From Sphagnum magellanicum (taxonomy: Eukaryota > Streptophyta > Sphagnopsida > Sphagnales > Sphagnaceae), in assembly GCA_021904315.1 (NCBI GenBank), contig CM038907.1, positions 32,247,223-32,311,222 on the forward strand: a DNA stretch of 64,000 nt. Direction: 5' to 3'. Position numbers and translations under genes: made by a program. The notes under the pieces are model-generated. The model did no database searches, had not been told where the DNA came from, and saw only the letters and a program-made list of their open reading frames with translations. Shown piece by piece: positions 1 to 64,000 of the stretch. Each line of letters begins with the position of its first letter. Position 1 is the first letter of the stretch.

Positions 1-1099
1 ATCATTTTGCTTGAATCAAACACATTAATTAAAACCATGATTAATTAAATTAAATTAATCTTCTTCTCCTTTAAGTATTTGACTCATAAGTACAACTAAA
101 TTAGGAACTCTAAGTCCACATTTCCCATACTTGTATTAGCCTTTATGAAAGGCTCTATGGTGGGCACAATTTTGGCCTTTAACAATGTTTATAGCATGCA
201 ACATTGTATGTCAAGGCCTGTCTTACACTAGGGTAAGGGTTCCAAAAAACTTGAGACCAATTCTGACCATTTTTGGCTTGCTGTTAGGCCCCCAAGTTAC
301 TAATAAATGGTAGAACATTGACATCAGAATATTAATAAATGGTGGAACATTGGCCCAAAGGGTTGCAAATTGACTTCCCAAATTCAATGGTATCCCTTTT
401 TCAGTTTTGGGGCCAATACAAGGCCATAAAGCTCAGCATTTACTAGTAAATTGGGGCGAACAGTAAATATTTTTTCTATTTCAGCCTTGACTCCTGATGT
501 AAAGCCCTTGGGGGCTGATTTCAACTTTTGCACTAATACAAATGCTTGATTTGAGTTGAACATTGGCCTTCACTCCTAATGTAAAGTAGGCCTAATTGTT
601 TCTTAATCCTGATTGCGCACTCATAAACCTGAAAGAGCGGACACTACCATACCTACCGGAACAGATAAGCACTTTGTGGTCTTATAGAAGAAGAGGTTAG
701 GAAGATGTAGAAAAAGCTTGTATCATTGTTAGGAACATTTAGCCAAATCTGGCTAGAAACTTGATGTCAATATTTTTGGCTGCACACTCAAGACCAAATA
801 TAGAAAGCTGGCAGTCTTTACTATTCATTTCTCACTTTTGGCGCTTCAAAACCTCAAAAAATGATGCCACGTGATGCCCTGAAAATTCAGATTGCATTTT
901 GAGGCCTCAGGCCTACCTCCACTAAAAAGAGAGGTACCAATAATACCAACTGCCATAGTAAACTTTACAGAATTAGTAGTAGAGACTAAATCACAACCTA
1001 TTAAACCAATTAGAATACATGTATAATACCTTTGTATAATTTGTTTTAGTGCTGAACATAGATCTAGGGAATGTCCCAAGAAGATCGAAGTGTAGAACA
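1..1099. other. AT-rich intergenic DNA, no gene seen
   Basis: No convincing coding sequence. A short direct duplication of about 36 bp is visible at roughly 296-360, where 'aataaatggt' followed by 'gaacattg' occurs twice. Two loosely similar stretches containing 'actcct(g/a)atgtaaag' occur at about 490 and 570. Neither suggests a function. Confidence 0.5.
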
Positions 1100-1790
1100 T
1101 GTTTAGAACTCAACCTATTAGTTATATTAATGCAGCACCTAAATTGCTTAAACTTGATAATGTACTAGTCAATGTGGTAGCTATTGTCACTACTCATAAT
1201 CAACAACCAAAGCAACAAGTGTTGAAAGAACGGGAACTGATTAAAGCCAAAGGAGAAAAAGATTAACAAAGAAAAAAACGTCTATGAGATTCATTTAATG
1301 AAACCATAAGATAATAGCTACAACATGGTGAGAATGATAAATAACCCATTACAACCACTAAAGAACCATTGTAGAGTAATTGGGTTGGACTACTTGATAA
1401 TTTTACAACAAATTAATTGGTTGAAAATAATTGAATCGATGAAATTATTCAATAACTTGTGACCTTAGAATAGGTTACAACAAAAAAGATTTTCGAAGTT
1501 TTTTTAAAGGATATTAGCAAGCAAGTCTTTGAGACAAAATATACACTCAACTTGGGGCAATTATTGCATGTAACACCTAATGTTAAATGCTGCATTTTAA
1601 ACCAAGTACCATTAGTTCTTAATTGGTTGAGTTACTAAAAGAGTTCAAAGACATTTTTGCGTGGACTTACAAAGATGTGAAGGGCATACCATTAAAGATA
1701 GTTCAACATCGAATTGTTCAACATCGAATTGAGCTGGATACATCAATACCACCTACTCATCAAACAAGGTACCGGTTGAATCATTACAAA
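1100..1790 (+). mobile_element. Ty3/gypsy retrotransposon fragment (fossil)
   Basis: Plus-strand translation gives pieces typical of the segment just before the reverse transcriptase of Ty3/gypsy elements: FAWTYKDVKGIP near 1,655-1,690, then IELDTSIPPTHQTRYRLN near 1,730-1,780. Upstream pieces (about 1,100-1,290 and 1,540-1,600) look like the same polyprotein. No LTRs were found at its ends and the remaining pol domains are missing, so it is a truncated, broken fragment of considerable age. Family assignment rests on the FAW..DLKGIP..IAQHRIELD-type signature of plant gypsy elements. Confidence 0.7.
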
Positions 1791-2024
1791 AAAACGTGAC
1801 TTTTTAGAAGGTCCAACTTGACTAAAATATTCACGTTGACCAAGGGGGATAATCATTTTGACTAAAGGCATGGGGCATGAAAAACATGAGTTACTTTTGA
1901 TTAAAACATTTGATGAAAGTGACTTTTTCGACCATGCGCAACAAACCAAACATCTAATAAAAAAGGCCAAAAGTCCATTAAGATGACCAAGATCACAAAT
2001 TTAACATGCGATGAATTAATGATG

Positions 2025-2250
2025 AAAAGATGTGAAATTCATCCATTCATAAATTTGTACATTTTACATATGATATCATGCATTGAAAACACGTTTCACA
2101 CATGGATAAATGTGTTGATGGATAAAGCACAAACCTATGAATGAATGAATGTCACATGAATTTCACATCTTCTAATAAATCCATGTGTTAAATGTGTTTT
2201 CAATTCACGATACTAGTGCGTGAAACATACAAATTATGAATGAACCAATG
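2025..2250. repeat. Imperfect foldback (MITE-like)
   Basis: The left arm, about 2,044-2,106 ('cattcataaatttgta' through 'gaaaacacgtttcacacatg'), is matched by the reverse complement of about 2,182-2,248, where the counterpart reads 'gaaaacacatttaacacatg'. Arms are about 60 bp and roughly three-quarters identical. A second pair, 'aagatgtgaaattcat' near 2,028 and its reverse complement near 2,155-2,171, adds to the inverted structure. No target duplication was resolved. Confidence 0.5.
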
Positions 2251-3984
2251 TTACACAATATTCATTTCTAAGTCATGAAATTCTAAGTTTCTGATCAAGG
2301 CTTAATCAAATTGACCATACTCAATGGTCATTATGATTTACAATTAATCAAATTGATCATTCTCATTCGACACTTAGTCAAATCAACCATACTAATTTGG
2401 TTATTTAACTTACAAGTTTATTTTGCCTAGGCTACATACCAAATTTAAGTTCATAGCTATTATGCCCTAAGTTAGGCATATTACACCTAGTAGGTACCTA
2501 TAAAGTTTAATAGGCTATTTACATGCTACCTTTAGACATATGTAAATACTTAAACTTAGTACATTAATCAGTTAATATTTATTAATTGATAGTTTATACT
2601 AAATAATTCATGATTAATAATTTATATTATTAATTAGTCGCCAAATAAATGTTAATTAATAACCAATAACCAATTTATCCATCAAGTTGTTAACTGATTA
2701 ATTATTATTATCAAATTATCAATTTTATCTAATTTTTTGGCTAGTATTTGAAAGTAATTTATAGTAGTTAAATAGTCAATATATAATTGTTAATAAGTGA
2801 ATTTTTGCAAATAATTTTTTGTTAATAGTAATTCATTATATATTAATTGATAATTATTAATCCATAGTAAAAAATCAATAATGAATATTTAATATTAAAT
2901 AACCAATAATCAGTAATTAATAATTAATAGTCAATAATTAGTAATTAAAACTTCGAAAATAGGTAATTAATCATGAATTATTATTATTTAATTTTTAATA
3001 TTTAATACTTCATAGGAAATAATCAAATATTAATCATTGATATTATTTATTTATTTGTAATTTATAGTAATTAACCAATCATTGTTATTTTTTATTATTT
3101 AATTATTAATTGAATTAATAACATGTAGTAGCTTACTAGGCATAGGTACCTACATGTTATCTAGGTAGATACTTGGTATATGATATAACCTCCTACTTAA
3201 ATAAGCGGGCACAATCATGGTTGGGCTACCACAATAGGAACTAAGAGTACATAGTCCTATTTTATGTCTTGAGTCCTGAGGCCAAATCATGTTTTGAGAT
3301 GTGAAATAATGAAAAGATGCCATGTATATTTAGTCATTCAACCAAAAAATGCTACAAAATTTGAAGACAATTATTAAATACATTTTGTATGTCATGTTGA
3401 AGCATAAACCATAAAAAAACACAAGACTTTAGGACATTTTTAGAATGATAGTGTATCATTTGGAATGCCAAAATCTTAGTAAGAACATAAAAAATTGTCC
3501 GTTTTTTTAGATCCTCATTTCATAAATTTCCCTTCCAACCTTTGGAATGTAAAATATTTATGAATAAATTAATATAATTGTCCTTATTAATGTAGCCTTT
3601 TTGATGAAAACAATTCAACATTTTATTATCAATTTCAAAAAATCTAGTTTTCAATATGACAAAAAATTTATGCCATCATCTAAAACATATTTTATTTTAT
3701 TTGTGATTAAAATATCAATGAATTTGAACAAATATTGTTATTTTTGTTGATTCCTTTTCAATAAAACTACATAGTGGGACAAGTTTTTGAAACGTATTCT
3801 AGGACATTTAAGGACATCTTTAAATCATCCAAATCACAAACAATCACAAACAACCACAACCATTTTAATCACAAAGAATGTGAGTATTTAATGAAAAATA
3901 GATTCACCAAAACAAATGAATTGGTTATGCACATCACACTAGGTATGCCTATACCCTTTTCCTTGTTTTTTTTGTTTTGGTTTG

Positions 3985-4520
3985 AGAGTAAAGCAAAAAA
4001 AAAAAGTAAGAAAATCAAAGAAAAGAAAAGAAAAGAATAAAAAAGAAGGAAATGGAATTTTTTTAAAAAAAGATGATAAGAAGAAAATTAGACAAAGACT
4101 ATTTTTGTTTTCTTTTTTTTTTCTAATTTTTTCTATTTTTTAAATTCTTGAAAAAGTTTTTTTTCTTTTCCATTTTCTTTTTCTTGAAAAATAAATTTCT
4201 TGTTTTTTTCCAATCCAAGAAAAAGAATTCTCGTTTCATTGTTTTCATTGTTTTCATTGTTTTTTTGTTTTTGGTTTTGTTTATTTAAAAATAAGAAAAT
4301 GTTTTGGGTCTTTTTGCCCTATCTTTTCATTTTTTAAAATTTCTAAATGCTAGAAGAATTATTATTTTTGTTTCTTTTATTATGTTTGTCCTAATTATTT
4401 TTTTTCCCTCCTTGTTTTTCCATTTTTTGGGTTTTTTTAATTCCAAAAGATGAAGTTTGTTTTTCCATTTCCTTTATTTCTAATCTTCAATTTTCTTTTT
4501 CCAGTTTTTTTTTTTTTGAA
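3985..4520. repeat. Purine-rich then pyrimidine-rich low-complexity tract
   Basis: About 115 bases of almost pure A/G (repeated 'aagaaaag') are followed by about 400 bases dominated by T with some C. The two halves could pair as a loose hairpin. No coding content. Confidence 0.5.
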
Positions 4521-5046
4521 ATCTAGTAGACTATATGTGTTCATACCCATGTAATTTTTTGGGATTTTGGTTTACATTTTTCAAACTTGCATATTAATGT
4601 GTATCATGTGTTTGATGCATATTTTGAATCACTATGAAGTACCACTATGTAACCAATGCCATTCAATTCCAATTGTATCACTATCAACTCTACATTCATC
4701 AACATGTTATTAAGGTGGTTACAACAACTTATTGACGAACACATGACATGGTGGGTAATGAAAATAGGTTTAGATAGGGGTTTATTGAGGTTAGACAATA
4801 ACATGCATGTCTTACTTGGGTTTTTTTGGCATAAACAATGGCATGAAGTTCATGTTTTTCATTTTTTTGACATTTCCTAAAGTTTTGATAGATGTGATTT
4901 TTGCATCGAATACATATAAGTTTTATTTTATTGTAATTGTAACCTCACTTTTGTATTATGTTTGCATGTTTTGAATGTGAGCATTGCATTAATACTTTGT
5001 TGAAATTTTCCCTAAAAAAATTGTAGTGTTACATTATTACATTAAA

Positions 5047-5835
5047 TGTCGCAACCTTACTTTGAAAGAGTGTGAAGATGAAATTCACATTCCCGAAATG
5101 AGGACTTGGGAGTCCTCTGGGACTCCCGAAATTCCAAAGTTCGATTACAAGGGTCAAAACACCTCGCATTGGGGTGTTTTTATATCATTGAAAAGCTATC
5201 AAAGTTTAGATGTCAAAAACGGGTTCGCATGGGCCATTTGGACATTTGTAACACAAGTTATGGCAAAAAGAAAGCCCGGGAGTCAAACTGGCAGTTTGAG
5301 TCCTGACCATTAAAAGTCGGAAATCGACTCAACCCCGCTGCGTGCAAGTAGAGTGTGACACACTGTTGGAAAGCTCTTGAGGAAAACTACAAGTTTGCTT
5401 TAGACCTCATCCCAATTGGAGGTTTGAGCAAAAAGTTATGATTTCACAAAGTCCCAGGAATTCAAACCGGGACAGTTTTGGGATTCCTCCTTGGGTGTGG
5501 GTGCCGCGGAGAAACATAAAGTATACTATATGGGGGAAGGTGGTGGCTTCCCCTGAGTTCGGGGTGTGGTGAGTCTTGTGAGTCCAGAGTTGCCCGTGGC
5601 TTGTCCTAGCACTAAAGGTGCTCTGTGAACTAACCAACTTGTTGGTTGGTTTGATGCAGGTTCGAGTAAGTAAGTAAAGCTTGTCACTCTTCCTAGTCCC
5701 ATCTTGGAGTTTCAGCACGCCCCTCTACCCCTTCTAATGCTGAGAGCTGGGAGCGTGCCCCGAGTTCCTCACAATTTCGTTGTTTGAACAACTTAGGCCC
5801 ACCTTGGGTCTAATTAGGAACTTGGGAACACGTCA
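5047..5835 (+). repeat. Solo LTR with 5-bp target duplication
   Basis: A 789-bp block starts 'tgtcgcaacc' and ends 'acacgtca' (TG...CA). It is flanked on both sides by the same 5 bases, ttaaa (5,042-5,046 and 5,836-5,840), the classic mark of retrotransposon insertion. No internal retroelement coding sequence adjoins it, so it is best read as a solo LTR left by recombination. A longer, diverged copy in the same orientation lies at 51,679-52,592. The two share many blocks, such as 'aaagtcggaaatcgac' and 'gggggaaggtggtggcttcc'. The parent family is probably gypsy-like, judged only from the terminus. Confidence 0.75.
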
Positions 5836-5840
5836 TTAAA

Positions 5841-6630
5841 CGAACTTTAGAAACATAAAGTTCAATGTGAAATACTTGCATAAGGGTCACAAAATAAACA
5901 TTAGTTTTGTTAGAATGATTTTGCAATACCCACATTTGAAGCATAAAATGTTGGCTAGTTTTTTTGGATGGTTTGTGCTATATACCCAAATGATGGGCAT
6001 AAAATATGCATGTTCAATGAAAAAAATGATGAGGATAAAAAATAGAAAACTAGAAGAAAAAAATTAATTATGATAAATAATAAAAGAAAATAATTTAGAG
6101 CAAAAAAACCAAAAAAAAATTAGAAAAAAAATTTAGAATGAAGAAAAGACATAGAAAAATAATTTAAAAAAAGAATAAAAATCCAAAAGAAAAAACGCTT
6201 GCATTTTGGTCACAAAATATGTAATAATTATTGAAGTGTATTATATTTTGCTATTGGATCTTCAACTATTTTAGCTTATAATAATAATTACCAAAATATG
6301 CAATACCTATGTGTGGACCACAAAAGTTGATCAAATGTGCAATATCCGCATTCATGGTAACCATTTATTGACATTAAGGGGTCAAATATGATTAAAATGG
6401 TTGTAAGTTCATTTAGTGCAATACCTTCATATTTTGTGTATCATATAGTGGTAGACAATTGCATCTTGTAAATGATAGGTAGGTAGTGTACACAAATAAG
6501 GAAAAAGTTAGGTCAATAATGTAATTATGTTAATAAGATTGCTAGGTCAATAGGGTAGCCAAATTTTTTGTAAAAAACATTGTCAAAAAAATAGTCTTTA
6601 GTTTAATTTAAAAATATATATATTTTTTGT
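5841..6630. other. AT-rich intergenic DNA, no gene seen
   Basis: A-rich sequence without recognisable coding potential. Short open frames are lysine/asparagine-rich, as expected from base composition. Confidence 0.4.
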
Positions 6631-7950
6631 CAAAAGGTTAAGGTTTTGCCAATAGGTATAAGTTTAACCATGAAGAAATAGAAGTTCTTCCAAAAGATAA
6701 AAATTTAACCAAGAAAAAATAAAGCTTTTGCCAACAAATAAAGGTTTGGCCATGAAGAGATGAAGGTTTTACCAAGAAGTATATGTTTAACCAAGAAGAA
6801 TTAGAAGTTTTTCCAATTTGTAGAGTTTTAACCAAAAAAATGTAGAGGTTTTATTAAGAGGTAAAAATGTGGCCCAAAAAAGATAAAGGTTTTGCCAAGA
6901 TGTGGAGGTTTAGATAAGAAAAGTTCAAGGTTTTCCAAGTGAAAGGTTTAACCATGAATATATAAGGGTTTTATTCAAAGGTAAAAATTCAGCTAGGAAG
7001 AGGTTAAGGTTTTACCAAGAGGTAAAAATTTAGTCAATAATAGATAGAACTTTTACCAATGTGTAATGGTTTAACCATGAATAGATGAAGGTTTTGTCAA
7101 AGGATATAGATTTAGCAAGGAAAGTTATAATTTTTACCATAAGGTAGAGGTTTAGCTAAGAAAATATATAGGTTTTGTTGAGAAGTAAAAATTTTGCAAA
7201 TAAATAGATGTTTAGCTAAAAAGATATAGAGATTTTGTCAACATGAAAACATTTAGCAGTGAAGAGATGGAAGTTTAACCAAAAACTATAGGTTTAGCCA
7301 AGAAGAATTAGAAGTTGTGTCAAAAGGAAAAGGTTTAGCCAAGAGATATAGGTTTGACCAATAGGAGTTAGAAGTTGTGCCAAAAGGAAAGGGTTTAGCC
7401 AAGAGATATAGGTTTAGCCAAGAAGAGTTCAAAGTTGTGCCAAAAGGAAAAGCTTTGGCCAAGAGATATAAATTTAGCCAAAAAAAGTTAGAAGTTGTGC
7501 CAAAAGGAAAAGCTTTGGCCAAGAGATATAAATTTAGCCAAAAAAAATTAGAAGTTGTGCCAAAAGGAAAAGGTTTAATCAAGAAGAGTTAAAAGTTGTG
7601 CCCCAAAAAAAAGGTAGAGCCAAAAAGAGCTATAAGTTTTGCCAAAAGGAAAAGGTTTAGCCAAAAAGAGTTAAAAGTTGTGCCAAAAGGAATGGTTTAG
7701 ACAAGATATATAGGTTTAACCAAGAAGAGTTAAAAGTTGTGCCAAAAAGAAAAGGTTTAACCAAGAAGAGTTAGAAGTTATGCCAAAAAAAAAAAGGTTT
7801 AGCCAAGAAATATAAGTTTAACCAAAAAAAGTTAGAAGTTGTGCTGAAAGGCAAAGGTTTAGCCAAAAGATATAGGTTTAGTCACAAATAGTTAAAAGTT
7901 GTGCCAAAAGGCAAAGGTTTAGCCAAGATAAAGGTTTAGCCATGAAAAAA
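6630..7950. repeat. Satellite: 20-bp monomers in a 60-bp higher-order repeat
   Basis: The whole stretch is built from degenerate monomers of about 20 bp of the type 'gccaagagatataggttta'. Between about 7,320 and 7,610 the array is most regular: 'caaaaggaaa' recurs every 60 bases exactly (7,321, 7,381, 7,441, 7,501, 7,561). Each 60-bp unit holds three variants: gccaaaaggaaaaggttta, gccaagagatataggttta and gccaagaagagttagaag. Flanking monomers are more degenerate and lose the 60-bp register. Because 60 is divisible by three, long open frames appear on both strands with a 20-residue repeat. These look like an artefact of the array, not a protein. Confidence 0.85.
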
Positions 7951-9249
7951 TAAAAGGCAATAAGTAAGGGGTTGGTAGGTAGAATCAAGATGTAGGTCAA
8001 TAATGTAGTTAGGTCAGTAGGGTAGTTGGGAAATTAGGGTGATTAGATTAGAAGGTAATAACATCAAGGTTGGGAAAAAGACACCCAAAAAATAAAAAGG
8101 GTCGAAGGTTAGCAACCAAAAAAGGTTGATTAATACAATGTTGGGTTAACATAAGGTTAGGAACCAGATGAAGAAACACAACCCATCCTATGGATAGAAC
8201 GGCCAACTAGTCCAACTCTAGCCAAAGTTTTTGATCTTGAAACTAAGAAAGCCCAACATTTTCGAATTTGACGCATTTGCCCATGCAAACAAAAACCTCT
8301 ATTGGTAAATGATGTACTATGTAAATTTGTGGTAGAAAACGGGTATAACAACTTTTGCATTGTTGCAACTTGTTAAGAACAATAATATGTTTTTTATTGC
8401 ACTAGATTACATTATTTGAATCTCTTATTGAAACAACAACACAGACACAATATTAGGCGCACCATGAAATTAAGTACTAGGGTTTCTTTTAACACAACAT
8501 TTCTATCAGGAGTTGACACAAAAAATTAAAAAATCTATGACAAGAATGACAAGAATTATTTTCCCCCCTAATATTTAATATTAAAATGGAAGAGTTTCTA
8601 ATGTAAGAGTGGGAATAAAAACTTGCCATCTTTAGCTACAAAAACATATTGAGTTTTTTAAAAATAGGTTGGCTTAGAACTGAGGTGAAATCATAATCTT
8701 CAAAGTTTTAAAAAATCTATAAACACAACACAAAAAACTCTAAAAACACAAATTTACAAAAGAAAAACTTTAAATCAAAACAAAACACTCAAATCTATTG
8801 TTGAAGCTATTTTAAAGAGATTCTAATGTTGAATTCATGGCATGGTCATCAAATGTTAATGTGGTTTTCTAACGCACACTGACTCAATGTACATGTTTCT
8901 TGATGTATCACCATTGAATGAAATAAATGGTACAAAAAAGGTCTCTATGTAGTGTTTAGGTTATAACTAGTAGGTAATATTAATAACCCAACAACAACAA
9001 GAACTAATTCAAAATACTAGCCATTAATGTAGCTAGTAATTAATTCAAATATGGACTAATTCAATTTGAACTAGCTATTTAGATTAATTAGCCATTAACA
9101 TAACTAATAACCAATTAAGTAGGTAGTAAAGTAACTAATTATCATAGTAACTAATTAACACTTAAATAAAGGAAGAAAGTTATATGGTCAAAATATGGGT
9201 TAACAATTAACTAGTCCCATTAATCATCTAAAAAATGCTAAGATAAAAA
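7951..9249. other. AT-rich intergenic DNA, no gene seen
   Basis: No recognisable gene. It includes satellite remnants at the left edge and repeated 'actagccattaa'-like words near 9,010-9,090. Confidence 0.4.
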
Positions 9250-11500
9250 TCATCATCATTCAATTGATTTGCCATAATTTTAAAAATTCTACCATAGGCT
9301 GAAATATATGGTGGCATTTCAACAACATTGAAAATAAATACTTTCTATCATAAACTTCCACCATAGAAATCATTTGTTTTTTACCAATAAAAAAAGAAAT
9401 AAATTTAATATTCTTAAAATTTGGATCTAACATTAAAGATATCATGTTATGGGTCTTTTTTTTATACTTCGTTAGGAATCAAATGAAACCATTTCAAACA
9501 TCACATACTTGCTTCCTAATGTTGAAAGTGAACATAGACAACTCCAAACCCACAACTATATCATCTTCCATCAAATTAGTCATAGAAGGGTGTCATTCCA
9601 TATTCTTATTTTAGTTATAAGGCCATGATAATTTTTACATGCAAGGCATCAAAAAGTAACCAACGCCCATGAGATTGGTTAAGCACACATGCACCCACAA
9701 CAAAAGAAAGAAAATCAATAATGATTTGAAAAACATCCCAAGTTAGACTCATCACAAATTTACCAAGCTTCATAGGTTCATTCAAATTTCATGTGAAATT
9801 CGATTTTCATAGGTTCATACAATAATTGCACGCATTCCATGTTATGGTTAATATGAATGATATTTGTACATATTCAATATTTTAAATATTCAAATGGGCG
9901 AGACATTATTTTTGAGTGACATACATGAATGTCCATATTTAATACATAAAAATCACATAGTTTTATCCAAAATTACATCATGATAATTGCACGGATTTAA
10001 TTAAAATGTAAATCATACACTTCACATCAAAACGTCACAAGTAAAAAAAACTTCATTCTATATAAAAACTATATATATTTTCATGCCATTTTTACATTTT
10101 GAAGTCCATGAATTTTGCACAGACATATTGTTTTAAGGTTATTGTACATATTTTATTGAAATTTTGTGAAATTGTAAATTTGTGATGCAAAGTGGGGGCA
10201 CATGACCAGTAATATTCATTAATGTTTGATGATTGTAATATAAAACAATTGTGGCCTTGAATTGCAATGTTTTTTAGAAAAATACGATTCTACTTGCAAA
10301 CCTATAATAACATATTAAATATCAACACAATAATCTCCAAATTCCACAAACAAAAATTTAGACAAAAAAGAAAAAAAAAACATTATGCTTGAAAATAAAA
10401 CCAATTTAATTTTCATTAGAGTTTTCAATTTTTTTGGCCTCAAAACAACTTCAATTCAAGCTTTGTTCCAATCTTGCTAACCTTTATCATATTTATTTGG
10501 CCAAGTGTTGCACTTGATGGAAACATATTTAAGGCCCTTACAAACTTTCTCATCACTAGTGGCATATTGGTAAGCTTTGGAGAAATCATGCCCAAAATAT
10601 GTTCCTTAAAAGCTCTCCTTTAAACCTAAAACTTCACATTTGACAAAAAACTTGAGAATATTTGTCATTGTGTTCAAATTTGAAATTTCATTTTAAACTA
10701 TCCTTTAATCTTATTTCTCAAGCCATATTCATTCAAAAGATTAATCAAACTTTTTTCCAATGCTTATCCTATAGCTTCAAAAGCCTCAAATAAACAAAAA
10801 TCCTCATGCTTTGGCTTCTAATCAAATCCCCAAAGATTTATGACTAAGGCAAACACATCATGAGTGCTTTTGGACATCTAGTGATCAAAACTAATAGTGG
10901 GAAAATGACATTCTTCAAGGAAAGGCAAAACATGTGTTTACTTGGTTTTCTCCACTAGGCTAGGCAAAACATCATGTGACAAATACATTTGTGAAAGGAA
11001 TTGAACTCAAAGACACAAATGCAAAATTAAACAATTAACCACACATTCTTCATAAATTGTAAAGGCAAATGGATTTTTACAATGAAAAGTGTAAGATTCT
11101 TCAAAAACATAATTTAGTACTCCACATCGTCCTTTTTGAAAGGCTCTTTGGAAGCAAACAAATAAAAAATGGATAAACTAGATATGTCCGGTTTTCTTTT
11201 AGTTGGTTCTTTTTCCATACTTCTTTTCACTATAGACTTCACTTCTTATCTAATTTTTTAATAAAATTTTGAATGATTTGCATCACCATGTTATTCCATT
11301 TATTTATAATCAAATATTGTAAATTTTCATAGTTTTGTTATTGGGTTAAAGGAAAGTTGGGATGACACAACATATAATGCATGACTTGAGGTCCATCAAA
11401 TGTCACTTTTCCATTACCATTCAGATAGAAAAATGACAACATAAAACATTCCTATTATGTGGCCTCCATTTTTTCCTTTGGGAATGCAAAAGGCTAAATT
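9250..11500 (-). mobile_element. Decayed hAT-like DNA transposon (copy 1)
   Basis: Reading the minus strand, ordered fragments of a plant hAT-superfamily transposase can be followed. A region near 10,880-10,990 includes SHDVLPSLVEKT. It is followed by CHFPTISFDH-MSKSTHDVF and then LLNEYGLRNKI near 10,720-10,750. Far downstream, 9,445-9,260 carries SLMLDPNFKN and EVYDRKYLFSMLLKCHHIF. The order and wording parallel copy 2 at 41.15-44.2 kb, which supports common origin. There are many in-frame stops and frame changes, so it is inactive. The C-terminal dimerisation segment is not visible here. Terminal inverted repeats were not identified and the boundaries are approximate. Confidence 0.7.
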
Positions 11501-14500
11501 GGCCCATGACCAAACACTTAAGGGTTCAATAACTAGCCAGTTTTTGTTCATGGTCTTGAAAGAAATTAGTTGCCCCTTGAGCCAGAGCATTAGTAAGCCT
11601 TTACAGAAGTTGATTCCAAGCTAGAATGAAAAAGTTATGACCCCCCAAAATTAAGGGGGTCTTGTTGTTTGAAAAAAATTGGATAGAACATATAAGGCCC
11701 TTATTTTCATGCATTTTACACCCTATGAACAAACACTTAAAAACTAATGAAAGGACACCTTACCTCCTATAAACAAGAAAATATATTTTAAACTAAGTTT
11801 GGATTATTTTTTATTACCATTCATATTTTTCAAAAAATATATTAAGACCAAAAATTTGTAGCACAAGCTGCAGAGTCATGAGGCCTTAAGGGTTTTGAAA
11901 AGATTATTTTTTGAATATTAGCTTAGTGCTTTAAAATTGACAATGCTTGTGAGGCCACATGGACCAATCTGCCAATCTCTATCAAGATGTGGGTGTTGTT
12001 GTGTGTTTTGGAGGAAGAGGAGGAGGGGGAAATGGGTTGAGAGGGAGTGGAGGAATTGGGGCCTATAGTAGTTAAGGTTGTTGTGGCCATCATTGGCATC
12101 ACCACTTGCATCAACATCACATGATGGGTGTGTTTTTCTTTCCTTTCCTTTGGATACATCTGCATTAGAAGGAATGTTTTGCAATTGATAGGTTCATAGG
12201 TCTCTCTCTTTCTTGAAGGTTGGGTGTTGGGACTGGTTTCATTGGTCAATTAGTTGATACCCTTTTTATTTTCTGCATGCAAAAGATTCCATGATGTGGT
12301 GGGTAGTGCATACTATGTTGTTCTAAAGGTTTTGAAAAGAAAATCAAGTCCAGAATATGATGCATGGAATATTGGTGTACATACATCTTGTTGTGCAGAA
12401 GGTGCCTAGATTGGGACAAGATTGAAGTTAGCATCTTTAACAATGGGGTCAAAACAAAATAAAGTATATAGGAAAAGTAGATGTCTCCACTTTAACCATG
12501 TGCTATTCATATAACTACCATAAAGTAGCATCAAATTAGGTGAAAGTATGTGTCAAGTAGTATTAGTTTGCTCTATTAAGTTTATAAGAATCTAAGTATA
12601 AAAGAATTAAAAGCAAATGAATTTTAAAAGTAGATAAAAAGTACATTTGAAACCAATTGAAAAATACATGTTCAAACCTACTTTTTGGTTAGAAAAATTG
12701 ATGAAATTGATATGTCATAAGTTAGGAAATGAAGATCAACATATGTATTAGCAAGTCATAAACAAAAATCTATTTCCTTTTCATAAGAACCTACTTTCAC
12801 CTACTTGAAACCAAGAGCCCATAGTGAAAAATAAATGTCAAAAGTTACTTGTATTTTGAAAAACCTACTTAAAACCTACTTTTACAATTTGAAATATGAA
12901 AATCAATGCACATTAGTGTAACCATATATTATATTTAATCGTTAAAATGAAAAGATTCAATGTTCCACAATTCTATCATGGGTTTTGCTACTATTTTAAA
13001 TCTACTTGTTCCAATTTTGACAAGGTAATCAAGTTGTTCATTTTATTTTGTTTACACCCAAGGTGAGAGAAAGAGTAAAAAAAAAACAGGTTATTCAAAT
13101 TGTGTCACCTTGACACACACTTGTATTCAATTGAGGGATGCTTAAAGGGATGCCCAATTGAGAGAGAAGATCATTACCTTCCTTTCGATGTTAAGAACTT
13201 TCGATTTGGTTTTGTTTTGACCAAGTATTATGTCTTCGCAACTTCTTCACTTTGGGTTTTGGTGAATCATAAGTTGGCTAGTATGTAAGAAGTGGGGGGG
13301 AAATCAATTACTTCCGGAAGGAGACTAGGAGAAATAGCTAGCCATATGTTGCTAGTCGTCATTTAAAAGACTTGGTATGTAAAAGGTTTTTTGTGGAGGA
13401 TTTTGTTGTTTATTTGTTTTGGAGATTGTTTCCGATTTGATTACCTAAATTTTTTTTGGAAATTATTTCGGTAATTTGCAACATCCGATACTATTCTAAG
13501 TGCGCTCGCATAACACTTTTTTTTTTCATGAAAATTTTTCATCAAAAGTAGTTGTTTTCTCTTTTACAGATATTGTTGTCTCCACCTTTTCGCATCATGT
13601 TTATTGCCTTATTTGTGTATCTTTGGTTGCATCATACTTGCAAACATCCATGACATCTTTACTGTGATCAACATATTTTTATGGAATGTAAGAACTTCAC
13701 AATTTCTTTCCCAAAGTTGCAGAAGCTTTTGTTGTTCAAAAGAATTTTGTTGAAAAAGGTGGGGATTTTTTCATTTACATTTCTACAACAATGTTGTTGG
13801 TTTTCTAGACAATATCCTCAATTATCTCTTTTGCTTTCTCGATAGTATCTTTAGTAACTTGTTTCAATATGTCCTCCTAACAAATGCTTGAGAAATGCAG
13901 CTCATGGCTGAAATAGTGCTGTAAATTGAATACAATTTTATGGCAATTTATAACTTTGTTAGGTTTATTATCAAATAAACTTTTGAGGGCAGATTTTGCA
14001 ATGTTGTACTAGGTGGAGGAGATGTTGATTTAAAACATGTTTAGTTTAATTAACATTTAACTTTTCATGCACCATATGAAGACATGTTGAGTATAATGCT
14101 TTCATGAGTAATTGTTGCTACTCTTTTTGCATTTGTAGAGGGGTGACTGTGGAGTGGGTTTCTGAGGCTTTTACAAAACAATGACTGATGGGTCCATTCA
14201 TAGTAAAAGGAGCTAATATAGTTGTTAATTATGCTTAAAATTACAAATATATTACTTTGAAAAATCACCATTAATTATATTTAATGAATTATATGTCCAT
14301 CATTTGCAGTTGTGTTTGTGTGCTCATGAAATTGGAATCCAATGAATTTGGAATCATTTCATTATGTTATTAAAGTCTTTTGTCATCGACAAAGTAATTT
14401 TTGACAAGGTCTTTTTAAGGAGTCTAAAATTTGAATGTGCTTTTTGTTACTCAAATGTTCATCAAATGTTTTCAAATTTATTCTGGGCTTTAATATACTT

Positions 14501-15179
14501 CATAAGAAGGGCCATGTGTGTTTATATTTCTAAATGCATATGTATTGAATCCTTTGAATGGCTATTGTTAATTTTGATTCTAAATGTCCTTAATGGTAAA
14601 AAAGGTTCAAAATTTGTAATCATGGTAAAAAACAAAAGTGTAAATTTGATTATAATCTAGGTTCTCATGCAATGTTTTTATATATATTATAATATGGGTC
14701 ATGTTTGGTCTCAATATTGATATTTAGTTTTAGAAATTACATTTAAAATATAGTTTTGGTATTTAATAAACTAATACATATGTAGGACATGATTATGTGG
14801 TTTCTTCATTAAAATTGTTCTCAAGAAGTAAGTTTTAAATGTATTACATTCAATTCTTCAACTTATACTTAAAGATCTCGGAATCAACTATTTACAAAAG
14901 CGTCATATTCACCATAAGGCTTTGATGGTGCAGATTATCAAAGCTGCAAAGTCAAATTCATGCCTAGCAAACAATACCCTACCTTTGGACATTCAAAAAC
15001 TACGTTGTTGGGTGTCCTATGATGCCCTTCAATTTATTCCCAAGATTGAAGCCTTTGGAAAGGTATGTTCTTCCATTATAACTTGGTAAATCCCCATTTT
15101 ATGTTTAGCTTAGTTTCAACTTGTCAAACCCATCCATGCATTGTGTGGATGGTGCCATCATGTTGGATCTCAACTCCAT
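11501..15179. other. AT-rich intergenic DNA, no gene recognised
   Basis: A minus-strand open stretch at 12,249-11,923 (108 codons, serine/threonine/histidine-rich) could be the upstream end of the neighbouring hAT relic but shows no recognisable domain. A plus-strand stretch at 13,100-13,288 is also open but unrecognised. The rest has no coding signal. Confidence 0.4.
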
Positions 15180-16640
15180 CTCTAGATCTTTCTTTCCTTC
15201 CCCTTTGCCATAAGAACCCAACTTAAACCTTTACCTTTCATTGTTGTTTGAGTGGAAGGTTGTAATTTGGTTGGGAGATGTCCAACAAGTTGCATTTTTT
15301 TCCTTCTTTGTACTTTAGCTATTTTTTGTTGTTGAGATGTCACTCCTAAGCCAAATCCTCTATACCCCAAAGGATGGGCCCTAAACCCTACCCTAAAATT
15401 GTTGTGGAATTGTTCATTAGTAGCCCTAATTGCTATAACAAACCATGCATTGTTGAACCTAGTTCTATATTTTTTTTCAACATTCCTTTGAGTTGTTTTT
15501 TTTGTTGCAGTAAGTGTATGTTCAACCCATTTTCATTTTTTTTTCCTTTTTGTTCCCTGATATTATCAAGAATTTTTTTCTCCAATGCCTTTTGTCTCAA
15601 CACTACCAAATATTGGTTTGATGTGAGCACATGTGAATTGGAATAGTCCATTAATGGCTTTTTGCCATGTCTTCTCCTTGTTGGTAATCTTGATAAAAAT
15701 AATAAGTCACCCAATTCTACAATTCGTTAGGTCTAATTTGGAATAGTTAAGTCAATTAATCTAGGGTTGGAATTTTCCAAGTTTGCCACTTATTCGCCTT
15801 ATTGATTGTTTGTTGGGGTGGGAAGACTCCTATTTCATTTGAATTCTAGATGTGATCTTATTGATATTTGTGTTGTGTGTACATATTTTCTAAGTTACAA
15901 TAAAAGGTATGGCATGTTTGATTAATTAACCTTTTTGCCTTAGAAACCTCTAACCTTTCAGTAAGACGTATGCTAATTTTTGGATGCCTTTTTCTAAACT
16001 AGGACCACCAATTATATCTTAGAACACCATTTTGAAATGGGGTTGGTTTGGTTTTAGTGACTTCTACAACCTTCATTTTTAAATGTTGAATGTTGATAAA
16101 TAATCCAACCTTTTGCATGTTTAAAACCAAGTAACCATTGCTTCATCCTCATGTTCTGTTAACACACCTTGGGGGCCCACTTTTCTACATCTAGTTCTAC
16201 CATTCAAGTGATTTGAAAGTGAGGTTGCTAGTATGTTCCAATACTTTGTAACCTTCTTTAGAGATGTGTTTCCCCTTTCCACAACATCCATGGCATAGAT
16301 TCTAGTTGCCAGTTTGTCCATTTGGCATGTTTTGAGGTATCAACTTGTTTAAACTTACCTTTGCCTCGGCCTTGTATTGTTGTTGTGGCAAGATGACATT
16401 GTTGTTGCTTTATGTCATTGGTTGGCATTGCTTGTTAACATTGTTGTGTTGTTGGGGTGGTAGGTTGAAGATGATGTTTTTCTCGGTCTTCATCATTAAT
16501 ACTTGAAACTCTGTTGCATTACTTCCTTGGCACATTAAGATGTGATAGAGTGCCATTTGTTAGTGGTGCATCCTTAGTATGTTGTTACATGGATTCTTGT
16601 TGCATTGGTAGATTCATATTAGCCTTGCTCCTCTTAGTCC
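15180..16640 (-). mobile_element. Decayed pogo-like (CENP-B/jerky type) DNA transposon
   Basis: The minus strand at 16,321-16,121 encodes a helix-turn-helix of the Psq/CENP-B type. It contains SLSNHLNGRTR, then KVGPQGVLTEHEDEAMVTW, which is the typical DNA-binding module and start of the CENP-B domain in pogo-like transposases. Further on (15,714-15,433) comes a C-terminal tail with KPLMDYSNSHVLTSNQYL followed by a lysine-rich helix. This tail is common after the DDE domain in these proteins. The stretch between, where the DDE catalytic core should lie, is only about 400 bases and too degraded to show the catalytic residues. Several frame changes and stops mark it as dead. Ends and target duplication were not found. 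Confidence 0.65.
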
Positions 16641-18525
16641 CAATCTCCAAACACTTGGTGGCGTTCGTTCAAGTCCTATAAGAAGTACAAACTTATGTTT
16701 CTTGTATGAAGACCAAGATTCCCAACAATATGTTAAATCTGGATAGTGTTCAATGACATAACTTTCCACTTCCTCACAAGAATAACTGGTTCATAAAATG
16801 CAACAAAGTCTTTCCAGTTTAATGTCACATCGGTTGTCTAGATGTGCCGGGAGTGGGAATATATCTCAAGGTGCATTGTGTTGGAAGAATAGGAAATTTG
16901 TGACCAATTGCATTATTAGAATGAGATGAACCTTTAAGGGGTGATGATTGTTGAACCCAACGATAATAAATGTAGTTTGAATACTTGTTTGTGTATTCCT
17001 ACACTAATTTTGGTATGCCATTCACATTCTTCAATTTTTTGCACTACTTCCTCCTTTTGAACCTGTTTTAGTTTGATTGTAAATGTTGGAATCACTATTT
17101 CTACCTCTTTAATTTCAAATGTTGGAAAAACTATTTCTACCTCCTTTTCTTTTTTTACTTCTACCTGCTTGATTTTAGATGCAACCAACTCACCATCTAA
17201 TCCCTTATTGATCCCACTTTGTAATCTTTTTAGAAAACTTTCAAACTTTTACAACAAATTTCCTGTTTCTTATGTCATACTTAGTTTAAAACTATAACCT
17301 TTACTTTAAGAATGTAAAGCCATGTAAAATATGTTCTTGCCTTGTTGTTTGCTTGTTTATGGTGGGAATCCATTCTATGAATTAAGGAGGGAAAGTTTTT
17401 AATGGACTTATTTGGTTTTTGATGGTGCAATGGTATCCAATGTTTGAGTTGTATTAATTGAGTTGTTACCTATGTGGGGTCTCTTTGTTGTTTTCTATTC
17501 ACCCAATGATTAATTCTTAAACACTTCTCAAATTTTTTGCGCATAAAACTTCCTATTCATAATCATCTCATTGTTTTTGAATGTTACCTTGGATGCCTAT
17601 TACCTAACACAAAATTACACATAACTAAGTAATCATGTGTGTGATCCAAAATGCTCACATTTAAAGGTGGCATTCCTACTTCCTATTCTCGAATAGTAAA
17701 TTGTCTCAAAGAAATATGAATTAAAAAAGTTTCAGAACATAATTTTTTTTGCCAAATATTTGGTCATAGATGTCCATTTGAATAGAAACCAACATAAACC
17801 AAAATGAACACCAACCTTAAAACACACTAAATAGTTTTTTGGTCATATGCATTCGATCAGTGATGGGCCAATTTACTTTAGTTCTAAGTTTTTTTTCATT
17901 TTTTAATCATTTTTTGAGATTCTATTTTCTTTAGGTTGCAAAATTGGGTCTTCTTCAATCTCTTTGATTATTTCACCTTCACATTGGACCTCATTTAAAA
18001 ATACTTCACAATTTCCATTTTGGATTAATGTCTTTTCATTTTCAGTAAACCTTTCCATTTTTCACACAATGTTCAACAAGGCCAAGGGAGGAGAAACTCA
18101 AACAAAAAAAATGTTTTGCAAACAAAGGTTTTAGTCTAGGGAAATGTGTTGTTGTTATGGATGCTTGAAAAAATAAAATTGCAAACATTTATAAGTAAGA
18201 ATCAAACTCCCTTTCCATTAGAAGATAAGAGATGTGCAAAATATTATTCTAATTCAATAATTGTCTTGTAAAAAAACTTACACAAACCAACATAAAAAAA
18301 TATCAAAGATGGAACAAAATGAAATCAAAGAACAACATAAACAAACTTAAAAAAAAAAAACAAACAAAAATGAAAACAAAAATTATAAAAAATGAAAATA
18401 ACAAATCTATTTTAAAAAAATGTTGTCAATTGTGATGAAAAGCTCCAAAGCTGCAAGATGTGAAAAAGGGAGGAATACAAGTTCTAATATGCACTAAAGG
18501 AAATTTGGCATAACAATAGTAGAGA
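16641..18525. other. AT-rich intergenic DNA, no gene recognised
   Basis: Contains a stretch near 17,040-17,160 in which 'aaatgttgga' and 'actatttctacctc' are repeated, giving short open frames on both strands. The rest holds poly-A rich DNA (18,280-18,420). No function can be assigned. Confidence 0.4.
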
Positions 18526-19030
18526 GGGAAGAAGCTTCAACAACATGAAGGCAACAAGTAAGAGTGTGAACGCAAGCACAACAACAATGTGAAGGAACTA
18601 GAACCTAAAAAATACTATGCATGAACAATGCAAAAGCAAGAAGAAATAGTAAAAGACAAGTAACAATGACATGAAGGCAACAAATAATGATGTAAAGGCA
18701 AGTAATAATATAAGACAAGAAATACTACTGCAAAGATAATTGCAAAAATAAAAGGCAATATCACGAAGGTAACTAATAATAATATTTAGGTGAAAAACAG
18801 TGATGAGAAGGCAAAAAAAATAGCCAAAGGTAAGAAGCAACTCCACAAAAATAAAAAACAGTGAAATGAAAGTAAGTAACAACATAAAGAAAAAATTCAA
18901 TCTTGCAAATGTAATAAATAATAACATGAAAGCAAGAACTAGTGGCACAAATGCAATAAGTAGCAACATGAAGATAATAAACAATATGAAAAAGTAAGAA
19001 GCAGTGGAAAGGAAAGAAAAAACACAAGAT
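18526..19030. repeat. Degenerate A-rich minisatellite
   Basis: Repeated words of the form 'aacatgaaggcaacaagtaa' recur with variable spacing (about 18,541, 18,669, 18,691, 18,925, 18,967). The minus-strand open frame of 145 codons across it (rich in Leu/Phe) is a by-product of the repeat and is not called a gene. Confidence 0.55.
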
Positions 19031-20900
19031 GACAAAAAAAATAAAATAAAATGGGTGCCAAACGTGAGCTCATGCCCTTTTATAGAGTAGGAACATTATT
19101 CATAGGATTTGAAATAGCCCCATTTGAGTGGCCATTTCAAACTTTCAAACTTTTTCTTTTTTCCCCTAACATAACTTTTAATTCCCAAAAACATTAATGT
19201 CCCTCCAAGGCAATTGCCATTTATTGCTAATTCATGTTGGGGATCCTGGCCACTACACCTACTTAAGGAATTTGAAAAAAAACATTATAGATAACTGGAC
19301 ATATGCCTAGATAATCCCCAAATATGTATATGCATCTGGCTAATTATAATCCATGGATATGAATAATTCAAAATCAGCAGTCAATTTATATCCAGAGGAT
19401 GTGAATAATTCATTTTTTTGAAACAAATGCAGTTTTAAAATATGCATTTATGCATAACCAGGAATTATGCATATAGATAGTCGGCCAACCCTGTACAACC
19501 GAACATCACTAGTTTAAACCTAAGATATGTTCCTGGGAGCTTGTCATCCTTTATCTTGGGATGCTTGCAACTAACCTAATGTAAAAAAAATAAAAATAAA
19601 AACACATCCTACTAGCTTCACCGTTTGTGTTGCTAGGTAGTTGAATTTTAGTCAACGGTCGAGAGCCCGTTTGAACTGTGAATTGATGTGGGGGACACCC
19701 ACTTTGGGGCAGGTCCTCAAAAACACATTCCCACATAACAAAATGGTGGTAGGGCTCACTGAATCGGTGGAGTAGGGGTAGAGTGAACCAACAGCCACTA
19801 GAAGTGCACCACGCAAGATGGACGATAAGTGGTCAGGAAACATTTCGATGAGGTTCTGGTACCCTAGCTAATGACGGTCGATAGCTTGGAAGCTTTTGCG
19901 AATCCACACGTGAGTTATTAGTAAAAGACAGGTGGCAGGCTGTACTGAGCCTTCAAGATTTCAACAGGTACAGTGAAATTGGGTTGTTAGTAAGAGACAA
20001 TGAAGGTGAATAGCTTGGAAGCTGGGTTGTTAGTAAAGGAGAGTTGACAGGCTGTACTGGACCTTCTGGATTGCAGACGGTACAGTGAAAGATTCTGGCT
20101 GGATAGTGTAAAAAATACACTAAAGAAAAGCTGGCCGGTTCTTTTCCAGAAACATAATGCCCTCTGCACGAGCACAAGAACCCTCCATACCATTCAGTAA
20201 TCGTGGCAATTGAAAACTGGCACCCATTATTTGACTGTCGAAAAACGAAGGGAATTAAGTGGTGCTTTACGATCGGGAAGGCCCTGGTGTCAGGGCAGTA
20301 CCCCCTGGATTTCTGGAACCCATTATATGATTGTTGAAAAATGTGGGGGAAAATTACAGTGGTGAAGGCCCTGGTGTCACGACAGGACACGCTGGAAGTT
20401 CCAGTGAATTTGTTTTTGGCGAAAAATCGTCACACTGCCTCTTCTCCTTTTCTGGAGAGAGTGTCGCCACAGGGCTGCCTGTGGGCGACTGGCCAAAACA
20501 TTAAACTGTCGCCATTTGACTTGGGATATTCGCCACCCCTTCTACACTGCAGATTTGGAAAAAAAAACCCCGCAGGCTGGAACCCATTATTTGAAGGTTA
20601 AAAACGCGAACGATAGAGAGAGTCACCCACCATTGCACCATGTGCACTGGATGCAAATCTATCACACCTTTTGTGTGCGGATTTGAATTTCGAGCACGTG
20701 AAACCAGCAGCCACGTAAAATTCGTGCGTGTTCTTATCGTGGTCAATCGGCAATACTCTCAATAGTAGCCGTCTATCGTACCATGATTCCTACCTGATAG
20801 CATATTAAGGCTTCGAACGGAAATGCAGTTGCACAATCTGCTCATTGCCACAAAATATTTGGAAGGCTTTCCAGGACTATCTTAATCTAGGACGACATCA
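19031..20900. other. Upstream region of MTPSL-1 with duplicated modules
   Basis: Base composition becomes more balanced than in the left part of the window. Within about 19.88-20.6 kb there are direct duplications: one module carries 'atagcttggaagc' and 'caggctgtactg' (19,878-19,980 and 20,009-20,092), another 'aacccattat' and 'gaaggccctggtgtca' (about 20,220-20,295 and 20,318-20,380, with a third partial copy near 20,580). A GC-rich hairpin, gtcgccacagg/cctgtgggcgac, lies at 20,463-20,489. This could be promoter DNA of MTPSL-1, but no TATA box could be chosen with confidence. Confidence 0.4.
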
Positions 20901-23900
20901 ATGGAGGCACTACAGCATGGAACTTCTATGGTCGGTGCACCTTCCTTGGTGTGCGCCAACCACAGGAACCTACGACGGGCAGTGCAGTTGGACAACTCCT
21001 CGTGGCAAGCTTTTCAATTGAAAGCATGTGGCGGATCTAAGCTCCGCATGAGGGCGTCAAGTTCAAGTGCAAAATCTTCAGCGGTTTTGGCTATGAGTAA
21101 CTTTCATGCCCAAAGCTTGCAGGTACACTGAATTCCTTTGAACGTGGGACCATATTCCAACAGATAAACACCATTTTGTGTAAGACTACATTATTGCAAC
21201 AAATATTCTTTTGTCCTTCAGCATAAATTATTCATACTATGATGAGGAAGAAAATAACAATATTCAGCAAGTGCTAGTGTCGACTACTTCGCTTATTATT
21301 ATTCCCCTAATTCCCAACCGGCCTTTCCTGTGTAGTCCTTAGCCAATGATTAGGCAGCAGTGTATGATAATTAATCACGACACCATTGAATTGATACTTC
21401 CAAACTCATTTCAACTTGCTCGATCAGTTCATTGCATATCAATAACCCAGGTTCCAACTTTGATATAGTTTTTTTTGACCCGTGCAGCCACTCTATGATG
21501 CTCAAATGGTTCACCACATCTCTAGCAGGTAATATGGTATTTCGAACTATTCCTTTCTGCAGGTTATAATATGATATCATAAAATTTCCAAAATTGTTCT
21601 GCTCTGACGGATTGTGAACCTGTCAAGTTACCCCTCAATATTCACATCATATTGTCCTGCATATAATCACTAATCTGTTCAATTCTTCTTATCCCGCAGC
21701 AAACTGGCGGTCGGACACACACAGGCAGACGACAATATGAAGGTGCAGCAGCGACAGCACGCCGCTCTCGACTTTGTTGTTCCTGATTTCATTCCCCCTT
21801 TCACGTACAAATCGAATCCAGGTGTAGAAGAAGCTAACAAGGCAGCCGTGAAATGGGCGGTGCACCATTTTGAATCTATCCTAAGTCCTGAAAATTTCCA
21901 GAAGCTAATTTATGGGGCGAAATTTCACCATCTGGCTGGGGCAATCTATCCGGACGCCCCAATTTCTCGTCTTGAGTTTGCAATAGAATTTTTGACATGG
22001 CTTTACGTTTTGGACGATGAAAGCCTTCTCCAGCGAAGCTCCGTGCAGGAGTTGGTTCAATTTCAGCTGGAGATCCAGTTTGTAATAATGTCAGGCTTCC
22101 CGCAAGACAAGAGTCTACAAGATAATTTGAAAAAATGTGTCAGCATTAAGCTTGGAAATGAATTCGCTCAGGATTTTGTTGGCAACGTCCTTGCACAAGC
22201 TACTGGGAAGGATCTGCTTGGAACAGGTATGCAAGACTTATAATGTACTATCGAATGCTGAAGCCCCTGCCCATTATGTTGGGTAAGGTGCCAGGCAAGC
22301 CCACTAGGGCGAGCTAGGTGACATACCCAACATAATGGGCAAGGACGAGACCATTCCATGACATTGAGGTCTGGGGTGGCAGATTCAACAACTTAAAGAA
22401 AATTCATGTTGAACAAAAAAATTGGTCAATGTTATGAGTGTATAATCATCACAAGCTGGACCGAAAATAGAGAATGCATTCTCTTTCGATATTTGAAAAT
22501 TAGCAAAACAGGAGTTCTTTTGAGGAGGGGTGGGTGGAAGGCGAAGGGACATCCTAAGAACATGGGAGCAGGGTTTTTTTTTCCCCAAGTTGTGATATTA
22601 AAATTTGGCGAATTTTTCCAAAAATTTAGCAAAATCATTGAATTTGTAGTAGAGGAAAAAATTTACCAAAAACTCCAAATTATTTTGTTGAAAAAAATCA
22701 TTGCACTTGATGAATATTAGGTAATGCTTAAATTCTCTGACTTCACTTTCCCCCCTTTTTTTTCCCTAAATAGAAGTAATCAATTCTTCACACTATTCAT
22801 CAAGTGCAGGTGATCATCCAACAAAAGGTCTGAATGCAGGGATGTGTTGGAACTGTTAGCAGGGTATGGTGACCCCCTATCGCCAATCGCCTCAGCATTT
22901 CAAGACTTGTGGATAAGAGCAATTTCAGTGATGCCAGAAGGGTGGAGCCTTCGATTTGCAAAAGTGCTGCAACGGGATGTGTTCGCCAACTTTTTGGAAT
23001 CACTTAATCTACACCACAACATCTGTCCCTCGGTTTCCGCTTACACCCAAGAAAGGAGAAGCAATGGAATCGTGATACCACCTCTTGTATGTAAACAAGT
23101 ATCTAGACTCTGAGATGCTTTCGTGATTCTTTTGTATCTACAATGATCAATCTCGAACTGGCGTCAGGGTTTGAATTATAGGATATAGCTTACATGATGG
23201 GCCTGGATGGTGTCTAGTCATTCACATGGTTCAAAACTGGTTGATGCCCACAAAAAAGTTAAATAAATTTTATAAAACAACCTAATACATATATACAAAC
23301 GCACACACGCATATAACAATTCAATTAAAAACCGAATTTTGACACAGACTTACATATCCAGTTTTAGCTGATCATATAACTTTCAGTTTCATTCCAGGAA
23401 CTAAATAATATTGATTGGCTTTTCATGGCAGGTTCTCCAAGAGTTTCTCCAAGATGTATTTCTGCCAGACTCTATCTTTGATAGTCTACCGATGCAGCGC
23501 CTCATTGACGCCACAGCGGATGTAATGTGCTGGGACAATGATATTTGGTCATTTCCTAAGGTAATAGTTCTGTTCACTCATCTTTTAATCGACAGTTAAT
23601 ATCCTACCTCCTCATATCTAATGGCTGATATTAAGTGTCACATGTAGAAACACATTGCCAAAACAAGGTTTAATTTCAATAAGCTAATTATTATTACAAC
23701 ACCATGAACTAGTACACCATGTAGGGCACGGTAGAGAACTTAAGAAGTCCCTTAATTAGGGTAATGCCCTGATAGTAGGCCATTACAGCCTGTGAACCAA
23801 AGGTGGACACGAGCTTCCAGGTGTAATACCCTGCTGCCATGGCATTATGTGGTGTAACAAGCAAGGCAGCCCTGCTGCCAAGTTTTGTAATTTCCCACAG

Positions 23901-24746
23901 TACAAAACTGTAATTCATACCATACCAGCAGTAGGCCCTGCAGTACTAGCCTGCCCTGTGTGGGAGCATTTTGCAAAATGGAATGCCTGCCTACGAGGTT
24001 ATTACTATAACTTCAACATACTTGACATTAAGATCTTTTTGTCGGCCTTGCCTACCAAGGCAACGATATTATGTTTGAATTCATTATAGAGTGTAATAGC
24101 TTAATGGATTTTGGCTCCTAGGTAATAGGTCTATTTTTATATGAGGATTTTTGAAAGATGATATTTTGACTTGTGTTGAAAGTTGAAATTAGTTACAGAG
24201 TTAAAATATCTTGAAGGATTTGGTTTCTTTTAGAGGATTTTTTGACTTGATTATATTTTTGCATGGTGAAATATTTGAGTTTCCATAATTCTTCTTTTGC
24301 CTTAAGATACTTTTTAATGTGAATGGCAAGGCCACATTGTGACGCACCCCTTGTTATTTCAGATAATTCCAGCCCTAACAAATTCATGACCAGAATGCAG
24401 TCCAAGGTGCCAGACATGTGTTTTCTTAATATTTCTGATACTAATGTGGAGATGATCTAATCCGGAACAGGAGTTGGCTGCCGGAGAAGAGGCCAATTTG
24501 GTGTTCTTGACAAGTAAAGAAGAAGGGTGCTCCTACAATGAAGCTGCAGAAATTGTGACCAAAATGATGATCAATAAGTGCAAAGAGATGGAACTTGCAG
24601 CTATAGAACTGAGGGAATATTGCAAAATCCAAGAATTAACAACTTCACAAAAGGCTGCCATTGAACATTATATCTCATGTTGCAAGCATGGGGTCAGCGG
24701 AGCACATGCATTTTATTCCCGTTCTTCTCGATACAAGAATAGTTGA
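20901..24746 (+). CDS. Microbial-type terpene synthase-like gene, copy 1 (MTPSL-1), six exons, one unresolved junction
   Basis: Class I terpene synthase of the microbial type, expected to ionise a prenyl diphosphate to a mono- or sesquiterpene. Exons inferred by comparison with MTPSL-2: 20,901-21,122; 21,488-21,528 (41 nt); 21,700-22,226; about 22,840-23,086; 23,432-23,560; 24,471-24,746. All have GT-AG borders except where noted. Exon 1 is Ser/Arg-rich and may be a plastid transit peptide. Exon 3 carries the aspartate-rich motif DDES in WLYVLDDESLL. Exons 5/6 join to give NDIWSFPKE, the NSE metal-binding triad. A C-terminal RY pair lies in SSRYKNS, as in bacterial and fungal synthases. Oddity: exon 3 ends with one base of a codon, so exon 4 should add two. 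The only evident acceptor (AG at 22,838-22,839) leaves the wrong phase and leads to an early stop. The gene may therefore be a recent pseudogene, use an unseen junction, or carry a sequence error. Family call firm; activity uncertain. Confidence 0.85.
22268..22341. repeat. Perfect 18-bp inverted repeat in MTPSL-1 intron 3
   Basis: tgcccattatgttgggta at 22,268-22,285 is the exact reverse complement of 22,324-22,341, with a 38-base loop. It lies about 40 bases inside intron 3. It could be a tiny foldback element or an RNA hairpin in the pre-mRNA. Confidence 0.8.
24090..24365 (+). repeat. Dispersed repeat in MTPSL-1 intron 5 (copy A)
   Basis: This stretch, running from 'ttaatggattttggctcc' to 'tgtgacgcaccccttgtt', is closely matched by 55,165-55,535 in the same orientation. 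Shared blocks include 'aattcttcttttgccttaag' and 'aatggcaaggccaca'. Copy B carries about 105 extra bases in the middle. Copy A ends roughly 100 bases before the exon 6 acceptor. No coding content; probably an old transposon-derived piece. Confidence 0.8.
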
Positions 24747-25187
24747 TGACAAAAATACATGTGCCTACATATAGCAAGTATTATAGTACCTTTACTTTCT
24801 CAAGAATTTTACAATTAAGGGAAAAGTTGTGAAAGTAGTGTGAAATCAATTCCTCGAGGGATATAAACAGAGTCTTTTTAGATTAATTACCTGACATAGA
24901 TTACAGATGCAGAATTGAAAATGCAAGTCGAACTATTCTATTCCTCCAAGTTATTTTGTGTTAAGTCAGATGTTTCTCACTAGCTTGAGCCTTGAACTGG
25001 ATGGATCTATTTGCCTGTTCCAAATAAATTTTGAAATTACTCACTTGCAAATGGTATTGCCAGGCTGTCCACGTTCGAAGTCAACTTTCCAGGATTTGTT
25101 ACTCCTGGCTATTTTATGACATTTGATAAACAATTAACTGTAAAAAATATAGTTAATATATTAAATTGAACATAGGAACAATTCTGC
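24747..25187. other. MTPSL-1 3' flank
   Basis: Sequence from the MTPSL-1 stop codon to the copia LTR. An 'aaataaat' at about 25,023 is a possible polyadenylation signal. Nothing else is recognised. Confidence 0.35.
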
Positions 25188-25414
25188 TGTAGTACAAAAC
25201 CAGTGAAGACCAAGGAGCATAACGTCCCTTAAGTATACAAGAAAATGGCTAAATAAAGAGCAGTAACGGTAGTAAACTAAACTGCGCTTATGTGACCATG
25301 CTTCCGTAATGATGCTTAACTAACACTAAGAAACGATGATCTGATCTTATCTACTGATTAATTTAGAAGGTTGTAGAATTATGTAGAAGCTTAAGCGGAG
25401 TTTGAATGCTAACA
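25188..25414 (-). repeat. 3' LTR of the copia element
   Basis: Read on the minus strand it begins TGTTAGC and ends TACA. It aligns over its full length with 30,686-30,913 at about 80 percent identity by eye. Confidence 0.88.
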
Positions 25415-28400
25415 CCCCCTCTCGCACCATTTTCTACTTAATTGACAAATCTCCTACTCCTACAAGTACTTCAGCGTCTTCTTAGCTATATATTCCAATG
25501 GCTTTTCTAAATTTGCAGAATTTTATTTTTCCTAAAGGTTTTGTGAGTACATCTGCCAATTGGTCTTTTGAAGCAACATGACAGAGTTCAATTTCACCTT
25601 GAAGTAATCATTCACGAATGTAGTGATAATGAACTTCGATATGCTTTGTCCGCACATGGTACACATCACTTCTTGCAATCTTGATACGACTATGATCGTC
25701 ACAGTGAATCTTTACAGACTTGTCTTTTGACTGGCCCATGCTACAAAGCAACAACTTAAGCCATGCAGCTTCTTTCGCTCCTTCAGTAAGAGACCAATAT
25801 TTTGCTTCTATTGAAGAAAGTGCAACAGTCGGTTGTTTGCGCAAACTCCAAGTGACTGGTTCACTCCCCAATTGAAAAATGTATCCTGAGGTCGATTTGC
25901 GATTTTCGGTGTCGCCTGCCAAGTCTGCATCAGTGTACTGTTTGATTTTGGTAGATTCTCCTTCTCGATAATAGATTCCAAATTCAAATGTGCTTTTCAT
26001 ATAAATTGAAAACGTGTTTGGCAGCATCCAAATGCACTTGTCTAGGGTCACTCATGAAACAACTGATTACACTAACAGCATAGACCACATCTGGTCTAGT
26101 ATTGGTTAGAGCAATTTACCAACAATTCTCCGAAACGTCAGCAAATCAACAAGCTTGGAATCTTCTTCCTTCCCCATTTTGAACCCCTCTGGTAAAATCG
26201 TCACTGCAACATTACAATTGATCAACCCAAACTCTTGTAAAATCTCAGAATGTAAGTGTGCTGACACATGAAGATTCCATTTCTGAGTGAAATGAATTCA
26301 ACATTAAAATACAACTGGAGTTTTCCAAGATTTGACACTTCGAAAGTGTGTTCCAATTGTTGTATCAACCATTTGATTTTGGACTCATGGTTGCCGATGA
26401 CCAAAAGGTCATCAACATAGAGTACAAAAATAAGGTCTTTCCCTCTTCCTCAAGGAAATATGTGTTTTGGTCTACTTCATTCCATTTTAAACCAACCTGT
26501 TTTTGTAGGTAATTGTTGATTTTGCCATACCATGTTCTAGCAACTTGGCGAAGGCCGTACAATGCTTACATTAACTTGCACACTTGAAATTCTTTTCTTG
26601 GAATGATGTATCTTTCTGGCTGTATCATGTACACTTCATCAGTAAGAGGCGCATTCAAAAATGCAATTTTCACATACGGTGAAACATTTTCCATCCTTGA
26701 TGTGCCGCAAGTGCCATAACACAACAGATCGTGCCCCACTTGACCATCGAAGCAAAAGTTTCATGGAAATCCACCCCCGCTTTTTGCTCAAACCCGCGAG
26801 CAACTAGACGAGCTTTATACGTATAATTTGATCTATCAGTGGTTAGTTTCAACTTGTAGACCCATTTGGCAAAAATTGCTTTCTTGTCTAGAGGTAAGTG
26901 TACAAGTTACCATGTCTAGTCACGGTGAATAGAATCAAATTCTCCACACATTACTTGACACCATCTAGGGTCAGTGACAATTTCAGCAAAACTAGATGGT
27001 TCTATGGATGTGGGGCAATCAAGTTCTTCTAGATGTAGTGCATAGAGATCTGTGGGCCATGACTATGGTAGGTTAACTGTCGATTTTATGTTTTGAACAT
27101 AATCCTTCATCAAGAAAGGAGCACTCCTTAAACGTGATTTCTGAGGTAGGGATTCTGTAAGTGGTAAGGAATTTGGTGACTGAGAAAATTTTGATGAAGA
27201 TGGTTGTTGTGACAAACTTGATAAAGGAGGTTCAAGAGGTTGTAGCAGGGGTGACTGTGGGAATGATGGAAATGAAACATGAGTTGAAGAACTAGGTTGA
27301 ACTTCACTATCTGACTTGGTAGGATTTGTTGGTATGGTCGTAGATGTGTCAATGAGATCACTCGCCGTGGGTTCTTTGTATGACTACATGTATGGTTCAG
27401 ACCTAGGTTGTGATGTAGTGATTTCACAAGGGTCAAAAATCAAGGGCTCATATTTTTGGACTGTCCAAGATGAGTACTGTTGGTTCATGAATGATTGTTC
27501 ATCAACTCTAACATCTCTACTAACTAGCATCTTGCGTGTCTGAGGTATAAAACAACAATATCCTTTGGTTACCTCATCATAACCAACTAGAACCCCCTCA
27601 CAAGACTTTGGCTCTAATTTATTTTTGTCTTCTCTAACTATGTGCACCCAAAAATGTGTAGATGGGAGAGGTTTGGTTTCTTTCCTGAATAACTCTACTC
27701 TAGTGTATACCCAAGTTTGACCTGGTGGGTGAGTAGTTGTAGAGATATGTTGTGTTCAATCCTTTTGTCCATAAGAATTTTGACACGTTGGAATCCAGCA
27801 TCAAGCATCCAGCATTTTCTCCAACAAAGATCTGTTCATTCATTTTGCAACTTCGTTTTGTTGCAGAGTGCGAGCCTGAATATGTTGCCAATGAATGCCA
27901 TGTTGTTGGAAAAACTCCTTAAAATCTTTAGACAAGTATTTGCCACCACCGTCAATTCTGAGAATTTTTATTCACATGTTGCTTTCATTCTGGACAACAT
28001 CTGCTTGAATATTCTGAACTTCGTCAAAACTTGATTCTTGTGGCGCATGAATTACACCCAAACCTTCTGAGTCTTGTCATCAATGAATGTTATGAAGTAG
28101 CATGAACCTAAAAGAGATTGAACTGGAAAGGGCCCATAAAGGTCAGTACGAACTATTCCTAAAATGTTACTTGCATGGTTTTGACTACTTCTGAATCTTT
28201 CTCAATGTTGTTTTCCTAATTAACATCCCTTACACACTTATGAGACATCTAGAAGTTTAAGTATTTTGGTTGTTAAGACTTTGCTTGTCAAACGATGTAG
28301 ACTCTAGAAGTTAAAGTGAATAAGCCTTCTGTGCCATAGTCTTGATTGATCACGAACTTCTGCTATATTGACTATCGAATTTGGGTTGAGTAGGTCTAAC

Positions 28401-28675
28401 TTATAAAGGCCATTTTTTGGATTTCGATTTGCTTTGAGAATGACCTCTTGAGTGACTCGGTGTTAATTTGATTACATAACATTTATCATCCAAAATTATT
28501 TAATGTCCTTGATTAACTATGGACCTTACTAAAAAAGGCTTTTACAAAAACTAGGTACATATGGAACTTCACAGATGGAGTTTATTTCTCTAGAGGGTGT
28601 TTGAACATTTATAGTGCCTTTTCCAACTACTGGATGAACATGACCACTGGCTAACCTCACTTTTGCAGCATTAAG

Positions 28676-29380
28676 GGGTCAAAATGCTTCAAAGGAATCA
28701 CAAGTGTTACTTTACATTAGTCATCCATGTCCTTTTTCCTCAAAATAACTTTTTCATGTATGAATGATATTTTGAATGATTTTTTTGCAACTTGTTATGA
28801 AAAATGATTAAAATTGCAGATTTTATGTTTCATCTTAAAAAATGATGATAATTTAAAATTATATCAAAAACTGTTAATTTTTTTCAATTGAATTTAATGT
28901 AATATAAACTACAACTTTGTTCAATACATCATGTACATTATACCATATGTACATGTGGTAAAACACTCTTAAAGTTTTGAATTTTCAAATGTACATACTT
29001 TGAATTTTTTAATTTTTAAAATTTCACATTTTTGAAATTCTGAATGTTTTTTTAGTGTGTTTAATAGGTTATTATCATCTCATGTTTTTTACCATCAACG
29101 TACTTCTATTATATGAGTCCTTTGAAAGTCCTTTGTTAAAATGTCATTTTTTAATGATAAAAATTCAACTTTCAAAAATCCTTAATTGAACCAAAATTTT
29201 AAATTGGTTTAAATGGATTTTTAATTTGAGTTTCTTGACATTTATGTGTGTTAAAAAGGAATATTAAAATGTCATGATTACCATGGTTTCAAATGGCAAA
29301 AAATAAATAAATCTTTAATTTTTTATGACAAAATTTGACATCTAATGCCCATTGTGGCTCCTTTGATTATGTTTTGACCC
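28676..29380. mobile_element. MITE with GGGT-type inverted ends, nested in the copia element
   Basis: The left end reads gggtcaaaatgcttcaaagg. The right end, reverse-complemented, reads gggtcaaaacataatcaaag, and both continue into GGA(A/G)(T/C)CACAA. Flanking tetramers are taag and tagg, consistent with a 4-bp target duplication that has changed at one base. The interior is very AT-rich with no coding. It interrupts the copia internal region, so it is younger than that insertion. The ends resemble those of 31,373-31,996 and 47,016-47,592. Confidence 0.75.
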
Positions 29381-30685
29381 TAGGAGCTTTCTCCAAGTTT
29401 TGCACTAAATTTCCTATTCCCATAACATGTTTAGAACTACCTGAATCTATGTACTAGTTCAGGTCACTTTTATTTATGTTAATTGAAGCTATTGCAGCTT
29501 CAAATTGTTTTATAATGGGAGTGTCTTGTTTTTCATTTTCTCCATGTTTTCCATAATAACTTTCCTTTTCCACGATGTTGGCTAATTAACGAAGCTTACT
29601 AGCCTCATGTTTAGTATGTTTATCTATTTCAAGTTTCTAAATGTCAGCTTTTGTTTCACGACAATCTCATAACCAATGGCCAATTTGACCATAATAGTTA
29701 CATGTCTTTTTGTAACACTCATCATTATTGGACTTGAAAGGATGCTGAATACGCACAGAAAAGGTTTCTTTGTCATGCTTGTTGTTGAATCGTAGTCCTC
29801 AATGATGTTTTTCATGAACTAGTTGTCCTACCAATTCTTCAAATGTTGGAGAATGTCCTATAGCAAACAAAGACTAAATGAATGGGTCATAATTATTAGG
29901 AAGAACATTGAGTACAATTTGGATGAGATTGTCATGGTCAATAGTGACTCTAATTCCACCTAACTGAGACAATAAGGACTTGACCTCTTTGAAATAACCT
30001 TCTACACCAATTTCTTCTCCCATTTTAAGTTGGGTTAGCTTATTGCGAAAAAAAAGTTTCCTAGTGACATCTTTCCTAAAAGTTCCCAAACTTCTTGGGA
30101 ATCTTCTTTTTCAATAGAAAAATTCGATAAGAATTTATCTTTCACCAAAAAAATAAATCATTGACAAAGCCTTTTCCGCTTGTATGTTAAATTAGTAAGC
30201 TCAGGTATGATTATGTGTTTAAGATGTACAAATGATATCTTAATTGTAATTACTAATGTGGTAGTTTTGATTGTTGACCACACAAGAGTTGTGAATATTG
30301 GCAATTGATGAACTAGATCCATCATTGCTTATTCCACTCATTAATACCGTGCCAAAAACACTTACTAAAGCCCAAATATTTTAGATGATTTTATGGGGAT
30401 AATATTTTTTTAAAATTTTTTTTCATACTTAAAATCATCCCCAACCCCCAAGAAATGACATAATTTTTAAGGATACTTTTGGGGTACTTTTTGAAGTCCA
30501 AATGATATGACACAAATTGTTTTGAAGAGCTAAAGGGATGCTACAAATACCCATGAAAAAAACTAAAAGTTTCATTTATTTTGAAATGCTAGAAAAAAAT
30601 CAAAAGTTTGAAAGACAATTTTTTTTTTGTGTTTTCAAGTAGAAAACAAGGTAACAAATATGTACAAAATATCTTGCTTCCAGCC

Positions 30686-30913
30686 TATGGTACAAAACTA
30701 GTGAAGAATAAGGAGCATAAACCTCTTTTAAATATACAAAAGAATAGTTAAATAAAGATCAATAGTGACAATGAACTAAACGATGCTTACGTAACCATGC
30801 TTATGTAATGATGCTTAATTAACATTAAGAAACGATGACCTAATCTTATTTACTAATTAATTTAGAAGGTTGTAGAATAATCTAGAAATTTAAGTGGAAT
30901 TTGATAGCTAACA
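30686..30913 (-). repeat. 5' LTR of the copia element
   Basis: Matches 25,188-25,414. On the minus strand it starts TGTTAGCTATC and ends GTACCATA. The primer binding site just inside could not be assigned to a specific tRNA. Confidence 0.85.
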
Positions 30914-31304
30914 TTCATAGCTAATTTACACGTGGATGCATTTTCTCTCAAAACAACTTCCTTTGGTATACCATTGTAAAGTAACAAGCACACTTGACAT
31001 TGGACAATGGCCAAGGTGAACTAGCACCCACATTAGTACTTTCAGTGCCATATTAAAGCCAAAAAATGTTAGATTAGGACTCAGAAACCCTGATTTAATC
31101 TAAGCATGGGATATATCTAATATTTAAAAGTAATCTAATTGGATTCTACAGTCTTTACCATGGTACCAATGTGAGTGTTAGTTCACCCAAAAGAATCATT
31201 AGTGACTATGTATTGCATGTCTACTTATGTCGAACAAGTCATTTATATTAACATACCACATGTAGAGACCTGGTAAGTACATGCCTTACTCAACTTGCTT
31301 ATTT

Positions 31305-32195
31305 TTTGGATATTGTGACATGAAATGTGGGCGGCATAAGGCACTATAACTATTTCAACAAATGGAACAAGAGGGTGAAAGCACATTATGGAGGAGCCAT
31401 TTTAGGCAAGAATTTTTTTTTTTGGGGGGTATATTTTGGTATATTTTGGGGACATTTTTTCTTTGATTTCATTTAACATTTTGATAAACATATAAAATGG
31501 ATTTTGATATAAACTTTAAAGGCCTCGAACATAATTCTTGTCATTTTTCAAATGAAAATAATTTTTCAACAATTTTTTTTTCAACACACTTATGTTCGTT
31601 TGAATGAAAAACTTGTTTAAATGTCTTTTGTGAAATCATATGAGTCAAAAAAATTTATTGTAATTGAAATGGTATAATTAATTCATATTTAATATATGAT
31701 TAAGTATTTCATCAAGTTTTGTAATTATTTGAATCATTTTTAAAGCATATTTGCACTTTGTAATATATCATGACAACATCTAAATTCTCGCAAATGTACT
31801 CTTTAATCATTTAATATTAATCAAAAAATGTAATTTCCTTTTACAATTGCATTATTTAGCTATTGAACTACATTATTTTGAGTATAATTTATGAAAAAAT
31901 ATTTTAATAGTGGCTTGGTGAAAGTTGAAAGTTACACAAATTTGAAAAACACTATTTGTGATTACATCTTTTAGCCACCATAGTGTGCTTTCACCCAAAA
32001 GGTTGTGCAAAAAAAAAAATTTACTTTTGAAGTTGTTCAATGCATGCAAGCATAGCTACACTTGAAAAGGGCAGGTGTGCTCATGAGCATATCATTGAAA
32101 GTACATGAAAATCATATGTATATTTAGTTGGTAGGTTGGTTGACAAGCAAAATAGGGGACTGTGGAGGATGTTTGGAGAGTGTTCAGCATAATGG
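31305..32195 (+). pseudogene. PPR gene relic split by a MITE
   Basis: Two short stretches match the PPR gene at 56.4-58.3 kb at the nucleotide level. The first, 31,305-31,372, corresponds to the end of one repeat and reads as MKCGRHKAL then LFQQMEQE. The second, from about 32,001 to 32,195, covers the start of the next repeat: LEKGRCAHEHIIES near 32,055-32,095, then bases paralleling 'gttgggaacagccttgttga' and 'gaggatgcatggagagtgttc'. Between them sits a MITE (31,373-31,996). Read across the insertion point, the two sides give a natural PPR junction (EQE-VVQ for the usual QQEGVQP). Stops and small changes show it is dead. Flanks upstream of 31,305 and beyond 32,195 are not recognisably PPR. 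Confidence 0.75.
31373..31996. mobile_element. MITE with GGGTG inverted ends, inside the PPR relic
   Basis: The left end gggtgaaagcacattatgg is matched by the reverse complement of the right end, gggtgaaagcacactatgg. Flanking tetramers are aaga and aaaa. The 624-bp interior is AT-rich and non-coding. Its ends share GGGT-AAA-CA and GGAGCCA words with the MITE in the copia element. Confidence 0.85.
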
Positions 32196-33014
32196 GTGTC
32201 TTAATGGTAAGTTGTTTTAATCATGTTTTTTTTTCAAAAGATCTTTCAAATTCTAGGTTTGTCATCCAAGTCATTGAGTCAATTTTGGTGTCCAAATTAT
32301 GATTAGTACATTGATTACATTTTTCCTAACTATACTAGCTAAAATTTATTTATTTATTTATTTATTTATTATAGGAATGCATATCATATATGATTTGTGA
32401 CAGAATTTTGGACATAAGCAAAAAATTTGTCATGAATTTCGATGAGCAATTCATTCTAATTTGAGTTTTGTTTTCACTTACAAAATAATAAAGATTTGTT
32501 GTTTTCATTTATGTTTTTTCTTTAATACTTATGAAATTTGAACTATTTTGTGGGAATTGAAGAAAGTACAAACTAGAGATGAATAAGATGGATAATAAAT
32601 TACATATCATTGTTCTTGGATTGTAAACATAATTTTGCATTTTATTAGTAATGGAATCTCAGATTTTGAAACATTGATGTTGTAGGAGAACAATACTTGA
32701 TCTCTAAATTAAAACTAAGAAAAGGTAGAATAATCCCTTTCCACATATAACATCAAAAGAATGACAACTTGAAGAAAATGTTCAAATGTAAAACAAGGAA
32801 TTCCATTTTTGATCTATGTTAGACCCTAGGAAGATATTGATAATAAATCTTCAAAATGGAATTCACATAACTTTCAATCTTTTTTATTTTGTAAAATTTT
32901 TAAGTAAAGAAAAATACTAGATATATCATATTGCTTATTGATATAAAGGAAATCCTTTGCTATCCTTGCTCACCACTTGGAAACTAAAACTTTGGATACA
33001 CAAGCAATCATCAT
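32196..33014. other. MTPSL-2 3' flank, no gene seen
   Basis: AT-rich sequence with an (attt)n microsatellite at 32,345-32,370. The 3' untranslated region of MTPSL-2 must lie at its right edge. Confidence 0.4.
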
Positions 33015-36000
33015 TTATGCCTGCACCATAATTTCAAAACGAGAACTTTGGGCAGAGAATGTATGTGATCCACGAAGCCAATTTTTGCAAGATGAAATAT
33101 AATTTTCAATGGCAACCTTTTGCATAGTTGTTACTTGATGGGTTTTGCAATACTCCCGTAGTTCTTCAGCAGCAAGTTCCAAATCTTTGCATTTATCCAT
33201 GACCATTTGATTTACAATCTCTCCAGCTTTGTTGTAGGAACACCCTTCTTCTCTACTCAACAAGAACACCAAGTTGGCCGATTCTCCACCCAAGAACTCC
33301 TATTGTGGATTTTTTTCATTCTTCACATTAGTACTTGGAAATATGAAGAAAATATATCTCAAGACTTAAACCTTGGACTCCATTTCCAATCATCAAAATA
33401 TTACTACTAGAATAAGAACATTTTAAAGTTATATCCATGTCCCATAGCTAACCTTAATGATGGTTAGCCATGTACCAACCACACACATGCATCTACCAAC
33501 CTAGTAGCCACCAAGTAGTTCAACTAATTAACCACTTACACATGAGTCACCACTTACATCATTTCCCTACCTACTTGCCATGATACAAGTTATGGTGCAC
33601 TTACATAAGTAGTTATCAAGGTGGAACCTTGGTAGTTTAACCATAAGAGGTTTCCAATGACTCAATCATAGATGCAAGCCAAATCACATAATCCAAACGG
33701 ATTGGGTCCAACTCATTCAAAGTTTTAAAATCTTTGGTGAATGATTAATATGCCACAATTTTGTTCACTTTTTAGACCATAATATATCAAGTAACTATCA
33801 TCCTCTCTAACCTACCACATGTCACATGGATAACAATCCATAAGATCTTCTAGAACACAAAACTATGTTCCATATTATCGTCTAAGGACATAGAAAAATA
33901 TGTTGAATATTTGCCAATTATAGAAAGCCTACACATATAATTAAACATGTCCTAATTTTTTTCTCTCACATGAACATAATATCAAATTAGTGAAAAAAAA
34001 ATTAGTTTATTACCTTTGGAAATGACCAAACATCGTTGTTCCAACATGTTGCATCTATCGTGACGTCACGGAGGTGTTGACAAGGGTCACTATAATATAT
34101 AGTGTCTGGTAGAAATAAATCCTCGAGAAGCTCAATAAGAATCTGCCACCATGAATTGAACCAAATCATTTTCAATTTTAAAAAATCTTCCATGAAATTG
34201 AAAGCTAGAATGATTAATTAGACTAATTGACATGGAAATTATAATTGATCCATAATCAACTTAAACATATATTATGATGTAGACCTTGGATTTGTTGTAA
34301 TGTAAGGACCTAAACAAGATTGTTTGCCTCATTTTATGAATAGGAACCCATCACAAAATGGGAAGCAAACATTGGATTAGAGTTCCCAAAATAATCATGT
34401 TCAAGGTCCTTACAAGGCATTAAAAACTATTTTTAAACATAACAATTAGTTACTAAAATGGACAACTATGATTTTACTTGGAAAAAGGCACCTTATCCAT
34501 AAATTTACTCAAAACAAATAACTTCACACATAGGTACCATAATATGTTGAAATAAAAAAACTATTAAAGATAAAACACCCTTCACATGCACTTAAAGAAA
34601 GAAAATCCTACCAATTCATACATAGCTATAGATTTATAAGAAGGCATTCTAAAATATTTTAGATATTTGGTTTTACGCACAATAGATGGTTCTGTGAATC
34701 CACTTTTTCTCCTTTCGAAGATGTAAACAGAAGTTGATGGAAAGACAATGCCATGGAACAAATGCCATGACTCTGAGAAGTTTGCAAACAAATCTCGCTG
34801 TAATATTCTTCCAAGTCGAAGGCACCACTCCTTTGGCATCAACGCTACTGTTCTTATCCACCAATCTCGAAAAGCTAAGGCCGTTGGACATATCTTCTTG
34901 CCATCAATGTCATAATCTGTTAACAATTCCCACAAGATATCTATCAATTCAAACCATGGTAAAATTTATGCTTTAGTAAGATCTTTTTCTACCTAGTTAT
35001 GAATCATCTTATACATGCTGGTCAACTAGCTTGCTGCAAAAATTGGGTATTAAATAGTGCATTTTTCAATGTAAAGGGTTTCACCATGGACAATGTGATG
35101 GCTTTAAAAACATGATGTTTAATGTTCTCACCATTGATCATGTTTATGACATATGCTTGTTTTTATTTTAATTATTTCTTTTCTTTTTCACAGTAATGTT
35201 CTTTTGGATCCCATATATAAGTTCTTAAGTTATGATTGCCCTACACACCCGTCCCTTAAAAAAAATTATTGTTTTATGATTTTTAAACTTTGAATAAAAA
35301 TGCAATCTCTAGTTTTGGCAACCTTGCAAATTTGGCTAACTCATGCATACCTGTTTCAAGCACATGCTTTTTGACAGCCAATGCAACAACTTTTTCAAAG
35401 AATCCCTTCGTATATTCATCACCAAGCGCATAACCCATGACACATTTTTCCAGATTATCTTGGAGATTATTGTCATGAGGGAAGGTTGACATTATTATAA
35501 CTTGAATCTCCAAGTGCCATCGAACCACATTCTCCAAGGAATGTCTATGCAAATAAACTTCGTCATCACCAGCATACATCCACATCACAAACTCTATTGC
35601 AAGATCAAGACGAGAAACTGGGGCATCCGCATAGGACAATCCAGTTAGAAAAGGAAGATCATTACAAATCACTTGGAAATCTTTAGGACTCGTACTAGAT
35701 TTTAAGTAATGGGTGGCCCATTTCAAGGCTGGTTCTTTAGCTTGTTCCAAGCCAAGATTGAACTTGTGAGGGAAAGGGTGAATGAAATCAGGAACAATGA
35801 AGTCCAAAGCAGCATGTTGTCTTTGCTGCACCTCTATTCCATCAGATGTTGGTGTGGGTCCAACCTCTTGCAAGCTACAAGATAAAAGACATTGAATTAT
35901 GGATTGTTCAATATTTGTTAGGATTTGAACATTATTCACAAGCATAGCTTGATAGCTTTACAATCTATAAATGCAAGATAATTTTGATTTTTTTTTTGTT

Positions 36001-36734
36001 CTATAATAATTTGCAAAAAGGAAATCAATTACAACTACAAAATGACACTTTTACTTAGTAAATAGATATCAACATAGTTGAATTTAATAAGCAACTTCAA
36101 TTACCTAGAATAGCATGGAGCAACCATACGTTTATCATCAATTGCCTGCAAGATAATTAAAAAATGTTGAAATTAGTTGGGCTAATGATTTATAATGAAT
36201 TCATCAAACAAGTTGAAATGGATTCAAAAAATATTAATCCAATTCTAGTGTCATTTAATTGATGCATTGTGCGTAGTAATCTTTTCAATCATTTGGTTGA
36301 AAAGTAACCAAAAAAGAGATTAGATTAATAAGAGAGTTATGATTTAACAAAGCAATTGACAGAATTACTCAATGAACATTATAGTCTTTTTCATGATTTA
36401 GGGTGTGTAACATGTCATCCAAAAATAAACATAAATTAATAGTCCTAAACAAATTTTCTTTTTGTTGCAATGGTCCCAAGTTTGAAAAAAAATCATTCAC
36501 CTGTAATTGATGAACATGAGGGAATCTTGTTGCTAAACCCGCATGAAAAAGAGTTGCATTTGGATGAGGAGTTGATCTCATGCAACTTAAGTTGTTCCTA
36601 CATGCTTGCAATTGAAATGCTTGCAATGAGGAATGCATTTTCAACCTTGAAGCTTGTAATAGGTTTTTGTGGTTCAGAATTTTCAATGGGTAGATATCTG
36701 GCACAATCTTGGTGGATATGTCATTGTGTTCCAT
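33015..36734 (-). CDS. Microbial-type terpene synthase-like gene, copy 2 (MTPSL-2), six exons, 490 residues, intact
   Basis: Class I terpene synthase of the microbial type. Exons on the minus strand: 36,734-36,501; 36,145-36,105 (41 nt); 35,874-35,351; 34,940-34,681; 34,142-34,014; 33,299-33,015. All introns are GT-AG and every phase fits (0, 2, 1, 0, 0), giving 1,473 nt and 490 residues without a stop. Motifs: aspartate-rich DDEVY at about residues 195-199 in MWMYAGDDEVYLH, with no third acidic residue at the usual spacing. The NSE triad NDVWSFPKE falls at 389-397, spanning the exon 5/6 junction. The family's C-terminal RY is RF here (about 483-484, QSSRFEIM). The first about 90 residues precede the synthase fold and may target a plastid. 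It is convergent with MTPSL-1, with the same exon lengths for exons 2 and 5. The start was chosen at MEHND because it matches the MTPSL-1 start. Substrate and product cannot be told from sequence. Confidence 0.9.
34302..34413. repeat. Small foldback in MTPSL-2 intron 4
   Basis: gtaaggaccta-aacaagat at 34,302 pairs with the reverse complement of the right end, gtaaggaccttgaacatgat (ending 34,413). The arms continue loosely inward (gtttgcctcattttatga against gtttgcttcccattttgtga). A MITE-like insertion of about 112 bp. No clear target duplication. Confidence 0.6.
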
Positions 36735-37013
36735 GGGTGGAGCTGAACACCAAAAAAAAAAAAAAAGTTTACACATGAATTAGAAACCTCTTTTCAAATC
36801 AAATAGAAATCAAACCTACGATGAAGTGGTCAAGTGCCTATAGATATGGGTTGAAGTAATGACAAAAACTTGGCTCATTACCAATTGGAATGGCATTCTT
36901 GTGGGTACTTGACAATGCAATCCACACTGGAGAAGAACTTTGGCAAGTGATTGTGATTATAAGAGGCAATCTTGTTGCATGGGTACCACAATGTACATTA
37001 AGAAACACACATT
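36735..37013. other. MTPSL-2 upstream region
   Basis: Immediately upstream of the MTPSL-2 start codon on the minus strand. No TATA box or known regulatory motif could be chosen with confidence. Confidence 0.3.
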
Positions 37014-37325
37014 TCATATGATCACTAAGTCATGAATCTTTATAGAGCAACCACATGACAACATAGCTCTTGTAAGGTGATCAATTAATTCATTTCCATC
37101 ACTAGCCAAGCTTGGTGTCACTAGTGAAACAATGTCATTGTTGCACCTTGTAATGACACCTTCGTACAAGAAGAACGAAATTGTAGGCGAGTTGAAGTTG
37201 GTGTCAAAAAATAACTCCTCCCGAGTATTCCCACACCCACTGGATGTATCTCCAAAATAGATGTTTGGGGCTTTCGTTTCCCCAAGATTGGTGTGTAGTT
37301 GTAGAGGAGATGTGCCATTGCTCAG
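37014..37325 (-). CDS. Unrecognised open stretch of 103 codons upstream of MTPSL-2
   Basis: A minus-strand frame is open from just after a stop at 37,326-37,328 to TGA at 37,016-37,014. It has protein-like composition, including the pieces NIYFGDTSSGCGNTREELFF and ISFFLYEGVITRCNNDIVSL. There is no early ATG, so it would have to be an internal exon or a remnant. I do not recognise a family. It lies about 280 bases upstream of MTPSL-2 on the same strand. It could be the decayed end of another gene or chance. Confidence 0.25.
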   Translation of the reverse strand: MSNGTSPLQLHTNLGETKAPNIYFGDTSSGCGNTREELFFDTNFNSPTISFFLYEGVITRCNNDIVSLVTPSLASDGNELIDHLTRAMLSCGCSIKIHDLVII

Positions 37326-37379
37326 TTACAACTCGAACTTCCTATCTTTGAAGAGCTACTTGACAGGGAATGACTATTT

Positions 37380-37445
37380 AAGAAGGGATGAGCAGTTGAG
37401 AGATAATGAGTGCTTGAGAGGTAATGAGCACTTGAGAGAAAATGG
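37380..37445. repeat. Short tandem repeat, about 18-bp period
   Basis: About four copies of a unit like 'gataatgagcacttgaga' give the repeating peptide pattern LR-NE-LR on the plus strand. Confidence 0.6.
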
Positions 37446-37799
37446 GAGCATATTTAACATAAAGTAGACACACCCAAAACCATGTATTGTACCCTATACT
37501 AAGGTCTATACTCTACATCATCTGCCTTAGATGGAAAAATGAGTATTTTATTATGACCTATTACGTCAGCTAAAGCAATTCCTTTGGCACATGTGCCATG
37601 GATTTCCAATAGCATTATTTATCTATATATAAATTGTTCGAAAGACTGAAGTTACTTAAGATACATCACAAAATAGGTTAAAATAACTTAATTTACCAAA
37701 ATAATTCAAGAACTCCAAAAATTTTAATTCCACTTGCATCAATTTTTAAAGGTAGATGTGAATCACAGCATTGACATGTGTTTCGTTAACAGTATTGTC
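37446..37799. other. AT-rich intergenic DNA, nothing recognised
   Basis: No gene or clear repeat between the 18-bp tandem repeat and the array that starts at about 37.8 kb. Confidence 0.35.
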
Positions 37800-38530
37800 C
37801 TTTCTCCATGTATTAATTTTAAGTGCTTTACTTCTTCTTTTACACATTCAACAATGGGCCCATGTTTACGTCGACTGAAAGTCCGACATGGTCAAACATG
37901 ATGTCACTGTATGAAGGGAGATGCAAAACTGCAACATTGCGTGTCTTTGAACAACCATGTTTTTTATTGAATAATTGTGTTGTTTTTAAGTATTCGATAC
38001 ATATATTAATTTAATTTTTTTCATTTCTTCTTCTAGTGCACATTAAACAAATGGCCCACATTTACTTTGACCGACACTGTGAAACTGAGATGTCTAACAT
38101 GATGCCGACATGAAGGCAGAATCAACGTCCCTTGTCTTGGAACAACTATGTTTCTCATTGAGCACATATCTTGTCCTTTTTCAATGTATGAAAAGTGCTT
38201 TACATTCTTCTTATTTTGCACATTTAAGAAAGGGCCCACAGTCCACCTCTGCTTAGAGGGAAAGTTTGACAAATCTAACGTCATGCCAGTGGCCACGTGA
38301 ATGCAGACAAGGAATCGGAATGTTGTGTAATGTTACGTGTGTTTGAGCGTGTGTCTGGTCCGGGTATTGACGTTAAATTAAAAGATAAAAGAAAGATAAA
38401 AGATAAAAGAAAGAGCGACCATGTCTTTCATTGAGTAATTCTCAACTGCTCTTTTTCTGTGCATTAACTTCTTCTTGTGCACACTGACCAAAGGGCCCAC
38501 AGAATCGTAGTTGAGTAACCCATGCTTAAT
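37800..38530. repeat. Diverged tandem array, four units of about 190-260 bp
   Basis: The landmark 'cttcttcttttacacattcaa ... gggccca' recurs near 37,825-37,862, 38,025-38,060, 38,208-38,240 and 38,465-38,502, each followed by related sequence including 'aacaaccatgtttttcattga'-like words. No coding content. Confidence 0.7.
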
Positions 38531-38599
38531 ATTGGGTAATTGATGGTTTCCTCTTTTTGGGTCGTGCCTTTCAAGCTAGTTTCAAATTATTACTTGTAT

Positions 38600-39450
38600 T
38601 CTTATTTTAAGTGTGCTTGGACCGTTGGACGTCATCTATTTCTCACCATAATGTCACTATAAGGTCCAAGTAACTTAACGAATTTTAAGGTGTCATTGGG
38701 TGTCATCTATTTCTCATCATAAGGTCCAACCCACTTTAAAACTTTTTTGTGGGCTTGGATGTCATCTATTTCTTACTGGATGGTCACCACCGACCATCAG
38801 TGTTTTCTTTTTGGGCGAATTTTCAAATTGTGGCAACAGAAATTGATTCCAGTACGAATTCTACTAAGGGTTTCTTTTTAAATATTTTGAAAAGTCGCCA
38901 TTTTTTGAGGGAAAAAAATTAGAAATTAATAGTTTAGACAATGATTTCAAGTAACTCGCCAGACCTACGCAGGATTCCAAAAAACATATGCTGTCCTATC
39001 TCTAGCCAAATTTCGCTCATTCCACTTGCAGATGATTGCACCTACTTGACAAAATTCCACAAAAAGCCCTGGTCACCATAAGGAACAGGCTACTTAGTAC
39101 CCTCTTAAAATATCCTTGGACCACTGGACGTCACCTATTTCTCATCGTAGGGTCATCACACGGTCCAAGCTACTTCACACTTTTTTTTAAGTGTGCGTGG
39201 ATGTCATCTATTTCGCACCACAATGTCACCAATAACAATAAGGTCCAAGCTACTTCACAAAATTTTCAAGTGCGCTCTGACAATCATCTATTTTTCACTG
39301 TGTGCTCGCCAAGATCATAAGGTCCACACTTTTTTAAGGTGCGCTTCGACTTCATCTATTTCTCACCATAAGGTGGTTGACAATAGGGTCCAAGCTACTG
39401 ATCACTTTTCCAGGTCTTTTTGGAAGTCATCTATTTCCCACCATAAAGCC
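38600..39450. repeat. Tandem array around 'gtcatctatttctcaccata'
   Basis: At least eight diverged copies of the core (g)tcatctatttctcaccataaggtc occur near 38,629, 38,697, 38,757, 39,127, 39,200, 39,283, 39,350 and 39,424. They are separated by sequence containing 'ggtccaagctacttcac' and 'tttttaagtgtgc'. Spacing is about 60-85 bp within each cluster, with an unrelated interval at about 38,800-39,050. Confidence 0.8.
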
Positions 39451-39479
39451 TAAATGTGGGGCCACACTTGTAGGTAGCC

Positions 39480-40200
39480 AGTTTTTCAATTTTCCCCTAA
39501 CTGCCCCTAACGGGTATTTGTTTTCTTTTGGTAATAGTTGGGTCTGAGCATTTGAAAATAAAAATTTCAAAGAATCACCCAGTAAATTTTTTTAATTTAA
39601 AAAATATATAAAGAGCCGCCTGGGTCTGGGTTTTACAAAGAGGGGCAGTTATGAAGTGGGGGCAGGGGTTAGAGGCGGTGATTAGTCGGATATTTGACAG
39701 AAACCTGGACAAGTACACTCCACTTCTTTTATCAGGATTTTTGGAAGACACCTTCAAGAGGCATGTCGAGTCTTTAATCTTTAATTTTTTTAAACTCAGA
39801 GTAAGGCAAGAGTTTTTTTTGGAAGTTGCAATATGGAGCACAACTACAAGTTTTGAAGGTAGAATGCAAAACAAAATCTCAAAAAGGATTTTCATGGTTG
39901 CCATTGAAATCAAAAAACTAAAATCTAACTATTGGTTAACCCCATAAAAAACTCCAAAAACAGATGGCAACAATTTTATTTTCAAATTGCAAAAGGTCGC
40001 ACAATACAAGTTTTAAAGATAAAGTGCAAAACAAAATCTCAAAGAGGATTGTCATGGTTTCCGTTGAAGTTAAAATCCTAAAATCCAACAATTGATTAAC
40101 TTAAAAAAAACTCCAAAAAATGTGAATCAAAATGTGAAGGTTAAATTTATGTCATGTTTGATGCTTATAAGTCATAGGCAAGTTTTCTAAACCTTTCCAT
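39480..40200. other. Intergenic DNA, internal duplication only
   Basis: A local duplication is visible. 'agaatgcaaaacaaaatctc' with 'aaaaggattttcatggtt' (39,860-39,900) recurs as 'aaagtgcaaaacaaaatctc' with 'aaagaggattgtcatggttt' (40,020-40,060). Open frames of about 100 codons on both strands show no known domain. Confidence 0.4.
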
Positions 40201-40990
40201 TCCATCTTCCATTTAACCCTTGACTTCACACACACACATTTTAGCTTGGATAAGTAAAAAACAAAAACACACATCAAACTCACACAATTACATTGAAACT
40301 AATTGAAGACACAAACACACTAAAAAAATAAGGACTACAAACATAAAAACACGAAACAAATATAATGAAAACATGAAGACACAAAACACACATACTAAAA
40401 ACATAAGCATTGAAGACAACGACAAAAGAGATAACTGAGATTAAAACATTGAAGACATAATGACATTGAAAACATAACTAAGACACTAAAGATAGAAGAT
40501 AGGATGGATTTAAGACATAAGACATAAGACCCCTAGAAGACACCAAGACAAAAAAGATTATTGGCAAATGGCCCAATGGACTTAGGATAAAAGACCTTCA
40601 AAAGACACAAAGACAAAAGAAACTATTAATAAAAGGCCCAATGGACTTAGGACAAAAGAAAATGTTGGTAGAAAGTCCAATGGACCTAGGACAAAAGACC
40701 CCTAGAAGACATAAAGACAAATGAGACTATTGGCAAAAGGCTTGATGGACTTAAGATAGAAGACAAAAAATCCCAAAAGACAAAAAAACAAAAGAAACTA
40801 TTAGCAAAAGACATTTAGGACTTAGGATAATCCACACAAAAACACTTCAGACTAAGGATAAAAAACACAAAGACACGTAAGATTGGAGACAAAAGGGACT
40901 TAGGACTTTAGTGAAGACACAAAAACACTTAAAACTTAGGTTTGAAAATAAAGACAAAAGAAACAATGATAGAAGCTGCTTAGGACTTAG
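40201..40990. repeat. A/C-rich degenerate repeat region with about 70-bp units
   Basis: From about 40,495 to 40,835 a unit with 'gacataaagacaaa', 'gactattggcaaaaggcc' and 'aatggacttaggataaaaga' recurs about five times. Flanks are built from 'acataaagacac'-like words. No protein is encoded. Confidence 0.65.
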
Positions 40991-41149
40991 GGTTCCACTA
41001 CCATTAAAAAAGAAAAGACAATTACAAGGTGTTCACAAAATGGAATGGAATCATAAAACAACTACCAAAATTTAACACCTAACAAATGTTTCCATTCATC
41101 ATTTTCAACCTAGCACAAGACACGAACAAGCCACTTCCACATAGGAAAC

Positions 41150-44100
41150 ATGTGGAATTAAGGAGCACAATGCAAATCCAAGGAATTTCCATTATCGACT
41201 TGGTCTTCAAAATCAACTTCCAATTTTACCATCAAATTAAATTCTGCCTCACATGCAGATGTAACACCAATGTGTTTCAAACAACCAATATGTGAATCAA
41301 ATGGCCAGTTTTTATGGACAAATGTTAACTTGTCCATATTCTTCATTTGAAGATGACATTTCCAAAGCGCAATCAAAATGCCAACAATAGAAAAAAATGC
41401 ACTTTGTCTCTATTTAACTGGATGGGATGCCACGTATGTGTCTTGCTAATATAGCAATAGGTGGAAACTTGTTTTGTTTTTTACGCCACCAACATAAGGG
41501 GCACCTGCAACCTTCAACATCAACTGGATACTAACAAAATTCAATAAGTTCTCTCAACACGAAATCCCTATAAGTGTTTACATTTGTTGAAGTGAAAGAT
41601 CTTCAACATTGCCTTGAGATTATAATCTTCAATTTTTTCAACACTAGCAGGCATCAACAACTTGGTTGTTTCTATCAATAAAGGTGACAAAAGCTGCTAA
41701 TCATATTTAGCAACAATAATAGTAGCATTTTCATGACCTAAAAAAATAGTAATCAACTCATGTGCTTTTAAACCTTGGATCAAAATTAGAGCTAGCATGT
41801 TATGGCCCCTTTTCCTGTCATATGCATGCAAAAAGGAAATAAAATGTAGAAGAACCTCTAGAATCTTCCCTTTCATGCAAACCACGAATTCTTTTAATTC
41901 ATGATCAAAAAAATCCTCTTCCACAAGGCTATCAAGAATAGGTTGGAATTTGAATTCTTCCCAAATATCCTAACACCTGGATGTAACAAACTACAAGGCA
42001 TCTCAAAGCAACCAATGTCCCCGATTCTAGTTCAAAACACAACCACTGATAATCAAAGACAAGACTTTCACCATAACTTCACATATAGCCCATATTCTTG
42101 GAGACGATACACAAGATTATAATGCCATAGATTGTGTGCTATAGCATTGTGTAATGGCACTTCGGAAAGTTAGGGCATCTTGGAAGAATAAAACTCGGCT
42201 TGCAAATTTGTCATCAATAATAAAAACAAAAAAAGCACAATCATGCACTTGAAAGACACGACCATAAAAACAGTTAAAAAGCATAAATAAAAAGACTTAC
42301 CCTATTTTCACAGGTGTGTTCAACTTTTAAAGTGTAACCTTAACTAAATACAAGCCTTGTCCCATGTTTGCCTAACTTTGCTTGACATTTTGGGCTAGGT
42401 AATGCATTTTTACAAAGAAAATTTCTCCACCTTTATGGATGCCAAAAGTAGACCAATAAACATTTTTTTATCTACAATAGCTTACTAGCATACCTTTGAC
42501 AGTGCATGTTTGAAACAAGTGTCATTAAATGGTTCTAACAAGCCCAAATTATTCCATGATGCAATAAAAGTTAAGGCACTTGCACATGTATGCAAGTTGG
42601 ACCCTTCATCTTTAAGAAATGCAAGAATTTTCTAGGTTAAGGGAAACTTATCTCGCAATTCTTGTAATTTAGGAGCCATTGTAACACCACTCGTGTCTGA
42701 AACTTCAAACAACCCAATGGTGACATGTTTTATCTCCCAATCACTTGAAATAAAATTCACCACAACAACAAAAACATCCCTTGTTCCTTTCGACATCCAT
42801 ACGTTAAAAGTTCAAGTGGTTGATATATAATGAGTTAATGCTAGTTGCACATAAGTGGTCATAGTTTTTTCAACCAAACCCGACATAATTTCTTAAGCAA
42901 AACTATTCCTAGGTGGGAACAAAAGTTGAAGACATAGCCTATGGGTATTTCCATGCTACGGTGTAGACAAAAAGTACTCACAATTTGACGTTTTTCACTA
43001 CAACTTATTTTAAACATGTCTCTATAAATATTTGGAGAAGGTTTTTTTTATGAAAATGTGCAATTAAAGGTGGATAACATCCTACATTGTCATAATGTTA
43101 TGAGATTGGTGCACATATCAACAATTCAATTGTCAATTGGAGTACATTTTAAATTTGCAATAGTGTGTCACAAACATTGAAATGTAAGAAAAAGACTATG
43201 AAATATTAGTTTTAATGGGAGTTGTTTATGAAACTCTGCACATACAAAGAGACCATCATACTGAATAATCTTCCACAAAAAAAATTCAATTTGTCATAAA
43301 GTCAAAAAGTTGAAATTAAATGGTACAAAATACTCAGTGGTACATTATGTTATTGTAATGTTGATGATTATGATATTTGTAAGTTGTAAAATGTTGTTCC
43401 ATTAAAGATGTAATTGATTTGAGTCTTGTTTTTATCATTCTACAAAAATAAAGTGGAAATTTAAAATTAATGTAATGGTATTTTGTTGTTAAATAAGGTG
43501 TTTTAAATAATATTTATAAAATTATCGGTGTACACTTACATAAAAACACAATTATGAATCAATTTCATATTCATGGTTTACATAATTGGTCTTATTTTTC
43601 AAGCCCAAGTCAATTTAATGCGTGAAATTTTATGTGTCATTACTTTGATATTATATGTACTTCTAGTTTTGACACAAAATGTGTACACCATACCATGGAA
43701 ACACCCCTATACACCAACCTCTAGAACCAAATTGATTCAACAATCTCCATAGGCACCAACCCTTTAATCACAAACAATATCAGAATTTCCCAGAAAAACT
43801 TGAATTGCATCATCTTTCTTGAACTTACTAGTAGAAAAAAAACCAAAAATTGCAAATGGAGATACATGCGCACCCTCTTTTTAGTCACATGATCAAGTGG
43901 AAATCTTGGGGCAAGGTTTGTTGGGTCTTCCAACAATTTTTGTAACAAAGTAAAATGGTCAAATTCAACATTTTTTTCATGGTTATTATGCCATTACATT
44001 TATGGTATGCAATGAGGCCCTTCCTACATCTTGTGTGCATGGCCAAGAATTCCGGAGGAACTAATTCACTATGGCAAATAATGCATCTCATAATTTGGTT

Positions 44101-44210
44101 TTTAAAAAGGTTGACAAATTGATTATCATTCATCTTGAAAAATGCCCATGTGATTGAATTGTGATAGTGCGGCTTCCAAGCCACTCTTTGTTTCCACAAG
44201 CTTTCCAAGT
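41150..44210 (-). mobile_element. Decayed hAT-like DNA transposon (copy 2) with a nested MITE
   Basis: The minus strand shows a whole hAT transposase in order. A zinc-finger-like start lies at about 44,130-43,980 (MRCIICHSELVPPEFLAMH, RCRKGLIAYHKCNG). The segment LLEDPTNLAPRFPLDH ends in VESIWF at about 43,725. A MITE interrupts it at 42,943-43,706. Then follow LVEKTMTTYVQ, NVWMSKGTRDVFVVVVNF and DWEIKHVTIGLFEV (about 42,880-42,710), AFLKDEGSNLHTCASAL and FNDTCFKHALSKVC (about 42,640-42,490). Later parts (41,940-41,160) end with the hAT dimerisation motif, seen as RCPLCWW, FPPIAILARHI and HLQMKNMDKLTFVHKNWP. Many frame changes make it inactive. Same family as copy 1. Terminal repeats not located. 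Confidence 0.85.
42943..43706. mobile_element. MITE with GGGTG inverted ends and CTAT target duplication
   Basis: The left end gggtatttccatgctacggt and the reverse complement of the right end gggtgtttccatggtatggt are inverted repeats. The tetramer ctat flanks both sides (42,939-42,942 and 43,707-43,710). The 764-bp interior is AT-rich and non-coding. Leaving out the element and one ctat brings the two flanking hAT segments together at a natural point, which confirms the borders. Confidence 0.88.
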
Positions 44211-44529
44211 GTGTTTCAACATGTTATTCATCAACACCATCACCATCACCATCATGAGCTGGAATCTCCATTTCAAACCCAATTTCATGCAAAGGTTACA
44301 CATTGCCAACACTCTAATTGCTATCATATCCTGTAGATGTTGGAAGAATTTCATCAGTGGAACATTGTAGAAGAAGCCATCAAAACAACAAAACCTAGCA
44401 TTATAGTAACAAAAGTAGCAAACCCTTAACATCGTAGTAACAAAAACAAAACGACAACAAGAATGGGATAGGATACATGTTTAGGGTTTAAAGGATATGG
44501 AAAGGGATCGCAGCTCCACAATGACAACA
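44211..44529. other. Intergenic DNA, nothing recognised
   Basis: A short (cac cat)n run at 44,235-44,255. No gene. Confidence 0.35.
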
Positions 44530-44945
44530 AAATCGAAAATGCCACCCAATGTGCAACTTCATGCCTTAGCCATAATGATTATAGCTTAAAGTGATGAGGC
44601 AACAGGCAAGGGCACAAAGAAGAAGATGATGAAAACACAGTAGATGACATGATTTGAAGAAGGAAATGATAGTACAATATCAAACAACACAATTAGATCG
44701 ACAGTAGTAGCAACAAGTGTGCAAATGTGAAAAATCAAAGTAGAATATGCCACCCATGCAGCTTCACACCTCAACCATGATGGTTCTAACTTAAGGTAAT
44801 GAGGCAACATGCAAGGACACAAAAAAAGGATGACAAAAACGCACTCGACAACGCAATTAGTGAAAGGAGATGATAATATGAGACTAAACAACACAATAAA
44901 ATCAATAGCAGTAACAAGTGTGTGAATGTGAGAATTCATCAAACA
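44530..44945. repeat. Two-copy tandem duplication of about 205 bp
   Basis: Sequence from 'aaaatgccacccaatg' (about 44,536) is repeated from 'aatatgccacccatgc' (about 44,745). Matched blocks include 'gtgatgaggcaac' with 'ggtaatgaggcaac', and 'caacaagtgtgcaaatgtga' with 'taacaagtgtgtgaatgtga'. Confidence 0.75.
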
Positions 44946-47015
44946 TCACAAGGTGAAACCATCAACTAGAGAGCAGAAAGCATAACAAAAAGGAGAATAG
45001 AAAGAATTTACCTTTGTCCAACTCACTGACACTTAAGTGTTGATGCTACTCCATGCTTCAATTCACCTCTAGGAGCTCCTAGGCATATTCATGAACATAA
45101 ATGTGCAAGTTGGCAGCGCGATGTGAATGTTGCAAACATCAAAAAACAAAAAAATGGCAACTGTAGGGAAATCTAAACATCATGAAATGATGCAAGTTAT
45201 AAGGACTCATCATGCAAACGACACACAAACATACCATAACCTTAACCCTAACTATAGCTTCCTCCAAATATGAAAAGGATATGGAGTTGGGTTTTTGAGA
45301 GACACCTTCTACTTGTAATCTCCTTAAGTAGGGTTTGGTTATGGATACTTAAAAAATTTAAATCACTAGTAATGATGGGGGGCGGGTGTTAACTTCTTTA
45401 AAATGTCAGGTAGGAGGGGGGTTTGGGTTTTTGAAAAAGTATGACCAATGGGTATATATGCATAGATTTAATCTAATATTCGGTTAATATTCGGTAAGAA
45501 AAAAATACCCAGCCCACACTGGTTATTACACTAGAATTAACTACCACCAACTTTTTATCTCCCTCTTAATTTTTTGTCTCTTCCTTGTCCACACCTACAA
45601 TTCTAGGCTAGGAGATAACTTACTTTTGTTGAATTGAATTGCTACAAAGTTGCAGTCACACTCCATCTCATGATGTTGTGTACCTTCATGTTTTTTTCCA
45701 TCAAGATCACAGTTGCTTTCCATTCTCCTTCTCCATGCCTTGTTAGGCTTCTTCTTTTCCAAACTCTAGAATATAGCCTACTTCATCTCCAATGCATAAT
45801 GGACAAATGAACATAATACAATTTTTTCTATATATTTTTTATTGTAATGTAATTCTTGGTGTTGCGTTTTGTTTGATGCATGAATTTATTTGATAAATGC
45901 AATTTAATGAAGATGGATTACTTACTTGGATTCTTGTTATTATATTATGGATCCATGTTCTTGTTTGTTGTTGTTGTTGTGACACAAGACTACAACTATT
46001 GGTGAGAGTGTGATGAATTTGAATGTGAATTATTGCGATGAAAAATATCACTCCCATTTTCTTTTGTTGTTGCAAATGACATTGCTCCCATTTATTACAA
46101 GGGAGAGCTAATGTCTACATTGCTACAAGCCCAAGAGAGTGACAAAATATGGGTGGCACAAATGAAGGTGGTAGGTAGGAGTGTTCACAAAGGTCCAAGT
46201 GCATGTGCTAAAGTTATCTATGAATTATTTGGAGGTTATTCTAGAGTTAACTACCTCTAGTGTTTTTTCCAAAAAAATTCAGATTTTGTAGATTCAAAGG
46301 TAGGGAGAAAATTAGTTAACTATGAGTTACTTTTCCTTTCCACGTAAACATCCACATAGGATTTAGAGGTACCTAACTCTATATGTGTGGCCCCACCTTA
46401 AATAGATATTTTCATACTTGCATGAAGGCCTTTCAAAATAAAACCCATCTAGTACTTTGTATAAGGGTTGCCAGGAGGGATGTCCATGTGTTCAAAGTTG
46501 TTAACAATGTCTAGGCAAGAAATTTCTATCAATTGGTTATGAGCTACCAACTTGGAAACCATTCAAGTACAGTGGTAAATGTCTCAATTGGCACCTATTG
46601 GAGGTACTTGGAGTTATGACTTTTGGAACAATTGATTTCCTTTTTTCTAAAATGTGAATCAGCTTTTTGGGCAGATGACTTAGTAAACATGTAATCAATT
46701 GTCAAATCTCCCCATACATTGGTTGTTACATCCTTACATCCCTCTTGTAGCCCTACCAACAATATTAATTTTTTACACTTTTATCAATTTTACTTTTTTT
46801 GGTTTGGACTTTTTTTTTCTAATGTTCTTTTGTGTTTTCTGAACATTACTTGACATTTTTTTTATGTTGCTTGATTTTTTTTAGTGTTGCCCAATGCCCT
46901 TTAATAATTTTCTAGGATTGCTCAGCAAATTCTCAACATTGTTTAATGTTTTTTTTATAGCCTTTTATACCGCATCATTTTTTCAAAGCTTTCATCATCC
47001 TTTAGTGTTTTCTTG
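44946..47015. other. AT-rich intergenic DNA, no gene recognised
   Basis: No supported gene. The minus-strand open frame at 46,075-45,839 is glutamine/isoleucine-rich and has no known domain. Confidence 0.4.
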
Positions 47016-47592
47016 GGGTGCAAACAAGATCAAATGAGCCAATGACATTACTTTAAGAAAGGACTAAATGTCCTTTTGCCCAAAAATAACTTTTCCATAC
47101 AAATGAATTTTTGAACTTTTTTTTTTTACATTGTAAATTTAATTTTTGTAGATTATAATAATTTTTTTGAATAAATTATTTAATAAACTTCAAAATCATC
47201 TTTTCATTTGCGGCATTTGAATACATTTTGCAAAAGAAAATGTCTGTTAAAAGTTGAATTTCCTAAACAATTTCATGCCAAACATGATAAACTTAAACTT
47301 TTTCATCTCTATTCATAAAATGTTGATGTAGTTTGGTGGTTAAGACCTTAGTGTGTATCCATGAAATCTTGGGTTCAATGTTTGATGGATCCATGCTTAA
47401 ATGTATTTTGTACAAATGTAATTTACTAAATATATACATCATGTTGAATATGTAAACATGTACATCATGCTTAAATGGTGTCAAAATAATTTGTCGAAAA
47501 ATGAGGGAAAAAAAAACTTTAAATTTTTTCACTGCATGTAAATTTGTCACAGCATGTCATGACAAAAATGTAATTTATGACTCCACGATCCC
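47016..47592. mobile_element. Possible further copy of the GGGT-type MITE family
   Basis: The left end gggtgcaaacaagatcaaat, continuing into 'gagccaatgacattac', resembles the ends of the MITE at 28,676-29,380. The next 60 bases ('ggactaaatgtccttttg', 'aaaataacttttccat') also resemble that element's interior. The right end ('gactccacgatccc') is only weakly complementary and no target duplication is seen, so the right border is uncertain. Confidence 0.45.
47325..47395 (+). repeat. tRNA-like / SINE-like segment
   Basis: gtagtttggtggttaagacc resembles a tRNA A box. gggttcaatg about 40 bases on resembles a B box (GGTTCAA). A full cloverleaf is not evident, so a degraded SINE head or old tRNA relic is likelier than a working tRNA gene. 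Confidence 0.35.
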
Positions 47593-48681
47593 AAAAAAAA
47601 AGGTTATATGATGCGTGGCATGTTATTCCATGTCATATTAACTTGGGACCTTGTATATCCATGTCATAATTTTTTAATTAAAAATTATCTGCTGTAACAT
47701 ATAACTATCCATAACAACTAAAAAACATTTCATTAAAAATGTCCTAATCAACTAGTTCTTTTTTACCAAAACCATACAAGTTGCATATTAATCAATTTGT
47801 TCCTATTGCATTAAAAACCTAATGAATTTGGGTAGTGGAAAAAGACAAGTTTTCTTTTGTGTTTGACCATTTTTCTGGCTTTTTAACAACACTAATATCT
47901 ATTCGCATGGATGACGACCATGAGATTTGAAGAAAACATTGTGCATAATAGTAAAACGATATATGACAATGATGATCTAGGTCCCAAAAAAAAAGAGCAA
48001 ACTCAATTTCTAGGAAAAAAAAAAGAACTTGTGCACAAATTGTAGATTAACTCTTGGATCCCTAATAGTCTCGAACTCCAACAATCAATATTAAAAACCA
48101 CTGATGGTCAATTCCCTTTTTTGTGGTTCCAAATTGTTTTGAGGTTTTTCAAAAAGTCAAATGCCAATGTATTAATGTTGGAAAGAAAAAACATTTGCAT
48201 CTTTACCAACGAAATTCATTACTACATTAAAGTTTTATAATAGGCAGAACAAGAACAACAAGCTTAATGAAATCTGAAATATAAATTCTTGTGACAAGAA
48301 GGGGTTTATAAAAAGTTGCAAGGTTTAGAGGGCATTAAAAGTCAAACCCAAATTTGTCAATTTTTTTAGCATCATTTTGAACCTATCAATAATAAAGAAT
48401 TAAAAAAGTTTGTCCTTGCTATTATAACCATATTTCCATATAACAATTGTGTACATAAGTATGTATTGGTACATTTTTTTGACTTGCAATTCAACTTGTT
48501 TTCACACATAAATTTGATGAAATGTAGTGTATTTTAAGTTTAAAAGCATTTTCAACCTATTGGAACAAAAACATTGAACTTCACAAAACATGCATACATG
48601 GGTGAACATGGAACATAATCTTGAATGTATGCCTGTTGTTGACCACGCACATTAATGGCCTTGATTACCCATCTAAGTGAA
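47593..48681. other. AT-rich intergenic DNA, no gene recognised
   Basis: No coding signal or clear repeat structure. Confidence 0.4.
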
Positions 48682-49508
48682 TCACTTGCATATTTGAGGT
48701 GATAGACGAGGCTTTGCAATTGCAACTAGAGGTTCAACTTTTGGACAAATTGCTCCAAAGGTCTCCATCATGTTCATGTCTTCAAGTTTAACATTTGGTT
48801 GTGGAGACCAATCAATTGCATGAAGAATTGTTGCAAGACCATATTGCACATGTGTTGTGCAAGATCCAAACCAAGGCATTGTTGATGACCTGATCCAAAT
48901 GGTAGTAGATTATAACTTGACCCTCCAACTTTGATATCGAAATTGGAAAATTGATCAAGATCAAACTCTAAAGGTTTTTTCCATACTTTCAAGTCAAAAC
49001 CAATAGCCCATATATTCACTATCACAGTTGGTTTGGAGGAATTTTTTAGTTCAAAATTTGAACATCTTTAGTATTAAGGTGAAGGAGTCCTAGTGGAAGT
49101 GCAAGGTGTAAACAAAAGTTTTCTTTGGTGATGGCATGTAAGTAAGGTAAATTGGGAAGATTTGACATAAGCACTAGCCTTGTCCTACCCATGACTGTAT
49201 CAAGTTCTTCTTATGCCCTCTTCATAATTTTACGATGGCAAATGAGTTTTGTTAATGCCCACTCCATGGTGATTGCAAATGAATCTGTTCCTCCTCCAAT
49301 CATATCCTATAACGAAAAACACAAACAATGCATGAACCAAAAAATATATACACAATAAAATGTTGATGAAGATATTAGGAATGTAAAACACACATCTTGC
49401 AAAAATATATTGATTATAATGGTATGTACGTACCATCAAAACTCCCATTATTGATCTTTCATCAAGTTTTCCATCATAACTCAACAAAGTTTCAACAAAA
49501 TTTGTCAC
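48682..49508 (-). pseudogene. Cytochrome P450 pseudogene, 3' part only
   Basis: Minus-strand fragment of a plant A-type P450, a haem monooxygenase normally anchored in the endoplasmic reticulum. One exon (49,508-49,434) gives NFVETLLSYDGKLDERSI and ends at a gtacgt donor. The next starts at 49,306 after AG and gives DMIGGGTDSFAITMEWAL, the I-helix oxygen-binding segment. Next come the region before the K-helix and KEN(F)CLH, where the usual ExxR reads ENFC. Then follow VNIWAIGFDLKVWKKPLEFD and the haem loop LPFGSGHQQCLGLDLAQ, with His in place of the usual Arg two before Cys. After LAQHM the frame shifts and continues as ATILHAIDWSPQPNVKLED to PRLSPQICK. In-frame stops and the missing N-terminal two-thirds make it a pseudogene. 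The C-terminal wording resembles the CYP98/CYP75 group, but subfamily is uncertain. Confidence 0.85.
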
Positions 49509-49795
49509 ACTGGAGTTAGTGACAATTTTTTTTTTGTTTTTATACTCATTTAGTTTTCTGGAAAGACTATTTTTTGCGCAATTTTTAGACCCTGATTAAG
49601 TCTAAGCATGTAATATTTGGAATATTTAGAAATAATTTTGGGTTTTCACCATGTCACTAACTACCAACCAGGGTGCTGGTTAGTTGGAGGCGTTCGCTAA
49701 TTGACCAAATTGTGGTCAATAGTTGACACTTCCACCATTTTTCCAATTGGGAGGACCCAACAATCAAGATTACTAACTAACAAATTTCCTGCTCA
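49509..49795. other. Intergenic DNA, nothing recognised
   Basis: No P450 sequence can be followed upstream of 49,508, so the pseudogene is truncated here. Confidence 0.4.
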
Positions 49796-50245
49796 TTTAG
49801 TGATGTCATGACTATGTCAGTTCTCAGTCCCATCATCCATGTCTTCAAAAATTTGTTGGAAGTAACATAAGCTTGTAAGTATCGTTGTTTAAACAACCAA
49901 AAATGCAAGGTCAAAATGGTCAATGTTTCGCGATGTTGTGAATCCATATGTGGATTCTTAGCTCTTGTGACTATAGTCATTTAGTGATGCCATGACTATG
50001 TCATTTCTTAGCCCCCTTCCCCCACCCCCATGGGTTGAAAAATTTGTTGGAAGTGACACAAGCAACAAAAGTTTTAAAGGCCAAATTGGTCAATCTACAA
50101 TACCTAGTTGGTTAGTGAAGTTATGACTATGCCACTTCTTAGTACCCCTACCCATGTGTTTTTTTTTTTGGGAAATGGCACAAGGTAGTTGTATTGGCTA
50201 AACAATAGAAAAAACCTTAAGGTTAAAATGCTCAATTTGTACTAT
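49796..50245. repeat. Three diverged tandem units of about 130-180 bp
   Basis: The landmark 'ttagtgatgtcatgactatg' occurs at about 49,796, 49,979 and 50,113. Each copy is followed by 'tt(c)tcag/tag...ccc', then 'ttgttggaagtgacacaag' or its variant, then 'aaatggtcaat'. Confidence 0.7.
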
Positions 50246-50379
50246 ATATATATAAAAGAAAGTTGGGGTTATGGGGGGCTTAAAGGGGAGGGGGAATAAG
50301 GTGGGTTTGCTATTTGGCGTGCACAAATTTGGGGTTTAGGGGTGTGGTTGGGGAGGTTCATGTTTGGGTTCATGGATAG

Positions 50380-51110
50380 GAATGCACATTCTCACATGGA
50401 AACCTAGGTTCCCATGTGAAAACCCCATGTTTCTTTATGAAAATGCAAGTTCCCATGTTAAGGAACATTGATCATTCTCCATGGGAATCACATGTTTTTC
50501 ATGGGAATGCATGACCCATATTGGGGAACATCGAACATTTTCACATGGGAACCTTGTGTGTCTTCATGGAACATGCATTCCCATATTGAGGACCATTGAA
50601 TGTTCCCACATTGGTATGTCATGTCCCTTCATTGGAATGCATGTTCCCTTATTGGGGAGCATTAAACATTCCCACATTGGAACCCCATGTCCCCTCACAA
50701 GAATGTGCATTCCCCATATTGGGGAAAACCAACCATTCCTACATGGGAAACCCATGTCCTTTCATGAAAATATGCATTCCCATGTTGGGGAATATTGAAC
50801 AATTCCACATGGGAATCACATGTTCTTTCATGGGAATGTGTGTTCCTATATTGAAAAACACTAAGAATACGTGGCATTGGGAATGCACATTCCTACGTGG
50901 GAAAATTAAATGTTCTTCAAGAACATGTCCCTTCATGGGTTCCATGTTGGGAAGATTGAGTGTTTTCTCTCTGTTACCCCATGTTCCATTGATGGGGAAC
51001 ACTAAGCTTTCCCATTGGGAATGTGCTATCCCACATGGGAACATGTGTTTTGTTATTCCACACAAGAATGTGCATTCTTACATGTTTCCAAACATGGGGT
51101 ATATGTGTTT
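50380..51110. repeat. 66-bp minisatellite with internal inverted words
   Basis: The landmark tattggggaacat recurs at about 50,518, 50,584, 50,650, 50,717, 50,784 and 50,848, a period close to 66 bp. Each unit alternates 'cattccca' and 'tgggaatg', so every unit can fold on itself. A 205-codon plus-strand frame (50,596-51,213) and several minus-strand frames are open because the unit length is divisible by three. None resembles a known protein. Confidence 0.8.
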
Positions 51111-51678
51111 CCATATTTGCCTTGGGAATTTTGGGCCAGAGGTGCCTATTAATGTTGGCCAGTTACCACATTATAAGGTAAAGTTCAAGATACTAATAAG
51201 GCATATCCTATAAAAATTTCCAACAAACATATATGCGTTGAAAATTTTCAGCAATTTATTTGTAACAGCGGATATAATTTTTTGGTTGTTAAAATTCAAA
51301 TTAATGACATATCTGTATAAAAAATATGTATATTCAAAATCCATTATTTTCTCTTTCACATTTTCTCAAAACCAAAACAATCATATTGATAACCCAACAT
51401 TTAAATGCTTAGACATAAACCTCAAATGTTTAGGCACTCAAACCTTAAATGCTTAGACCTCAAATGTTCAAAACTTAATGTTCAAACCTCACACCTTAGA
51501 TACTCAAACTTTAAATGTTCAAATACTTCAACTAGATCTTCAATCATTAAAACCATATGGCATGAAGTGTTATTGCACCCACTTTAGGTTCAAATATATG
51601 GATATTATTGGTATTATATGAAAAGAAGTCATATTTTACATGGTACTTCGAAAGTATAGGACCCTTTTATAAACCATA
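51111..51678. repeat. AT-rich DNA with a short degenerate repeat
   Basis: From about 51,395 to 51,530, words such as 'aaatgcttagacctcaaatg' and 'caaatgttcaaa' recur at intervals of about 18-36 bases. No gene. Confidence 0.5.
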
Positions 51679-52592
51679 TGTCGCGACCCTAGCTTTGGGC
51701 TCACGACCAAGGCAAAAGCCTTGCAAGGGTGTGGGCCAAGATTAATTTTGGGAGTCGCATTCTCATGCCTTGGGAGTGAAAAAGAATGTGAGGGAAAGAA
51801 CCTTCACATTCCCAAGTGAACTCCCATGTTGGGAGTTGGAATCCCGGTGGACTCTTGAATGTTCAGAAAGTGATTGCAAGGGTCAAAACCCAATGGCTCG
51901 AGAAGTTCTTTATATCATTGGAAAGCTATTGACACATAAATGTTTAAAATGGGCTTGCATCACCCATTTGGACATCTGAAACACAAGTTATGGCCAAAAG
52001 AAAGGTCAGGAGTCAAATTGGTAGTTTGATTTTCGACCACTAAAAGTCGGAAATCGACCCAATTTCCTTGTGTTTAGGTGGCGTGCAATATAATTTTGGA
52101 AAGCTCTTGACAAGGGCTACAACTTTGATTCAGACCTCATTTCCATCAAAGGTCTGCACACAAAGTTATGAGGTCCCAAAGTTGCGGGAGTCCCAACTTT
52201 GGCAATTTCGAAACTCCCACTTGGGAGTCCTGGGACAAAAAACCATTTGGATGTGGGCCTTGTGGAGAGGCACATATTATATTAAAAGGGGGAAGGTGGT
52301 GGCTTCCCCCAAGTCCGGGCTGTGGTGAGTTTTGTGAGTCCGAGTTTGCCCGTGGCTCGTCCTAGCACCAAAAATGTTCCAACTATGCACTAATCACCAT
52401 GTGTTGGTTTTCTGTGAGTCCGTGTGAGTAGTTGATGCTTGTCATTCTTCCTAGTCCCATCTCGAAACTCTAACACGCCCCTCTACGCCCTAAAGTGCTG
52501 CAAGCAATGGAGCGTGCCCTAACTCCTTACTCTTCCGCTGTTTTCAGTTTGGATTCACATTTAAGTCCATTAAGGAGCTTAAGGGTGTGTCA
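51679..52592 (+). repeat. LTR copy 2, same family as 5,047-5,835
   Basis: Begins tgtcgcgaccctagc and ends gggtgtgtca, and matches the solo LTR at 5,047-5,835 through most of its length. It contains about 100 more bases near the left end. The flanking 5-mers do not match, so target duplication is not shown. No internal retroelement coding sequence adjoins it; probably another solo or truncated LTR of considerable age. Confidence 0.75.
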
Positions 52593-53248
52593 ATATGATT
52601 ATAATTCTTAAAGGATTAATTTCAAACTCAAAAATATATAGGGCATTAAAATACATCATATTAAATACATTAGGAATTGATTCCCCCCCCCCCATTCACA
52701 TAAAAATCAAGGTATTTCAAACTATGTGGACAAAAAATGTAAAATTTCAACACATTTTTATCATCCTAAGGGTTCATCAATACATGTAATTAGGCCAATA
52801 AAGAAGTCAAAAGCATATTGTGTATACAAATCATATTATTATATTTTCATTAAAAAATGGTTGTATTATAACAATTATATACATGTAAAAGGTTTTTCCT
52901 CTATGGGACAATATTTGGTGCTTACCAAAAAACTAATTATATTCATATGCATGAAAATATTTCAACATTTTTGTGATGTGCTTATTCCATATTACAAGAT
53001 TGCCACTTTAAATTTTTATTATCATATGCTTAACATTGCTTTATATGGTATTTTATTCCAAAAATTGTTAGGTGATAGTATATTCTGTCCTTTCAAGCAA
53101 ATTGTGACCTAAATATAGGTGAAAAGATCATTTTGACTTCTACTACAATTCATGCCTTGGAGGTATTGATGACATCTATAATGACTTTTGATGAAACATT
53201 TAATCGACATAGGACTACAATGCCAACAAATATTCAAATTCTAAACCA
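52593..53248. other. AT-rich intergenic DNA, no gene recognised
   Basis: A 128-codon plus-strand frame (52,726-53,112) is Lys/Ile/Tyr-rich and shows no known domain. Probably chance. Confidence 0.4.
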
Positions 53249-54874
53249 CACTACTACAAAAGTGAAATACAGTTCATTAACCTAAATCACTATGGGACCT
53301 TAAAATTGAAATAATTTCATTGTATTTTAATGATTTCACCCTAGTTAAAGTTATTTCATTATAATATCACAATATAAACATTGTGTTTCACTATTAATTG
53401 ACATAATTCAGTATTATAATTTATTTGTTTAATTTTATGTTATTTTAAATACCTTATAATGTTACTTTATGATATACCTTATATTATTTTAAGTTACTTT
53501 AATTATTTTAATTTATACCTTACATTATCATAAATTATTATAGGTTATTATAAATTATTATATTTTAAAATATTTACATTATTTAACCTTAAGGTATCTT
53601 AGCTCGCTTATTATAGGCTTTTAAATTATTATAAATTAAATTATTCAACTAACCTTAAATTATACTTTAGGTTATTCAAGGTCATTCTACTTTATTTTAT
53701 TCTAAATTATTTTATCCTAAGTATAATAACTTAAAAAAATCTAAAATAAACTATAATGATTTAGGATAAAATAACTTTAAATAGCCAATAATAGCCTATG
53801 AAAAATAATTTAGAGTAACCTACAATTAAAACCAACAATAATTTATAATACAATAAACACTAATAATCATAATATAACTTAGAATGACAATAATAGAATA
53901 GCCACCAATAGCCATATATTATGATTTTTTAGAAGTGCCAAAAATAATTTAAGGTGAAATAATTTATAATACCCAAAAATAGCATAAAATAATCAAATGT
54001 AATTAAAAATAACCATAAATAATTGTAAATAATGTATGAAATATTTTAGATTACTGAAAAGTAGCCTTGTAGTAGTTGAAAATAATCTAACATGGGTAGT
54101 ATTATTATATTAGTAAGAATCTTATCCATTTATTAAATTTTTGTTTTTTTTCAAAAAAATGGTTATTGAAATGTTATTGAATAGAGATATTCAAAAAAAA
54201 ATATTTAAATGATTTTACACTTTTAAAAAAAAATGTAATTATGTACATTATTGAAATTTTAAAGAAAGTAAATTCAAATAATTTCATTTAGACAAATTTG
54301 AATAAGATATGAATTTTCAAAGTTTATGTTTTTGTAATGTTTAAAATGAAGTATTTGATAAATATCATGTATTATCACAAGAAGTGGGGTGGCTTGACAA
54401 TAAGGGTGTTTGTTTCCTTTGTAAAGGTCAAAGGATCAAACTTTATAAATGGTGTGTGTGTGTGGTCAATCATGGTAAGTTGATTAAATATTTTCCTATT
54501 GAGTTCCTTAGAGTAGGTGCCTAAATTGATTATGTACCTAGGTTAAATTTTTGACCTATCCTAGGGAGTGACATGTGTTAATAATTCATAAGTTGAAAAT
54601 CATGAAATTATCAAAATATTATATATTAAATAATTAAAATTTCATTGATTTCCATGTTATTTAGTTAAATAATTAGCACGTGAATGGTTTGGTAAATTTG
54701 TATTTGACTTAAGAATAACCTTGTTTCACTAGGTATTAGTGCACCAATTCATTATCTATAACAATTAGTCCTTGTTCATTAAAGGGTTCACTAGTTTCAC
54801 TATGGTAAAAATGTCCAAATTCATTCAAAATTTAGTGTAATCTAGAATGAACAAAGATGCATTTTGGTGTAGTG
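53249..54874. mobile_element. CACTA-type non-autonomous DNA transposon
   Basis: The left end reads cactactacaaaagtgaaat, followed by 'acagttcatt'. The right end, reverse-complemented, reads cactacaccaaaatgcatct, followed by 'ttgttcatt'. Both begin with the CACTA signature of the En/Spm superfamily. The trinucleotide cca flanks both ends (53,246-53,248 and 54,875-54,877), the 3-bp target duplication expected for this group. Subterminal 'tagtgaaac'/'tagtgaacc' words repeat near the right end. The 1,626-bp interior is AT-rich, with a T-rich left half and A-rich right half meeting in a foldback near 53,735. It carries no transposase. Confidence 0.88.
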
Positions 54875-54877
54875 CCA

Positions 54878-55164
54878 ATGTTGTACTTGTCAAAAAAACT
54901 ATCAATTAACTACTTACAAAAAAACAAAGTTAACTTAAACCTTTGACTTAAAATTTCAAGGACAAAATGTAGTTTTCAAAAAGGGATAATGGTACCCAAA
55001 TTTTGTGCATGTAACTTAACATGTTACTAGATTTAGCAAGTTATTATATGCAATAGGTTATTTAACCTAACTTGTGACCTAACCTAACTTGTGATAGAAT
55101 TTAATTGCTTATAAAACTTGACAAGTAACATTACACTAGGTTAGTAGACAAGTTGACAAGTATT
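54878..55164. other. Intergenic DNA, nothing recognised
   Basis: Repeated 'aacctaacttgtga' words at 55,060-55,095. No gene. Confidence 0.35.
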
Positions 55165-55540
55165 ATATCTTAAAGGATTTTGCCCCCTAGGTAATAGATT
55201 TATTTTTATATAAAGATTTTTGAATCTACAACAAAAGGTGTCCCTACACACGAAATGATTTCATTAGATTTTGAGTGAATTCATTGATCTAATGAATAGG
55301 GACTAGTGGATTGCACTCACATTGTGTAATAACTCGAAAAATGATATTTTGGCTTGTGTTGGAAATTGAGTAGTCATAAAGTTATAATATCTTGAAGGAT
55401 TTTGATTTCTTTTAGAAGATTTTTTGAAGATTATATTTTCAAGTGTTGAAATATTTGAGTTTTCATAATTCTTCTTTTGCCTTAAGATACTTTTTAATGC
55501 AAATGGCAAGGCCACAGTGTGACACATCCCTTGTTGTAGC
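55165..55540 (+). repeat. Dispersed repeat (copy B), matching MTPSL-1 intron 5
   Basis: Counterpart of 24,090-24,365 in the same orientation. About 105 extra bases at roughly 55,230-55,337 are absent from copy A. They contain a small inverted pair (gtccctac...cattag / ctaatgaatagggac) and may be a tiny insertion. Confidence 0.8.
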
Positions 55541-56389
55541 ATGGGAAGATCGCCATATATGGCACTGCCATGTCATAGATGAATGGAAAATACTGAGCAA
55601 AAGTCGTCAATACGTGGCACCAGGGTTGGAGCTTTAGTATGCTGCTTTCGTTGGCCGTGGCTGATCAGTTGTGGGAAATGATCAGTAGGTTCGGTGGGTG
55701 TGGCTGATCAGTGTTTGAGCTGATCGGTACTGTTCATGAGCGAACAAGTGACTGTGGCTGATCAGTGGGTGGAACTAATCGGTAATAGGCTGCATGGTTA
55801 TGACATTGTGGCATAATGAAAAAGGAACATCCAGGCTGGATAGGAACATTGGCATGGTCATCATGTTGCACGTTGTCTATGTGTACAAGCACGTAGCATT
55901 ACCATGTTGCACTCTGAATACGAAGCTGTGAACGACGATAATTCCTGGACCTTGGATTAAGGTTGGTGAAGCATAATCAAGTAATTCACCGATTGCCCAT
56001 GGAAACATCGGGGTTGGTGAAGGCTCCCATGAATGTGCCATACAGCACCATAGTAACTGATTGTTGATAACCAGCTCAGGTCCGCCTACCGATATTGTAT
56101 ATAGTGCTCGGATAGGTATCCGGAACGAAAACTGCCTTAAGATGAAAAATAAATTTGAACAAGTTGATTCTGAGATTCAGTTTACATTCTGAGCAGCAAG
56201 GTCACTGTCATGAAAACAGCAAAGAAACGCTGAAAGAAAAATCATGGCAGCGAAGTAACTGCTGAGAAATTTGGAAAACACATTGGAGATGGTTTCACAA
56301 GAAAAAATGTTTGAAGTAGGTCCGGTTGGCAGTCTCATAAGAAAACACGGGAAGCACTCTGGCTTGACGACCGACAGAAGCCACCATGG
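55541..56389. promoter_or_regulatory. Upstream region of the PPR gene
   Basis: The sequence is richer in GC than the DNA to its left. 'ggctgatcagt' occurs four times, once or twice as the variant 'gctgatcggta', between 55,650 and 55,785. Presumed promoter and 5' leader, though no TATA box is firmly placed. Confidence 0.3.
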
Positions 56390-58268
56390 GTGGAAGCAGA
56401 GATGGCTGCAATGGCACCAGGCACAGTGCAATTGAACATTTTTCGATTGAATAAAAAACTTGAGAAATATGTCAAGGCTGGACAACCTGAGAAGGCACTG
56501 CAGCGTTTCCAGCAGCTGCAGCAACAAGAAGGCATGAGTCCTGACACCTTCACTTTTGTTCATGTGCTTAATGCATGTGCTAGCTTAAGAGCACTTGGAG
56601 AGGGCAGGCGTGTTCATGAACAGATTGTTGAAGGCAGTTATGAGTCAAATGTCTTTGTTGGGAACAGCCTTGTTGATATGTATCCAAAATGTGGGAGCAT
56701 TGAGGAGGCTTGGACAGTGTTCCACAAGATGCCCTTGCATGATGTGGTCTCTTGGAATGTTATAATATTGGGACATGTGAGATGTGGACAAGGGCAGAGA
56801 GCATTGGAACTATTTCAACAAATGCAACAGGAACAAGTGCAGCCAATGCCTGTCACTTTCGTTGGTGTGCTGAACGCATGTGCCAGTGTAAGGGCACTTG
56901 AACAGGGCATGTGTGTTCATGAACAATTCATTGAAAGTGGTTGCAAGTCAGACGTCTTTGTGGAGAATAGCCTTGTAGATATGTATGCCAAATGTGGGAG
57001 CATGGAGGATGCATGGGTGTGTTCTGCAATATGCCCTTGCATGATTGGTCTCATGGACTGCCATGATATTAGGATATGCAAACTGTGGGCAAGGGGAGAA
57101 GGCATTGCAACTATTCCAACAAATGCAACAGGAAGGTGTGCAGCCAAACCCTGTCACTTTCTTGGGGGTACTGAATGCATGCACCGGTACAGTGGCACTT
57201 GAAGAGGGCAGACGTGCACATGAGCAGATCATTCAAAGCAGGTGTGATTCGAATGTATTTGTTAGGAATAGCCTTGTTGACATGTATGCAAAATGTGGGA
57301 GCATGAAGGATGCATGTAGAGTGTTCCAGAATATGCACTCACGCAATGTGGTTTCTTGGACTGCTCTGCTTGGAGGATTTGCCATGCATGGGCATGCTAA
57401 GGAAGCTATTGCACATGAACAGATGTGTGGAGAAGGTGTAGAGCCAGATAATGTCACTTTTGTTTGTCTTCTGTCAGCTTGTAGCCATGCAGGCTTCGTG
57501 GATGAAGGTCTGTGTTTTTTTGAGTCCATGGGTTCAGTTTATAACATTTCTGCAAGGGCAGCACACTATGCTTGTGTGGTTGATCTTCTTGGCTGTGCTG
57601 GGCATCTGTGTGAGGCACATGATCAGATCAAGATGATGTCCTGTGAAGCAAGTGCTTCTGTCTGGACGGCCTTGATTGGTGCCTGCTGAATTCATGGTAA
57701 CATGGACATGGGAGAATGTGTTTAAAAACAAGTTCTTGAAGTGGATCATGAAAATGCTGGAGTCTATGTGCTGCTATCAAACATCTATGCTGCTGCCGGC
57801 AAGTGGGATCTCAGTGAGAATGTTCAACAGCTGAGAAAGGAAAGAGGTGTGAAGAAACAGCCAGGTCACACTTGGATTGAAGTGAATAACGAGGTGCATT
57901 CCTTTGTGGTTAATGATCAAGCCCATCCACAGATGTTTGAAATACATGCAGAACTCAAGAGATTGTTAGGTCAGATGCATGCCATGGGGTATGTACCAGA
58001 TACAAAATTTGTGCTGCACAATGTGGAGGAAGAAGATAAGGTGTTTCATTTGTGTCACCATAGCGAGAAACTAGCTATTGCATTTGCTCTCATCAGCACA
58101 CCTCCTGGTACTCCACTCTGCATTTTCAAGAATCTGCGGGTATGTGGTGACTGCCACACTTCCACAAAGTTCATATCCAAGATAGTTGGGAGAGTGATTT
58201 TAGTAAGGGATGCAAATCGATTCCATCACTTTGAGAATGGTGTTTGTTCTTGCATGGATTATTGGTGA
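56390..58268 (+). pseudogene. DYW-class pentatricopeptide repeat (PPR) gene, disabled
   Basis: Plant PLS-class PPR protein. Such proteins bind organellar RNA and act in C-to-U (and in ferns U-to-C) editing in plastids or mitochondria. Starts MEAEMAAMAPG. Repeats of the form LVDMY(A)KCGS(M/I)EDA, DVVSWN-IILGHVRCGQG and LFQQMQQEGVQP-PVTF-GVLNACAS run to about 57,690. E/E+ segments follow ([29 protein letters not shown]), and then a DYW domain with the zinc/deaminase motifs HSEKLA and CGDCH, ending CSCMDYW at the stop. Three lesions are seen. One is a frame change near 57,015-57,045, after KCGSMEDAW. The others are an in-frame TGA at 57,687-57,689, where the family normally has Arg in the phrase 'ACRIHGN', and a TAA at 57,723-57,725. 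No intron borders explain these. The DYW domain itself is undamaged, so loss of function may be recent. Confidence 0.88.
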
Positions 58269-61200
58269 TGGCAGGAGTCTATATTCAATGCTGAACTTGG
58301 TTCTTTTATATGGTAGGATGTCTACTTGTAGTATATTATAACATTTGGAGGTTTGGGTGTGCATTGCTGAATCTTTCAAATGAGGGCTGATGCCTGTTGT
58401 TTTGAGGTTTGTGTTTATAACAAATGCTTAGCCAAAGTCAAGAGATCATAGTCATTTTTTTCTTGAGAATTGGGAAAATAAACTGGAACTTGAACTTGCT
58501 TTGACTAATTATATGTAGAGAATAATCCAACCAGATTTATGTTGGTTTATGTAGGTTGGGCAAGTTTTCACATGCTGTTTAAAGATGATTATCAATGATT
58601 CAGATGGTTTAAGGTTTATTACAGAGAAAATGCTAAGAGCTTGAGCCTCTGTAAAGGACCTGAAGATTTTACTAGTGATTATGATTGTTCCTATGGCATA
58701 TTGAAGTGATTATGCACTCACTACTGTTGCATTCAAATTACTAAAGTTTAGGGAATTTGGTACAGTATCTTAAAAGAGGATTCTGAGATAAAGAAAACTA
58801 AGAGAAGTAAAACCAAGAACAGTACTTTTCTTTTCTCTTTGGATTTTTTGTTTGTGAAGTTAGAGGCCAAAGGTGGTGTGTATCTTGCAAGCTGCAATGA
58901 CATTGCTGAAACAGATCAATCTTCAAAGGTTGTGGATGTGCCTTATGCTGGAATCTCAGTATGTTTTTCACAACTGCCATCCATTCCATATTTTATATTT
59001 TTAATGGTCAGGTTATTTTGTGAATCCTCCCATCTTTCACTTGTACTCACATTGGTGCATGCCATCTCACTTCTTCCCAATGCACGCAAACACTTGTCAC
59101 CATGCAGATTCTGGAATTCCTTTGTTGTGGTAGTTGACTTCAATGCCTTACCTGCACATTTGAACCCTTAAAGTTTTCAGCAGTCTAAAGACAATTCTTC
59201 ATTGGACTTTCAGAGACTTCAAGGGCTTTTGTTCACCATACGGGCATGTTTGTGTTATGTCTCTTGTTTATGCAAAGCTCATTAATTTCTTTCCTTCTTT
59301 GCTGACTGTTGAATTATTGCTTTGCTGCACTGGAAAAAAGTTGTTATGCTCTTATATTATCCTTCTCCTTGCAGAATTCAACATACAGGTATTTTGAGGC
59401 AGTTCAGTGGATGGATGCATAGTGCACAAAGATGTCAGTAGAGTCTCTTGAATCTCCTCTGACTTCAGGGACACAAATTATTGTATCTTCCCACTGTTGA
59501 ATCCAAAGGCACTGACCAACTGTAATATGTTTCTATCGACAAACTGTAGATAAATCACAATGGAGTGATCTTGATCTGGCAGTGGGTTTCCCTCCAGGTT
59601 TACCCCTAAACCCATTGAAATGGCTTTCAATGACAGCAATTGATCCTTCTTACGAAGACACAAAATACCATACTCATTGCTACATGAAAACCTAGAGTAA
59701 AAGTTTTGCACAGCAGAAGACTCTCCATGTGAGATACTCATCTGCCCAACACCAATGTTCTAACTCCATTGCTGGGACCAACATTAGGGCAGCAGTCCTG
59801 GTAGACTCTGGGTAGACATATATAATAGAAACTGATCCTTTTAATAACTGGAAGACCACTACTTGTTTGTTGTAGGCAATAAGACGACATAAGTTTGCTG
59901 CTGGTGGATGTATGTTAATGAGTTTGTTAGATGGTGCATAGGAACATAATCCACCTCCACCATTGTCCTACAGACACAAACACCATAAATCAGAGTTACC
60001 TTGAGAACAAGCCTACTCTGCCGATTGAGCTAGGATTTCCCTTAACAGTGTACTACATCTAAGTTGCCAGTGGCTGAAACACTAATTGGGGAAGCTCAAT
60101 TATACACATTAAGTACACTACTTCAGGTTTGCAGTGGTTCTCTCTCTTCTACATCCTGCATGACAATTAATTGTGTGTCTGCAATTGGGATGGCTTGGCA
60201 TCTCAATGACACCAGGGCTATGTGATACACACATACTATGAGATGGAATATGTAGAGAAAAACCCCCAACAATACTTTGAAGGTAACAGGACGATGAGTG
60301 CAGTCATAGCCTTATGAGAGTGCTCACAAAGGACAGATCTTGATGTTAAATTTACCTGCAAGGCACACATGTAAAACAGGCTTGATTGTAGTGAATAGTA
60401 TGCTGTGTTTCAGGTCCAGGCCTTCAAGGGACGATGCAAGATCCATAAAAACACACCTGATGAGAAATGACATGTGTAAAAGGAATTCAATTATCAACTG
60501 TAGATCCTAACAATCTAAGTCCTTTGCCATACAGATCCATGCTCAAAACTCTAAGATGTGCATTGCCCTCAACAAGTAGCTCCAACTAAATTTAGTGTCC
60601 TCAAGTATGAGCACTTTGAACTATTCAGTTTGGTTTGGCTCAGCTCTAGAAACCAACAACAGAATATAAATACCCCATCTATAAGGCCTCATAAGTCTTC
60701 AGATGACTCCAAACTGCACTGCTGATTTTAGGGTTTTGTGGCATTGATGATAGGCTGCACTAGCGATTTCAGGAATTTCTGGCAGGCTTACTGATGTGGG
60801 TTAAGCAATCTTCCAACCTGCTACTATTTACTAAAACAGCCAGACCACTCTTTTGACATACCATTCAGAACTAACTATTGCATTTCTCTGAGCTTGTCCA
60901 TGATTCTGACATTTTCTTCCAGAAATGCCCTTTGCTGATGAAGTCATACTATCTTACAGCAGTTACCACCCCAGACCTAATGAAACTAGTCAAATGAATA
61001 TACAACCAGAAATTCACTATGATCTTCATCCTTAATAACAAAAAAAACATAATGTAATTATCTCTGTGAGGTGGCACTTTTTTCTGGCTTTGATGCATCC
61101 ACCTACATTTGGGCTGCACCCTCTACCTGAGTGGAGTGGCTGAAGTAGCTGTCTCCATGGTGGCTTCAAGGAGCTTCTTCACAATTGCAACAAAGAAGCT

Positions 61201-62189
61201 CTTAACAATCTGCTTGTCTCAGACAGAAGAAATTGTTCCAATCGCTCCAATTGTGGCCTAAAACAAGACCATGAGAAGCAAGATAATACACACACATGTA
61301 TAAGTTGTATGTGCTTATTCTGTGTCTTGTGTGTTTTCCTGTTCTGCCACTCGAAGTTCTAAAACCACCAAGTCCCCATCAGAATCTGAGTTCTATCTTC
61401 TTGCACTAACAGAATCATCCAAAACCAATAGAGCTAGAAGGAGCCGGGAAGTAGAACACAACACCTCAGATTAGCATGACAGTATAAAATCTGTGCCTAC
61501 AGCAGGCTGGGTAGGCAAGCTACCTCAGTGCACAAATACTCCTGCAAAGGCTCAATTTATATGCTTTGACATCACTGGTGCTTGTACATAATTTGAGAAA
61601 AATCAATGCACAACTGTGGGATAAATTTCTGCAATCCTGAGGTACAGTAGAATTGCAACACATGAATGTGTGCATGAGACAGAAAACCTGCAAGCTTGAG
61701 CAAATGAGAACCCTCAGCTCAGGCTCCTTGCCTTCAGTGCATCTTGTCTGAGTGCTTTGGGCAATCAGCCCAAAGCCTTGAGCAGTGTCTGTGGGATTGT
61801 TGCACACAGATGGCAACAGAGTCCATATCAATTGCACACAGGACTTGGTCAGCATTTCTTCATGACAACAGGCTTTCCATCAGCACAATATGGAAACAAT
61901 CATCACCAAACAAGATGCAGCATTGTTTCTATCCCACTTCCAATGGTACATTCAAAGAACAAGGCAAGAATTGTAAGCCTCAACAGAAGAGACAGCTGCA
62001 GAAAGATTGCTTTGAACGCACGACTTGTACTCTACAACAGAAGCATCCTGTTAGAAGCTTCCCAGCATACCTGCGAAGGGAGTCAAAATAGCCATTTGGA
62101 GACACAAAAGTGATGATCAGCACTGTGACTTCTGTCAAATCCATGCCGACTCATGCTCATGAAAGATAATTGCGACCTGATCTTCTACA
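58269..62189. other. Long non-coding stretch, nothing recognised
   Basis: The first several hundred bases are likely the PPR 3' end. Base composition is more balanced than in the left half of the window, but open frames on both strands (for example 58,839-59,171 plus, 59,741-59,478 minus, 61,855-61,520 minus) match no family I know. It may contain introns or untranslated parts of a minus-strand transcript starting near 63 kb. Confidence 0.4.
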
Positions 62190-62640
62190 GAGCCCTGTCT
62201 CTCCCCAGAGACAAAGCAGAGACCCCAACCGTCCTGGCTTCAAAAGATACCAAAAGATCAAACGGATCAACCATGTGATTCTCTACATCCCAGGTGTACA
62301 TGCTACCATATGAAGAGGGAAAGTCAAAATGATCTTCTGCATCAGCGAGAGAATTTTGCCAAGGCAAATTGCATTTTGCTTACTTTCTCCAGCCTACTAC
62401 TGCTATCCCGCCAGTGCAAAGAAACTGACAAGAATTCCTGCCAAAGGTTGGACCATGACAGGATAGCAACCAAAGAGAGCGCAACAAGATTGACACCAAC
62501 AAGAGCTAGGGCTGCATTGACATGTGAACTCTGACAGGATTGATATTCAGTTACCTTCTCTGGTTTGTGATCCCACCATTGCGAAGGATCCGAAAGAACT
62601 CCCGCCACAGTCTCTCTCTCTCTCACCTTCAGGAGATGCA
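62190..62640 (-). pseudogene. Possible remnant of an OSB-like gene (tandem PDF-like exons)
   Basis: Two minus-strand segments, about 62,612-62,555 and 62,455-62,384, are similar to each other. The first reads LWREFF in one frame and then DPSQWWDHKPEK in the next. The second reads NLWQEFLSVSLHWRDSSSRLEK split as NLWQEFLSVSL and HWRDSSSRLEK. Each is followed at once by a donor-like gtaa. The wording recalls the PDF motif of organellar single-stranded DNA-binding (OSB) proteins, which maintain organelle DNA. The frame change inside the first unit suggests decay. No OB-fold domain was found upstream, so this is a weak call. Confidence 0.25.
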
Positions 62641-62956
62641 GAAAAACTTCCTGTCGAAATTACGTACTGCGATTAGAAAGAAAGACAAGATTGGGGTATT
62701 ATTGCATCTTGCATAGACTGTGTTCAATCCTTCGATGTGCCTTGGGAAGACATCACTGGAATCAGGTCAAGAGTTTTCGGCAAACAAAACACACCTGCTG
62801 TGAGAAGAAGGCGGTAGAGAAAGAGAGAAACAACACAAGAAAGCTTACTTACAACTGTCTTGATCTTTGAGTGCCGCCTTTGTTCCTATTCGATGTGCTC
62901 TGCTGGGTACTAGTGCTCCGTGTTTGTCACCCTGAGGATTCCTCCACTTGCAATTG

Positions 62957-63003
62957 CCCTAAAACGCTCTAAAACCCCGGCACCCTAAAACCTCTCTAAA
63001 ACC
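62957..63003. promoter_or_regulatory. Telobox-like motif cluster
   Basis: Four closely spaced ctaaaac words, two as ccctaaaac, are related to the plant telobox (AAACCCTAA), which is common near transcription starts of translation and organelle-related genes. On the minus strand, possible splice borders follow (gtaagtaagc near 62,850; ctcacag near 62,805), so a minus-strand transcript may begin here. Confidence 0.4.
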
Positions 63004-63009
63004 TGTGTT

Positions 63010-64000
63010 GTGACCATCTAGTGTTGTCAGTATAGGAGAAGCATCTGAAAGTAGACCCTTTTCCCTGCGCTTTTTACTCTTTTTAGAAAAATAGGACGCT
63101 TACAAAATTCTATAGGTCCTGGGACCTATCTTATGAAATCGTAAGGTCTTGTCAACAGTATTAGGACCTGACAGAACCTTACATGTAGGGTAAAGCCCTA
63201 TGTCAAGGGCACTATCAAAATAAGGGTACACGAGGCAAGCAGCCTTTTTTTTCTGGCGAGATTTTCCAAAAAGAAAAAAATTTAAAAGAAAAACTCGAAA
63301 ATGAAGTGATTTTGGAGGTTATCAATGGCCAGAAGTGAGAAAAAAATTAGTAAATATCGCCAGATTTTTATAATGGGCTTTCAGTGTGTAGCCAAAAATA
63401 TAAAAGAATCATTGAAAATGTGTACTTTGTATCTGAACTATAGCCAGATTTGATTGAATCTTCTTAGGGATGATCGTCACTTTTTTTACACATTTTTACG
63501 GATGTTAGTCACTTTGGCTCTTAACAAAAGTTCCTAAAAAGAACCTTGTAGCCAAGTGCAAGCCTGATTTTGGTAATGCTATGGACCGAGGGCTTTATCC
63601 CATGTAAAAATCCACTAGGAATTCAGGAGAGGAAATGAGGTGAAAGAGGAGGGGGGCTTTATGTATAGAGGAATGCCCTGAGTGGAGAGCATTCTTAATG
63701 GCAATTTCAATCTGCATTTTGTACTTATGTCCATTTGCTTATGGTAATTATGATAAATTAATTACGGGAATCTTTTATGATTGTACAACTGCAATAACTA
63801 GGCTAACTATGATCATTTCTCTTTTAGTCACAGTAATTAGGGTCAATTTTTATCATGGTCATTGTCATAGTTGCATTCTGAAATTTATAGTCATTATCTA
63901 CATATGATATTGTAATACCTTGGCCATTTCAACAAATGTCCATTGAATAATTTATTTATTTTAAAATATTATTTCAACAAATGAAATATTCCTAAAGATT
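63010..64000. other. Intergenic DNA, nothing recognised
   Basis: A near-perfect short palindrome ataggtcctgggacctat lies at about 63,111-63,128. Otherwise AT-rich, no gene. Confidence 0.4.

What the first reader, a model, noticed from the sequence alone, without database searches (positions are those of the whole stretch)
20901..36734. Inverted, tail-to-tail pair of microbial-type terpene synthase genes with the same six-exon plan
Both genes share the order and phase of exons. Exons 2 (41 nt) and 5 (129 nt) have identical lengths, and exons 3 and 4 differ only by whole codons over the homologous part (527/524 and about 245/260 nt). This shows duplication of a whole intron-bearing gene in inverted orientation. 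The gap between them is now filled by a copia element and a PPR relic. MTPSL genes are known only from non-seed plants, and linked pairs often produce different terpenes.
Basis: partly seen in the sequence, partly recalled or inferred. Interest (0 to 1): 0.7.

Follow-up and report, generated by a model that had tools for sequence, protein, structure and literature searches.

The report
Peat-moss terpene synthase pair, copied repeatedly
Two old, tail-to-tail terpene-making genes of a bacterial type sit side by side in what is most likely a peat moss genome, and the whole block carrying them has been copied to several chromosomes; the genes are of a known kind, their repeated joint copying is the new part.

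Summary
The pair is real. Gene A (+, 20901-24743) and gene B (-, 36734-33015) are homologous six-exon genes for single-domain class I terpene synthases (PF19086, E 2e-32 and 4e-23). Trees put A nearer other members than B; A+B as sisters is only marginally rejected (p 0.0435, 0.0474). A-B dS is about 1.0, above both published genome-duplication peaks. Copies differ by dS 0.01-0.14. Five of 5 B copies and 4 of 6 A copies are open; selection counts favour function of both. Known kind of gene, unusual copying history, product untested.

The parts
20901..21122 (+). gene A exon 1 (74 codons, Ser/Ala/Arg-rich N-terminus, transit-peptide-like by eye)
   Evidence: 15 amino-acid-changing and 0 silent variable sites among 6 copies
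21488..21528 (+). gene A exon 2, 41 nt, phase 0/2
21700..22226 (+). gene A exon 3, 527 nt, carries the Asp-rich motif (LDDESLL)
22863..23086 (+). gene A exon 4, 224 nt, by the acceptor shared across the family
23432..23560 (+). gene A exon 5, 129 nt, ends in the NSE motif (NDIWSFPK)
24471..24743 (+). gene A exon 6, completes NSE (E) and carries the C-terminal SSRY; stop codon follows
36501..36734 (-). gene B exon 1, 234 nt
36105..36145 (-). gene B exon 2, 41 nt
35351..35874 (-). gene B exon 3, 524 nt, Asp-rich motif (GDDEVYL)
34014..34142 (-). gene B exon 5, 129 nt, NDVWSFPK
33015..33299 (-). gene B exon 6 with stop, 285 nt, SSRF near the end
25331..30333 (-). copia-type retrotransposon remnant between the genes (extent from the 76%/74% match to C12:6.11 Mb; itself carries a short inserted repeat)
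27004..28955 (.). stretch present here but missing from the C5, C12 and C15 copies (read as a shared deletion); the permuted C1:21.25 copy lacks nearly the same stretch (26959-28936)
13355..44000 (.). block shared with C5:34.7-63.7 kb; with C15 and C12 the shared block runs from about 6.8 and 5.8 kb to 48.8 kb of the window (in pieces, 79-94% identity, gaps not counted)
19589..37774 (.). outer limits of the permuted copy at C1:21,244,184-21,260,678 (order there: 28937-37774, then 19589-26958, then 37851-37774 inverted)

Best explanation
A and B are two anciently separated members of a large moss family of microbial-type, single-domain class I terpene synthases that share one six-exon plan. The enzyme most likely binds a prenyl diphosphate through Mg2+ held by the DD and NSE motifs, splits off diphosphate and releases a small terpene; the transit-peptide-like N-terminus suggests plastids. 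Shown here: homology, motifs, exon plan, five linked pair copies, signs of purifying selection. Inferred: substrate chemistry, plastid location, product, species. A and B separated before the two Sphagnum genome duplications, and their tail-to-tail block was later copied as one unit, three of the four collinear copies lying near contig ends, with a fifth copy rearranged. Both genes of the window are open.
For: PF19086 in both proteins; the only other match was TRI5 in A, below its cut-off. Profile match to germacradienol/geosmin synthase, E 3e-29, with DDESLL against DDHFLE, NDIWSFPKE against NDLFSYQRE and SSRF against SSRY. 41-nt exon in 11 of 12 other loci tested; exon-4 acceptor at the same place in 30 of 30 stretches. 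Pair copies on C5, C12, C15 and C1:21. dN/dS in the catalytic part 0.19-0.46 for A (10 pairs of 5 copies) and 0.15-0.40 for B (10 pairs of 5 copies); dS of 5 A copies to the window's B 0.97-1.01. Published WGD Ks peaks 0.406 and 0.643 (PMC9946827, passages). A exons 4-6: 16 silent and 14 replacement variable sites, ratio 0.24, p 1.3e-4.
Against: No transcripts, so neither the 41-nt exon nor the exon-4 acceptor is proven in RNA. The acceptor scores are modest: A 4.1, window B 5.9, against a minimum of 3.9 and median of 13.5 for the 44 other family sites; 2 of 30 stretches (C13:5.57 and C19) score below zero. In A an out-of-frame AG at 22810 scores 4.7 in a similar matrix. Two of 6 A copies are broken (7-nt deletion; stop codon). 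Taken alone, exon 6 of A (3 silent, 7 replacement, p 0.43) and exon 3 of A (10 and 16, p 0.055) show no significant constraint. The third acidic residue of the Asp-rich motif is missing in A and B. No targeting predictor was run.
Confidence: 0.8

Rival explanations
1. Direct inverted tandem duplication of one gene made A and B; the apparent distance comes from fast evolution of B.
For: Tail-to-tail order and identical plan; close B relatives were found only next to A, in 5 of 5 places; B sits on a long branch that could mislead the tree.
Against: Trees place A with other family members; A+B as a clade costs 7.9 and 7.1 log-likelihood units, p-AU 0.0435 and 0.0474. The plan is shared across the family.
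Confidence: 0.25
2. Gene A is decaying and only B works.
For: 2 of 6 full A copies are broken; the C2 fragment has a 1-nt insertion in exon 4; an out-of-frame acceptor at 22810 scores about as well as 22863; exon 6 alone shows no significant constraint.
Against: 4 of 6 A copies, the window's included, are open through all exons; silent changes prevail in pooled exons 4-6 (16 against 14, ratio 0.24, p 1.3e-4); the acceptor used is the one the whole family has.
Confidence: 0.1
3. The pair copies are remnants of whole-genome duplication rather than block copying.
For: Sphagnum has two genome duplications; C1 and C5 are in one ancestral group if the contig numbers follow the published chromosome numbers.
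Against: Copies differ by dS 0.01-0.14, far below the published peaks 0.406 and 0.643; C12 and C15 belong to other ancestral groups under the same assumption.
Confidence: 0.03

Closest known systems
Microbial terpene synthase-like (MTPSL) genes of non-seed plants
   Same: Single alpha domain, PF19086, DD plus NSE motifs, close to bacterial class I synthases; a review lists introns 0-7 and motifs DDx2D, DDx3D and DDx3, and names an MTPSL from Sphagnum lescurii (PMC6779861, passages).
   Different: Five introns, where two papers describe mostly none or one (PMC11579073 for MTPSLs in general, PMC7826640 for eight Selaginella genes; passages); the third acidic residue is missing; repeated joint copying of a two-gene block.
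MTPSL-type isoprene synthases of Polytrichum commune and Leucobryum juniperoideum
   Same: Moss, N-terminal extension of about 110 residues ahead of one catalytic domain (440 aa in P. commune) (PMC13098426, abstract and passages).
   Different: Those have DDxxxD; A and B have DDE followed by no acidic residue at the usual place. No sequence of them was at hand, so kinship and the cavity residues W151/F288 were not compared.
Bacterial germacradienol/geosmin synthase and pentalenene synthase
   Same: Best solved matches (E 3e-29) and another good one (2e-20); motifs of the first align.
   Different: Plant genes with introns and an N-terminal extension; the N-terminal half of the domain matches only weakly (15.7 bits).

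Membership tests
MTPSL | Class I alpha domain of microbial type (PF19086) | tested here: met
   A 112.8 bits, B 82.7 bits, cut-off 23.7
MTPSL | No plant-type beta or gamma domain | tested here: met
   No PF01397 or PF03936 match up to E 0.1 in either protein
MTPSL | Complete Asp-rich motif DDxxD or DDxxxD | tested here: not met
   A DDESLLQ, B DDEVYLH; the third acidic residue is missing. A review allows DDx3 in the family, so this does not exclude membership.
MTPSL | NSE metal-binding motif | tested here: met
   NDIWSFPKE in A, NDVWSFPKE in B; N, D, S and E kept in all 27 rows
MTPSL | Occurs in a non-seed plant | tested here: inconclusive
MTPSL | Groups with named MTPSL groups I-IV in a tree | not testable with these tools
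   No named plant MTPSL sequences were at hand
MTPSL-type isoprene synthase | Uses DMAPP only; aromatic residues close the pocket in the P. commune enzyme | not testable with these tools
   Needs an enzyme assay or the published sequences
Inverted tandem duplicates of one gene | The two copies are each other's nearest relatives | tested here: not met
   p-AU 0.0435 (27 rows) and 0.0474 (22 rows); marginal

The most novel reading that the evidence does not exclude
The A-B pair is a two-enzyme terpene unit kept together by selection: B was found only beside A, both show purifying selection, and blocks carrying them spread between chromosome ends and were even reassembled in a different order, giving Sphagnum a variable dose of one volatile pathway, possibly a source of its isoprene.
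Probability: 0.12. Interest if true: 0.6.

Novelty: new member of a known kind. Interest (0 to 1): 0.33.

Why it matters
Peat mosses emit isoprene (PMC12141778, abstract start in the listing); the term isoprene synthase occurs once in that paper's held text, in the reference list, and I made no exhaustive search for a named Sphagnum gene. This genome holds 41 places matching the microbial-type family by one exon search, some of them broken and the count a lower bound, against 3 plant-type terpene synthase loci. The five pair copies give a dated series of joint duplications of two diverged enzymes that can be tested by expression and assay.

Tried and rejected
A first tree was built with gene A exon 3 translated in the wrong frame; it was discarded and redone. 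Reading the shared plan as proof of A-to-B duplication was rejected. An insertion in the window at 27004-28955 was considered; a shared deletion in C5, C12 and C15 fits better, because the copia copy at C12:6.11 Mb carries most of that stretch. A circular intermediate for the permuted C1:21.25 copy was considered and not adopted: its two halves differ in identity to the window (97.2-99.7% and 95.9-97.9% per 750 bases; 98.9% and 95-95.9% by BLAST) and a 78-bp inverted piece sits at one junction, so two events or gene conversion are as likely. Genome duplication as the source of the copies was rejected on dS. Bacterial relatives: one scan of prokaryote contigs confirmed 1 of 28 candidates, a Streptomyces locus at 29%, of little use. 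Pfam queries with the exon-3 reading frames alone found nothing. One search ended with a file error after printing its selection counts; the part that failed was rerun.
Full report
WHAT IS THERE. The window is G000:C1:32,247,223-32,311,222 of a genome of 438,994,042 bases in 31 contigs. Gene A has exons at 20901-21122, 21488-21528, 21700-22226, 22863-23086, 23432-23560 and 24471-24743 on the plus strand. Gene B has exons at 36734-36501, 36145-36105, 35874-35351, 34916-34681, 34142-34014 and 33299-33015 on the minus strand.

EXON 4. Of 13 AG sites tested in A between 22630 and 22863 only two, 22860 and 22863, give an open frame. At first I took this for a damaged splice site. The check shows otherwise. 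Three more rows have an AG three bases on, not scored. The inner sites score 4.1 in A and 5.9 in the window's B; 44 other family acceptors range from 3.9 with a median of 13.5. So these are modest but shared sites, and the more distant members, which lack the outer AG, point the same way. Exon 4 is then 224 nt in A and 236 nt in B, A has 472 residues and B 482. In A an out-of-frame AG at 22810 scored 4.7 in a similar matrix and cannot be excluded without RNA.

WHAT THE PROTEINS ARE. Both match Terpene_syn_C_2 (PF19086): B 82.7 bits, A 112.8 bits, cut-off 23.7; A also touches TRI5 at 13.2 bits, below its cut-off of 25.2; no plant-type terpene synthase domain appears up to E 0.1 (B was given with the longer exon 4). 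A profile of 5 family rows finds bacterial germacradienol/geosmin synthase at E 3e-29 and pentalenene synthase at E 2e-20 among solved structures. In the alignment to the first, DDESLL faces DDHFLE, NDIWSFPKE faces NDLFSYQRE, and the terminal SSRF faces SSRY. The third acidic residue of the Asp-rich motif is missing in A and B; two more distant family rows have DDVVD. A review lists DDx3 as one of the motifs of this gene class, introns 0-7, and names an MTPSL of the moss Sphagnum lescurii (PMC6779861, passages). So the genes are of a known kind in a genus already known to have it. The N-terminal hundred residues before the catalytic domain resemble the arrangement of the Polytrichum commune isoprene synthase (transit peptide 1-113, domain 114-440; PMC13098426, passages). 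No targeting program was run; plastid location is inference.

WHICH ORGANISM. Its size equals the published Sphagnum divinum assembly (439 Mb, 20 chromosomes; PMC9946827, passages; table in PMC13120521, passage). I take it as Sphagnum divinum, at about 0.85. The held main text of that genome paper has no word beginning with terpen.

THE FAMILY. A search with B exon 3 gave 41 places: 25 at 138 bits or more, 16 at 88 bits or less. Of the 25, 5 are B copies, 6 are A copies and 14 are other genes. I tested exon 2 in 12 of those 14 (the two left out are inverted copies of two others): 11 have 41 nt between AG and GT at the right place, the C19 gene has 38 nt. Exon 1 was recognised in 8 of these 12. 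The plan is therefore old and widespread in the family and cannot show that A and B are direct duplicates. Plant-type terpene synthase domains occur at 3 loci, all on C3 (6 matches), the same loci that led the PF19086 list.

TREES. Of 34 sequence stretches held, 27 had matches to all of exons 3-6 and went into the tree; 7 were dropped (four incomplete, three plant-type on C3). A groups with the C1:5.8, C4, C19, C13 and C2 genes (support 82/82), B on a long separate branch. Forcing A and B together costs 7.9 log-likelihood units, p-AU 0.0435. With 22 rows, leaving out two distant rows, two identical ones and the broken C1:21 A copy, the result is the same (support 85/86; 7.1 units, p 0.0474). 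This is marginal, and the tool warns about long branches. The rows hold a few probably intronic codons at the start of exon 4.

THE PAIR IS REPEATED. Collinear tail-to-tail copies lie on C5 (A 43,074-46,898; B 56,413-52,638), C12 (B 20,920,300-20,924,076; A 20,934,411-20,930,586) and C15 (A 14,889,315-14,893,147; B 14,903,424-14,899,652). Lone A genes lie on C14 (1,025,477-1,021,646) and, as a fragment, on C2 near 138 kb; on C14 the match to the window ends 90 bases past exon 6, with no further match of 60 bases or more down to C14:1,015,001. Flanking DNA is shared too: with C15 in pieces over C15:14,873,503-14,916,308, with C12 over 20,907,234-20,948,470, with C5 over 34,730-63,707, mostly 79-94% identical. 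Searches scored only the best 39-40 candidates each, so the limits, that of C5 above all, are lower bounds. C5, C12 and C15 share the loss of window 27004-28955, and their A copies group together (94/98; 91/91); the two C1 copies of B form a pair apart from the three others (95/100; 98/100). Four of 6 A copies and 5 of 5 B copies are open; the C1:21 A copy has a 7-nt deletion in exon 3 and the C12 A copy a stop codon there.

THE PERMUTED COPY. C1:21,244,184-21,260,678 carries window 28937-37774, then 19589-26958, then 78 bases of 37851-37774 inverted. There the genes stand head to head. The A half matches the window at 97.2-99.7% per 750 bases, the B half (from 30418) at 95.9-97.9%.

AGE AND SELECTION. 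Nei-Gojobori dS of 5 A copies to the window's B is 0.97-1.01. Between copies it is 0.013-0.059 for A (10 pairs of 5; the C1:21 copy left out because its frame is broken) and 0.027-0.141 for B (10 pairs of 5). Published Ks peaks of the two Sphagnum genome duplications are 0.406 and 0.643 (PMC9946827, passages); methods differ, so only the order counts. In the catalytic part dN/dS is 0.19-0.46 (A) and 0.15-0.40 (B); over the whole coding sequence it is 0.20-0.72 (A) and 0.17-0.39 (B). Variable sites by a plain binomial test: B exons 3-6, 5 copies, 49 silent and 40 replacement, ratio 0.22, p 2e-12. A exons 4-6, 6 copies with the broken ones, 16 and 14, ratio 0.24, p 1.3e-4; split up, exon 4 has 6 and 4 (p 0.014), exon 5 has 7 and 3 (p 0.001), exon 6 has 3 and 7 (p 0.43). 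A exon 3, 4 copies of full length, 10 and 16, ratio 0.45, p 0.055. A exon 1, 6 copies, 0 and 15, p 0.03, so relaxed or fast evolving.

PLACE ON CHROMOSOMES. Three of the 4 collinear copies lie within 100 kb of a contig end (C1, C5, C12; contig lengths). The last 2 kb of C1 and of C12 each hold 7 TTTAGGG and no CCCTAAA, that of C15 none of either; the C5 and C2 starts read N. The C15 and C14 copies are 3.3 Mb and 1.0 Mb from an end. So near-terminal exchange is likely for some copies, not for all. Which element or repair process moved the blocks is not known.

VERDICT. The new points are the five linked copies, the permuted copy, the corrected exon 4 and the signs of selection on both genes. 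A search for Sphagnum with MTPSL in the held papers gave 2 papers, of which I read passages of one. I saw no description of this pair in the titles and abstract starts listed, nor in the passages read; that is not proof that none is in print.

Noticed in passing
G000:C13:22,127,567-22,132,816 and 22,157,829-22,163,078; C13:22,191,334-22,196,568 and 22,223,864-22,229,098: Two pairs of family genes on C13 are inverted copies with 100% DNA identity over at least 5,250 bp and 3,841 bp (as far as the held stretches reach on at least one side): very recent inverted duplications, or assembly errors.
   Followed up: partly
window 56390-58268 (+): A PPR gene with E, E+ and DYW deaminase domains, split over three reading frames, with a 301-bp internal tandem repeat.
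   Followed up: partly
window 55336-55535; intron 5 of the A copies on C1:21, C5, C12, C14 and C15: A repeat of about 204 bp (84-86% identity) at 55.3-55.5 kb recurs in intron 5 of these A copies; likely a short mobile repeat.
   Followed up: no
G000:C3:1,707,307; 1,847,755; 9,782,843: The three loci with a plant-type terpene synthase C-terminal domain (PF03936), all on C3.
   Followed up: no
window 28937-28960: A near-palindrome (a full one in the copy at C1:21,244,184) lies where the permuted copy starts, and within 20 bp of the end of the stretch missing from C5, C12 and C15.
   Followed up: no
window 6640-7942: Array of 41- and 60-bp tandem repeats.
   Followed up: no
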